This document shows positions 1 to 46,041 of a stretch of 46,041 bases of DNA, one piece after another (position 1 is the stretch's first letter; every line of letters begins with the position of its first letter). This stretch comes from Palleronia rufa. GTDB taxonomy: Bacteria > Pseudomonadota > Alphaproteobacteria > Rhodobacterales > Rhodobacteraceae. Location: NCBI RefSeq assembly GCF_000743715.1, contig NZ_JQEY01000003.1:291655-337695 (forward strand), read 5' to 3'. The position numbers were made by a program, and so were the translations under genes. A model generated the notes under the pieces. It was not told the DNA's origin and did not search any database. It saw nothing but the letters and a program-made list of their open reading frames with translations.

Positions 1-156
1 CGGTTCCGCATGGCCCTTGGTTCTCACCTGGCGCGCCCACCGCGCGCCCGTCGCTGGCGACAATTTCAGACGCAACGCCGCCGCGCGCCCGCTTGACCCT
101 TCTTCAATGTACTTCTGAAACCGCGCCCGAAGTGCGGATGGCAATGGTGCTGACAT
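1..156 (-). CDS. IS630-type transposase, N-terminal fragment
   Basis: Reads leftward off the window edge from an ATG at 156. The 52 visible residues start MSAPLPSALRARFQKYIEEG and continue through a helix-turn-helix (SGRAAALRLKLSPATGARWA), the usual N-terminal DNA-binding segment of IS630-family transposases, which bind the element ends. The catalytic DDE part lies outside the window, so I cannot tell whether the gene is intact. It differs in sequence from the two complete IS630 copies further in, so it is a separate element. I could not fix the outer terminal repeat. Confidence 0.7.
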   Translation of the reverse strand, partial: MSAPLPSALRARFQKYIEEGSSGRAAALRLKLSPATGARWARQVRTKGHAEP

Positions 157-933
157 GATCCATCCTCCCAAACAGGATGAATCACAGACCAGCTCTCAAG
201 GGAATCCCTCACGATCCAAGTTCAAACCGAAACGCTTTAGGCCTGTGCGAACCGCGACCGGACCGAACGGCAGCCACTCCCGCGCTGTCCACGATGGGCC
301 GAGGCCCTTGCCGCCGGGACCTCAGGGCTGGAAACGCTGGAACGGCGTTCTTCGTCGGGCGACCCGGAACGGATCGGAGCGCCTGCGCGCCCCGCCCCGT
401 CCGGCCCCTTCCGACCCCAATGCGCGGTCCGCCGCGTCCCTCACGGCTCGACGGTCGATGGTGCCTGGTTGGCCCGGCAGCCGGCACGCACCGGGACTGG
501 CGCCGGCGCCGCGCAGCGGCTAGAGGCCGGTCATGGGCGACAGAATTCTTCACGCATGCGCCTGCGCGGGTCCGCGGACGACCGGGCCGTGCAAGGCGAT
601 CGCAGCGATCCTTGGGGACAGGGCGGCCCGCCCGGCCGCCCGGGCGATAAAAGCCGGTGCGGTCGCGCGGGGCAACAGGCGGTCCCCGCCCATCATCCGC
701 CGCCCGCGCCGGGTATCCAGGCAAAACGGCATCCCCGAGCGCCGGGCCGTCGACGGCGGCAGTGCTCGGGACAGGGAAACGAGACGGGTCCGCCACCACC
801 CGGTGGACCGAGACACCGGTCCCGCAGCCGAAATCACGGCAGCCAAGGTCGGGCCCCCGCAGGTCCCCGTGGCCCGGCTGACCGGGAACGCGCCGGACCG
901 CTCCGGCCCGGAGCCTCGCGGGCATCGCCGCGC
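157..933. other. Long stretch with no convincing gene
   Basis: Several open frames cross this stretch on both strands. All have the arginine/proline/glycine-rich composition of shadow frames in GC-rich DNA, and none resembles a known family. It probably holds the end of the IS630-type element on the left and a degraded remnant upstream of the transporter gene. I see no tRNA, clear terminator or repeat array. Confidence 0.5.
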
Positions 934-1794
934 ATGACCACGGACACGCTGCGCGCGATTGGCTGGATGGTGCTGTCCATGGCGGCCTTCGCCGTGAACG
1001 ATTTTTTCATCAAGCAGGTGACCGGTGCCTTGCCGCCGGGCCAGCTGATCGTCCTGGTTTCGGGCGGATGTGCCACGGTCTTTGCCGCGCTCTGTCTTCG
1101 GGCGGGGCTGCCGCTCCGCTCGGCGGGCATGGTCCATCCGCTGGTCGTTCTGCGGTCGGGCGGCGAGGTTGTCGCGACGCTGTCCTACGTCTCTGCCCTG
1201 GCGCTGGTGCCGCTGTCGCTGACCTCGGCCATCGTTCAGGTCCAGCCGCTCTTCGTGACGGCCGGCGCGGCGATCTGGCTGGGGGAACGTGTCGGCCCGG
1301 TGCGCTGGGGACTGGTGCTCACGGGCCTTCTGGGCGTGCTGCTGATGCTGCAACCCGGAGCGGACGGGTTCCGCTGGCCGGCACTTCTGGTCGTGCTGGC
1401 CGCCTCGGGTCTTGCGGCGCGGGACCTTGCCTCTCGCCGCGTCCCGGACCACATTTCCAATCTGCAACTGGCCTTCTGGGCGTTTTCGGGGCTCTTCGTC
1501 TTCGCCCTTGTCATGGCCTGGATCCAGGACCGCTGGATGCCGCTCGACCGGCGCGCACTCCTTGGCCTTGCGGCAACGGTCTGCGCCTTCGTGCTGGCTT
1601 ACCTGTGCCTCATGCGCGCGACACGGATCGGTGAAGTATCGGCCGTGATCCCGTTCCGGTACACGCGCCTCTTCTTCGCCCTGCTTCTGGCAATCGTGTT
1701 TCTGGGCGAGCGGCCCGATCCGCTGACCCTGGTGGGCGCGGTCATCGTCGTGGCATCCGGCCTGGTCGGCTGGTTGCGGGAAAGACGGATCTGA
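934..1794 (+). CDS. EamA/DMT-family transporter
   Basis: A 286-residue inner-membrane protein of the drug/metabolite transporter (EamA, RhaT-like) superfamily, which exports small metabolites. The protein is almost entirely hydrophobic helices, about ten, in two halves as is usual for two EamA repeats. The second half ends with FLGERPDPLTLVGAVIVVAS, matching the conserved end of an EamA repeat; the first-half equivalent is WLGERVGPVRWGLVLTGL. The frame is open far upstream, but that extension is low-complexity and unlike the family. ATG 934 gives MTTDTLRAIGWMVLSMAAFA, a normal EamA start. The substrate cannot be inferred. The gene stands alone on this strand, and an IS3-family element sits 71 bases downstream. 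Confidence 0.85.
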   Translation: MTTDTLRAIGWMVLSMAAFAVNDFFIKQVTGALPPGQLIVLVSGGCATVFAALCLRAGLPLRSAGMVHPLVVLRSGGEVVATLSYVSALALVPLSLTSAIVQVQPLFVTAGAAIWLGERVGPVRWGLVLTGLLGVLLMLQPGADGFRWPALLVVLAASGLAARDLASRRVPDHISNLQLAFWAFSGLFVFALVMAWIQDRWMPLDRRALLGLAATVCAFVLAYLCLMRATRIGEVSAVIPFRYTRLFFALLLAIVFLGERPDPLTLVGAVIVVASGLVGWLRERRI

Positions 1795-1895
1795 GCCGAC
1801 GCGACACTGCGTGCCGGGCGACCGTCCGCGCGGCCGGCGCCCGGGTGGGCCTGCAGTCGCGTCTGTGGCCTGCTGCCGGTTTCGTGGACACCGGG

Positions 1896-2756
1896 TTAGG
1901 TTTGCATAGCGCGGTCCTCGAACGCCATGGGGCTGAGATAGCCCAGCTTGGAATGACGTCGTCTCGGATTGTAGAAGCACTCAATGTAGTCGAACACGTC
2001 GGCGCGTGCCGCGTCGCGGGTCCGGTAGACCTTGCGGGCCGTGCGCTCGGTCTTCAGCGACGAGAAGAAGCTCTCCATCGCCGAGGTGTCCCAGACATTG
2101 CCCGCCCGGCTCATGGAGCAGATGATGCCGTTGTCGAGCAGCAGGCGTTGGAACTGCTCGCTGGTATATTGCGATCCCTGGTTGGAATGGTGGAGCAGAG
2201 CGTCGGCCTTGCCGCGCCGCCAAACCGCCATCATCAGGGCATCCATGACCAGCGTGGCGTCCCAGTCCGCCTTCATCGACCAGCCGACGACGCGCCGGGA
2301 GAAGAGGTCGAGCACGACCGAGACGTAAAGCCAGCCCTCTGCGGTCCAGATGTAGGTGAAGTCGGCCAGCCATTTCTGGTTCGGCCGGTCGGCTTGGAAG
2401 TCGCGGTCGAGGATGTTGCCGGCGATGACCGAGCGTTCGCCATCATCCTTCGGATTCCCGCGCCGCTTTGGTCGCGCTCTCATAGCGTTCTGCCGCATGA
2501 GGCGCTCGATCCGGTGCAGCCCGCAGGCCAACCCTTCCTCGAGCACGTCGCGCCAGACCCGACGTGCGCCATAGGTGCGGTCGCTGGCCTTGAAGCTCTT
2601 GTCGATCTCCAAGACGAGCTTCGCATCGTAGATCGCCCGGGCGCTGATCGGTCGCTTGAGCCAGGCGTGGAAGCCAGACCGAGAGACGCCCAGCACCGCG
2701 CACATCCAGCTGACGGGCCAGATATGCCGGTGCTTCGCAACGAACGCGAACGTCAT
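1896..2756 (-). CDS. IS3-family transposase OrfB, DDE domain, probably inactive
   Basis: The 286-residue catalytic half of an IS3-family transposase: HTH_21 region near residues 30-90, then the rve/DDE integrase fold. The catalytic triad should be D132 (LADFTYIW), a second Asp, and E228 (TSAMESFFSSLKTE), with 35 residues between the last two. The second position reads LHHSNQGSQYTS: residue 192 is Asn, codon AAC at 2183-2181, where the family has Asp in HSDxGSQY. This should abolish catalysis. The start ATG overlaps the orfA stop (ATGA). A fused OrfAB product would come from -1 slippage on A6G at 2792-2786 near the end of orfA; the -1 frame is open from there. Confidence 0.92.
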   Translation of the reverse strand: MTFAFVAKHRHIWPVSWMCAVLGVSRSGFHAWLKRPISARAIYDAKLVLEIDKSFKASDRTYGARRVWRDVLEEGLACGLHRIERLMRQNAMRARPKRRGNPKDDGERSVIAGNILDRDFQADRPNQKWLADFTYIWTAEGWLYVSVVLDLFSRRVVGWSMKADWDATLVMDALMMAVWRRGKADALLHHSNQGSQYTSEQFQRLLLDNGIICSMSRAGNVWDTSAMESFFSSLKTERTARKVYRTRDAARADVFDYIECFYNPRRRHSKLGYLSPMAFEDRAMQT

Positions 2757-3043
2757 GTCGCTTCCCGCGCGAAGAAGGCCGCGGCCTTTTTTAGGATGTC
2801 ACGCTCCGCCCTGAGCTTGGCGACCTCTTTCTTCAGGGCCGCGATCTCGGCCAGCTCGGCGCGCTGCTGGCCATTGCCGGGGAAGGCACTGGCAGACGCC
2901 ACCGTCGCTTCACGCATCCACCGCCGCAGAACACTCTCCGCCAGGTCCAGATCTCGGCACGCCTGGGCCACCGTCACGCCCCGCTCGGTCACCAGCTTCA
3001 CCGCCTCGATTTTGAATTCGCGGCTGAACTTCCGTCTCGTCAT
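2753..3043 (-). CDS. IS3-family transposase OrfA (helix-turn-helix)
   Basis: A 96-residue DNA-binding protein of the IS3 OrfA type. MTRRKFSREFKIEAVKLV opens a helix-turn-helix (GVTVAQACRDLDLAESVLRR), followed by a leucine-zipper-like coiled coil (ELAEIAALKKEVAKLRAERD) ending in ILKKAAAFFAREAT. It recognises the element ends and forms OrfAB by frameshifting at an AAAAAAG run. I chose ATG 3043; a TTG two codons upstream is possible. Confidence 0.9.
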   Translation of the reverse strand: MTRRKFSREFKIEAVKLVTERGVTVAQACRDLDLAESVLRRWMREATVASASAFPGNGQQRAELAEIAALKKEVAKLRAERDILKKAAAFFAREAT

Positions 3044-3136
3044 ATCCAATCTCCAGTTCCATGGTCACGATCTTATCTTCGTGTCCACGAAACCGGCAGC
3101 AGGCCATATCCCTCCAAAGGTTCGGGATACACCTTA

Positions 3137-4182
3137 GAGCATGATGAGATTAGCTTGAAGCGTATCCAGTATTGGCGAGGTAGTTCGCGCACTCCTGTGG
3201 GCTGAAGCGGTCGAGCAGTGTCCCGATCCTGCGCCACGTTGCCTCCATTGTGCGCTCGGCTGCGTTGCGGAGCATGTGTTTGAGCTTCGAGAAGACCTGT
3301 TCAATCGGGTTCAGGTCGGGGCTGTAGGGCGGCAGAAAAAGTAGATGCGCTTTCGCGTTACGGATCGCCTGCCGCACGGCTTGCCCTTTGTGGCTGCCCA
3401 GATTGTCCATAACCACCACATCGCCCGGGCGCAGGGTTGGGACGAGCACGTGCGCGACATAAGCCCGGAACGCTTCGCCGTTGACGGGACCGTCCAAAAC
3501 AAAGGGCGCGTCGATCCGATCATGACGCAGCGCTGCGATAAAGGTCATGGTGCGCCAGTGACCATGCGGGGCCCGCCCGATCAGGCGTTCACCTCTGGGA
3601 GCCCAGCCGCGCAGCGGGGCCATGTTGGTCTTGGCCCAGGTTTCATCAATGAACACGAGACGACGGGGGTCGATCCGGCCCTGGTGCCGCTTCCAGCGCA
3701 CACGGCGGCGGCTCACGTCGGGGCGGTTCTGCTCCTCGGCGAGTTGGGTCTTTTTTTGAACGAGTAGCCCGTGCGGCGCACGAAGGCCCAGACGGTGCGG
3801 TAGTCGACCTTGAGCCCGCGCTCGGCCAGTTCCACCACCAGTCCGCGCAGTGTGAACGGCTCCGTTATCCGCTCCAGAAGCCACGCCTCATGCCCGCCTG
3901 CAATCTTGCGTGGCGGGTGGCCGCCTGTCCCTGCCGGAGCGCAACTCCCGGTCGCACGCAAACGCTGCGACCACTTCACAACACTGGACGGAGCCACATC
4001 CAGGGCCGCTGCGACCTGACGCACGCTCTCGCCCCCCAACAGCCGCGCCATTGCCCTCTCTCGAAGGTCCATTGAAAGTGCTCTACCCACTACTCGCCCT
4101 CCATCTTGTGGTCGGCAACAGTGAATCACCAAAATGCAGGCCTGTGAATCCTCTATCGATTCAGGCTGATTTCATCCCGCTC
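3137..4182 (-). mobile_element. IS630-family insertion sequence, copy 1
   Basis: A 1,046-bp element with imperfect inverted ends: GAGCATGATGAGATTAGC at 3137 against GAGCGGGATGAAATCAGC read inward from 4182. It is flanked by TA on both sides (3135-3136 and 4183-4184), the TA duplication expected of IS630/Tc1-type transposition. It appears identical over its whole length to the copy at 22971-24016, so transposition was recent. It sits exactly in the stop codon of the DUF3253 gene. Confidence 0.93.
3150..4090 (-). CDS. IS630-family transposase, made by -1 frameshift
   Basis: Two overlapping frames together encode one transposase. The upstream frame (from GTG 4090 or ATG 4072) holds a helix-turn-helix ([20 protein letters not shown]) and runs to GYSFKK. 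The downstream frame carries the DDE catalytic domain: [12 protein letters not shown] (first Asp), [11 protein letters not shown] (second Asp) and [15 protein letters not shown] (Glu). They join at a run of seven A residues (3757-3751 on the minus strand); -1 slippage gives FKK then [12 protein letters not shown]. The second copy has the same layout, so the frameshift is a property of the element and not decay. Confidence 0.88.
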
Positions 4183-4409
4183 TAGCCCGCGCCCAGCCGG
4201 ATCGGTCCCCGCGCCGTCGCCGGGTCCACCGCACGCCCGCCTTTGGTGGCCGCCAGCCCGATCTCCGCCGCCACGCGCCGCACGTCGCCCATCAGCGGCC
4301 GCCAGTCGTCGGACAGCGCGCGCGCCGCCTCGGACGGGCAGAACGTCCCCGGCCTGCGCGCGTCGGCCAGCGCCCGCAGGACGCGCGCGATCTCGGCATC
4401 CTCAGCCAA
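4182..4409 (-). CDS. DUF3253 domain protein
   Basis: A 75-residue cytoplasmic protein of the DUF3253 family. The conserved core reads TFCPSEAARALSDDWRPLMG, then a basic winged-helix-like end (AATKGGRAVDPATARGPIRL). The molecular role is unknown. It starts at TTG 4409, eight bases inside the end of the upstream acyl-CoA synthetase gene, so the two are probably translated together. The stop is unusual: the TA of the TAG is the target duplication of IS630 copy 1 and the G is the first base of the element. Across the insertion the original stop was TAA, so the protein is unchanged. Confidence 0.75.
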   Translation of the reverse strand: MAEDAEIARVLRALADARRPGTFCPSEAARALSDDWRPLMGDVRRVAAEIGLAATKGGRAVDPATARGPIRLGAG

Positions 4410-5955
4410 GCCGGTCCTTCAGCACCCGCCGCAGGATCTTGCCGCTGGCCGATTTGGGGATCTCCTCGACGAAATGGACCTCATGGAGCTGCTTGTAGGA
4501 CGACAGCCGCCCGTCCAGATGCGCGCGCACGTCCTCTGCCGACAGGTCCGCCCCCTTGGCCAGCACCACGAAGCCCACCGGGACCTCTCCGGCCTCTTCG
4601 TCGGGGCGGCCCAGCACGGCCGCGTCGGCGATGCCGTCATGGCCGCAGAGCTCTGCCTCCAGCTCCGCCGGCGCGACCTGGAAACCCTTGAACTTGATCA
4701 GCTCCTTCACCCGCTCGCGGACGAACATGTAGCCGTCCTCGTCGATCACGCACAGATCGCCGGTCTTCAGCCAGCCGTCGTCGGTGATCGTCTCGGCGGT
4801 GGCCGCGTCATTGCCCAGATAGCCAAGCATCACGTTCGGCCCGCGCACCCACAACTCGCCCTCCTCTCCCGGGGGGCGGTCCTCAAGCGTCTCGGGATCG
4901 ACCACGCGCGATTCGCAATTGGCCACGGTCAGACCCGACGCCCCCGCCCGGGGGGCCTCCAGCGGCGTCACATGGCTGACCGGCGACAGTTCGGTCATGC
5001 CGTAGCCCTGCGTCATCACCGCGCCGATGCGCGTCGCGCACTGGTCGCCCAGCTCGCCGCCCAGCGGCGCCGCGCCGCACATGATCCGCGTGACCGATCC
5101 CAGGTCATGCGCCTCCACCGCCGGATGCTTGGCCAGCGCCAGCGCCACGGGCGGCACGATATAGAGGCATTCGACCTTGTGCGTCTCGGTCAGGGTCAGG
5201 AACTGCTCCAGGTCGAATCGCGGCATGGTCACCAGAGACGCGCCGCCGCACAGGTACTGGTTCATCAGCACCGTCATCCCGTAGATGTGGAAGAACGGCA
5301 GGAACGCGATCGTGGTCTCTCCCGGCGCCGGCGCGAAGACGGTCTGGCACTGCTCCACGTTGGCCACGAGGTTGCGGTGGCTCAGCATGACACCCTTGGG
5401 CATTCCCGTGGTGCCGGAGGAATAGGGCAGCACGACCACGTCGCGCTCCAGATCGACCGGCGCCTGATCCGTGAGCCGCTCGCCCATCAGATCGGTCAGA
5501 GGGATCTCGTCTGCGGCCGTGCCGATCACGGCGATGCTCTCGACGGAACTGCCCTCGGCGGCCTTCCTGGCGGTATCGACGAACGCCTCCGCCACCACCA
5601 GCAGCCGCGCCCCGGAATCCAGCAGCTGCTTGCGGACCTCATGGGCGGTGTAGGTCGGGTTGATCGTGGTGACGGTCCCCCCGGCCCAGGCGACGCCATG
5701 GAACACGGTGACGTATTCGGGGATATTGGGGGCCATCAGCGCGACCACGGCGCCCCGGCCGAAGCCCCGCTTGGTCAGCCCGCCGGCAAGCCGCTGGATC
5801 TGCTCTTTCAGCGCGGCGGCGGTGATCTGGCGGCCGCTGGGACCGTCCGTCACCGCCACCCGGTCGGGTGCAAGATCCAGCCCCTGGAACAGCCGCTCGG
5901 TGATCGAGATCGCCGGGATCTCGATATCGTCATGCGGGCTCTTGAAGATCGTCAT
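4402..5955 (-). CDS. AMP-binding acyl-CoA synthetase (4-coumarate-CoA ligase type)
   Basis: A 517-residue ANL-superfamily enzyme that activates a carboxylic acid with ATP and then forms the CoA thioester. Motifs in order: phosphate-binding loop LPYSSGTTGMPKGVMLSH (about residue 180), adenine-binding YGMTELSPVSH (about 325), the hinge region WLKTGDLCVIDEDGYMFVRE (about 400) and C-terminal catalytic lysine in PKSASGKILRRVLKD. Length and motifs fit the 4-coumarate-CoA ligase-like branch, common in Rhodobacterales and often acting on aromatic or medium-chain acids; the substrate is not evident. It is cotranscribed with the overlapping DUF3253 gene and lies 116 bases downstream of ileS on the same strand. 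Confidence 0.9.
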   Translation of the reverse strand: MTIFKSPHDDIEIPAISITERLFQGLDLAPDRVAVTDGPSGRQITAAALKEQIQRLAGGLTKRGFGRGAVVALMAPNIPEYVTVFHGVAWAGGTVTTINPTYTAHEVRKQLLDSGARLLVVAEAFVDTARKAAEGSSVESIAVIGTAADEIPLTDLMGERLTDQAPVDLERDVVVLPYSSGTTGMPKGVMLSHRNLVANVEQCQTVFAPAPGETTIAFLPFFHIYGMTVLMNQYLCGGASLVTMPRFDLEQFLTLTETHKVECLYIVPPVALALAKHPAVEAHDLGSVTRIMCGAAPLGGELGDQCATRIGAVMTQGYGMTELSPVSHVTPLEAPRAGASGLTVANCESRVVDPETLEDRPPGEEGELWVRGPNVMLGYLGNDAATAETITDDGWLKTGDLCVIDEDGYMFVRERVKELIKFKGFQVAPAELEAELCGHDGIADAAVLGRPDEEAGEVPVGFVVLAKGADLSAEDVRAHLDGRLSSYKQLHEVHFVEEIPKSASGKILRRVLKDRLG

Positions 5956-6071
5956 ACGGCTCCTCCCAAAGCGTGATCGTCAGGACCCTAGCACGTGCAC
6001 GCCGGAGCGGAAGCCATTCCCGCCGGCACTACCGGCGCCGCGGCATGTCGCGGCACCGGGCGGCGTCGCGC

Positions 6072-9029
6072 CTATCCCAGCGCCTCGTCGCAGCGCGCGC
6101 AGGTTCCCGGATGGTCGTGGGTGCCGACATCGGGCAGCACCTTCCAGCAGCGCTGGCACTTCGTCCCCTGCGCCTTGGCGAAGACCACCGCGACGCCGTC
6201 CACCTCCGGCAGGCGGAACGCGGTCCGGGGGGCGGGGTCGGTGGTGACGGTGACGCCGCTGGTGATGCAGATATCGGCGAAATCGACGCCGCGCAGCGCC
6301 TCGGCCAGCCCCTCATCGGCCACATGCACGATCGGCGCGGCCTCCAGCGACGCGCCGATGGTCTTGTCCCGCCGCTCCACCTCCAGCGCGGCCGTCACCA
6401 GCCGGCGCACGCGCCGGATCCCTGCCCAGGCGGCCGCCAGGGTGTCGTCCTGCCAGTCCGCCGGCGTGTCCGGAAAATCCTCCAGATGGATTGAGGCATC
6501 GGCGGCGTCGTGCCGCTCCAGCCATACCTCTTCCATGGTAAAGACCAGGATCGGCGCCAGCCAGGTCACCAGCCGCGCGTAGAGCAGGCCCAGCACCGCC
6601 TCCGCCGCGCGGCGGCGCGGGCTGTCGGGCGCATCGCAGTAAAGCGCGTCCTTGCGAATGTCGAAATAGACCGCGCTCAGATCCACCGTCGCGAATGTGA
6701 ACACCGCCTGGAACACCTCCTGGAAGTCGAACGCCCGGTAGCGGGCGCGCACATGGGCGTCGAGCTCGGCCAGCCGGTGCAGCACCCAGCGCTCCAGTTC
6801 CGGCATCTCCGCCAGATCCACCTGCGGCACCTCCACCGGCAGGTTGCCCAGGATGAAACGCAGCGTGTTCCGCAGCCGCCGGTACGAATCCGCCACGCCC
6901 TTGAGGATCTCCGGTCCGATGCGCTGGTCGGCGGTGTAGTCGGTTTGCGCCACCCACAGCCGCAGGATGTCGGCGCCGTACTGCTTGACCACCTGGTCGG
7001 GGACGATAACGTTGCCGATGGATTTCGACATCTTCACGCCCTTCTCGTCCAGGGTGAAGCCGTGGGTCACCACGTTCCGGTAGGGCGCGCGCCCGATGGT
7101 GCCGCAGGCCTGCAGCAGCGACGAATGGAACCATCCCCGGTGCTGGTCGGTGCCCTCCATGTACACATCCGCGATGCCGTCCTCTGAGCCGTCCGCCCGG
7201 TCGCGCAGCACGAAGGCATGGGTCGATCCGCTGTCGAACCACACGTCCAGGATGTCGAACACCTGGTCCCAGTCCTCCGGATCGTAGCCGTCGCCCAGGA
7301 ATCGCGCCTTGGCGCCGTCGGCGTACCAGGCATCCGCGCCCTCGGCCTCGAACGCCTTCAGGATGCGGGCGTTCACCTGCGCGTCGCGCAGCAGGAAGCC
7401 GTCGTCGCCGGGCATGGCCCCGCGCCTGACGAAACAGGTCAGCGGCACGCCCCAGGCGCGCTGGCGCGACAGCACCCAGTCGGGCCGGCCCTCGATCATC
7501 GCGTGAAGCCGGTTGCGCCCGCCCCTTGGCGTCCAGGTCACCAGCTCGTCGATGGAGGTCAGGGCCCGCGCGCGGATGGTCCGCCCGTAGTCGTCCAGCC
7601 CGTCGCCCACCTCGCGGTCGATGGCTGCGAACCACTGCGGCCGGTTCAGCCGGATCACCGGCGCCTTGGAGCGCCACGAATGCGCGTCCGAGATCGTCAT
7701 CCGCTGCGTCGCCGCCAGCGCGCCCGTCTCGCGCAGCTTGGCGATCACCGACTTGTTGGCATCGCCCGGCTTGCCGTTGGGCCGGATCACCTGGGCGCCC
7801 GCGAAGAACGGCAGATCGGCGCGAAAGGCGCTGTCGTCGTCCAGGTTGTAGGTCATCTCCAGCCCGTGCTTCACGCCCAGCGCGAAATCGTCGTCGCCGT
7901 GGGACGGCGCGGTATGCACGAACCCCGTGCCCGCGTCCTCCGTCACATGGTCCCCGGACAGCAGCGGCACGTCGTAGTCCCATTCGCCCGCCGCGCCCGC
8001 GGCCCCGCGGAACGGATGCGCGCAGACCATGCCGTCGGGGTTGACGCCGACCACCCGCTCCCAGGCGTCCACGCGGGCCGCGTCGCGGACGACATCGGCC
8101 AGCGCATCGGCCACGATCACCGTCTCGCCGACGCCGACCCAGTTCTCCGCCGCCGCCTCGGTCACGCGATAGACCCCGTAGGAGATGCCGGAATTGAACG
8201 CGATCGCGCGGTTCGACGGGATCGTCCAGGGCGTCGTGGTCCAGATCAGCACCGCCGCGTCGCGCAACGCCGCATCGACGCCGGTCAGGTCCAGCCCGGC
8301 CTCGTCGTCGCCGATCGACACCAGCGCGTCCTCGAAGGTCGCGGGCAGCTTGACCACCGGGAACTTCACCCAGATCGCGTCCGCCTGGCGATCGTGATAC
8401 TCGACCTCCGCCTCGGCCAGCGCGGTCTTTTCCACCGGCGACCACATCACCGGCTTCGAGCCGCGGTAGAGCACGCCGCTCATCAGGAACTTCTGGAATT
8501 CCGCCGCGATCACCGCCTCGGCGTGATGGTCCATGGTCAGGTAGGGCCGGTCCCAGGCGCCGGTCACGCCCAGCCGCTGGAACTCCGCGCGCTGGATCTC
8601 CACCCAGCGGGCGGCGAATTCGCGGCACTCGCGGCGGAACTCCACCACGTCGACCTGATCCTTGTCGCGGCCCTTCTGGCGGTACTGCTCTTCGATCTTC
8701 CACTCGATCGGCAGGCCGTGGCAATCCCAGCCGGGGATGTAGCGCGCGTCCCTGCCCATCATCTGATGGCTGCGCACGATCATGTCCTTGATCGTCTTGT
8801 TCAGCGCGTGACCGATGTGCAGATGCCCGTTGGCATAGGGCGGCCCGTCATGGAGCGTGAAGGGCGCGCGCCCCTCCCGCTCGCGCAGCCGGTCGTAGAT
8901 GCCGATCCGCTCCCAGCGCTCCAGCCACTCAGGCTCGCGTTTCGGCAGGCCCGCGCGCATGGGAAAATCGGTCTGCGGCAGGTTCAGCGTGTCTTTGTAG
9001 TCGGGGGTGTCGGGCGTGTCGGCGCACAT
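6072..9029 (-). CDS. ileS: Isoleucyl-tRNA synthetase
   Basis: A class I aminoacyl-tRNA synthetase that charges tRNA-Ile with isoleucine and edits mischarged valine. The HIGH signature is HLHIGHALNK (HIGH at residues 71-74), and the KMSKS loop is KGVKMSKSIGN. The CP1 editing domain (WTTTPWTIPSNRAIAFN) lies between them. The C-terminus has a zinc-binding four-cysteine motif, CQRCW...CARCDEAL, typical of bacterial IleS. At 985 residues it is slightly longer than the usual 900-940, as is common in alphaproteobacteria. Start is ATG 9029. An essential housekeeping gene. Confidence 0.97.
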   Translation of the reverse strand: MCADTPDTPDYKDTLNLPQTDFPMRAGLPKREPEWLERWERIGIYDRLREREGRAPFTLHDGPPYANGHLHIGHALNKTIKDMIVRSHQMMGRDARYIPGWDCHGLPIEWKIEEQYRQKGRDKDQVDVVEFRRECREFAARWVEIQRAEFQRLGVTGAWDRPYLTMDHHAEAVIAAEFQKFLMSGVLYRGSKPVMWSPVEKTALAEAEVEYHDRQADAIWVKFPVVKLPATFEDALVSIGDDEAGLDLTGVDAALRDAAVLIWTTTPWTIPSNRAIAFNSGISYGVYRVTEAAAENWVGVGETVIVADALADVVRDAARVDAWERVVGVNPDGMVCAHPFRGAAGAAGEWDYDVPLLSGDHVTEDAGTGFVHTAPSHGDDDFALGVKHGLEMTYNLDDDSAFRADLPFFAGAQVIRPNGKPGDANKSVIAKLRETGALAATQRMTISDAHSWRSKAPVIRLNRPQWFAAIDREVGDGLDDYGRTIRARALTSIDELVTWTPRGGRNRLHAMIEGRPDWVLSRQRAWGVPLTCFVRRGAMPGDDGFLLRDAQVNARILKAFEAEGADAWYADGAKARFLGDGYDPEDWDQVFDILDVWFDSGSTHAFVLRDRADGSEDGIADVYMEGTDQHRGWFHSSLLQACGTIGRAPYRNVVTHGFTLDEKGVKMSKSIGNVIVPDQVVKQYGADILRLWVAQTDYTADQRIGPEILKGVADSYRRLRNTLRFILGNLPVEVPQVDLAEMPELERWVLHRLAELDAHVRARYRAFDFQEVFQAVFTFATVDLSAVYFDIRKDALYCDAPDSPRRRAAEAVLGLLYARLVTWLAPILVFTMEEVWLERHDAADASIHLEDFPDTPADWQDDTLAAAWAGIRRVRRLVTAALEVERRDKTIGASLEAAPIVHVADEGLAEALRGVDFADICITSGVTVTTDPAPRTAFRLPEVDGVAVVFAKAQGTKCQRCWKVLPDVGTHDHPGTCARCDEALG

Positions 9030-9193
9030 GGAAGGCGTCCCGTTCTGGCGGATTGTATGGAAGTGGCGGCAAGGGGCCGCGCCCCGGTCCCGGCGGCTCG
9101 TTCAGAGCGCCGGGCCGGTAATTCGGAATATGACGACGCTGAGGGCCATGCAGCACCCGTCTTGCCAGATGCGCGCCGCCCCGACAAGCCGGG

Positions 9194-10207
9194 TCAGAGG
9201 CGCAGGCCGCCCCGCTCCAGCACCCCGGCCACCTCCGTGAAGTCGGCGCCGTCGGCCACCACGATGCCCAGCCTCCGCAGCGACGAGATCGCGGCCCGCG
9301 ACGCATCGTCCGGCCCCGGTCCGGGCTCGCGCAGGATCACCGCGCGGATCCGGCCCGCGTGGCGATGCGCGGCCTCCAGATAGATCTGCGCGTCCTTCTG
9401 TCCGGTGTCCCCGATCAGCACGAAGTCCAGCCCCGGATTGGCCGCCAGGATGGTGTCGATCGCCCGGCCCTTGTGGTTGCCGTGGCCGCGGGTCACGAAC
9501 TGGTCCTCCGCGATCCCCAGATCGCGCAGGAACATCGGCCCGGCCACCAGCCCGGCGCGGTCGAACACCTGCTCCAGGAAGCTGTGCAGGTTCCACGGGC
9601 TGGAACTTACGTAATAGACCGGGTTGCGGCCATGGTTCGCCAGATGGTCCATCAGCACGATGGCATCGGGAAAGATCCGCCTTGTGCGGGCCGATCCGGT
9701 GAACGTCGTCCAGAGGTTGCGCGCCAGGGAATAGGCGCCGGTCTGCATCATCGTGTCGTCGATATCGGACACGATGCCCAGCCGCGCCTGACCCGAGGGC
9801 ACCATGGCCCGCGCCGCGGCGCGGCTGTCGGCCACGCCCTCGATCTCCAGCGCCACCTGGTGCCAGCCGGGCGCGAAGGTGCCGTCCACGCGGATCGTGA
9901 CATAGCCCTCCTCGTCGCTGGTCCCCGAGGCGCCGCTCTCGCGGGCGACGACCCGCACGCCCGCCACCTCGCGGGTCAGGAACAGCGCCGCCATCTCCTT
10001 GAGGTTCTGCCACCGGCTCTGCCCCGGATCCGGCGTGGTGCGCCTGAGCGACGCCAGCACTCGCGCGCGCAGCACCAGCCCGCCGGGCACGCCGTAGCCC
10101 CGGTAGGTGTCGAGCACCGGCGCTCGGGGCGCGGTGCGCGGCCGGATCCGGTCAAGCGCGGCCTCGCCCCGGATCGCCGCGCGATGCAGCAGCGTCTTGA
10201 GCCGCAA
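9194..10207 (-). CDS. App1-family (DUF2183) phosphatase-like protein
   Basis: About 337 residues with the App1 catalytic domain, a HAD-like phosphatase fold named after yeast phosphatidate phosphatase App1. The nucleophile motif is SDIDDTMMQTGAY (DxDxT). A further HAD-type motif is VLIGDTGQKDAQIY, with SSSPWNLHSFLEQ between them. The N-terminal half is a beta-rich accessory domain. Bacterial members are poorly characterised and the substrate is unknown. The frame is open back to 10267, overlapping queG, but TTG 10207 has an AAGGGGGG ribosome-binding site just upstream, so I prefer it. It lies 13 bases after queG, probably in one transcript. Confidence 0.8.
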   Translation of the reverse strand: MRLKTLLHRAAIRGEAALDRIRPRTAPRAPVLDTYRGYGVPGGLVLRARVLASLRRTTPDPGQSRWQNLKEMAALFLTREVAGVRVVARESGASGTSDEEGYVTIRVDGTFAPGWHQVALEIEGVADSRAAARAMVPSGQARLGIVSDIDDTMMQTGAYSLARNLWTTFTGSARTRRIFPDAIVLMDHLANHGRNPVYYVSSSPWNLHSFLEQVFDRAGLVAGPMFLRDLGIAEDQFVTRGHGNHKGRAIDTILAANPGLDFVLIGDTGQKDAQIYLEAAHRHAGRIRAVILREPGPGPDDASRAAISSLRRLGIVVADGADFTEVAGVLERGGLRL

Positions 10208-10220
10208 CGGCCGTCCCCCC

Positions 10221-11333
10221 TTACGCGTCACGCAGGCGCAGCGTAGCCCAGCGCGCCGCGTCCGCAACCGCCGCGTCGGCGTCCCCGGTCAGCCCGGCCA
10301 CGACCTGTGACAGCGATGCATCGCCCGAATTGCCGATGGCATAGCAGACGTTGCGCACCATCCGGTCGCGGCCGATCCGCTTGATCGGCGATCCGGCGAA
10401 CCGTGCCCGGAACCCCGCGTCGTCCAAGGCCGCAAGGTCGGCCAGCAGCGGCGCGCGGCGGCCGGGCGCGGGGGCCAGCCGCATGTCGCGGGCGGCCGCC
10501 GCGAACTTGTTCCACGGGCAGACCGCAAGGCAGTCGTCGCAGCCGTAGATCCGGTTGCCGAGGCCTTCGCGCAGGCTTTCGTCCACGGGGCCGCGATGCT
10601 CGATCGTCAGATAGGACACGCAGCGCCGCGCATCGAGCTGGAAGGGCGCCGGAAACGCATCCGTCGGACAGATGTCGAGGCACTTCCGGCACGACCCGCA
10701 ATGCTCGGTCTCGGGCGGATCGGGGGGCAGATCCACGGTGGTGAAGATCGCGCCCAGAAAGACCCAATTCCCCAGATCCCGCCCCAGCAGATTGGTGTGC
10801 TTGCCCTGCCAGCCCAGCCCCGCGGCCTGCGCCAGGGGCTTTTCCATCACCGGCGCCGTATCGACGAAAACCTTGACCTGCGGGCGCGACGGATCCGCGA
10901 TGCGCGCGCCGCGCGCTCCCGTCGAACCATCCCCGCCGTCCCCCCGGTATCGGCCGCCCTCCGCGGCCTCCAGCAGCCACCGCGCGACCCGCTTCAGCCG
11001 CTTCTTCACCACGTCGTGGTAGTCGCGCCCCTGTGCATAGACGCTGACCGCGCCCCGGTCCCGCAGCGCCAGATCGTCGAGCGGGTCGTGGCCGGGGGAA
11101 TAGGCCTCGGCCAGCATCACCACGGACCGCGCCGCGGGCCAGAGCGCTGCGGGATCCCCCCGCCAGTCCGCCCGCGCCTCCATCCAGCCCATCTGCCCGT
11201 GACGGCCGGCCCCGAGGAACGCGCCCAGCCGCCCCGCCGCTTCGGGGATCGCGTCCGGGCGGCACACGCCCATCTTGACGAATCCCGCCGCCAGCGCCTC
11301 GCGCCGCAGCGCCGCCTTCAGCGCGTCCTTCAT
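10221..11333 (-). CDS. queG: Epoxyqueuosine reductase
   Basis: A 370-residue cobalamin- and iron-sulfur-dependent enzyme that reduces epoxyqueuosine to queuosine in the wobble position of tRNAs for Asp, Asn, His and Tyr. Two 4Fe-4S cluster motifs are visible: [16 protein letters not shown] and [11 protein letters not shown]. The N-terminal QueG domain has [16 protein letters not shown], and [19 protein letters not shown] is the family signature. A C-terminal HEAT-like segment ([13 protein letters not shown]) is present. Length is normal and the start is ATG 11333. Confidence 0.95.
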
Positions 11334-11393
11334 CTTTCCGCAAATATCCCGGGGGGCGCAGCGCGCGGGGGCAGCGCCCCCTCCCCGGTCACC

Positions 11394-12059
11394 TCAGAAA
11401 TCCAGGTCGGCATAATGCGGCGGCGGCGGAAAGCCCGGCACCACATCGGCCAGGATGCCCCGGAACGCGGGGCGGGACTTGATCTTGGCGTACCAGTCCC
11501 GGACGTTCTCGTTGCGCGCCCAGTCGACATCGCTGGTGTAGTCCAGCGCGGACAGGTGCGATGCGGCGGCGAAATCGGCCAGGGTCAGCGTGTCGCCGGC
11601 CAGCCACCGCCGCTGGTCCAGAAGCCACGCCATGTAATCGAGGTGGAACTTCACTGCCTTGGTGCCCTCCTTCACCGTCCGGCTGTCGGGATAGCCGGTG
11701 CCCTGCACCTTCTTGTTCACCTTCTCGTAGAGCAGCCGTCTGGTGACCTCGTGAAAGAACTTGTCGTCGAACCAGGCCACCAGCCGCCGCATCTCGAACC
11801 GGCCCTCGGTGTCCTCCGGAAACAGGGCCGGCACCGGGTGGCGCTCCTCCAGGTATTCGCAGATCGCCATGCTGTCTGGATAGCTGCGGCCATCGACCCG
11901 CAGCACCGGCACCTTGCCGGCGGGATTGCGGCGCAGAAAGTCGGGATCGCGCTCCCAGTAGCGTTCCTCGACCAGCTCGACCTCGATCCGCTTCTCGGCC
12001 AGGGCAAGGCGGACCTTGCGGCAGAACGGCGACAGCGGCATGTGGAACAGTCGATACAT
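11394..12059 (-). CDS. Glutathione S-transferase family protein (possibly FzlA-like)
   Basis: A 221-residue protein with a GST fold: N-terminal thioredoxin-like domain (MYRLFHMPLSPFCRKVRLAL, then NPAGKVPVLRVDG and the SMAICEYLEE glutathione-site segment) and an all-helical C-terminal domain. In Caulobacter and relatives a GST homologue, FzlA, binds FtsZ and is needed for division. The segment WFDDKFFHEVTRRLLYEKV looks to me like that branch, but I cannot exclude a conventional GST. It lies between mtgA and queG on the same strand, next to a peptidoglycan gene, which fits either reading. Confidence 0.85.
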   Translation of the reverse strand: MYRLFHMPLSPFCRKVRLALAEKRIEVELVEERYWERDPDFLRRNPAGKVPVLRVDGRSYPDSMAICEYLEERHPVPALFPEDTEGRFEMRRLVAWFDDKFFHEVTRRLLYEKVNKKVQGTGYPDSRTVKEGTKAVKFHLDYMAWLLDQRRWLAGDTLTLADFAAASHLSALDYTSDVDWARNENVRDWYAKIKSRPAFRGILADVVPGFPPPPHYADLDF

Positions 12060-12111
12060 CAGCGGGCACCTCCGAATGGCCCGTCCCTCCTGCCGCGTCG
12101 CGCGCCGGCGT

Positions 12112-12828
12112 TCAACCCGCGCCGTCGCGCTGGAAGCACGCCGCGCGGCCGTCCGCCGCGATCACCGCCGCCCCGTCGGCGATCCGCGCCACCCGCCGGC
12201 CGCCGGCCGCGTCCAGCCGGGCGGCCGACCGAGTCTTGGGGCTGGGCAGGACCGACGCCAGCCGCGCGGCCTGATCCGCCGACAGCCGGTCCGGCGGCAC
12301 GCCGAAAGCCGCCTGCGCGGCGGCGGCCACCCCGAACACGCCCTCGCCGAATTCGGCCACGTTCAGATACACCTCCAGGATCCGCCGCTTGGACCACACG
12401 GCTTCCACCGCCGGGGTCAGCACCGCCTCCAGCGCCTTTCGCGGCCAGCTGCGCCCCTGCCAGAGATAGACGTTCTTGACGACCTGCTGGCTGATGGTCG
12501 AGCCGCCGCGATCCGCCCCCGCCGCGATCGCGGCGCGGATGGCGTCCAGGTCGAACCCCCAGTGCAGGCAGAAATCGGCATCCTCCGCCGCCACGGCCGC
12601 GCGGGCCATGACCGGCGCGATCCGCTCCATCGGCACCCAGTCCTGGGCCACCCCGCCCAGCCGGCGCGATTCGGCCATCATGTATGGCGTCGCCGGCGGG
12701 TCGATCACCGCCGGCGCCGCCACCGCCAGCACCAGCAGGACCGCGACGCCCAGCGCCCCCCGGCGCAGCACCCGCAGCCAGCGCCCGCGGCGCCCGCCGC
12801 GCCGTTTCGCCACCTTCTTACGCGCCAT
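12112..12828 (-). CDS. mtgA: Monofunctional peptidoglycan glycosyltransferase
   Basis: A 238-residue GT51 enzyme that polymerises lipid II into glycan strands at the periplasmic face of the inner membrane. It starts with a very basic cytoplasmic tail (MARKKVAKRRGGRRGRWLRV) and one membrane anchor (about residues 24-42). The catalytic Glu is E82 in AAEDADFCLHWGFD, followed by the second GT51 motif GGSTISQQVVKNVYL and KRRILEVYLNVAEFGEGVFG. There is no transpeptidase domain and the length is normal for MtgA. Start is ATG 12828. Confidence 0.95.
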   Translation of the reverse strand: MARKKVAKRRGGRRGRWLRVLRRGALGVAVLLVLAVAAPAVIDPPATPYMMAESRRLGGVAQDWVPMERIAPVMARAAVAAEDADFCLHWGFDLDAIRAAIAAGADRGGSTISQQVVKNVYLWQGRSWPRKALEAVLTPAVEAVWSKRRILEVYLNVAEFGEGVFGVAAAAQAAFGVPPDRLSADQAARLASVLPSPKTRSAARLDAAGGRRVARIADGAAVIAADGRAACFQRDGAG

Positions 12829-12855
12829 GATGCCCCTTCGCCGCCCCGGACCCGC

Positions 12856-13758
12856 TCAGAAAAGCCCCGCGAACCGCTCCGGCAGGGTATAGGTCCGCCG
12901 GTTGGTCAGCGTCCCGCGCCGCCACATAGCCTGCGCCGCATCGTAGTGAAAGCTTCTGGCGATGCGCCCGCGCTGCCAGCCGAAATCCAAGCCATTCTCC
13001 TCCGGCGCACCCTTGTCCACGAAGCTCTGCAGGAACCCCTCCATCGCATCGGCGGACTTGGACCAGCCGTGGCCCGCCACGTCGCCGGACCCCTCCGCGA
13101 TCCGCCCGCGGCGCAGCGCCTGCCGCGCGCGCAGGATCCCCAGGTCCAGATAGCGCAGGTGCAGAAGGTAGAGATCCGGGCTGAGGTGCAGCGCCCCGTG
13201 GTCCGACTGGTGCCCGCCCATGGACCAGCGGATGGGACCGCGGGTGATGCAGGGCTTGCAGTATGAGGCGTTGATCCGCCCGTAGCGCCGCTGCGCCAGG
13301 ACCGGCCGCGCCGGATCGAAGGCGGGCTCCAGGTCGATGCGGTGGACGATCTCCATGGCGAAGGGATTGATGACCTCTTCCGCCCGGCCAAGGATATAGG
13401 CCGCCGGATCGTCGCCCGCCCGGGGGTCCAGCACGACGATCTCATCCACGTCGGTCAGCAGCACCGCCTCGAACCGCGCGCTCAGCGCAGAGGCCAGATG
13501 CGACAGGAACGCCCAGCGCGCCCGGTCGAACCCGTCGAAGGCGGCGACCGGCGGCAGGGTCAGAACCTGGCAGCCGTCGCAGGCAGGGGGCAGCGCGTCC
13601 TGCGGGCCGTCGAGCACCACGACCATGGACGCTGCCGGAACGAACCGCCGCCAGTACCGCGCCCAGATGTCCAGGAACAACGCATCGCCGCGTACCATGG
13701 TGACGACCGCCAGTCCGCCGGACCGTCCGGGGGTACCGCTCGATGTGCTCGCGCTCAT
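12856..13758 (-). CDS. Glycosyltransferase family 2-like protein
   Basis: A 300-residue protein with a GT-A-like layout. LAVVTMVRGDALFLDIWARY resembles the start of the Glyco_tranf_2_4-type fold, and VLLTDVDEIVVLDP carries the DxD metal/nucleotide-sugar motif. No membrane segment is visible. The donor, acceptor and product are unknown. It lies 27 bases downstream of the small protein after gltB and 27 bases upstream of mtgA, all on one strand, so cotranscription is likely but a shared role is not implied. Confidence 0.75.
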   Translation of the reverse strand: MSASTSSGTPGRSGGLAVVTMVRGDALFLDIWARYWRRFVPAASMVVVLDGPQDALPPACDGCQVLTLPPVAAFDGFDRARWAFLSHLASALSARFEAVLLTDVDEIVVLDPRAGDDPAAYILGRAEEVINPFAMEIVHRIDLEPAFDPARPVLAQRRYGRINASYCKPCITRGPIRWSMGGHQSDHGALHLSPDLYLLHLRYLDLGILRARQALRRGRIAEGSGDVAGHGWSKSADAMEGFLQSFVDKGAPEENGLDFGWQRGRIARSFHYDAAQAMWRRGTLTNRRTYTLPERFAGLF

Positions 13759-13785
13759 GGCAGGGGTCCTAGCCTTTCGGCCCCC

Positions 13786-14022
13786 TCAGCCCGCCAGGGC
13801 GGCGCGCAATTCCGCGCGCTCGGCCTCGGGCGGGCCGCCGAACGCGGCGCGCCCGGCGCGGCGATACCAGTAGGCCGCGTTGCCGGGATCGCCCTCGACC
13901 CGGTGCAGATGCGCATGAAGCCAGGCGCCCTGGGCCGATGTGTCGCCGGCCGCGATGCGATGCGCGACCTCCCAGTCGCCCTGCTCCAGCCTGTCCAGCG
14001 CCGCGATCAAGCTCTGCCGCAT
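13786..14022 (-). CDS. Small conserved protein of unknown function
   Basis: A 78-residue soluble protein (MRQSLIAALDRLEQGDWEVA ... GNAAYWYRRAGRAAFG) that begins nine bases after the gltB stop. The helical pattern, with DWEVAH and NAAYWYRRAG, resembles a pair of TPR-like helices. I recognise it only as a short hypothetical of the kind found in Rhodobacterales. The tight spacing and normal codon use support it as real. Confidence 0.7.
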   Translation of the reverse strand: MRQSLIAALDRLEQGDWEVAHRIAAGDTSAQGAWLHAHLHRVEGDPGNAAYWYRRAGRAAFGGPPEAERAELRAALAG

Positions 14023-14031
14023 CCCGCGCCC

Positions 14032-17000
14032 CTATTCCGCCGGCACGCGCCGGTCCTCGATGCCCACCGGATGCTCCAGCTTGTCCAGCATCTCCAGCGG
14101 GCAGACCTGCACGAAATGCGCCAGTTCCGTGTCCCAGTGCTGCAGGATGTCGCCCGCCCGCCGAGAGCCGGTCTCGGCGTGGTGGCGCTCGACCAGCTCT
14201 TCCAGGATGCGGATCCAGTGCGGCTCCGTCACCTTGCAGGTCACCAGCGTCTCCATGTTCATCATCGTCTCGGCGCGGCCTTCGGGGTCGTAGAGGAACG
14301 CCATGCCACCGGTCATCCCGGCGCCGAAATTTGCGCCGATCCGCCCCAGGATCACCGCGACCCCGCCGGTCATGTATTCGCAGCCGTTCGATCCGCAGCC
14401 CTCGATCACCGCCTTCGCGCCCGAATTGCGCACCGCGAACCGCTCTCCGGCGCGGCCGGCGGCAAAGAGATGCCCGTCCGTCGCGCCGTAAAGCACGGTG
14501 TTGCCGATGATCGTGTTGGACGCGGCGTCGAGCGGGCTGACCATGGGCGGGCGCACCACGACGGTGCCCCCCGACAGGCCCTTGCCCACGTAGTCGTTGG
14601 CGTCGCCCGAGACCTCCAGCTTCAGCCCCGGCGCGGCGAACGCGCCCAGGGACTGCCCGGCGGAGCCGGTCAGCTTCACATGCAGGTGGTCCGGCTGGAG
14701 CGCGTTGCGCATCCCGAACTGGGTCACGATATGGCTGGAGGTGCGGGTGCCCACGGTGCGATGGGTGTTGCGCACGGCATAGCTGAGCTGCATCTTCTCG
14801 CCATCCTCCAGAAACCGCCGCGCGTCGCGCACGATCTCCGCGTCCAGCGTGTCGTCCACCGCGTTGCGGGGCTGGTCGCGGTCGTAGACGATCTCGCCGG
14901 CGTCATCGACGGTGATCAGCAGCGGGTTCAGGTCCAGATCGTCCAGATGGGCCGAGCCGCGGCTGACCTGGGACAGCAGATCCGCCCGCCCGATCACCTC
15001 GTCCAGACTGCGGGCGCCGATTCCGGCCAGGATCTCGCGCACCTCGGTGGCGTAGAAGGTGATCAGGTTCACCACCTTGTCCGCGGTGCCGGTGAACTTC
15101 TCGCGCAGGTCGGTGTCCTGGGTGCAGACGCCCACGGGGCAGGTGTTGGACTGGCACTGCCGCACCATGATGCAGCCCATGGCGATCAGCGCCGCGGTGC
15201 CGATGCCGAATTCCTCGGCCCCCAGCATCGCCGCCATGACGATGTCGCGCCCGGTGCGCAGACCGCCGTCGGTGCGCAGCGTCACCCGGCTGCGCAGGTC
15301 GTTCATCGCCAGCACCTGATGCGCCTCGGTCAGGCCCATCTCCCACGGCAGGCCGGCGTATTTGATCGAGGTCGCGGGGCTCGCCCCGGTGCCGCCGTTG
15401 TGGCCCGAGATCAGGATGATGTCCGCCTTGGCCTTGGCCACGCCGGCGGCGATGGTGCCGACGCCGGAGGAGGCGACCAGCTTCACCGTCACCTTGGCGC
15501 GCGGGTTGATCTGCTTGAGGTCGTAGATCAGCTGCGCCAGATCCTCGATCGAATAGATGTCGTGATGCGGCGGCGGGCTGATCAGCGTCACGCCCGGGGT
15601 CGAATGGCGCAGCTTGGCGATCAGGCTGGTGACCTTCATCCCCGGCAGCTGCCCGCCCTCGCCGGGCTTGGCGCCCTGGGCGATCTTGATTTCCAGCTCC
15701 TCGCAGGCCAGCAGGTATTCCGCCGTCACCCCGAACCGCCCGGAGGCCACCTGCTTGATCTTGGCGGACCGGTTGTCGCCGTTGCTGTCGGGCTGGAAGT
15801 CCTTGGGATCCTCTCCGCCCTCGCCGGAATCCGACTTGGCGCCGATCCGGTTCATGGCGATGGAAAGCGTCCTGTGCGCCTCGGGCGACAGCGCGCCCAG
15901 GCTCATCCCCGGCGTGACGAACCGCTTGCGGATCTGGGTGATGCTCTCGACCTCCTCGATCGGAACCGGCTTGCCCAGCGCCTTGAAGTCCATCAGGTCG
16001 CGCAGGTGGATCGGCTTGGCCTGGGCCATCTTGGCCGAATACTGCTTCCACATCTGATAGCTGGCCTTGTTGCAGGCCACCTGCAGCATGTGCATCGACG
16101 CCGCTTCCCAGGCGTGGGTCTCGCCAGAGCGGCGCGCCTTGTAGAACCCGCCGATGGGCAGCACATCCTGGCCGCCGCGAAAGCCGCGGGCGTGGATCCC
16201 CTCGGCCTTCATCTGGATGCCGTTGATGCCGATGCCGCTGATCCGGCTCTGCATCCCCGGGAAATACTCCGCGCACATGGCGCGGCTCAGCCCCACCGCC
16301 TCGAAGTTGATGCCGCCCCGATAGGACGAGATGACGGAGATCCCCATCTTCGACATGATCTTCAGCAGGCCCGCGTCGATGGCCCGCCGATAGCGCGCCA
16401 CCGCCTCGGTGAGCGTCCCGTCGAGCAACCCGCGAGAGATCCGGTCGGCGATGGAATCCTCGGCCAGATAGGCGTTCACCGTGGTCGCGCCGCAGCCGAT
16501 CAGCACCGCGAAGTAATGCGGGTCGATACACTCCGCCGACCGCACGTTGAGCGAGGTGAAGGTCCGCAGCCCCTTGCGCGTCAGCCACGAATGGACCGCG
16601 CTGGTGGCCAGGATCATCGGCATCGCGACCCGGTCCTCGGCGGCGCCCTGGTCGGTCAGCACGATATGCCCCGCGCCGGAGCGCACGGCCTCCTCGGCGG
16701 CGTCGCGGATCCGCGTCAGCCCGGCGCGCAGCGTGCCGTAGCCGCCGCCCGCCGCGAAGGTGCAGTCGATCTGGGCCATCGGGGCGTTGAACGCCTCGAC
16801 CATCCGGTCGAACTGCGCGTTGCCCACGAACGGGCTGTCCAGCACGATGATCTCGGTCTGGCTGCTGCTTTCGTCCAGCACGTTCTTGAGGTTTCCGAAC
16901 CGGGTCTTCAGGCTCATCACCCGGAATTCGCGCAAGGAGTCGATGGGCGGATTGGTCACCTGGCTGAAGTTTTGCCGGAAGAAATGGCTGAGCGGCCGGT

Positions 17001-18570
17001 AGGTCTCGGACAGCACCGCAGAGGGCGTGTCGTCGCCCATGGAGGCCAGCGTCTCCTTGCCGTCCTCGGCCATGGGCGCCAGGATCTGCTCCAGCTCCTC
17101 CATGGTGTAGCCGGCGGCGATCTGGCGGCGGCGCAGCTCCGCCCCCTCGAAGAACGGCGCCTCGGTCACCCGGGCCAGCGCCTCGTCCAGCTCGGTGATC
17201 CGCCCCACCCATTCGCCGAAGGGCAGCGCCGCGGCCAGCTTGTCCTTGATCTCGGCGTCGTGGAACAGCTTGGCCTTCTTGAGGTCCACGGCCAGCATCT
17301 GGCCGGGGCCCAGCGCGCCCTTCTCGACCACCGACCCCTCGTCTACCGGCACCATCCCGGCCTCCGACCCGGCGATCACCAGCCCGTCGCCGGTCACCAC
17401 GTAGCGCATCGGGCGCAGCCCGTTGCGGTCCAGCCCCGCGCAGACCCAGCGCCCGTCGGTCATCGCCAGCGCCGCCGGCCCGTCCCACGGCTCCATCACG
17501 GAATTGCAGTAGGAATACATGTCGCGCCAGGGCTTCGGCAGCTCCTCGGCCTGCTTGGACCACGATTCCGGGATCAGCAGCGTCTTGGCCATGGGCGCCG
17601 ACCGGCCGGAGCGCACCAGCACCTCGAACACCGAATCGAGCGCCGCCGAATCGCTCGCCGCCTGGGGCACGATCGGCTTGATGTCCTCGGCCAGGTCGCC
17701 GAACTCGGCAGAGGCCATGCGGATCTCATGGCTCTTCATCCAGTTCAGGTTGCCCTTCAGGGTGTTGATCTCGCCGTTGTGGGCCAGCATCCGGAACGGC
17801 TGCGCCAGCCACCACTGCGGGAAGGTGTTGGTGGAGTAGCGCTGGTGATAGATGGCGAAGGCGCTCTCGAACCGCGCGTCCTGGAGGTCGGTGTAGAAAT
17901 TGGCCACGTCCTGGGCCAGCATCATCCCCTTGTAGATGATCGACCGGCAGGACAGCGACGCAAGGTAGAGCTGCCCCACGCCGGCCGCGGCGGCCGCCTT
18001 CTCGATCCGGCGGCGGATGACGTAGAGCTCGCGCTCGAAGGTCTCCTCGTCCACGCCCTTGGGGTTCGAGATCAGGATCTGCTCGATCTCGGGCCGCGTC
18101 GCGTTGGCCTTCGCGCCGAGGCAGGAGATATCCACCGGCACGTGCCGCCAGCCGTAGATGAAATATCCCATCCGCAGGATCTCGGTCTCGACGATGGTGC
18201 GGCAGGTCTCCTGGGCGCCGAAGTTGGTGCGCGGCAGGAACACCTGCCCCACGGCCAGCTGCTGGCCCTCGTTGGGGGTGTGCCCGGTGCGCGCGATCTG
18301 GTCGCGGAAGAACGCGTCGGGGATCTGCACATGGATGCCGGCGCCGTCGCCCGTGCGCCCGTCCGCGTCCACGGCACCCCGGTGCCAGATCGACTTCAGC
18401 GCGGAAATCCCGTGCTCGACAACCTTGCGCGACCGCGTCCCGTTGACCGACACCACCAGACCGACCCCGCAGGAGGAATGTTCCTCCGCCGGATCGTACA
18501 TGCCCCGCGCGGCCATGGCGGCGCGCTTGGCCTCTTCGCGGGCAACCCAGTCGCTGTCATAGCTCGTCAT
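14032..18570 (-). CDS. gltB: Glutamate synthase (NADPH) large subunit
   Basis: The 1,512-residue alpha subunit of GOGAT, which makes two glutamates from 2-oxoglutarate and glutamine and so assimilates ammonium with glutamine synthetase. The N-terminal class II amidotransferase nucleophile is C34 (SSCGVGLVVSVNG) after a propeptide. The central and FMN-binding domains follow, with ISGHNGGTGASPATSIKYAG. The 3Fe-4S motif is CIMVRQCQSNTCPVGVCT, and the C-terminal GXGXG beta-helix domain holds GGTVVV and GNTVLYGATDG repeats. Start ATG 18570 has a GAGGAG ribosome-binding site. Full length; partner gltD lies 163 bases upstream on the same strand. Confidence 0.98.
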   Translation of the reverse strand: MTSYDSDWVAREEAKRAAMAARGMYDPAEEHSSCGVGLVVSVNGTRSRKVVEHGISALKSIWHRGAVDADGRTGDGAGIHVQIPDAFFRDQIARTGHTPNEGQQLAVGQVFLPRTNFGAQETCRTIVETEILRMGYFIYGWRHVPVDISCLGAKANATRPEIEQILISNPKGVDEETFERELYVIRRRIEKAAAAAGVGQLYLASLSCRSIIYKGMMLAQDVANFYTDLQDARFESAFAIYHQRYSTNTFPQWWLAQPFRMLAHNGEINTLKGNLNWMKSHEIRMASAEFGDLAEDIKPIVPQAASDSAALDSVFEVLVRSGRSAPMAKTLLIPESWSKQAEELPKPWRDMYSYCNSVMEPWDGPAALAMTDGRWVCAGLDRNGLRPMRYVVTGDGLVIAGSEAGMVPVDEGSVVEKGALGPGQMLAVDLKKAKLFHDAEIKDKLAAALPFGEWVGRITELDEALARVTEAPFFEGAELRRRQIAAGYTMEELEQILAPMAEDGKETLASMGDDTPSAVLSETYRPLSHFFRQNFSQVTNPPIDSLREFRVMSLKTRFGNLKNVLDESSSQTEIIVLDSPFVGNAQFDRMVEAFNAPMAQIDCTFAAGGGYGTLRAGLTRIRDAAEEAVRSGAGHIVLTDQGAAEDRVAMPMILATSAVHSWLTRKGLRTFTSLNVRSAECIDPHYFAVLIGCGATTVNAYLAEDSIADRISRGLLDGTLTEAVARYRRAIDAGLLKIMSKMGISVISSYRGGINFEAVGLSRAMCAEYFPGMQSRISGIGINGIQMKAEGIHARGFRGGQDVLPIGGFYKARRSGETHAWEAASMHMLQVACNKASYQMWKQYSAKMAQAKPIHLRDLMDFKALGKPVPIEEVESITQIRKRFVTPGMSLGALSPEAHRTLSIAMNRIGAKSDSGEGGEDPKDFQPDSNGDNRSAKIKQVASGRFGVTAEYLLACEELEIKIAQGAKPGEGGQLPGMKVTSLIAKLRHSTPGVTLISPPPHHDIYSIEDLAQLIYDLKQINPRAKVTVKLVASSGVGTIAAGVAKAKADIILISGHNGGTGASPATSIKYAGLPWEMGLTEAHQVLAMNDLRSRVTLRTDGGLRTGRDIVMAAMLGAEEFGIGTAALIAMGCIMVRQCQSNTCPVGVCTQDTDLREKFTGTADKVVNLITFYATEVREILAGIGARSLDEVIGRADLLSQVSRGSAHLDDLDLNPLLITVDDAGEIVYDRDQPRNAVDDTLDAEIVRDARRFLEDGEKMQLSYAVRNTHRTVGTRTSSHIVTQFGMRNALQPDHLHVKLTGSAGQSLGAFAAPGLKLEVSGDANDYVGKGLSGGTVVVRPPMVSPLDAASNTIIGNTVLYGATDGHLFAAGRAGERFAVRNSGAKAVIEGCGSNGCEYMTGGVAVILGRIGANFGAGMTGGMAFLYDPEGRAETMMNMETLVTCKVTEPHWIRILEELVERHHAETGSRRAGDILQHWDTELAHFVQVCPLEMLDKLEHPVGIEDRRVPAE

Positions 18571-18733
18571 GGCACTGTCTCCTCGTTCGGATCGGCGGCG
18601 GACCGGAGCCGCGCCCCGAAAGCCTGCCGCAGCGTTATGTCACCCGTGCTGACCGGATGACCGAAAGGTAGCGCGCGCACCCTCCTACGGAGTTCTCACG
18701 AATCTCCGACAGGATTACGATGCCCGTCGGAGC

Positions 18734-20167
18734 CTATTCCGCGGCCACCGCCGCGGTCCCCGACAGCTGCGCCATGATCGCCTGGGCGGCCTCCCGCCCG
18801 TCGCGGATCGCCCAGACCACCAGGCTCGCGCCGCGCTGGATGTCGCCGCAGGCATAGACGCCCGGCAGGCTGGTGGCATGGGTCTGGAAGTCGGCCAGAA
18901 CGGTGCCCCAGCGGGTCACCTCCAGCCCCTCCACGCCCCAGAGCGCCGGCAGATCCTCTGGCTCGAACCCCAGCGCCTTGATCACCAGGTCGGCCTCTTC
19001 GATGTAATCCGCACCGGCGACGATCTCGGGCACCTGGCGCCCCGTGGCGTCGGGCTGGCCCAGGCGCATCCGGTCCACCATCACGCCCGACACGGTATCG
19101 CCGGAGAACCCCTTGGGCGCCGACAGCCAGACGAACTCCACGCCTTCTTCCTCGGCGTTCTTCACCTCCCGCTGGGAGCCGGGCATGTTGTCGCGGTCGC
19201 GCCGGTAGAGGCATTTCACGCTTTTCGCGCCCTGCCGCACGGCGGTGCGCACGCAATCCATGGCCGTGTCGCCGCCGCCGATGACGACGACGCGCTTGCC
19301 GTCCGCGTTCAGCTCGCCGGAGTCGAACTCCGGCACAGCATCCCCGAAGGACTTGCGGTTGGACGCCGTCAGGAAGTCGATCGCCCGGACGATTCCGGCG
19401 GCCCCCGCCCCCGGCCCCTGCAATTCGCGGCTCTTGTAGACCCCGGTGGCGATCAGCACCGCGTCATGTTCCGCGCGGATCTCGTCGAAAGACACATCCC
19501 GGCCGACGTCGCAGTTCAGCCGGAACGTCACCCCGCCGTCCTCCAGCTGGGCGATGCGCTTCATCACGATGTCCTTCTCCAGCTTGAAGCCGGGGATGCC
19601 GTAGGTCATCAGCCCGCCCGCGCGGTCGTAGCGGTCGTACACGGTGACCTGCACGCCCTCGCGCCGCAGCATGTCCGCGCAGGCCAGCCCGCCCGGGCCG
19701 GCGCCGATCACCGCCACGCTCTCGGGGCGTTCGCGCGCCGGGCGGATCGGCGCGACCCAGCCCTCGTCGAAGGCCGTGTCGGTGATGTATTTCTCCACCG
19801 CGCCGATGGTGACGGTGCCGTGGCCGGCCTGTTCGATGACGCAGTTGCCCTCGCACAGGCGGTCCTGGGGGCAGATCCGGCCGCAGATCTCCGGGAAGGT
19901 GTTGGTCTGCTGGCTGACCTCATAGGCCTCGCGCAGGCGCCCCTCGGCGGTCAGGCGCAGCCAGTCGGGGATGTTGTTGTGCAGCGGGCAATGGGACTGG
20001 CAATAGGGCACGCCGCACTGGCTGCAGCGCCCCGATTGCTCGGCCGCCTTCTCCCGCGCGAACTCACCGTAAATCTCGTGGAAATCGGAAACGCGGCTTT
20101 CTGGATCGCGCTTGCCGGGCATCGCGCGGGCGACGGTCGTGAACGTCAGCATTTTCTGGGCGGCCAA
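18734..20167 (-). CDS. gltD: Glutamate synthase (NADPH) small subunit
   Basis: The 477-residue beta subunit of GOGAT. It takes electrons from NADPH through FAD and passes them through Fe-S clusters to GltB. N-terminal cysteine motifs (CSQCGVPYCQSHCPLHNNIP and CGRICPQDRLCEGNC) bind the clusters. AVIGAGPGGLACADMLRREG is the FAD-binding Rossmann motif, and VVVIGGGDTAMDCVRTAVRQ is the NADPH site. The start is TTG 20167, chosen because GAGGAGGG lies nine bases upstream; ATG at 20152 is the alternative. It precedes gltB on the minus strand and is divergent from uppP, so gltD-gltB form an operon. Confidence 0.96.
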   Translation of the reverse strand: MAAQKMLTFTTVARAMPGKRDPESRVSDFHEIYGEFAREKAAEQSGRCSQCGVPYCQSHCPLHNNIPDWLRLTAEGRLREAYEVSQQTNTFPEICGRICPQDRLCEGNCVIEQAGHGTVTIGAVEKYITDTAFDEGWVAPIRPARERPESVAVIGAGPGGLACADMLRREGVQVTVYDRYDRAGGLMTYGIPGFKLEKDIVMKRIAQLEDGGVTFRLNCDVGRDVSFDEIRAEHDAVLIATGVYKSRELQGPGAGAAGIVRAIDFLTASNRKSFGDAVPEFDSGELNADGKRVVVIGGGDTAMDCVRTAVRQGAKSVKCLYRRDRDNMPGSQREVKNAEEEGVEFVWLSAPKGFSGDTVSGVMVDRMRLGQPDATGRQVPEIVAGADYIEEADLVIKALGFEPEDLPALWGVEGLEVTRWGTVLADFQTHATSLPGVYACGDIQRGASLVVWAIRDGREAAQAIMAQLSGTAAVAAE

Positions 20168-20408
20168 ATCGGAACCCTCCTCGATCTGCTCCGCTCATAT
20201 AAAAACGCCGCCGCCGTGTGAAGTGGTTTTCTCGCGGTTGGGTCAGCTATTATGACCTTATCGCGCGCCGATACACCGGAGCGGGCACCCTCTGGTCGGA
20301 CAGAGGCCTCGGCGGGTCGGATTTGCGTCCCAATCGGACCTATTAATAGCCCTGTTCATCCGCGCGTTGATTTCTATGATCGCCGCGTCGCCAACCCGGA
20401 CCCCATCC

Positions 20409-21212
20409 ATGCCCATTCTGCACCTCCTCCTCGTCGCCATCGTGCAGGGGATCACGGAATTCCTGCCCGTCTCCTCCTCCGGCCACCTGATCCTGCTGCC
20501 CGCGCTGACCGGGCTGGACGATCAGGGACTCGCCGTCGATGTCGCCGCCCACGCCGGCACGCTCGGCGCGGTGGTGCTGTTCTTCTGGAGCGACGTGCGC
20601 ATCGCCCTCGGCGGCATCCCGTCCCTCTTGCGCGGCCGCGTGGACAGCCAGGGCGCCTGGCTGGCCCTCTGCCTTGCGGTCGCCACGGTCCCGGTGATCC
20701 TGGTCGGGCTGGTGCTCAAGGTGCTGGGCCTGGAGGAAGCCATGCGCTCGGCCGCCCTCATCGGCTGGACCACGATCATCTTCGGGCTGGTCCTCTACTG
20801 GACCGACCAGACGGGCGCGGAAACCCGCGAGGCTTCTGACTGGACGCTCCGCCACGCCATCGTCATGGGGGTCTGGCAGGTCATCGCCCTGATCCCCGGC
20901 GTGTCCCGCTCCGGCATCACGATTTCCGGCGGGCGCCTGCTGGGCTACGGGCGCAAGGACGCGGCGCGGCTGTCGATGCTGATGTCCATTCCGACGATCC
21001 TGGCCTCCGCCGCGCTCCTGTCCCTCGACGTGATCGGCCAGGCGGACATGCAACTGGCCCGGGACGCCGGCATCGCCGCGCTGTTTTCCCTGGCCGCGGC
21101 CCTGCTGGCGCTCAAGCTCATGTTCCGCCTGCTCGACAGCGTCAGCTTCACGCCCTACGTCATTTACCGCGTGTTTCTGGGCGCGGCGCTTCTGGCCTAT
21201 GCCTATCTCTGA
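20409..21212 (+). CDS. uppP: Undecaprenyl-diphosphate phosphatase
   Basis: A 267-residue polytopic membrane enzyme (BacA family) that recycles undecaprenyl pyrophosphate to the monophosphate carrier for cell-wall synthesis; overproduction gives bacitracin resistance. The two signature regions are QGITEFLPVSSSGHLIL near the N-terminus and IPGVSRSGITISGGRLLG in the second half, which together form the active site. ATG 20409 gives the standard start MPILHLLLVAIVQG; the longer open frame upstream is unlike the family. It converges with the NDUFA9-like gene, nine bases from its stop. Confidence 0.96.
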   Translation: MPILHLLLVAIVQGITEFLPVSSSGHLILLPALTGLDDQGLAVDVAAHAGTLGAVVLFFWSDVRIALGGIPSLLRGRVDSQGAWLALCLAVATVPVILVGLVLKVLGLEEAMRSAALIGWTTIIFGLVLYWTDQTGAETREASDWTLRHAIVMGVWQVIALIPGVSRSGITISGGRLLGYGRKDAARLSMLMSIPTILASAALLSLDVIGQADMQLARDAGIAALFSLAAALLALKLMFRLLDSVSFTPYVIYRVFLGAALLAYAYL

Positions 21213-21221
21213 CACGCGGCC

Positions 21222-22241
21222 TCAGGAGAACCCCGCCCGGTTGCCGTCCAGGGGCTTCGTGTCTTCGGAATGAAGCTCGGCCGCCGAGGCATTGGCCTCC
21301 GCATACTGGCCCGAGGGACGGAATCGCCACAGGTAGTCGGGCAGGATCGCCTCGGTCGCGGTCGGGCGGATGCCCAGATCCGCAAAGGTCCCGACACCGT
21401 CGCCCACCACGCTGTCCCGCCCCAGGTTGACCACCTGATCGTAGGTGAGCGGCGGGCGGATAAAGCCCCCGGTTCCGTTGCGCACCAGATCGAACGCCCG
21501 TCCCATCAGCTTGGCCACCGGCATCGGCGTGTTCAGGACCAGCCCCCGGCGCCGGATCACCACCAGCATCTCGCGCATCAGCTCGCGGAAGGTGGAGACG
21601 TCCGGCCCGCCGAGTTCGTAGATCCCCGGCTCCGCCCGACCGGTGACGCCCATCTGGATCGCCGCGGCCACGTCGTCCACATAGACCGGCTGGAACCGCG
21701 TCGAGGCTCCGACCAGCGGCAGCAGCGGCGCCATCCGCGCCATCCCCGCGAAACGGTTGAAGAATTCGTCCTCGTGGCCGAAAATGATGGATGGCCGGAC
21801 GATCATGGCGGTCGGAAAGGCCTCCAGAACGGCCTCCTCGCCCAGGCCCTTGGTCCTGGCATAGGTCGAGGGCGCATCGGAATCCGCGCCGATCGCAGAG
21901 ATCTGCACCAGGCGCAGGGCCCCCTCCTCGGCCGCGATCCGTGCGATGCGGGCCGCGCCTTCGGACTGGACCGACTCGAAGGTCTGGCGGCCCGATTCGG
22001 CAAGGATGCCGACGCAGTTCACGACCGCATCCGCGCCGCGGGTCACATCGCGGACGCTGTCGTCGTCGCGGATGTTGCAGAACACCGGTTCGACCTGCCC
22101 GACGACACCGTAGGTGCGCACGAAAGGCGCGTCGTTGGGCCGCCGGCTCGCGCAGCGGACGCGCCAGCCCTCCTGCGCCATGCGCCGGGCGACGTAGCGG
22201 CCGACGAAGCCCGTGCCGCCGAAGATGGTGACGAGTTGCAT
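21222..22241 (-). CDS. NDUFA9-like NAD(P)-binding protein (complex I assembly type)
   Basis: A 339-residue atypical short-chain dehydrogenase/reductase of the complex I NDUFA9 subunit family. The Rossmann motif is at the very N-terminus: MQLVTIFGGTGFVGRYVARR. VNCVGILAESGRQTFESV, SAIGADSDAPSTYARTKGLG (YxxxK) and FQPVYVDDVAAAI follow the family order. Alphaproteobacterial members are related to the NADPH-binding accessory subunit of respiratory complex I. ATG 22241 has AGGGGAA just upstream and puts the nucleotide site at the start, as expected; the frame continues open to 22310. Confidence 0.9.
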   Translation of the reverse strand: MQLVTIFGGTGFVGRYVARRMAQEGWRVRCASRRPNDAPFVRTYGVVGQVEPVFCNIRDDDSVRDVTRGADAVVNCVGILAESGRQTFESVQSEGAARIARIAAEEGALRLVQISAIGADSDAPSTYARTKGLGEEAVLEAFPTAMIVRPSIIFGHEDEFFNRFAGMARMAPLLPLVGASTRFQPVYVDDVAAAIQMGVTGRAEPGIYELGGPDVSTFRELMREMLVVIRRRGLVLNTPMPVAKLMGRAFDLVRNGTGGFIRPPLTYDQVVNLGRDSVVGDGVGTFADLGIRPTATEAILPDYLWRFRPSGQYAEANASAAELHSEDTKPLDGNRAGFS

Positions 22242-22395
22242 GGCGTTCCCCTGGAATGACGTCGGATACGGTCGGGTGTAGGTCGGGCCGGAAAACGAGG
22301 CAAGGCGCAATGGGTCGCGGGGCGGCGCCGGACCTGGTCCAGCGACCCGCCACGCAGGCGGTCTTGCGCGCCGCCCGCCCGGCGCGCAAATTCCG

Positions 22396-22423
22396 TTGAC
22401 ACTCCCAGCACCGCACCTTAGAT
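22396..22423 (+). promoter_or_regulatory. Sigma70-type promoter of tRNA-Leu
   Basis: TTGACA at 22396-22401 (perfect -35) and TTAGAT at 22418-22423 (-10) with a 16-base spacer. Transcription would start about 10 bases before the mature tRNA. Good fit to consensus and well placed. Confidence 0.7.
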
Positions 22424-22441
22424 CGCGGCCTCACGACACCG

Positions 22442-22527
<86 letters not shown>

Positions 22528-22538
22528 ATGTCAAGCCC

Positions 22539-22575
22539 AAAAACCCTCGAAAACCTCAGTTTTCGAGGGTTTTTT
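22539..22575 (+). terminator. Rho-independent terminator after tRNA-Leu
   Basis: A nearly perfect 16-bp stem (arms 22539-22554 and 22559-22574, core ACCCTCGAAAAC / GTTTTCGAGGGT) with a CTCA loop and a T tract. It lies 12 bases after the tRNA CCA and would end the tRNA transcript. Confidence 0.9.
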
Positions 22576-22589
22576 GTTGTCGCTGCTGG

Positions 22590-22614
22590 AAACTGCCACA
22601 CAAACTGCCACACA
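22590..22614 (+). repeat. Tandem 12-bp repeat beside tRNA-Leu
   Basis: Two head-to-tail copies of AAACTGCCACAC (22590-22601 and 22602-22613). Short direct repeats next to a tRNA target can be arm-type binding sites for a tyrosine recombinase; here that is only inference. The surrounding 22528-22743 has no other feature I can support. Confidence 0.6.
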
Positions 22615-22743
22615 ACGCCGTTCAGCACGCCTGCCCATCCCGCTCACGGGAGATGCTGGACCACCATCCGCGGTGGGTCGATTTTAAGCCTTGGTCAGAG
22701 ACCGAGCGGACGGTGATATGGCTCGATTTCTGACAATCGGCGG

Positions 22744-22971
22744 GTGAACCGAACTCCTCCCGGCAACACCAACGCCAGAGGCAGCATAAAACCGTCAGCT
22801 TCCCGCATTAAACAGGCTCTCAATCTCATGATCCGGGTTGTGTCAGATCGTCCGGATGGAGAGACATTCGTGCCCATAGCGCTCCATCTTGAACGACAAT
22901 TGGCAGCGCTCGAGGCCGTAGAGTCCGAGTATGAGCGCATTGTCCGATTGGCCCAAAAGAATGCCGCCTAG
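22744..22971 (+). CDS. Small hypothetical protein at the island edge
   Basis: A 75-residue soluble, mostly helical protein (core VPIALHLERQLAALEAVESE) that I do not recognise. It begins at GTG 22744; ATG 22828 is an alternative. Codon use is more A+T-rich than in the core genes, which suits an accessory gene. Its stop TAG is formed by the TA target duplication plus the first base of IS630 copy 2; without the insertion the stop is TAA, so the protein is unaltered. Confidence 0.5.
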   Translation: MNRTPPGNTNARGSIKPSASRIKQALNLMIRVVSDRPDGETFVPIALHLERQLAALEAVESEYERIVRLAQKNAA

Positions 22972-24016
22972 AGCGGGATGAAATCAGCCTGAATCGATAG
23001 AGGATTCACAGGCCTGCATTTTGGTGATTCACTGTTGCCGACCACAAGATGGAGGGCGAGTAGTGGGTAGAGCACTTTCAATGGACCTTCGAGAGAGGGC
23101 AATGGCGCGGCTGTTGGGGGGCGAGAGCGTGCGTCAGGTCGCAGCGGCCCTGGATGTGGCTCCGTCCAGTGTTGTGAAGTGGTCGCAGCGTTTGCGTGCG
23201 ACCGGGAGTTGCGCTCCGGCAGGGACAGGCGGCCACCCGCCACGCAAGATTGCAGGCGGGCATGAGGCGTGGCTTCTGGAGCGGATAACGGAGCCGTTCA
23301 CACTGCGCGGACTGGTGGTGGAACTGGCCGAGCGCGGGCTCAAGGTCGACTACCGCACCGTCTGGGCCTTCGTGCGCCGCACGGGCTACTCGTTCAAAAA
23401 AAGACCCAACTCGCCGAGGAGCAGAACCGCCCCGACGTGAGCCGCCGCCGTGTGCGCTGGAAGCGGCACCAGGGCCGGATCGACCCCCGTCGTCTCGTGT
23501 TCATTGATGAAACCTGGGCCAAGACCAACATGGCCCCGCTGCGCGGCTGGGCTCCCAGAGGTGAACGCCTGATCGGGCGGGCCCCGCATGGTCACTGGCG
23601 CACCATGACCTTTATCGCAGCGCTGCGTCATGATCGGATCGACGCGCCCTTTGTTTTGGACGGTCCCGTCAACGGCGAAGCGTTCCGGGCTTATGTCGCG
23701 CACGTGCTCGTCCCAACCCTGCGCCCGGGCGATGTGGTGGTTATGGACAATCTGGGCAGCCACAAAGGGCAAGCCGTGCGGCAGGCGATCCGTAACGCGA
23801 AAGCGCATCTACTTTTTCTGCCGCCCTACAGCCCCGACCTGAACCCGATTGAACAGGTCTTCTCGAAGCTCAAACACATGCTCCGCAACGCAGCCGAGCG
23901 CACAATGGAGGCAACGTGGCGCAGGATCGGGACACTGCTCGACCGCTTCAGCCCACAGGAGTGCGCGAACTACCTCGCCAATACTGGATACGCTTCAAGC
24001 TAATCTCATCATGCTC
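22971..24016 (+). mobile_element. IS630-family insertion sequence, copy 2
   Basis: A 1,046-bp element, apparently identical to copy 1 (3137-4182) and in opposite orientation. Imperfect inverted ends are GAGCGGGATGAAATCAGC at 22971 and the complement of GAGCATGATGAGATTAGC at 24016. TA flanks it on both sides (22969-22970 and 24017-24018). It sits in the stop codon of the 75-residue protein gene, with its transposase reading in the same direction as that gene, exactly as in copy 1. Confidence 0.93.
23063..24003 (+). CDS. IS630-family transposase, made by -1 frameshift
   Basis: Same protein as at 3150-4090. The first frame starts at GTG 23063 (or ATG 23081) and encodes the helix-turn-helix up to GYSFKK. 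The run of seven A at 23396-23402 allows -1 slippage into the frame that carries the DDE domain ([36 protein letters not shown]) and ends at 24003. Both copies keep both frames open. Confidence 0.88.
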
Positions 24017-24060
24017 TAATGGCGGGCCCCTGATTGCGTCCAACCCTCTTGGAGACCGCC

Positions 24061-25098
24061 ATGACGAGCCCCGCCACCAAGCTTTCGCGCCAGCTTTCCC
24101 AGAACGCCGAAACGGTGTGCCGGCACTATCTGTCGAACGGCCGGAAGCAGGGTCATTACTGGCTGGTGGGAGACGTTCATAACACACCGGGCCGATCCAT
24201 GTTCGTTCGGCTGTCCGGGCCACTGTCCGGCAACCGTGCCGCTGGAAAATGGACCGACGCAGCCACGGGACAGCATGGCGACCTGCTCGATGTCATCCGT
24301 GAAAGCTGCGGCTTAATCGACTTCAAGGACGTTGCCGATGAGGCCCGACGCTTCTTGAGCCTGCCCTTACCTGATCCAACCCGACAGCATTCTCCACATT
24401 CACAGCGACCAGCTGCCACCGGATCTCAGGAGGCGGCACGACGCCTGTTTGCAATGGGTGTACCGATCCGCGGCACTCCGGTAGAAGCCTATCTGCGCAG
24501 GCGTGGCATCGGAGCGTTTGACCAAATGCCAAGCCTGCGGTTCCATCCCGCCTGCTTCTATCGGCCCGAAGGCGGCGGGACGGTCGCGCGGCTTCCGGCC
24601 ATGCTGGCTGCCATCACCGATCTCGAGGGCCGCCAGACCGGGACCCACCGCACTTGGCTGCGGCCGGACGGGAGCGCCAAGGCCGATATCGACACACCGC
24701 GGCGCGCGATGGGCGCTTTGCTCGGGAACGGGGTGCGGTTCGGCGCACCCGGGGACGCGCTCATCGCGGGCGAGGGGATCGAGACGGTTCTTTCCGTGCG
24801 CTCGGCCCTGCCTGAGTTGCCCGCCGTCGCGGCGCTGTCATCGGGACACCTGGCCGCCATCCGGTTTCCCGCTGGCCTGCGGCGGCTCTACGTGTTGCGC
24901 GACCGTGATCCCGCAGGCGCGGCGGCAAGGGATCGACTGGAGGCGCGCGCAGCCGAGGCCGGGATCGAGGCGCAGACCCTCACGCCGCGACTGGGCGACT
25001 TCAACGACGATCTCCGGCGCTATGGGCTGGCGGCCTTGCAAGCGCGGTTTCGGCTTCATCTCCACGTCGAGGATGCCGCTCGTTCCGTGCCGGTGTGA
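24061..25098 (+). CDS. DUF7146/TOPRIM-domain protein (primase-like)
   Basis: A 345-residue protein of the type found on alphaproteobacterial ICEs and plasmids. The N-terminal part (HYLSNGRKQGHYWLVGDVHN, then GQHGDLLDVIRESCG) resembles the zinc-free N-terminal region of plasmid primases, and the middle RRGI...LRFHPACFY is the DUF7146 segment. The C-terminal TOPRIM domain has the conserved Glu in IAGEGIETVLSVRSALP and the acidic pair in LYVLRDRDPAGAAARDRLEA. It probably acts on nucleic acid in element replication or establishment. Start ATG 24061 is preferred over the open frame extending toward the IS. Confidence 0.85.
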   Translation: MTSPATKLSRQLSQNAETVCRHYLSNGRKQGHYWLVGDVHNTPGRSMFVRLSGPLSGNRAAGKWTDAATGQHGDLLDVIRESCGLIDFKDVADEARRFLSLPLPDPTRQHSPHSQRPAATGSQEAARRLFAMGVPIRGTPVEAYLRRRGIGAFDQMPSLRFHPACFYRPEGGGTVARLPAMLAAITDLEGRQTGTHRTWLRPDGSAKADIDTPRRAMGALLGNGVRFGAPGDALIAGEGIETVLSVRSALPELPAVAALSSGHLAAIRFPAGLRRLYVLRDRDPAGAAARDRLEARAAEAGIEAQTLTPRLGDFNDDLRRYGLAALQARFRLHLHVEDAARSVPV

Positions 25099-25429
25099 CA
25101 GGGCGGCAATCGGGCTGGCGCTGTACGGCTCACAGCATCGTTTTCGCAGGGGCATCCCGCGCGCGGTTCCCATCCACGGGAAAGGCCGGCGCGCACGGCC
25201 TTCTTAGAGGGCAGGAGGCCCACAATCGGGACGGCCCGGCAATGGCCGCGCTCCGGCTATTTTCCGCCGCGCCCCGTTGGGGCGCTTTGCATCGCGAGGC
25301 AAAATAGCCGGGCTTGGCCATCAAGGCCCTCGCGAAAGGCTCGGGCTGCCCGGCCGCCCCGCCCGTGGGCGCGTTCCTGCCACGAAGGCCTCGTGTGGCG
25401 CGCGGCTCCCCCGAGGAAGGAACCCGCAG
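25099..25429. other. Intergenic region between DUF7146 and DUF2493 genes
   Basis: No gene seen in these 331 bases. They contain a strong nested hairpin (separate entry) and a GAGGAAGGA ribosome-binding site directly before the DUF2493 start. Confidence 0.6.
25253..25311. repeat. Structured intergenic element 1 (TTTTCCGCCG...GCAAAA)
   Basis: Outer stem CCGGCTATTTT (25253-25263) pairs perfectly with AAAATAGCCGG (25301-25311). An inner hairpin GCGCCCC/GGGGCGC lies at 25269-25285. The order TTTTCCGCCG, hairpin, GCTTTGCA, CGCGA, CAAAA is shared with the element at 30561-30605 and, more loosely, 32708-32797. Could act as a two-way terminator or RNA stabiliser. Confidence 0.65.
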
Positions 25430-26365
25430 ATGACCCTCGATCCCGAAACCGATGCCCACGAGCCGCATCACAGCACGTCCTCGACCGCCCATGTCCTGAC
25501 CGAACTCCAGCTCTACGGCTGGCGCCCCTACGAGGATGAACCCGATCCGCGCCCCTTGCCCGAGGGCGGCCAGATCGCCGGTGCCGTCGCCGATATCCTC
25601 GACGCCCTTGTCGCGACGCTCGGCGATACACGTCTCGAACCCGATCTCGACGAACTGCTCTGGGGCGCGGTCAACCTCTTCCATCGCGCACTGGTGCGGG
25701 CCGAACGCCAACTCGACGACAACGAACAGGCGCAGCGTCGTCTTCAGCGGGAACAGGATGGCTCCGAGGTGAAATCTCTCGAACTCGAACGCCTCATGGC
25801 CGAGGGGCAGAGCATGGTCGAACGACGCACCGCGCTGGAACTCTTTCGCGACCTCGCCGCCGAGGGCTTCGAGCATCACCTCGGCAAGCCCTGGCATCCC
25901 CGGACCGGCTCGCGCGTCAGCCATCGCAACCTGACCTTCGCGATGATCGACAGCCGGGATTTTCTCGCCGCCCGCCGCCGGGCCGAGGCGCAGCTGCTTC
26001 TGCCCGAAGGCCCCAAGGTGGCCGTGACCGGTGGGGCGGACTTCAACGATCACCGCCTGATCTGGGCGCGGCTCGACCGGGTCCATGCCAAGCACCCGGA
26101 CATGGTGCTGCTCCACGGCGGCTCACCTAAAGGCGCGGAACTCATCGCGTCCCGCTGGGCCGATCACCGCAAGGTGCCGCAAGTCGCCTTCCGGCCCGAC
26201 TGGACCAAACACGGCCGCTCGGCCCCGTTCAAGCGCAACGACGCGATGCTGGACGTCCTGCCGATCGGTTTGCTGATCTTCCCCGGCACCGGGATCCAGG
26301 AGAACCTTGCCGACAAGGCCCGCAAGCTGGGCATTCCGGTACTGAAGCACGAGGGCGGCGCGTGA
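25430..26365 (+). CDS. DUF2493 (SLOG-fold) domain protein
   Basis: A 311-residue protein whose C-terminal third is a DUF2493 domain, a Rossmann-like SLOG fold: KVAVTGGADFNDHRLIWARL, then MVLLHGGSPKGAELIASRWA and GLLIFPGTGIQENLADKARK. SLOG domains bind nucleotide-like ligands; the role of DUF2493 proteins on mobile elements is not established. The N-terminal two thirds are helical with acidic runs (YEDEPDPRPLPEGGQ) and a likely coiled coil (ERQLDDNEQAQRRLQRE). Start ATG 25430 follows a strong GAGGAAGGA. It is a standard gene of this ICE family, next to the DUF7146 gene. Confidence 0.85.
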   Translation: MTLDPETDAHEPHHSTSSTAHVLTELQLYGWRPYEDEPDPRPLPEGGQIAGAVADILDALVATLGDTRLEPDLDELLWGAVNLFHRALVRAERQLDDNEQAQRRLQREQDGSEVKSLELERLMAEGQSMVERRTALELFRDLAAEGFEHHLGKPWHPRTGSRVSHRNLTFAMIDSRDFLAARRRAEAQLLLPEGPKVAVTGGADFNDHRLIWARLDRVHAKHPDMVLLHGGSPKGAELIASRWADHRKVPQVAFRPDWTKHGRSAPFKRNDAMLDVLPIGLLIFPGTGIQENLADKARKLGIPVLKHEGGA

Positions 26366-26588
26366 GCGCCGTCTTCTGCCGGACCCGTACCGCGGGGCAC
26401 CACCGCGTCAGACCGGACCTTCACGCGCATCGCAGCAAAATTCCGGTTCGAGCCCGATATGAACAATGCTGCGGGCAGCACGAATGGCGGCTTCGACGGA
26501 TCGTGCTGCGACTGCCGAATGGCGTTCTAATCAGGTTTAGACCCGCGTCGGTTGGCACTCCAAACGCTGCGACCAAGGACAACGGCGA

Positions 26589-27134
26589 GTGCGGGTTGAA
26601 GACCGACCGGGCGAAGCGCTTGAAGGAGCTCGAGAAAGAGAGCAAGAGGCTGCGGAAGGCCGTCTCCGATCTGACGCTCGAGAAACTCATCCTCCGGGAG
26701 GCTGCCTCGGGAAACTTCTGAGCCCCGCCCGCCGCCGAGCACGCGTTGATCACGTCAGACGAAAATTTCGGATCTCCGAACGCCTTGCCTGTCGCGTTAT
26801 GGGCCAGCGTCGCTCGACGCAGCGGAAGGCGCCAGGCGGACGCCCCGACGAGTATGCACTGACCGCGGACATCGTCGCCATCGCCAGCCAGTACGGCCAC
26901 TACGGCTATCGCCGGATCGCTGCGGGATGCCGGGTGGGCCATAAAAGTGAAGCGCGTCGAGAGGATATGACGGCAGGAGGGGATGAAGGTGCCATAGAAG
27001 CATCCGAAGGAAGGGCGTCTCTGGCTGAACGACGGATCATGCATCCGGCTTCGGTCCGAACATCCGAACCACGTCTGGTCCTATGACTTCGTCGAGATCC
27101 GGACGCACGACAGGAAGAAGTTCCGCATGTTGAA
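26589..27134 (+). pseudogene. Remnant of an IS3-family transposase (orfA end and orfB start)
   Basis: The end of an orfA (GLKTDRAKRLKELEKESKRL ... LILREAASGNF, stop) is followed by a broken orfB. Typical stretches are spread over different frames: RISERLACRVMGQRRSTQRK, YGHYGYRRIA, then GRLWLNDG, EHPNHVWSYDFVEIRTHD and KKFRMLK. The N-terminal part of orfA is missing, several small indels break orfB, and the catalytic end is cut off by the IS5-family element at 27135. It is unrelated in sequence to the intact IS3 copy in this window. Bases 26366-26588 hold nothing I can support. Confidence 0.8.
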
Positions 27135-28184
27135 GGCTTTGTTGCACGGCCCGGCTGCCGGGCGGACTGCCCCTTTCCCCTGACGGACTTATCCTACGGG
27201 TTTCGTGACGGGGATTCCGAGTGCGGTATAACGGTTGAGCACGGCGATGCGGACCTGGAGCTCGGCGACCTGTCGCTCGAAATCCCGCGCCATGAGGCGC
27301 TGCCCCAGTAGTTTCATGCAATGCATCTTCGTCTCGACGCGGCTGCGGCGGTGGTATCCGGTCAGGCGTCGCCAGAGGGATCGGCCCAGGTACTTCGACG
27401 CCCGCACGGCCTCGTTTCTGGCCATGGCGCCTGCGGTGTCCGGCTTCCATGGCCGCGCGTTCCGACGGGGCGGAATGACGGCATGGGCACCGCGATCGGC
27501 AATCGCATCGTGACAACGGCGGGTATCGTAGGCGCCGTCGGCCGTGACCGAGCCGATCTGCTCGTCCGCAGGGATCTGACCGATCAAGTCCGGCAACACG
27601 GGCGCATCGCCAACATGGCTGCCGGTGATCTCGACGGCCCGGACCTCCATCGTCGCTTCGTCGATACCCAGATGAACCTTGCGCCAAACGCGCCGGCGGG
27701 CACCGCCATGCTTGCGGGCATGCCACTCGCCCTCCCCGCGGACCTTGATCCCGGTGCTATCTACCAGCAGGTGCAGCGGCCCTTTCGAGCCTCGGTAGGG
27801 CAGCCTGACCGCCAAGGTCCGCTGACGCCGGCACAACGTACTGTAATCCGGCACTGTCCAGTCCAGCCCGGCCAACCGCAACAGGCTCGCGACGAATCCC
27901 GCCGTCTGACGGAGCGGTAGGCCGAACAGGACCTTGATCGTCAGGCAGGCTTGGATCGCCTCATCGCTGTAGGCCTGCTGGCCGCCCCGCCTGCCGGTCG
28001 GTGCCGCCTCCCACGTCATCTCCGGGTCGAACCAGAGCGTCAGCGAGCCACGCTCACGCAGTGCGGCGTTGTAGGCATGCCAGTTCAGGGTGCGGTATCG
28101 GGTCGGGGAAGGTCGGGTCATGCGGACCGGCTATCCCGTTGACCAGCCAATGTGAATCCTAGTACGGGTCCGTGCAACAAAGCC
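27135..28184 (-). mobile_element. IS5-family insertion sequence
   Basis: A 1,050-bp element with terminal inverted repeats GGCTTTGTTGCACGG (27135) and the complementary CCGTGCAACAAAGCC (ending 28184). One transposase gene on the minus strand. No target duplication: flanks are TGAA on the left and CAGA on the right. It joins a truncated IS3 remnant to a truncated gene, so its arrival or a later deletion removed intervening DNA. Confidence 0.9.
27189..28121 (-). CDS. IS5-family transposase
   Basis: A 310-residue DDE transposase. Family landmarks: N-terminal WFDPEMTWEAAPTGRRGGQQ, then LLRLAGLDWTVPDYSTLCRR, first catalytic Asp in LHLLVDSTGIKVRGEGEW, second in SVTADGAYDTRRCHD, and the YREK-like segment with the Glu in YHRRSRVETKMHCMKLLGQR. 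All three catalytic residues are present and the frame is intact, so it may be active. Start ATG 28121. Confidence 0.93.
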   Translation of the reverse strand: MTRPSPTRYRTLNWHAYNAALRERGSLTLWFDPEMTWEAAPTGRRGGQQAYSDEAIQACLTIKVLFGLPLRQTAGFVASLLRLAGLDWTVPDYSTLCRRQRTLAVRLPYRGSKGPLHLLVDSTGIKVRGEGEWHARKHGGARRRVWRKVHLGIDEATMEVRAVEITGSHVGDAPVLPDLIGQIPADEQIGSVTADGAYDTRRCHDAIADRGAHAVIPPRRNARPWKPDTAGAMARNEAVRASKYLGRSLWRRLTGYHRRSRVETKMHCMKLLGQRLMARDFERQVAELQVRIAVLNRYTALGIPVTKPVG

Positions 28185-29060
28185 CAGATCGAGGCGGATA
28201 AACGACTTGAGAATCGACTGAAACGTGTCCGTATCCCGCGCCCAGTGAATGACGCCATCGAAATCTTTGGCGAGCTTGTGCGTCAAGTCGAGTGAAGACC
28301 GCCGATTGACCCCAACAGGACTGTCCACCTGCACGATGGCGATCCTGTCGCCGCCTACCCATCGCACGATGTCTTCAGGGAGTTCATGCGCATAGTTACG
28401 ACGGCCATCCCAAACGGCGGTTCTGATGACTTTTCCGGCAGGAGTTCCAACCCGGAATATCCATGGCGAGTCTTCCTGCGTGACACCGGATGCTGGATAG
28501 AATCTGGGCGGCGGCGGTCGATTGAGCATCGAAGCTTTTTGTTCGCGTATCTTGCGCCGCTGCGCTTCGGTCAATCGGCCAAGCAAGGCGCCGCTTGGAT
28601 CGAACTGACGGATATGTTTCGAGTACGAAACTTCAGCGGTGCCCGCATCGTAAACATCTGAATTCGGGAATGCGAACAACAATACCTGCCCCGTGAAGCT
28701 GCGCAGATGCCGCATCACGATGTCCCATGCGATGTCGTCGTGAACGATAGGCACAATGTGAAGCGCGGCTCCCGGCGCTTCCATCGACAGTCTTTCTATG
28801 ACGGCGATACCAACAGCGCTGAAGGATTCGCCGTCACCGAGGCAGAATCCGACATGGAAGGTCCGCTCACCAACGACTGCTCTGAACGCGCGCAAGATGA
28901 CCTGCGTCGTGTCCGGTATTGTATCGTCACCTGTCAGTTCGCGAATGCGTGCTCCGTCAATCTCCGCCGCCGGGGGCAAAACGTGAAGATCTATCGTGCC
29001 GTTGTAGCGATCAGAATCCAGCCAAGCCCGTTCTTGCCTCTTTCGCTTGGCTTCACCCAT
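28131..29060 (-). CDS. Protein of unknown function, C-terminus replaced by IS5 sequence
   Basis: A 309-residue soluble protein opening with MGEAKRKRQERAWLDSDRYN. I recognise no family. No membrane segments or signal peptide are visible. Codon use is less GC-rich than in neighbouring ICE genes, a sign of separate acquisition. The last 17 residues (GFVARTRTRIHIGWSTG) are encoded inside the IS5-family element, so the native end is lost and the gene may be inactive. It begins 17 bases after the tacT stop on the same strand and could be co-expressed with the toxin-antitoxin pair. Confidence 0.6.
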   Translation of the reverse strand: MGEAKRKRQERAWLDSDRYNGTIDLHVLPPAAEIDGARIRELTGDDTIPDTTQVILRAFRAVVGERTFHVGFCLGDGESFSAVGIAVIERLSMEAPGAALHIVPIVHDDIAWDIVMRHLRSFTGQVLLFAFPNSDVYDAGTAEVSYSKHIRQFDPSGALLGRLTEAQRRKIREQKASMLNRPPPPRFYPASGVTQEDSPWIFRVGTPAGKVIRTAVWDGRRNYAHELPEDIVRWVGGDRIAIVQVDSPVGVNRRSSLDLTHKLAKDFDGVIHWARDTDTFQSILKSFIRLDLGFVARTRTRIHIGWSTG

Positions 29061-29077
29061 CGTATTTCTCCCAAACT

Positions 29078-29608
29078 CTAGCTAAACGCCGCGACCACGG
29101 TTTCGATAGGCAGGAACAGCGTCCGGCTGTCTTCGGGGTATTCGACGAACTCGGCACAGCGCAGATAGAAGTGTTTGGCCGCTTCATCCTTCGCCTGGAC
29201 CATCACGGCCCCGATACCAATGCTTTGCGAAGCCAGCGCAATCCGGCGCAGCGCGTCCGCCAAAAGGTCCGCGCCGAGACCCTTTCCGGCGTGGTCGAGG
29301 TCAACGGCCAGCCGGCCGACGACCGAGACCGGAATCTGGTCGGGCGCGTTGCGCCGCACCTTTCCGGGAGCCGCACCGCGCTCGACTGACCCGGCCGAAA
29401 TGCAAAAGTAACCGACGACCTGATTGCCCACGCACACGACATAGGTGCGCGAAAACCGGCTTTCGTTCTTCAAGGCGCGATGGCGCAACCAGTCGTTCAA
29501 CGCGGGCTCACCGCAGTCGAATGCCGAAAGGTCATGCTCTGCCGTCAGAGGAACTGGAGCAGACAGTGGCAATTCGGGATGGTCGGGCGTGTCGTCTATT
29601 TCTGCCAT
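29078..29608 (-). CDS. tacT: GNAT acetyltransferase toxin (TacT-like)
   Basis: A 176-residue GCN5-type N-acetyltransferase. TacT toxins acetylate the amino group of aminoacyl-tRNAs and block translation. Features: family start FDCGEPALNDWLRHRALKNE, beta-strand core TYVVCVGNQVVGYFCISAGS, acetyl-CoA loop VVGRLAVDLDHAGKGLGADL, and the Tyr-bearing end KHFYLRCAEFVEYPEDSRTL. Its start overlaps the end of the DUF1778 antitoxin gene by 13 bases, the standard TacAT arrangement with antitoxin first. In an ICE it may help keep the element. Confidence 0.9.
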   Translation of the reverse strand: MAEIDDTPDHPELPLSAPVPLTAEHDLSAFDCGEPALNDWLRHRALKNESRFSRTYVVCVGNQVVGYFCISAGSVERGAAPGKVRRNAPDQIPVSVVGRLAVDLDHAGKGLGADLLADALRRIALASQSIGIGAVMVQAKDEAAKHFYLRCAEFVEYPEDSRTLFLPIETVVAAFS

Positions 29609-29937
29609 GCCGGGGTCCGGCGCAGCAGGGCCTTGAGCTTCGGCCCCGGCGCGGGCGGATTGTCGAGCGCCTGCATGAAGGCGTCGTAGCGCTCGGGGTC
29701 GAGCGTGAACAGGCGCTGGTCGAGCAGCACGTCGACCGCTTGCCGCCGGGCGCTTTCCACCATGAACTCGGTGCGTGTCTTGCCGAGCACAGCCGCCGCA
29801 TCGTCGATGAGCTGGCGCGTGCCGGTCTCGATCCGCAGATTGATGCTGCCCTTGGTGTCAGCCGTAGAGGCACGACCTGCAACCGCGGTGGTCGCAGAAC
29901 GGGCAGATTCCGAAGGGACGATACGAGCTTTGGTCAT
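29596..29937 (-). CDS. tacA: DUF1778 antitoxin (TacA-like)
   Basis: A 113-residue antitoxin. A ribbon-helix-helix segment is at about residues 31-75 (INLRIETGTRQLIDDAAAVL, then GKTRTEFMVESARRQ), and the C-terminal tail (PERYDAFMQALDNPPAPGPK) is the part that neutralises the acetyltransferase. It presumably represses its own promoter as a complex with TacT. The start is ATG 29937; the frame is open to 30072 but a near-perfect promoter (29944-29972) ends six bases before this ATG, which suggests a leaderless message. Confidence 0.88.
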   Translation of the reverse strand: MTKARIVPSESARSATTAVAGRASTADTKGSINLRIETGTRQLIDDAAAVLGKTRTEFMVESARRQAVDVLLDQRLFTLDPERYDAFMQALDNPPAPGPKLKALLRRTPAWQK

Positions 29938-29943
29938 GATCGC

Positions 29944-29972
29944 AATATGAGTGCGCGTATCCACAATGTCAA
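29944..29972 (-). promoter_or_regulatory. Promoter of tacA-tacT, predicted leaderless
   Basis: On the minus strand: TTGACA (29972-29967), a 17-base spacer, then CATATT (29949-29944). Transcription should begin about seven bases on, at or next to the tacA ATG (29937), leaving little or no 5' leader. The TacAT complex would be expected to bind here. Confidence 0.65.
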
Positions 29973-30724
29973 TACGACGGGAGGAAGGGAAGACTCGGGC
30001 GTTGCCCTGCGGGCCGGGCTTTCGGCTGCGCCGGAACCACGCCCATGGCGCGTTTCCGCCATTCGGCTTCAATCCCTAACGCAAGGGGGCGGCGGCGTCC
30101 ATTTCGCGGTAGGCTACACGCGGATAGACGGGAGCAATTCCGGGGCCTCGATCCCGGTCGCCGCGGCAGGCCCATGAGATTGGGTTTTCCATTCACTTCA
30201 ATTGGCAGGCGGATCAGCACCGGGAAAGGCCAAATCATCCGCTTGGCCGAGCATGGCGCAACGCCCCGCAAGCGATCTTCCGGCCAAACCGGACACGGCA
30301 GCATCGGCGAAGGTCAGACGAAACCACACCCGCAGGCCCACGCTGGCGACAGCGCGAATTGGCCTTGCCGGTCGGATCAGGGAAAACCGCAGCCAACAAA
30401 CCCGCGTAGAGTCCCCGATTCCGGCGAGGCACAGGACGGCCGCCATTGCCCTATTCCACGCGATTTCCTGTTATGAGCGCTCCATTCGCGTCCTCGATCT
30501 GGCAAGGTCTGACCGAAGACCGGCTTCGCCTCGCTCGTCTTCCCACAACGTCCGCCGCCAGCTTTTTTCCGCCGCCTTCGGCTTTGCAGCGCGAAACAAA
30601 AAAGCCGTCGCCGATCGCCTTCCACGATGTTCCAGCCCCAAGGGGTGCGGGGCTGATCGTCCCCGGTCTCACGACCGCCATCGAGGTCGCAATGGTGCGG
30701 CCCGACAGGAAAAGGAATACGACA
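29973..30724. other. Long intergenic region before the DUF736 gene
   Basis: No gene I can support in about 750 bases; the open frames here have shadow-like composition. It contains one structured hairpin element (30561-30605) and probably the promoter of the DUF736 gene. It may also hold remnants of genes lost from the ICE. Confidence 0.55.
30561..30605. repeat. Structured intergenic element 2 (TTTTCCGCCG...CAAAA)
   Basis: Outer stem GCTTTTTT (30561-30568) with AAAAAAGC (30598-30605), and an inner GCCG-CCTT-CGGC hairpin. It shares TTTTCCGCCG and GCTTTGCA-CGCGA-CAAAA with element 1. Ending in an A/T-rich stem, it could terminate transcription from either side. Confidence 0.65.
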
Positions 30725-31042
30725 ATGGCAACCATCGGCACCTTCACCCAGAACGAGAACGGCGCGGGCTTCACCGGCGCGGTCAAGACCCTGACGCTCA
30801 ACGTCAAGGCCAAGTTCACCGCCACCGAGAGCGACAGCGAGCGCGGCCCCGACTTCCGCATCTTCGCCGGAGCCACCGAGTTCGGTGCGGCCTGGAAGAA
30901 GATCGCCCGCGAGACACAGCGCGAATACCTCTCCGTCAAGCTGGATGATCCGAGCTTCCCGGCACCGATCTACGCCAGCCTGGTCGAAGCCGAGGACGGA
31001 AAATCCCACAATCTCATCTGGTCCCGCCGCAACGGCGACTGA
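30725..31042 (+). CDS. DUF736 domain protein (first copy)
   Basis: A 105-residue protein of the DUF736 family, a hallmark of alphaproteobacterial ICEs and plasmids with no established function. Typical elements: [68 protein letters not shown] second, diverged copy is at 40145-40492 inside the transfer operon. A strong terminator follows 17 bases after the stop, so it is probably a single-gene transcript. Confidence 0.9.
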
Positions 31043-31059
31043 GGCCGAAACCCGAGATC

Positions 31060-31089
31060 GCCCCGCTCATCCGAGCGGGGCTTCTTTTT
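31060..31089 (+). terminator. Rho-independent terminator after DUF736 gene
   Basis: Perfect 9-bp stem GCCCCGCTC-ATCC-GAGCGGGGC followed by TTCTTTTTG. Standard intrinsic terminator. Confidence 0.92.
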
Positions 31090-31242
31090 GCTCATGGCCG
31101 CCGCCTCTCAAGGAATAAGGAGATCGGGACACACGGCTTTCCGGTTTTCAGGCTTTGCGTATCCCGATCAAATCTTATCCCCAGTCCGCCGCTTCGCTTT
31201 GGCCGGGCCGGTTGCTTGGGGGCGCTGCCCCCTGGCGCGGCA

Positions 31243-31358
31243 CAAGGGCGGCCGGGCGGTATCCCCAGCCTTCCGCGCGGATACATGCTGCGCATTTTCG
31301 TCATCACGTCGATCCGCTTGTGCAGGCCGGGTGATGCCCCACCGCCCGGCCGCCCTTG
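31243..31358. repeat. 18-bp perfect inverted repeat, 80 bases apart
   Basis: Arms at 31243-31260 (CAAGGGCGGCCGGGCGGT) and 31341-31358 are exact reverse complements. It lies in the 399-base gene-free region (31043-31441) upstream of the DUF932 gene. As RNA it would close a large stem; as DNA it could be a pair of binding sites. Confidence 0.75.
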
Positions 31359-31390
31359 CACCTTGCACCCCCCGGTCTCGCCGACGGGCA

Positions 31391-31420
31391 GGGTTGGAGC
31401 GCAGCGCTGCGCTCCAACCC
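31391..31420. repeat. 30-bp perfect palindrome before DUF932 gene
   Basis: A perfect palindrome without loop centred between 31405 and 31406; the left arm is GGGTTGGAGCGCAGC. It ends 21 bases before the DUF932 start codon, next to its ribosome-binding site. As an operator it would suit a dimeric repressor; as RNA it would form a hairpin just before the translation start. Confidence 0.85.
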
Positions 31421-31441
31421 AAGCCCATGAAAGGAAAGACC

Positions 31442-32638
31442 ATGAACACCATGACCCTGAACCATCACCAGCAGCCCGTTTCCAAGGGCTTCCGCGTGGA
31501 CATTTCGCGCGGCGAAAATATCGGCCGCGTTTCGTCGGAATGGTTCTCGCGCCCGGATGACGAACGCTATCTGTCGCTGACCGAGCTTTATGAAGCCGTG
31601 AAGTCCCGCGCGGATCGCGCCAAGGCCCGCACCGTGGAGAGTCGCACCGTGCGTGTGGAAGCCAGCCGCGACGATGCCGAGTGGCTTTCGCTGATCGTGC
31701 CCGGACAGGAGCAGCCCGTCGCCCCGACGCATTGGAGTTTCGGCCAGCTTTGCAGCCTTGTCGGCGCACCGGCCCGCTACCTGCGTGATCTTCCCGCACC
31801 GCTGGCGGGCATCAATCTGCAACATGGCCTTGTCAGTCATCGCGGCGAATTGGTGAAGACACTGGAAACCGAGGATGGGCGCGTTGAGCTTCGCGCCGTG
31901 ACCGGCCCGGACTACGGGCGCATCTGGGACCATGAACTTGTCGCCGCCGTCATGAAGATCGCGGGCGATGGCGTCGGCGATACCATGTGGAAGGTGCCGG
32001 GCGTTCTGGATTGGGCGACCATGACGCACAATCCGTTCGTGGACGTGACCAAGGACACGACCACGCTTTATGCCAGCGACCGTGACGTGTTCCTGTTTCT
32101 GGTGGACGATACGCACCCCATCGAAGCCGGACGCCTGCCGAACGGCGACCCCGATCTTTATTTCCGGGGATTTTATTGCTGGAACAGCGAAGTCGGATCG
32201 AAGACCCTCGGCATCGCCTCTTTCTATCTCCGGGCGGTTTGCATGAACCGCAACCTTTGGGGCGTGGAAGGGTTCGAGGAAATCAGCATCCGGCACAGCA
32301 AGTTTGCCGCGCAGCGTTTCGCCCATGAAGCGGCTCCGGCTTTGACCAGCTTCGCCAATTCCTCGCCCGCGCCATTCGTGGCCGGGATCAGGGCGGCGCG
32401 CGAGCGGATCGTCGCCCGTACCGATGAGGACCGCGAGAGCTTCCTGCGCAAGCGCGGGTTCAGCAAGGCCGAGACCGGCAAGATCATCGAGACCGTGTTG
32501 CAGGAGGAAGGCCGCCCGCCCGAGAGCATCTTCGATTTCGTGCAGGGCATGACGGCCCATGCCCGCAGCAAGGTCCATCAGGACAGTCGCCTTGAACTGG
32601 AGGCGAAGGCTAAGACCTTGCTGGAGAAGGCCGCCTAA
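31442..32638 (+). CDS. DUF932 domain protein
   Basis: A 398-residue soluble protein of the DUF932 family, common on phages, plasmids and ICEs; some relatives are described as plasmid/phage proteins with possible recombination or replication roles, but no activity is established. Recognisable parts: THWSFGQLCSLVGAPARYLR, LELRAVTGPDYGRIWDHEL-like segment (VELRAVTGPDYGRIWDHELV), YRGFYCWNSEVGSKTLGIAS-like segment (LYFRGFYCWNSEVGSKTLGI) and CMNRNLWGVEGFEEISIRHS. Start ATG 31442 has an AAAGGAAAG ribosome-binding site. The 5' region is full of inverted repeats. A terminator follows directly. Confidence 0.9.
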   Translation: MNTMTLNHHQQPVSKGFRVDISRGENIGRVSSEWFSRPDDERYLSLTELYEAVKSRADRAKARTVESRTVRVEASRDDAEWLSLIVPGQEQPVAPTHWSFGQLCSLVGAPARYLRDLPAPLAGINLQHGLVSHRGELVKTLETEDGRVELRAVTGPDYGRIWDHELVAAVMKIAGDGVGDTMWKVPGVLDWATMTHNPFVDVTKDTTTLYASDRDVFLFLVDDTHPIEAGRLPNGDPDLYFRGFYCWNSEVGSKTLGIASFYLRAVCMNRNLWGVEGFEEISIRHSKFAAQRFAHEAAPALTSFANSSPAPFVAGIRAARERIVARTDEDRESFLRKRGFSKAETGKIIETVLQEEGRPPESIFDFVQGMTAHARSKVHQDSRLELEAKAKTLLEKAA

Positions 32639-32645
32639 TCAGCAG

Positions 32646-32687
32646 AGCCGCGCAGCCGGAAACCCGGTTGCGCGGCTTTCTGCTTTT
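32646..32687 (+). terminator. Rho-independent terminator after DUF932 gene
   Basis: A 14-bp stem (AGCCGCGCAGCCGG at 32646 with CCGGTTGCGCGGCT at 32664, one G-T wobble) with a GAAA-type loop and a TTCTGCTTTT tail. Confidence 0.88.
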
Positions 32688-32707
32688 CAGGCTTTCAGGG
32701 TTCCAAA

Positions 32708-32797
32708 ATTTTCCGCCGATCCGGCGACGCGGATCGGCGTTGCGGCCATGCCCGATCACATGGCCGCGCTCGCCGGGCTGCGCCCGGCTCGCAAAAT
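32708..32797. repeat. Structured intergenic element 3 (ATTTTCCGCCG...GCAAAAT)
   Basis: Starts ATTTTCCGCCG and ends GCTCGCAAAAT, like elements 1 and 2, with larger inner hairpins (GCCGATCCG/CGGATCGGC; GCGGCCATG/CATGGCCGC; GCCGGGC/GCCCGGC). The outer closing stem is short (ATTTT/AAAAT). The 313-base gap 32639-32951 holds this, a terminator, an A+T-rich stretch at about 32805-32880 and a leader hairpin. Confidence 0.55.
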
Positions 32798-32901
32798 CAC
32801 GCAAACACTGTTAAGAATAAAATAACTATAAGTGTTCTGGATATACGAACAACGTTTCAGATCATACAGACTATCTCCCGCATAGGTCGTGCCCGAAACT
32901 C

Positions 32902-32930
32902 CTTGGTCCGGGTGTCTCCCCAAGCACCCG
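32902..32930 (+). promoter_or_regulatory. Leader hairpin before the FseA-like gene
   Basis: CGGGTG (32909-32914) pairs with CACCCG (32925-32930); the overlapping CTTGG (32902-32906) with CCAAG (32920-32924) is an alternative helix. It lies 21 bases before the start codon and eight before the GGGAGGG ribosome-binding site. The A+T-rich DNA at 32805-32880 is the likely promoter zone. Confidence 0.45.
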
Positions 32931-32951
32931 TGAGTAAAGGGAGGGTGCGCC

Positions 32952-33167
32952 ATGCTGAAGATCAATTGGCGGGCGCCGGCGGCCTACAGGCACACGCGCA
33001 AGATTCCCGCCGCCGGATTCGCCTGGGAGTATCTGCGTCGCAACGACGATTACCGAGAGGACTTCCGGCTTCTCGTCCGCGCGAAGCGCCCGGATGCGAC
33101 CGAGCTGGAAGCCTTCGCCCGACGCTGGGGCTTGCGATTTCCCGCACGATCCCGACGCCGCGCCTGA
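32952..33167 (+). CDS. fseA: FseA-like excision activator, N-terminal half (DUF6499)
   Basis: A 71-residue frame with the DUF6499/transcriptional-regulator-like domain: WRAPAAYRHTRKIPAAGFAW, then EYLRRNDDYREDFRLL and FARRWGLRFP. In ICEMlSym of Mesorhizobium, two overlapping genes of this kind (msi172 and msi171) are joined by +1 programmed ribosomal frameshifting to make FseA, which activates the excisionase gene rdfS. Here the frame would end a few codons after P64, but a +1 step at TTT CCC GCA leads straight into the DUF2285 frame. The start ATG 32952 follows GGGAGGG. Confidence 0.82.
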   Translation: MLKINWRAPAAYRHTRKIPAAGFAWEYLRRNDDYREDFRLLVRAKRPDATELEAFARRWGLRFPARSRRRA

Positions 33168-33735
33168 CCGCGACCCGCTGTTCTGGTCGCCCCGGTTTCA
33201 GCCGCAAGCCGTCAAACTGGTGCCGGCCGAACCGGATGAGACGGCCAGCCAGCCGACCGTCGTTCTCGCCCATCTCGACGGCCTCGACCTGCGCCGCGCC
33301 GCCGATGGCTGGCACGGCATCTGGCAGGCGGATGGCGTCGAGCACCAATTCTGGCTGTCCCAATCCGTGCCGGATGCGGCGGCGTTCTACGCCGTCGAAC
33401 TGCCTCTGGACGACTTCATGGAGCTTCGCGCCCATGCGGCGCGGCGCTTCTGGCGATCCCTCAAGGGCCGAACGCCTGGCCCCGACTTCCGCAACATGCC
33501 CGCCCAGCTCCGGCAATGGCATATCCTGTCCCTGCGCGCCCTCGACGCCCGGCTGCGCGGCGAGAGCTATCGCACCATTGCCGAAGTCCTGCTTGGCTTT
33601 CGGGGCGCTAAGGAGGACTTCGAGAGCGATCCGAGCAAGAACAAGGCGCGTCGCCTCGTTGCCCACGGCATCAGGATGATGCGCGGCGGCTATCGTCTGC
33701 TGCTACACTATCCGATCAGGATTCAACCAAGGTAA
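33094..33735 (+). CDS. fseA: FseA-like excision activator, C-terminal half (DUF2285)
   Basis: The downstream frame encodes the DUF2285 part of FseA: DPLFWSPRFQPQAVKLVPAE, LRALDARLRGESYRTIAEVL, LGFRGAKEDFESDPSKNKAR and LVAHGIRMMRGGYRLLL. As a separate gene it could start at 33094, but that start has no good ribosome-binding site and its first 17 codons overlap the upstream frame. Joined at 33141-33145 the product is about 260 residues and reads RWGLRFP-HDPDAAPDRDP without a gap. The small DUF2285 protein at 36060-36347 resembles QseM, the antiactivator that binds FseA. Confidence 0.85.
   Translation: MRPSWKPSPDAGACDFPHDPDAAPDRDPLFWSPRFQPQAVKLVPAEPDETASQPTVVLAHLDGLDLRRAADGWHGIWQADGVEHQFWLSQSVPDAAAFYAVELPLDDFMELRAHAARRFWRSLKGRTPGPDFRNMPAQLRQWHILSLRALDARLRGESYRTIAEVLLGFRGAKEDFESDPSKNKARRLVAHGIRMMRGGYRLLLHYPIRIQPR
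33138..33147 (+). promoter_or_regulatory. Candidate +1 programmed frameshift site
   Basis: In the upstream frame the codons are TTT (33138) CCC (33141) GCA. If the Pro-tRNA on CCC slips forward to CCG, the next codon is CAC (33145) in the DUF2285 frame. The peptide across the joint matches the expected domain linker. Frameshifting of this type is known for the homologous pair in ICEMlSym; that it happens here is inferred. Confidence 0.65.
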
Positions 33736-33897
33736 GGTATCTTGCTATCGGCGTGGTCTCGACGGTAGCCGTATCAATTGTCGACCTTTGCGCGATGTGC
33801 TGCGGATGAAGCATCGCGTACTTCGCGAGTATAAACATTGAAGCGCGTTCGTTCGGTGATAGGCTCGGATGGGTGCTAATGGCAGGGGGGTAATAAA

Positions 33898-35904
33898 GTG
33901 AAGTTAGTTAAAGCGCGCGTTCAAAACTACCGTAGTGTTCGGGATACCGGTGAATTCGACGTAGAGGACGGCAAGACGATTCTCGTCGGGCCGAACGAGG
34001 CCGGTAAGTCCGCCGTTCTTCAGGCGCTACAACAGATATCTCGGCCCGACGAGGTGAAGCCATTCGATCAGCTTCGTGATTACCCGCGCGCGCTGCTCAA
34101 CGACATCACGACAGGTAAAGTGAAGCCGACGAATGTTCCTGTCGCGACGGGTTGGTTCGCACTTGATGAGGACGACGTGGCTGAGTTGCCAGCGTCGCTT
34201 CAGTCGAGCGAAATTACTTATCGGTTCACTCGCTACCTTGATGATACGTTTACAAACCAATTGGAGGGCGCGCCCGACAGGCCATCCTACGGTGATTTGG
34301 AAGCCGATCTCGTCCGTCTCGTACGCCACCTCGACGCTCAAGCCGGTGATGAAGAGCCAAAACCAAGTGTGTCGCTATCCCAGATCACGGAGGGCTGGCA
34401 GAAGCATACCGTTGTTACGGGAGACAAGGCGCAGACTATGTCGAAGTGGCTCAGCGACATGCTCGCCGTTGTGAATGAAGATGACGAGCGCGAGAATACC
34501 CGGTTAGCAAAGATACGGGAGCGCGTGTCTATCTCCATCGACCGGGACGCCGCTGTCGCCACCCTGCGTAAGCGACTTCCGGTTTTCGTGTTGTTCAGCA
34601 ATTACTTCCGTGTCCGCCCACTCATCCACCTCGGACATCTCGCGCAGCGGATCGCAAGCCAGGCATTCGATGACGATCAATACGACTACGGGAATGTTTG
34701 CCTTTTAAAGTTGCTTGGTCTCGACGCAGCTAAGCTGTCCGCGATGGGCAAGTCCGGCGTCGATGCGCATGGACAGCAGAATGCACAGCTCGATACGATC
34801 CGGGACGAACTCGACGCGCGGCAATATCAACTCAACGCGGCTAGCATCCGGCTAACGAAAGAGATCCGTTCGGCATGGAAGCCGAAAGTCGATCGAGGCG
34901 AGGCCGACACCCTCCGCATCACTTCGGACGGCCAGTACCTCAAAGTGGTTGTGGTGGACGACCTGGGCGTTGAAGTTGAACTCGATCAGCGGTCAGAGGG
35001 CTTTCAGTGGCTGGTCTCGTTCTTTGTGGTCTTCTTTGCCGAGGCTGAGGATAAGCACGAGAACGCCGTCCTGCTACTGGATGAGCCCGGCTTGCACCTT
35101 CATGGACTTAAACAGCGTGACTTCCGTGATACCCTTTCTCGCCTCGCGGAGGGCAACCAGACGCTCTACACAACGCATTCGCCGTTTCTCGTCGGACCCG
35201 ACGAACTCGATCGCGTGCGTGTGGTGGAAATGACGGATCGGGAGGTCGGGACGAAAGTCCACACCAGCGTCACATCGAACGATCCCGCAGCCCTGCTGCC
35301 CCTACAGGAAGCTCTCGGCTACGACCTTGCGCAAAGTCTCTTCTCCCAGCAGCGCAACTTCATCGTCGAAGGGTTGACCGATTTTTGGTATGTCGGTGCC
35401 GTCTCGGAACTATTCGAGGAGGCGGGCCAGGACGGTCTTCGGAAAAACATAGCCGTGATTCCGGCCGGAACGGCGGGAAAGGTCGTTTATTTCGCGACGA
35501 TCCTCCATGCACACAATTTGAGGGTGGCCGCACTTCTAGATTCTGACAGCGCAGGAGATTCCGCCGCCCAACAAGAAACGCTTATTCATAGTGTCGGGCA
35601 TAAGGGTATCTTACGCACGGCCGATGTGCTGGATGGAACAGTGACCAATCCGGAGATCGAGGATTTGCTCCGAACCACCTTGGCCTCCGTTGCAAAGGAT
35701 GAACTCGGTCATGAGTTGCCGGCGGTGACGGGCCAAACATCACGCTCGATGGCCTCGATCCTCAAGTCAGAGAAGCTGTCCAAATATCAGCTTGCCAAAG
35801 CATTTGTGCGGTGGTGCCGGAACCACAGCCTAAATGACTTGCTGGCAGAAGAGCGATCAGCTTGGGAAAAGCTATTTGCAAAGGCGAACTCTGCGCTGAA
35901 GTAG
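33898..35904 (+). CDS. OLD-family ATPase/TOPRIM endonuclease
   Basis: A 668-residue protein with an SMC/RecF-like ATPase and a C-terminal TOPRIM nuclease domain, the layout of OLD (overcoming lysogenisation defect) nucleases. Walker A is GPNEAGKSAVLQAL (G31-S38). The signature and Walker B region reads AVLLLDEPGLHLHGLKQRDF (about residues 390-410), followed by TLYTTHSPFLVG. The TOPRIM motifs are FIVEGLTDFWYVGAV (Glu near 491) and VAALLDSDSAGDSA (acidic pair near 549). There is no UvrD-like helicase (GajB) or reverse transcriptase beside it, so it looks like a stand-alone OLD, probably anti-phage or anti-plasmid cargo. Start GTG 33898 has AGGGGGG upstream. Its codon use is clearly less GC-rich than the ICE backbone. 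Confidence 0.88.
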   Translation: MKLVKARVQNYRSVRDTGEFDVEDGKTILVGPNEAGKSAVLQALQQISRPDEVKPFDQLRDYPRALLNDITTGKVKPTNVPVATGWFALDEDDVAELPASLQSSEITYRFTRYLDDTFTNQLEGAPDRPSYGDLEADLVRLVRHLDAQAGDEEPKPSVSLSQITEGWQKHTVVTGDKAQTMSKWLSDMLAVVNEDDERENTRLAKIRERVSISIDRDAAVATLRKRLPVFVLFSNYFRVRPLIHLGHLAQRIASQAFDDDQYDYGNVCLLKLLGLDAAKLSAMGKSGVDAHGQQNAQLDTIRDELDARQYQLNAASIRLTKEIRSAWKPKVDRGEADTLRITSDGQYLKVVVVDDLGVEVELDQRSEGFQWLVSFFVVFFAEAEDKHENAVLLLDEPGLHLHGLKQRDFRDTLSRLAEGNQTLYTTHSPFLVGPDELDRVRVVEMTDREVGTKVHTSVTSNDPAALLPLQEALGYDLAQSLFSQQRNFIVEGLTDFWYVGAVSELFEEAGQDGLRKNIAVIPAGTAGKVVYFATILHAHNLRVAALLDSDSAGDSAAQQETLIHSVGHKGILRTADVLDGTVTNPEIEDLLRTTLASVAKDELGHELPAVTGQTSRSMASILKSEKLSKYQLAKAFVRWCRNHSLNDLLAEERSAWEKLFAKANSALK

Positions 35905-36059
35905 CACGCGCGACTGCCGCTCTTGCTGGCCTAGTGGTGCACGCAGACGTTCGTACAGGCCGCAGCGAACGTCCGTAGCCGCCCGACCAATCGCAACGCC
36001 GCCACTGTAGCAGCCATGTTGGGCAATTCTAGCCTACATAGTGGTCAGAATTCGCCTTT

Positions 36060-36347
36060 TCACGTCTTATTGGCAGCAGCCTGTTCCAGTATCCGCTTGT
36101 AACCCTCACGCGAAAGCCATTGCGCGCGTTCGAGATGGCTTTGCCAGCATCGGCGTGTCCTGAACTCGTCGCCGACCGGATCGCGGTGCAGCACGATTTG
36201 CGCCACTTCCTTCCAGTCCGCGCCTTCCGCCTTCGCGTCGAGCAGCCGCAGATAGGTCACGAAATGCGCTTCGTCATAAGGCGTGATGTCGTTTCCCGTT
36301 GGCGCTTCATCGTCCACATCGGGATCGAGTTCGACGGGCGTTCGCAT
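36060..36347 (-). CDS. qseM: QseM-like DUF2285 antiactivator
   Basis: A 95-residue small DUF2285 protein: PTGNDITPYDEAHFVTYLRL, LDAKAEGADWKEVAQIVLHR and the C-terminal helix SHLERAQWLSREGYKRIL. In ICEMlSym, QseM binds both TraR and FseA and keeps the element quiet in most cells. Start ATG 36347 has an AAGGGGAA ribosome-binding site. It is divergent from the rdfS-like operon, with 469 bases between them. In ICEMlSym a DNA-binding gene, qseC, sits divergent next to qseM; I see no such gene here. Confidence 0.82.
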   Translation of the reverse strand: MRTPVELDPDVDDEAPTGNDITPYDEAHFVTYLRLLDAKAEGADWKEVAQIVLHRDPVGDEFRTRRCWQSHLERAQWLSREGYKRILEQAAANKT

Positions 36348-36816
36348 CGTCGTTCCCCTTCTACCCGGGAGCCGTGGTTTGCGGTGCGCCCCCGCAATTG
36401 GCCCCTCTGACCTGGTGATCGGGGAGTTAGTAACCGTGACTAGACGGCCCTATGACCTTTAGGCGGGCAGCCCTGGACATACGCCATAGGCTCCCCGACC
36501 ATAAGGTTCGAGGATGGTGGTGCCGTCACGGTCGGCACCTACCGCTAGTCAGGGGTTACTAAGCCCCAAAGCAGCGCGTCTGCTCCGCGTTCAGTCTTAC
36601 CCGACCCGCACGGGATTGTCTTCGGCGAATTGGCGCGCGCCCCACTGACACGCTGAATCTCTCCATCTTTTCAGTCTGATCCCGCCCCGGAGGGGGGTGC
36701 CGCCAGCGCGCGTGCGCAAATGCGGCACGCTACAGGCCGCCGGTCCCTCGCCATGGTTCGCCATAGCGCGCCGCCGTCATCGGCAGCGCCATCCACTGAC
36801 GAACCGGAGGTCATCC
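36348..36816. other. Gene-free region between qseM and rdfS
   Basis: A 469-base divergent intergenic region with no open frame I would call a gene. It must hold the promoters of qseM (leftward) and of the rdfS-repA-traF-rlxS operon (rightward). It contains the structured block at 36421-36566. Near its right end, CATGGTTCGCCAT (36752-36764) is an imperfect inverted match to the sequence around the rdfS start codon. Confidence 0.6.
36421..36566. repeat. Long inverted repeat with nested stems: operator pair, oriT or ncRNA
   Basis: The arm at 36427-36447 (TTAGTAACCGTGACTAGACG...) is repeated in reverse at 36542-36562 with few mismatches, and GGGG/CCCC extends it on the outside. Between them are ACCGTGAC (36433) against GTCACGGT (36525), CCTATG (36449) against CATAGG (36485), and a strong hairpin GGTGCCG-TCACGGT-CGGCACC (36519-36538). 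Some of these pairings exclude each other. The position between qseM and rdfS fits a regulatory operator or a transfer origin. Confidence 0.65.
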
Positions 36817-37089
36817 ATGGCGAACCGCCGCAATGCGGACCTGCCGCCGCGCCTTCTGCGCACACAGGAAGCCGCACGCTTCCTCGGCATTTCGATCCGC
36901 ACCCTTGAAAAGCACCGCACCTACGGAACCGGCCCGCTCTATCGAAAGATCGGCGGCCGTGTCCTCTATACCCTGCGCGATCTGGAAGCTTGGAGCGCCA
37001 TCGGCACGCGCAAATCCACCAGCGACACAAGTGCCGGCACCGTCTTCGCCGCGCGCCCGCTCACCCCCGAAGAGCGGGACGAGTGCTGA
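36817..37089 (+). CDS. rdfS: RdfS-like helix-turn-helix protein (excisionase type)
   Basis: A 90-residue protein with a MerR/AlpA-like winged helix-turn-helix: LLRTQEAARFLGISIRTLEK, then GTGPLYRKIGGRVLYTLRDL and the W of EAWSAIG. Small proteins of this type are recombination directionality factors; in ICEMlSym, RdfS heads the transfer operon, drives excision and is the target of FseA. The position directly upstream of repA-parA-traF-rlxS matches that. Start ATG 36817 follows CCGGAGG. The repA ATG follows the stop without a gap. Confidence 0.78.
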   Translation: MANRRNADLPPRLLRTQEAARFLGISIRTLEKHRTYGTGPLYRKIGGRVLYTLRDLEAWSAIGTRKSTSDTSAGTVFAARPLTPEERDEC

Positions 37090-38118
37090 ATGTTGCGCGA
37101 CGACGATGACAGCCCCGCGCAGCCGACCGACACCAGCGAGCGCAGCCGCCTCGACCCCTTTGTGGTCGCGACCGGCGACGCCGCGCCGCGCGACCAGCGC
37201 GACCTGATGGAACGGCCGTTCTTCTCGCTGGCGAAGCGGCCCCGCACAAAACCGATCCTCTATCAAACCGCCGATGTCGAGGTGCAGGTGTTCGCCATGC
37301 CCGAGCACGGCATGGCGACAATCTGGGATGCCGATGTGCTGATCTGGGCCGCAAGCCAGATCGTCGCGGCCGAGAATGACGGTTTCACCACGTCGCGCTT
37401 CTTTCGTTTCATGCCCTACCAGCTCCTGCGCGCCGTGGGGCGGGCCACCGGCAACCGGGATTACCTGTTGCTCAAGGCCGCGCTCGCCCGCCTGCAATCG
37501 ACCGTCATCGCGACGACGATCCGTAACGGGAAGCATTGGCGGCGACGGCAATTCTCATGGATCAACGAGTGGGAGGAAATGACGACGCGCGCCGGCCGCG
37601 TCGAGGGCATGGAGTTCGTCCTGCCCGAATGGTTCTACAACAGCGTCATCGACCGTTCGCTGGTGCTGACCATCGACCCGGCCTATTTCCGGCTGACCGG
37701 CGGCATCGAGCGCTGGCTCTATCGCGTCGCCCGCAAACACGCAGGGCGCCAGCCCGAGGGCTGGGCTTTCGAGATCGCCCACCTTCACCAGAAATCCGGC
37801 AGTTCGGCGCGGCAGTCCGATTTCGCGCTCGACCTGCGCCGCCTCGCAGTTCGTCAGTCGCTGCCCGGTTACAGCCTCCAGATCGAGTGGGAAGACGGGC
37901 GTGAACTGCTGCGCTTTGTCCCCGAAAATCTATCCACAGTGCCTGTGGGAAACCATGTGAATCCCATCGGGACATTAGGCGCACGGACTATCGGGACATT
38001 AGGCGCAAATCGCACGCCGTACTCTATAGAAGAATCTAACAATAAAACTAACTCTTCTTCTTTGACGCGCGCGCACGCGACCCATGGTGCCGGTGCCGCG
38101 CGGCGCGGTGCGCCATGA
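37090..38118 (+). CDS. repA: Replication initiator protein A
   Basis: A 342-residue protein of the RPA (replication initiator protein A) family found on alphaproteobacterial plasmids and ICEs. Family landmarks: ERPFFSLAKRPRTKPILYQT, HGMATIWDADVLIWAASQIV, LLKAALARLQSTVIATTIRN, WYRVARKHAG-like WLYRVARKHAGRQPEGWAF. It probably binds an origin and allows the excised circle to replicate. The C-terminal tail is odd: IGTLGARTIGTLGA is encoded by two 18-bp direct repeats, followed by an A+T-rich stretch (EESNNKTNSSS). This end may double as the origin. The last four bases (ATGA) overlap parA. Confidence 0.9.
   Translation: MLRDDDDSPAQPTDTSERSRLDPFVVATGDAAPRDQRDLMERPFFSLAKRPRTKPILYQTADVEVQVFAMPEHGMATIWDADVLIWAASQIVAAENDGFTTSRFFRFMPYQLLRAVGRATGNRDYLLLKAALARLQSTVIATTIRNGKHWRRRQFSWINEWEEMTTRAGRVEGMEFVLPEWFYNSVIDRSLVLTIDPAYFRLTGGIERWLYRVARKHAGRQPEGWAFEIAHLHQKSGSSARQSDFALDLRRLAVRQSLPGYSLQIEWEDGRELLRFVPENLSTVPVGNHVNPIGTLGARTIGTLGANRTPYSIEESNNKTNSSSLTRAHATHGAGAARRGAP
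37930..38066 (+). other. Candidate replication origin inside the 3' end of repA
   Basis: Three elements in order: CTATCCACA at 37930-37938, one mismatch from the DnaA box TTATCCACA and part of a small palindrome (TCCACAG-TGC-CTGTGGG); two exact copies of ATCGGGACATTAGGCGCA at 37966-37983 and 37990-38007 (24-base period, iteron-like); and 38021-38064, about three quarters A+T by my count in an otherwise GC-rich gene, a plausible unwinding element. Confidence 0.6.
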
Positions 38119-38768
38119 TCGTGGCGTTCCTCAATCAGAAGGGCGGCGTCGGCAAGACCACGCTGGCGCTGCATCTCGCCGGGGCCTGGGCGGCTGAAGG
38201 ACGGCGCGTCATCCTGATCGACGCCGACCCGCAAGGCTCCGCGCTCGACTGGTCTGAGCGGCGCAGCCATGAGGGGCTGCCGAGGTCGTTTAGCACCATC
38301 GGCCTGGCCCGTGACACGCTGCACCGGGAAGCCCCGGAGCTGGCCCGCGACGCCGACATGATCGTCATCGACGGGCCGCCGCGTGTCGCCGGCCTCATGC
38401 GCTCCGCGCTGCTCGCCGCCGACCTCGTGCTGATCCCGGTGCAGCCATCCCCCTTTGATGGCTGGGCGTCGGCCGAGATGCTGACGCTTCTGAATGAAGC
38501 CCGCATCTACCGGCCCGAACTAGCCGCCCGTTTCGTCCTCAACCGTTGCGGCGCGCGCACGATCATCGCCCGCGAGACGGCCGAGACGCTGGCCGATCAC
38601 GATCCGCCCTTGCTCACCGCCACCATCGGCCAGCGCGTGGTCTTTGCTGACGCCGCGCAGTCCGGCCGGCTTGCATCCGAGATCGACGTCGACAGCCCCG
38701 CCGCCCGCGAGATCGCGGCGCTGGCCGTCGAGATAGATCGGCTGCCCATCGGGAGAACCTTGCCATGA
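38115..38768 (+). CDS. parA: ParA-family partition ATPase
   Basis: A 217-residue Walker-type ATPase that partitions or stabilises the element. The deviant Walker A motif is QKGGVGKTTLALHLAG (signature lysine K9, K14 at the phosphate). DADPQGSALDW and MIVIDGPPRVAGLMRSAL complete the nucleotide site. No N-terminal HTH, so it is a small ParA as found on many plasmids. The start ATG overlaps the repA stop and its stop overlaps the next start, both ATGA. Confidence 0.92.
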   Translation: MIVAFLNQKGGVGKTTLALHLAGAWAAEGRRVILIDADPQGSALDWSERRSHEGLPRSFSTIGLARDTLHREAPELARDADMIVIDGPPRVAGLMRSALLAADLVLIPVQPSPFDGWASAEMLTLLNEARIYRPELAARFVLNRCGARTIIARETAETLADHDPPLLTATIGQRVVFADAAQSGRLASEIDVDSPAAREIAALAVEIDRLPIGRTLP

Positions 38769-39019
38769 CCGGGCGCATCCGCAAGCCCGGTTTCGCATCC
38801 CGGCCGGGCAATCCCGAAAGCTGGATCAGGGCGGGCGAAACGCCACCGAACGGCAAAGCCGCCGGCGAAGCGTTCACCGCCCGCCTGACCATCGACATCA
38901 CGCCCGAGCTGCGCGGCCGCATCAAGGTCGCAGCCTTCCGGCGTGGGATCACCGTCACCGACATGCTGCGCGACCTGCTGGCGCGCGAATTTCCATCCTC
39001 CGAGGGAGATCAACCATGA
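38765..39019 (+). CDS. Small RHH-like protein, likely ParA partner
   Basis: An 84-residue basic protein. The second half, FTARLTIDITPELRGRIKVA then AFRRGITVTDMLRDLLAREF, has the strand-helix-helix pattern of a ribbon-helix-helix DNA-binding domain. Located directly after parA with an ATGA overlap, it is well placed to be the centromere-binding partner, as in ParA-ParG-type systems. The name is inferred from position and fold, not from a clear family match. Confidence 0.78.
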   Translation: MTGRIRKPGFASRPGNPESWIRAGETPPNGKAAGEAFTARLTIDITPELRGRIKVAAFRRGITVTDMLRDLLAREFPSSEGDQP

Positions 39020-39534
39020 CCGGCAATGCGGCGCACCGCTTGCACGGCCGTCCGCTGCCGGACGAACCCGCGCCTTTCACCACCTTGGTCGAACTGACCT
39101 TCCAGAAACGCAAGATCGAGCACTGGATACGCTTCGGCCGCAAGAGCTACGAACAGATACTCGACCGCCGCCGCAGCATCGTCGGCTTCGCGCCCGGCAG
39201 CATCTTCGCCTTCGTGCGATGGGCGTCCGGCGCACATGGCACGATCGTTTCCCGCATCGACATCCTGCGTGCCATCGGCCGCGGCGAGCCGTTCCAGACG
39301 CTGCCCTTCGTCCGTCCCGGCGGCGACATCCTGTTGCGTCTCGATAGCTGGGCGAAGGTGCAGCGCGCATTGCAGGCCATCGACGCCGTGGAAGCGCTCG
39401 GCCTCGATCCTGCCGACATATCCCCGGAGCACTGGCGGCACGTCCACAATCGTCTGACTGCCGGTCTGGAGCCGCACGCCTATACGCCGGAGCGACACGC
39501 CGCCTGGCTCGGTCGCCAGAGGATCGACCCATGA
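39016..39534 (+). CDS. DUF2840 domain protein
   Basis: A 172-residue soluble protein of the DUF2840 family, seen almost only next to parA and traF on ICEs and plasmids. Landmarks: TTLVELTFQKRKIEHWIRFG, IVGFAPGSIFAFVRWASGAH, GTIVSRIDILRAIGRGEPFQ and WRHVHNRLTAGLEPHAYTPE. Function unknown; conserved position suggests a part in transfer. ATGA overlaps at both ends couple it to its neighbours. Confidence 0.88.
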   Translation: MTGNAAHRLHGRPLPDEPAPFTTLVELTFQKRKIEHWIRFGRKSYEQILDRRRSIVGFAPGSIFAFVRWASGAHGTIVSRIDILRAIGRGEPFQTLPFVRPGGDILLRLDSWAKVQRALQAIDAVEALGLDPADISPEHWRHVHNRLTAGLEPHAYTPERHAAWLGRQRIDP

Positions 39535-40076
39535 CGCGCCGCCGTATCCTCACGGTAACGGCGTTGGCCGTCACGGGCATCGCAGCCGCCAGCGTCGCCG
39601 ATTGGCCTGCGAAACTGATCTGGAACGCGACCGCCAGCGCGCCCATCGGCTTCTACACGGTCAGGCCGGCCGACGCGCTCGACGTGCCGGAGCTGGTAGC
39701 CGTCATGCCGCCCGAACCGCTGGAGCGATTCATGGTCGAACGCGGCTATGTCGGGCGCGGCGTGCCGCTCCTGAAGCGCGTCCTCGGACTGCCGGGACAG
39801 CGGGTCTGCCGTTTGCGATCCGCGATCACGGTGGACGGGATCGAGATGGGCGAAGCGCTCGACCGCGACCGGATCGGCCGCGATCTACCCGTCTGGCAGG
39901 GCTGCCGCGTCATCGCCTCCAGCGAAATCTTCCTCATGAATTGGGAGGTCCGCGACAGCCTGGACGGCCGCTATTTCGGACCCATCCCAGCAAGTTCTGT
40001 CATCGGCCGAGCGGTCCCGCTCTGGACCGATGAGGAAGGCGACGGCCGCTACGAATGGCGCGCGCCGACCCAATGA
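39531..40076 (+). CDS. traF: TraF-type S26 signal peptidase
   Basis: A 181-residue inner-membrane serine protease of the S26 (TraF) type, which matures and cyclises the pilin in conjugative systems related to RP4. One N-terminal membrane segment (ILTVTALAVTGIAAASVA), catalytic Ser S36 in TASAPIGFYTVRP and catalytic Lys K82 in GVPLLKRVLGLPGQRVC; the C-terminal GRYFGPIPASSVIGRAVPLW is typical. It starts with an ATGA overlap. Its substrate pilin and the rest of the transfer channel are not in the window. Confidence 0.92.
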   Translation: MTRRRILTVTALAVTGIAAASVADWPAKLIWNATASAPIGFYTVRPADALDVPELVAVMPPEPLERFMVERGYVGRGVPLLKRVLGLPGQRVCRLRSAITVDGIEMGEALDRDRIGRDLPVWQGCRVIASSEIFLMNWEVRDSLDGRYFGPIPASSVIGRAVPLWTDEEGDGRYEWRAPTQ

Positions 40077-40144
40077 CCGCTTCCCCATCGGCGGGAGCGG
40101 TGCCCGCCGATGGTTTTCCCAACCTCACCGCCAAGGAGACTGTC

Positions 40145-40492
40145 ATGCCCCAGATTGGTGAATTTGCGCGCGACGAGGCCGGCTTCATCGGACACTTCGG
40201 GACGCTCTTGCTGCATCAGGACATCATCATCGTCGCGGCTGAGTCGTCCGACGCGGAGAACGCACCGGATTATCGCGTTCACCTGTTCGACGGCATGAGC
40301 AACGAAACCGGCCCGGAGATCGGCGCGGCCTGGAAACGCACCGGCGAGAAGGCCGGCGAATATCTTTCCGTGCTGCTGGACGATCCCACGTTCCCGCATC
40401 CGATCCGCGCCAACCTGTTCCGCGACGACGACGCGGGCGCGTCGTGGTCGCTGCACTGGAGCCGCCCGAAACCGCGCGACGAGCGGGACTAA
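40145..40492 (+). CDS. DUF736 domain protein (second copy)
   Basis: A 115-residue DUF736 protein: MPQIGEFARDEAGFIGHFGT, DYRVHLFDGMSNETGPEIGA, AWKRTGEKAGEYLSVLLDDP, WSLHWSRPKP. It is clearly diverged from the copy at 30725. It lies inside the transfer operon between traF and the transglycosylase, with AAGGAG eleven bases before the ATG. Role unknown. Confidence 0.88.
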   Translation: MPQIGEFARDEAGFIGHFGTLLLHQDIIIVAAESSDAENAPDYRVHLFDGMSNETGPEIGAAWKRTGEKAGEYLSVLLDDPTFPHPIRANLFRDDDAGASWSLHWSRPKPRDERD

Positions 40493-40496
40493 GGCC

Positions 40497-41408
40497 ATGC
40501 AAACCCGCGTCATTCCCGCACTCAAGACCCTCATCCCGTTGTTCGCGGAAAGGCCGTCTCATCCCGTCGTCCCGCTCGGGCGCAAGACGGCCGGCGCGCG
40601 CAGCGCAGGTCAGGGGCGGCCATCGGCCGGCGCTTGCGCCTTGCCCTTGACCGCAGCGAGCACGCCGGCAGGCTGGGCTCAAAGCGGAGACAGGGCTGTA
40701 TGGCGCTATGCCGTTCTGATAATGACCGCCATGCTGTCACTCGGCGCGGGATCGGCAATGGCCGTTGCGCAATCGACGCCGATGGTCCGGCCCGCCGCCG
40801 TCGATCCCAACGCCGCCCACATTGCCGAAGCGGCGCGGCGCTTCGGCATCCCCGAGCACTGGATTGTCGCCGTGCTGCGCGCCGAAAGCGCGGGCGACGT
40901 GCGCGCGGTGTCATCGGCCGGCGCGATGGGGTTGATGCAGGTCATGCCCGACACCTGGGCGGGCCTGCGCATCCGTCATCGGCTCGGCCGCGATCCCTAC
41001 GACCCGCGCGATAACATCCTCGCAGGCACGGCCTATCTGCGCGAGATGTTCGACCGCTACGGCAATGTCGCGGCGATGCTGGCAGCCTACAATGCCGGTC
41101 CCGGTCGCTACGACGAATACCTTGCGACCGGCCGCGCATTGCCACCGGAGACCCGCGCCTATGTCGCCGCGCTAGCGCCGATCCTCGGCGGCGAGGCTTC
41201 TCCCGATGCAGCGCCGCCACCGCCCGACTGGCGCGAAGCCCCGCTCTTCGTCACGCGCCCGGCCGACGCGCGGACTGCCGCCGCGCCGCCATCCGGGGCG
41301 CAATCCGGCGACGGCCGCGCAACCATTCCGGTGCGCGATCCTGCCGATGCGGAGCCGGAAACCGGCAGCATTTTCGTGGCCCGCGCCGACGACGAGGGAA
41401 CGCCATGA
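40497..41408 (+). CDS. Lytic transglycosylase of the transfer operon
   Basis: A 303-residue protein with an SLT/lysozyme-like domain that cleaves peptidoglycan so the transfer apparatus can pass. Catalytic Glu is E130 in AVLRAESAGDVRAVSSAGAM, followed by GLMQVMPDTWAGLR, NILAGTAYLREMFDRYGNVA and LAAYNAGPGRYDEYL. From ATG 40722 the protein would start with a signal peptide (MTAMLSLGAGSAMAVAQ) and be 228 residues; the longer start at 40497 is possible but its first 75 residues look unlike the family. The C-terminal tail is proline/alanine-rich. Stop overlaps the next start. Confidence 0.9.
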   Translation: MQTRVIPALKTLIPLFAERPSHPVVPLGRKTAGARSAGQGRPSAGACALPLTAASTPAGWAQSGDRAVWRYAVLIMTAMLSLGAGSAMAVAQSTPMVRPAAVDPNAAHIAEAARRFGIPEHWIVAVLRAESAGDVRAVSSAGAMGLMQVMPDTWAGLRIRHRLGRDPYDPRDNILAGTAYLREMFDRYGNVAAMLAAYNAGPGRYDEYLATGRALPPETRAYVAALAPILGGEASPDAAPPPPDWREAPLFVTRPADARTAAAPPSGAQSGDGRATIPVRDPADAEPETGSIFVARADDEGTP

Positions 41409-41725
41409 GGACGGCGATCCGGCGCACGGCGCGACCCGTTCCGGTGTCCAGTCAGGCAGGTTTGCGCCTGGCTGGAATCCCGGTGGGAAGGACGGAAAGG
41501 GCGATAAGAAGGGAGGGCAAGATTGAAGGAACCGGCACCATGTCGGGCCGGTTTCCGAAATTGTTGTTGTCTGCACACTGGTTAGGCCGCCGTTTCCGGC
41601 ACCATGATCTTGAGCGGCGGAGTGCCGCGATTCCGTGCAACGCCCTGGCCTTGCAGGCTTTTGTTCGGCACCATGGCCGCCGATTGCCCGATTTTCCGCG
41701 ATTTCGGCCGGAGGCGCATCCATGA
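41405..41725 (+). CDS. Short ORF between transglycosylase and relaxase genes
   Basis: A 106-residue arginine-rich frame that overlaps both neighbours by ATGA, which argues for translation. Its sequence matches no family I know, and its middle contains an inverted repeat and three CGGCACCATG direct repeats, which argue for a non-coding role such as a relaxase binding site. It may be both, or not a gene at all. Confidence 0.4.
   Translation: MRTAIRRTARPVPVSSQAGLRLAGIPVGRTERAIRREGKIEGTGTMSGRFPKLLLSAHWLGRRFRHHDLERRSAAIPCNALALQAFVRHHGRRLPDFPRFRPEAHP
41530..41675 (+). other. Repeats upstream of rlxS, possible transfer origin
   Basis: Inverted repeat AACCGGC (41530-41536) / GCCGGTT (41547-41553), and three direct repeats of CGGCACCATG at 41533, 41597 and 41666, spaced 64 and 69 bases. 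The block ends 46 bases before the relaxase start. oriT sites often lie next to the relaxase gene and contain such repeats; no nick site can be named from sequence alone. Confidence 0.4.
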
Positions 41726-43776
41726 GCGCCGATGACGAAAACCGCTTCCGGCCAAGGCCCGGCCGCATCCGCTCGGACACCCCACGCGCGGGCAAGACCA
41801 AGAGCTTCCTCACGCAGGCGAAGAAGATCGCCCGGCAGCAGCGCCGCACCTCGCCCCGAGGCGGTTTCGGAACGGCGGCGTTCACATCCGCAACCCCGGC
41901 CGGTTCGCATACGGTCCTGTCGAGCGGCAAGGGCGTGAAGCGCGGGCGCGGCGCGGTCTTCGTCCGCACCCGCAATCTCGGCGGCGGCTGGCATCATCGG
42001 CAGCCGGGCGCGCGTCGCGTCATGGTTCAGCAGCGCTACATCCTTCACCCTGGAAAGGGCCGGAAGGCGCACTCCCATCTGCGCTATATCCAGCGCGACG
42101 GCACCTCGCGCGACGGCGAGCGCGGCCAGCTTTATTCGCGCACCGAGGACCGCGCGGATGGCGACGCCTTCCTGGAACGCGGCCAGGATGACCGCCACCA
42201 GTTCCGGTTCATCGTCTCGCCCGAGGACGGCGCGGAGCTGTCGGACCTTACGGCCTATACCCGCGACCTCATGGGCCGGATGGAAGCCGACCTCGGCACC
42301 CAGCTCGATTGGGTGGCGATCAATCACTACAACACCGGCCATCCCCATGTGCATGTCATCGTCCGGGGCAAGGACGATCTGGGGCAGGATCTGGTCATCA
42401 ACGGCGACTACATCGTTCATGGTGTCCGCGAACGGGCCAGCGAGTTGGCGACGCTGGAACTCGGTCCCGTTCGGGAGATCGAGCAGACCCGCAAGCTCAC
42501 CGCCGAGATCGACCAGGATCGTTTTACCCGCATCGACAGGGCCATGGTCGAGGAAGCCGACCGACGGTTCCTCGACCTGCGCCACGAACCGGGGGAGCCA
42601 AAGCGGCAGTTCGAGCACACGCTTCGCCTGCGCCGGCTGTCCAAGCTGGGGCGGATGGGCCTCGCCACCGAACACGCGCCCGGCGTCTGGGAATTGAACG
42701 AGCGGCTTGAATCGACCCTGCGCGAGTTGGGCGAACGCGGGGACATCATCCGCACCATGCAAAGATCGCTCGCCGCCGATGGGCTTGAGCGCGATCCCAT
42801 GACCTTCCGCATCCATGAGGGCGCACCCGCTGCACCCGTCACCGGCCGCGTCCTCGACAAATATCTCGCCAACGAGCTGGGCGACAATCTCACCGTCGTC
42901 GTGGACGGGATCGACGGACGGATGCACCACATCGCCAACATCGACCCCATGCAGTTGGAGGATGCCCGGATCGGCAGCGTCATCGAGATCGGTCGCACCG
43001 AGGCGACGGCCCGGCCGTCCGACCGCACCATTGCGACAATCGCCGAGGGCGGCATCTATCGCCCGAGCCGTCATTTGGAGCAGGCGAAGTTCGAGGGACA
43101 TGTTCCGGGCGGAGACTATGAAGGCTATGTCGATGCCCATGTGCGCCGACTTGAGGCGCTACGCCGCACCCGGATCGTCGAGCGGATCGACGCTGACCAA
43201 TGGCGCATCCCCCCCGACTTCGAGAACCGCGCCGCCGCCTATGACGCCGGTCGCGACAGACAGGCCAGCGTTCGCGTCCTTTCTCCCGTGAATCTGGACA
43301 GGCAGATCGGATCGGACGGCGCGTCCTGGCTGGACCGGCGACTGATCCATGGCGAGACGGCCGATCTTGCACCGACCGGTTTCGGCCAGCAGGTGCGCGA
43401 GGCCATCGACCGCCGCCGCGAGCATCATGTCGAACAGGGCGATGCTACCCGCGCACGCGACGGCCGCGTGCTCTATCGGCGCAACCTTCTCGCCATTCTG
43501 CGCGAGCGGGAGGTTTCCCGCGTCGGCGTGGAGATGGCTGAAAGAAAGGCGCTGCCGTTCCGCGCCACCACGGACGGCGAGAACGTCAGCGGCAAATTCA
43601 CCGGAACCGTGCAGCTATCCAGCGGCAAGTTCGCCATCGTCGAGAAGGCGCACGAGTTCACGCTTGTCCCTTGGCGGCCGGTCATCGACCGCCAGCTCGG
43701 TCGCGAAGTTATGGGCGTCGTGCAGGGCGGATCGGTGTCGTGGCAATTGGGGCGACAGAGGGGTCTCGGATTGTGA
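41722..43776 (+). CDS. rlxS: RlxS-type relaxase (DUF3363)
   Basis: A 684-residue relaxase/mobilisation nuclease that would nick oriT and lead the strand into the recipient. The N-terminal nuclease part has the histidine cluster in NHYNTGHPHVHVIVRG (H202, H209, H211), with QRYILHPGKGRKAHSHLRYI and FRFIVSPEDGAELSD upstream, typical of VirD2-like MOB_P-type relaxases. The C-terminal half is the DUF3363 region, with GVWELNERLESTLRELGERG and LGREVMGVVQGGSVSWQLGR at the end. The protein is full length. Start ATG 41722 overlaps the previous stop. In intact relatives traG/virD4 follows; here it does not. Confidence 0.93.
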   Translation: MSADDENRFRPRPGRIRSDTPRAGKTKSFLTQAKKIARQQRRTSPRGGFGTAAFTSATPAGSHTVLSSGKGVKRGRGAVFVRTRNLGGGWHHRQPGARRVMVQQRYILHPGKGRKAHSHLRYIQRDGTSRDGERGQLYSRTEDRADGDAFLERGQDDRHQFRFIVSPEDGAELSDLTAYTRDLMGRMEADLGTQLDWVAINHYNTGHPHVHVIVRGKDDLGQDLVINGDYIVHGVRERASELATLELGPVREIEQTRKLTAEIDQDRFTRIDRAMVEEADRRFLDLRHEPGEPKRQFEHTLRLRRLSKLGRMGLATEHAPGVWELNERLESTLRELGERGDIIRTMQRSLAADGLERDPMTFRIHEGAPAAPVTGRVLDKYLANELGDNLTVVVDGIDGRMHHIANIDPMQLEDARIGSVIEIGRTEATARPSDRTIATIAEGGIYRPSRHLEQAKFEGHVPGGDYEGYVDAHVRRLEALRRTRIVERIDADQWRIPPDFENRAAAYDAGRDRQASVRVLSPVNLDRQIGSDGASWLDRRLIHGETADLAPTGFGQQVREAIDRRREHHVEQGDATRARDGRVLYRRNLLAILREREVSRVGVEMAERKALPFRATTDGENVSGKFTGTVQLSSGKFAIVEKAHEFTLVPWRPVIDRQLGREVMGVVQGGSVSWQLGRQRGLGL

Positions 43777-44049
43777 CGGGATCAAACTCCAACGAGAACG
43801 TCGCACACGTAGTGGCGGTTCGGGAATAACACAGCGCTCCTTTGTTCGATGCGAGGAAAATTGTTTTGACCGGAGCGCTCACGGCAATCCGAAGTTCAAC
43901 GACTTATCGGCAGCCAGGGCAACAGCGGAGAGATGGTCCGGCGAAGCGGCGCCTGCCCCGCGACTATGGTCGCTTCGATACCGTCGAGATTCACGATGAT
44001 GGACCAGGAAGCGTCACCTGGGATGCTCTCAACGGAACTGTTCCAGGGT
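43777..44049. other. Gap after rlxS where traG would be expected
   Basis: No convincing gene in these bases. There is no trace of a TraG/VirD4 N-terminus. The composition is less GC-rich than rlxS, which suggests that the ICE backbone ends here and other DNA has been joined on. Confidence 0.5.
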
Positions 44050-44320
44050 GGGGCACCATGGGCGTTGTTGGCCTTATCGCCTTCGCTGCAATGCCGCTTG
44101 CCTTGCTCTCCTCTACGCCTAACGGGAAGGAAAATGCGAACATGCGCTCTGTCTGGATCTGCTCGGGCAACGATGTGATTGCCAATCTCGCTGTATGGCG
44201 GCCGGGTTCGGCTTTTTCGGCACCGGAACGGGATGGCTCGACATCATCATGGCGACACTGGCGCAGCAAAGAGCGGCACGATCGTCCGACGGGCTATGTC
44301 CGCGTTCCGGAATGAGCGTC
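44050..44320 (+). pseudogene. Remnant of a CDF-type cation efflux transporter
   Basis: Fragments of the C-terminal half of a cation diffusion facilitator (CzcD-like) in shifting frames: TMGVVGLIAFAA, then NANMRSVWICSGNDVIANLA in one frame and GFFGTGTGWLDIIMATL in the next, then a third frame with KSGTIVRRAMSAFRNE. This matches the usual order of the last transmembrane helices in CDF proteins. At least two frameshifts and a missing N-terminal half make it a pseudogene. Confidence 0.55.
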
Positions 44321-44453
44321 GAGCCAATCCACTATCCAGCTCGAAATGAAGCTTCCTGTGGTTCTGAAGGGCGCCCGATCCGAAGAATGGAGGCACAGTA
44401 ATTCTCTCAATCCGTTTCAGTTCGCTCTTTCTGTCATCGATTTGATCCACTTT

Positions 44454-45563
44454 TCATATGTGGTCTGGCTGTCCAGTTACAGATTTGTGGGCAGTTTCGT
44501 TGCTCTCAACGCATCGCTCTATCTCACGAACAGTATCTCGAGCGGTGCGTGCCGAACCGACAAGAGTTGCCGAGGCAAATCCGGTCCAGTCTCCATAACC
44601 CAGAAGCCAGAGACGCGGTTCATCGATCGAACGCGTTCCAGTCACCGCGATCTTGCCATCGGTTTGCTTGATGCCCAGGCCATCGAGATGATCCAGAGCG
44701 GGATGAAAGCCCGTGCACCAGATAACCGCGTCGACGGCGGTCGTTGTTCCGTCCTCCCAGACAACGCGGTCTTCCGTAAAGCGGACAGGAGGGCGCACGC
44801 TCCGAAGGATGCCGCGATCCCTGGCTTCGAGCACCGAAGGGACCATTACGATATCTCCCAGATCGGATAGAGGAGCACCGCCCTGAGGGCTCCCTTCACC
44901 GTAACGCGCGGAAGCCCGGTCGAACAAAACCCGTCCGTCCACATCGTCTGGCAGGAATTTCGGGGGGTGGAGCGTCGCCCAGATCGTACCGGCAACCCTC
45001 GAAAGTTCCGCGTAGATCTGGGCACCGGAGTTTCCACCGCCGATGATCAGGATACTTTTGCCCGTCAGTCCTTCTGGCGAAACGTATTCGGCAGAATGCA
45101 GCTGTTGCCCACGGAAGGTTTCAGCCCCGTCATAGTGCGGAATGTACGGCTTACTCCACGTGCCGGTCGCGCTGATCACCGCCTTTGCGAGCCACGTACC
45201 GTTGTCGGTTTGAACGCGCAGCGCGTTGGGCTGTTTCTCGATATTTTGCACGCGAACCGGTCTTTCGATCGGCAGTCGATAGCGGTTTTCGTAATCTTCC
45301 AGATAGTTGAGCACTTCGATGCGTGTTGGAAACCCATCACCTTTCGAAGGTGGCATTTGCCGTCCCGGCAGAGAACTGTACTCAGCGGGAGAGAAAAGCC
45401 GCAACGAATTCCAGCCTCGCTGCCAGGCGCCACCGGGATTACGCTGCGCATCGAGAATAACAAAATCGAGATCGCTTTTGCGAAGATAGTAGCTGGCGGA
45501 CAGGCCAGCCTGACCGCCGCCAATGACAACGACGTCAACCACCAATTCGTTTGTATCGTTCAT
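44454..45563 (-). CDS. ArsO-like flavin-dependent monooxygenase
   Basis: A 369-residue FAD- and NADPH-dependent oxidoreductase. FAD site VVVIGGGQAGLSASYYLRKS at the N-terminus, NADPH site ILIIGGGNSGAQIYAELSRV in the middle, and AVIWCTGFHPALDHLDGLGI near the end, as in flavin-containing monooxygenases of the ArsO/CzcO type, which are often linked to arsenic or metal resistance. NPGGAWQRGWNSLRLFSPAE is a strong family match. The start is ATG 45563; the frame is open to 45629. No other ars gene is visible, but a decayed cation-efflux gene lies downstream, so both may be remains of a metal-resistance cluster. Substrate unproven. Confidence 0.85.
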   Translation of the reverse strand: MNDTNELVVDVVVIGGGQAGLSASYYLRKSDLDFVILDAQRNPGGAWQRGWNSLRLFSPAEYSSLPGRQMPPSKGDGFPTRIEVLNYLEDYENRYRLPIERPVRVQNIEKQPNALRVQTDNGTWLAKAVISATGTWSKPYIPHYDGAETFRGQQLHSAEYVSPEGLTGKSILIIGGGNSGAQIYAELSRVAGTIWATLHPPKFLPDDVDGRVLFDRASARYGEGSPQGGAPLSDLGDIVMVPSVLEARDRGILRSVRPPVRFTEDRVVWEDGTTTAVDAVIWCTGFHPALDHLDGLGIKQTDGKIAVTGTRSIDEPRLWLLGYGDWTGFASATLVGSARTARDTVREIERCVESNETAHKSVTGQPDHI

Positions 45564-45824
45564 GTGTTCGGCCCCACTCATGGATTGACAGGCGATTGCA
45601 GACCGGCGCTTTCCCCGTCGCCGACTCACGGCAACAGAAAAGGCCCGGTTGGCGATCGGAGGTTTCAGCTCAAATCAGACGGAAACGTCGGTGTCGGGAG
45701 AGATTGGAACCATGCTCCGGGCGGCAGCCCTGGCATACGTCGTCAGTTTCGAGCCAAGCACCGTCTTTCCGGGTCGGTTTCCGATTTTTGCCTGTCCTTC
45801 ATGCATCTGCGAAAATCGATCACG
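45564..45824. other. Intergenic region before IS3 copy 2
   Basis: No gene seen in these 261 bases. It should contain the promoter of the ArsO-like gene, reading leftward. The right side is cut by the IS3-family element. Confidence 0.5.
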
Positions 45825-46041
45825 TGGCCTGCTGCCGGTTTCGTGGACACGAAGATAAGATCGTGACCATGGAACTGGAGATTGGATATGACGAGACGGA
45901 AGTTCAGCCGCGAGTTCAAAATCGAGGCGGTGAAGCTGGTGACCGAGCGGGGCGTGACGGTGGCCCAGGCGTGCCGAGATCTGGACCTGGCGGAGAGTGT
46001 TCTGCGGCGGTGGATGCGTGAAGCGACGGTGGCGTCTGCCA
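45825..46041 (+). mobile_element. IS3-family insertion sequence, copy 2 (5' end only)
   Basis: Begins with the same 26-bp terminal repeat as copy 1 (TGGCCTGCTGCCGGTTTCGT...) and continues through the leader and orfA. Over the visible 217 bases I find one difference from copy 1, GAG for GAA in codon 9 of orfA, which is silent. Orientation is opposite to copy 1, so the orfA ends of the two copies face each other across about 42.7 kb. Confidence 0.93.
45888..46041 (+). CDS. IS3-family transposase OrfA, partial
   Basis: The first 51 residues of OrfA, identical in protein to copy 1 (MTRRKFSREFKIEAVKLVTE ... SVLRRWMREATVASA). It runs off the window, so whether this copy keeps an intact catalytic Asp in OrfB cannot be seen. 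Confidence 0.9.
   Translation, partial: MTRRKFSREFKIEAVKLVTERGVTVAQACRDLDLAESVLRRWMREATVASA

Follow-up and report, generated by a model that had tools for sequence, protein, structure and literature searches.

A conserved TTT-C cassette at the probable +1 frameshift joint of an FseA-type activator gene in Palleronia rufa

The window, by which we mean the whole 46,041-nt stretch of Palleronia rufa DNA that was analysed, holds a gene in two overlapping frames amid what appear to be genes of a conjugative element. Its contig ends 3.5 kb further on and the trbI genes of the draft genome lie on other contigs, so only part of the element is in view. The features of this region are as follows.

31451-32638: open reading frame without a Pfam hit, between a DUF736 gene and fseA
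32952..33167, + strand: frame-0 part of fseA, N-terminal domain PF20109/DUF6499, motif AWEYLRRN
33126..33137, + strand: codons before the putative slip, TGG GGC TTG CGA (W G L R), CGA being the E-site codon
33138..33141, + strand: putative slip site TTT-C (TTTC in 112 of 119 anchored non-redundant +1 sites)
33142..33735, + strand: +1-frame part of fseA, middle region and C-terminal PF10074/DUF2285, stop 33733-33735
33898..35904, + strand: OLD-like ATPase gene with TOPRIM, GTG start (PF13175 7.5e-23, PF20469 7.9e-5), cargo between fseA and qseM
36060..36347, - strand: qseM-like antiactivator gene, lone DUF2285 (PF10074 2e-7; PDB 7uqt, QseM, 8e-18)
36697..36728, + strand: candidate FseA box GTGCCGC-N18-GCGGCAC, starting 120 nt upstream of the rdfS start
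36817..37089, + strand: rdfS-like excision factor gene, HTH_17 (PF12728 4.5e-8), start inferred from relatives
37090..38118, + strand: repA-like gene, RPA (PF10134)
38115..38768, + strand: parA partition ATPase gene (NF041546 1.1e-80)
39016..39534, + strand: DUF2840 gene
39531..40076, + strand: traF signal peptidase gene (PF10502 3.6e-26)
40497..41408, + strand: lytic transglycosylase gene (PF01464 2.9e-26)
41635..43776, + strand: rlxS-like relaxase gene, DUF3363 (PF11843 4.8e-148; PF03432 weak, 9e-4)

The frame-0 open reading frame (ATG 32952, stop 33165-33167, 71 aa) matches PF20109 over residues 5-64 (profile match, 1.3e-24; sequence FAWEYLRRN, of the AWEFLRRN type that marks the family), and a second one, offset from it by +1 and running from 33094 to 33735, matches PF10074 (5.5e-30); the names DUF6499 and DUF2285 for these families are those of PMC10359603 (excerpt) and of the annotation of a Ketogulonicigenium vulgare relative. 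The joint reads TGG GGC TTG CGA TTT CCC GCA, with TTT at 33138-33140, and frame 0 reaches its stop 8 codons past TTT. Judged from their sequence, the two frames are one FseA-type activator gene of a conjugative element. The initial annotation had proposed just such an activator, with an upstream DUF6499 frame and a downstream DUF2285 frame in +1 relation, and the two domain matches, the reading frame coordinates and the same offset in 120 of 144 non-redundant DUF6499 places uphold it; its joined peptide RWGLRFP-HDPDAAPD also stands, and is identical under the two slip models weighed below. The kinship that it drew to Msi172/Msi171, a published case of programmed +1 frameshifting (PMC10359603, excerpt), holds as well; FseA frameshifting is described also in PMC11963761 (excerpt).

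The window appears to hold the parts of the published circuit, namely FseA, QseM, RdfS and a candidate FseA box. The QseM-like protein is 95 aa long and lacks DUF6499; its net charge is -6 over the whole and -1 over the domain part, against +10 for the DUF2285 domain part of FseA (residue counts only); a negative surface is typical of QseM antiactivators, and a positively charged, DNA-binding DUF2285 surface of FseA. The candidate box has CG cores 22 bp apart, the published spacing of FseA half-site centres being about 22 bp (PMC10359603, excerpt). It is the sole exact match in the window, three others having 2 mismatches; by eye, its core is one base off the usual form, and comparable repeats in the rdfS-upstream region of other loci have core spacings of 19 to 22. 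RdfS-like reading frames were found in 131 loci. Where TraR quorum sensing governs FseA, a tra box and TraR/TraI genes are expected beside fseA. The draft genome has two LuxR-type genes (PF03472), neither of them on the window's contig, a placement that does not indicate quorum control of the window's fseA copy and does not speak against it either.

The OLD-like gene, which has PADLOC matches to Old (4.2e-26) and AriA (2.3e-25), lies in the convergent gap between fseA and qseM (33736-36060). This gap resembles a cargo spot: it is 7 bp long in the K. vulgare relative L152; a 2.1-kb stretch of it in the window is 87.7% identical to a stretch on a Paracoccus plasmid; and by eye it holds acetyltransferase-like reading frames in loci L189 and L192 and a methyltransferase-like one in L190. 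A further qseM-fseA pair of this genome lies on a different contig (G000:C19:14988-16093; loci L002 and L193), also in +1 layout, with TGGGGGTTGCGATTTC; cross-talk between the two pairs is possible.

Two known elements invite comparison. In ICEMlSymR7A of Mesorhizobium, FseA (msi172-msi171) likewise has DUF6499 and DUF2285 in overlapping frames with a +1 frameshift, accompanied by a QseM-type antiactivator and an rdfS-like gene with an upstream inverted repeat, a likeness at the level of the published layout; in the window, by contrast, qseM is convergent and downstream of fseA, from which the OLD-like gene separates it, the LuxR-type genes found are all on other contigs, and repA-parA follows rdfS. 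The conjugative plasmid pKvSKV1 of K. vulgare (L152) has 73.6% DNA identity over 91% of the query and shares the order DUF736 - fseA - qseM (reverse) - HTH - repA - parA. It differs in having no insert between fseA and qseM (the OLD-like gene is absent at this place), TTT CGC as slip site and a full-length Shine-Dalgarno (SD)-like stretch, and the window has one more reading frame (31451-32638) between DUF736 and fseA. The candidate box recurs in L152 as the same repeat with 6-bp arms and a diverged spacer, 122 nt from the annotated start as against 120 in the window.

Relatives were gathered by family-profile searches, an alignment-based scan and plasmid hits, keeping the top 30 loci of each genome search or the top 80 from the scan. 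This gave 184 sequences with 183 DUF6499 places, from which 39 near-copies were dropped to leave 144; copies of the window or of the second copy in its genome (L001, L185-L188) were excluded. The C-domain lies in the +1 frame at 120 of these 144 non-redundant places, while the other 24 comprise 11 fused genes, 11 without a C-domain hit, one in -1 and one in the same frame yet interrupted. The tryptophan of WGL served as anchor in all but one of the 120 +1 genes. Of the 119 anchored genes, 118 have no stop in the +1 frame between the joint and the end of their C-domain hit; the exception is L159, with a stop within its +1 frame. When the window is aligned, small gaps included, with seven relatives, third-position mismatches are commonest in frame 0 before TTT and in the +1 frame after TTT-C. 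Against L152, mismatches at codon positions one to three are 17/62, 16/61 and 29/62 before TTT and 31/193, 27/191 and 82/192 after it. Because codon-position constraint changes frame at the joint, both parts are under protein-level selection, with the switch falling at the joint itself.

TTT stands at 117 of the 119 anchored +1 sites and TTT-C at 112 (116 and 111 of 118 when L159 is left out and only sites with an open +1 frame are kept). The seven without TTT-C at the anchored place are four TTT-T, one TTT-A, one TGT-C and one shifted; L061 has TTT CGC one codon later than the anchored place. The C after TTT is thus nearly fixed, though it would have no coding role in joined FseA. The preceding codons are constrained at synonymous positions (GGG, UUR, CGA): TTT accounts for all 117 Phe codons at the site but for 25% of those in these genes generally, CGA for 77 of 83 Arg codons as against 10.5%, GGG for 86 of 114 Gly codons as against 14%, and UUA/UUG for 83 of 108 Leu codons as against 12%, these being counts from related genes that are not phylogenetically independent, with P values that are nominal. 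The window carries this cassette with TTT-C and CGA present, the SD-like part being reduced to TGGGGC where the usual form is TGGGGG.

The UGGGGG near the FseA frameshift site was remarked on earlier (PMC10359603, excerpt). With an assumed anti-SD, pairing of the stretch up to the Leu codon has a median of -9.6 kcal/mol over the 119 sites as against -2.85 kcal/mol for 952 other segments; a typed pattern of the 16S 3′ end was not found in the draft genome. TGGGGC of the window, under the same assumption, reaches -4.7 kcal/mol, tied with six others as weakest of the 119; this may mean that the gene shifts frame less efficiently than most, or that the SD-like stretch is dispensable. For an RNA structure as stimulator nothing convincing was seen in the 119 segments (mean z -0.10, s.e. 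0.11, downstream; -0.41, s.e. 0.14, upstream), the window itself scoring -0.85 downstream and 0.68 upstream.

With TTT-C common to the sites and a proline codon often absent, the slip would fall one codon upstream of where the initial annotation had placed it. That proposal, a move of Pro-tRNA from CCC to CCG (33141-33144), has in its favour that CCC G is present in the window, that re-pairing in the +1 frame is possible, and that it yields the same peptide: R-F-P-H arises from either slip, so the peptide alone cannot separate the two. Across the relatives, however, CCC follows TTT at just 56 of 119 sites and CCC-G at 36, against TTT-C at 112, and at 50 of the 112 TTT-C sites the codon after TTT is not one for proline, L152 of the window's own group (TTT CGC) being among them. 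In the joined protein, Phe is followed by P in 57 sites, A in 43, V in 8 and L in 6 (114 of 119), and this choice of residue explains the second and third bases of the post-TTT codon; selection of a slow A-site codon as a signal was set aside on the same ground. We consider the Pro-tRNA slip improbable, and TTTCCCG, once suggested as the unit to look for in alignments, gives way to TTT-C. The slip open to all TTT-C sites would be UUU to UUC alone, and the slipping tRNA is likely Phe-tRNA, moving from UUU (33138-33140) to UUC (33139-33141).

Other readings dispense with a slip altogether. If the DUF2285 part were a separate protein with its own start, as argued for Azorhizobium caulinodans (PMC9601964, excerpt) and as the two separate CDS of the K. 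vulgare record would have it, the +1-frame ATG at 33094, 45 nt upstream in the window, could serve, and an ATG, GTG or TTG does lie upstream in the +1 frame in 51 of 119 genes (ATG in 26, the window included). Yet 68 of 119 have none between the last stop and the joint, 41 of those 68 have none in the next 20 codons either, the linker runs on from one frame into the other, and nothing would explain why the TTT-C cassette has been kept; an independent start of the C part was rejected, the start codon not being conserved, and two separate proteins are very improbable. Disruption of the gene by an indel or an assembly error is hardly credible: some relatives have truly decayed (L034, L155, L156, L159), but the same +1 offset recurs in 120 of 144 non-redundant places across many genera, 118 of 119 keep an open +1 frame beyond the joint, both frames are constrained, and L002, the other copy in this genome, shares the layout. 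The initial annotation had itself named mutation or sequencing error as the alternative, to be recognised by close relatives with a single continuous frame; none was found among the window's nearest relatives compared, some of which are decayed instead, and as the layout is common to relatives with constraint in both frames, a fresh mutation or error is no explanation. An equally slight chance attaches to the conserved TTGCGATTTC being a DNA site, half an FseA box like GGCGATTT, in place of a translation signal. By eye it resembles the left half of the repeats upstream of rdfS, but has, also by eye, no partner half about 22 bp downstream; TTT-C is missing from all seven anchored fused genes, and DNA amplified from fseA failed to compete for FseA binding (PMC10359603, excerpt).

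We thus favour, with a probability of about 0.85, a single fseA gene whose frames would be joined by a +1 slip of Phe-tRNA from UUU to UUC. Most ribosomes would stay in frame 0, stop at 33165 and release the DUF6499 domain alone. A minority would pause at UGG-GGC-UUG-CGA-UUU-C, where peptidyl Phe-tRNA would move from UUU to the overlapping UUC; CCG would be read next and translation would proceed in the +1 frame to give full-length FseA (...WGLRF-PHDPDAAPD...). By homology, FseA would then bind the inverted repeat at 36697-36728 upstream of rdfS and turn on rdfS and the transfer genes that follow, and the QseM-like protein (36060-36347) would restrain FseA by binding its DUF6499 domain.

Fused genes occupy 12 of the 183 places in the fetched set, and TTT-C occurs at none of the seven that were anchored. 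An open frame of at least 230 aa was seen at 33 of 65 places among the matches listed in a phylum search, fused genes being commoner among weak matches than in the fetched set, which favours strong ones. An unrooted tree was built of 62 rows out of 126 usable, namely the window, 6 fused rows and 55 further +1 rows drawn at random. Its midpoint split (support 94/90) sets 51 rows, all +1, apart from 11 rows (6 fused, 5 +1); since another branch (97/89) separates the window, 23 further +1 rows and the 6 fused rows from the rest, and the tree is unrooted, the midpoint split should not be taken for a clade of fused genes. At least three changes between fused and +1 are needed on this tree. The frameshift may be an ancestral throttle on activation of the element, as put forward at the outset, but the tree, being unrooted, does not decide its age: the window's own 6-row clade (100/100) is wholly +1, and fused genes lie elsewhere, together with some +1 genes. 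RovC of Yersinia, of the same C-terminal domain family of DNA-binding proteins (PF10074 carries its name), is encoded in a single fused frame. It is called distantly related to FseA in PMC10359603 (excerpt). Comparison by sequence of the FseA C part with solved structures did not find RovC, and gave one weak match to an unrelated enzyme (0.06).

The release factor 2 gene prfB likewise has a +1 slip in a bacterial gene, where an SD-like element upstream ends 3 nt before the slip codon. The window differs in that a sense codon follows the slip and 6 nt separate the SD-like run from the slip codon; the prfB shift is at the codon before a UGA stop and is autoregulated (PMC5009743, excerpt). Closer in the slip itself are influenza A PA-X and the +1 sites of plant amalgaviruses (UUU_CGN), which have the same UUU_C slip (PMC3498833, excerpt; PMC5052127). 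P-site slippage at UUU_C in PA-X, with tRNA-Phe preferring UUC, is described in PMC3498833 (excerpt), which predicts a broader class whose E- and A-site codons are restricted; no stimulatory signal is evident in PA-X (PMC5009743, excerpt). These are eukaryotic viral mRNAs, unlike fseA, and have no SD-like stretch, an analogy and not kinship. The window has UUU and then C in frame 0, with the product continuing in +1, as in the PA-X class.

FseA frameshifting is published and widespread, and the window's gene is therefore one more case of a known switch, to which a sharper cassette and a weakened SD-like stretch are testable additions. The R7A frameshift site was reportedly mapped in a 2015 PNAS study. 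No naming of UUU_C or CGA for FseA was found in excerpts of PMC10359603, PMC5009743, PMC8627217, PMC5882170, PMC11963761 and PMC9601964, and the 2015 mapping paper may well contain it. That the +1 arrangement reaches alpha-, beta- and gammaproteobacteria is already in print, with 4,709 FseA homologues of which about 61% have a +1 site (PMC10359603, excerpt). What the present comparison contributes is the corrected slip site, TTT-C, together with the synonymous constraint seen in the three preceding codons, including CGA and the SD-like GGG. The cassette offers a simple rule for spotting misannotated FseA genes and makes it possible to test directly which features govern how often conjugative elements excise. 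Tentatively, at rather less than even odds, FseA genes may form a large bacterial UUU_C +1 family of the class predicted in PMC3498833 (excerpt), with E-site CGA selected and the SD-like UGGGGG tuning the rate; the window would belong to a minority with a weakened stretch, and the excision rate of mobile elements would be set by single synonymous bases in one cassette.

Several further observations were made. Decayed or cut relatives of the window's gene, with stops, deletions or a missing C-terminal part, are L034, L155, L156 and L159 (= L191). Locus L102, from Azorhizobium oxalatiphilum, has the +1 layout with TGGGGGTTGCGATTTCGTC and a TTG upstream in the +1 frame; this contrasts with the statement that the homologous pair of A. 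caulinodans, known here from that paper alone, shows no frameshifting, each part having its own start and stop (PMC9601964, excerpt). Elsewhere in the window, overlapping genes for a GNAT acetyltransferase and a TacA-like antitoxin (29078-29608 and 29596-30072, both on the - strand) resemble a TacAT-type pair. An IS5-type transposase gene (27189-28121, - strand) matched three plasmid records, of Qingshengfaniella, Pseudosulfitobacter and Paracoccus, at 79% identity or less; we take all three genera to be Rhodobacterales, in keeping with the type of host guessed in the initial annotation. Two reading frames in opposite orientation (3150-3884, - strand, and 23269-24003, + strand) have the same 244-aa translation, transposase-like by eye; the genes between them are chromosomal-looking by eye and adjoin the left edge of the conjugative element, and an inversion between the two identical frames is possible.
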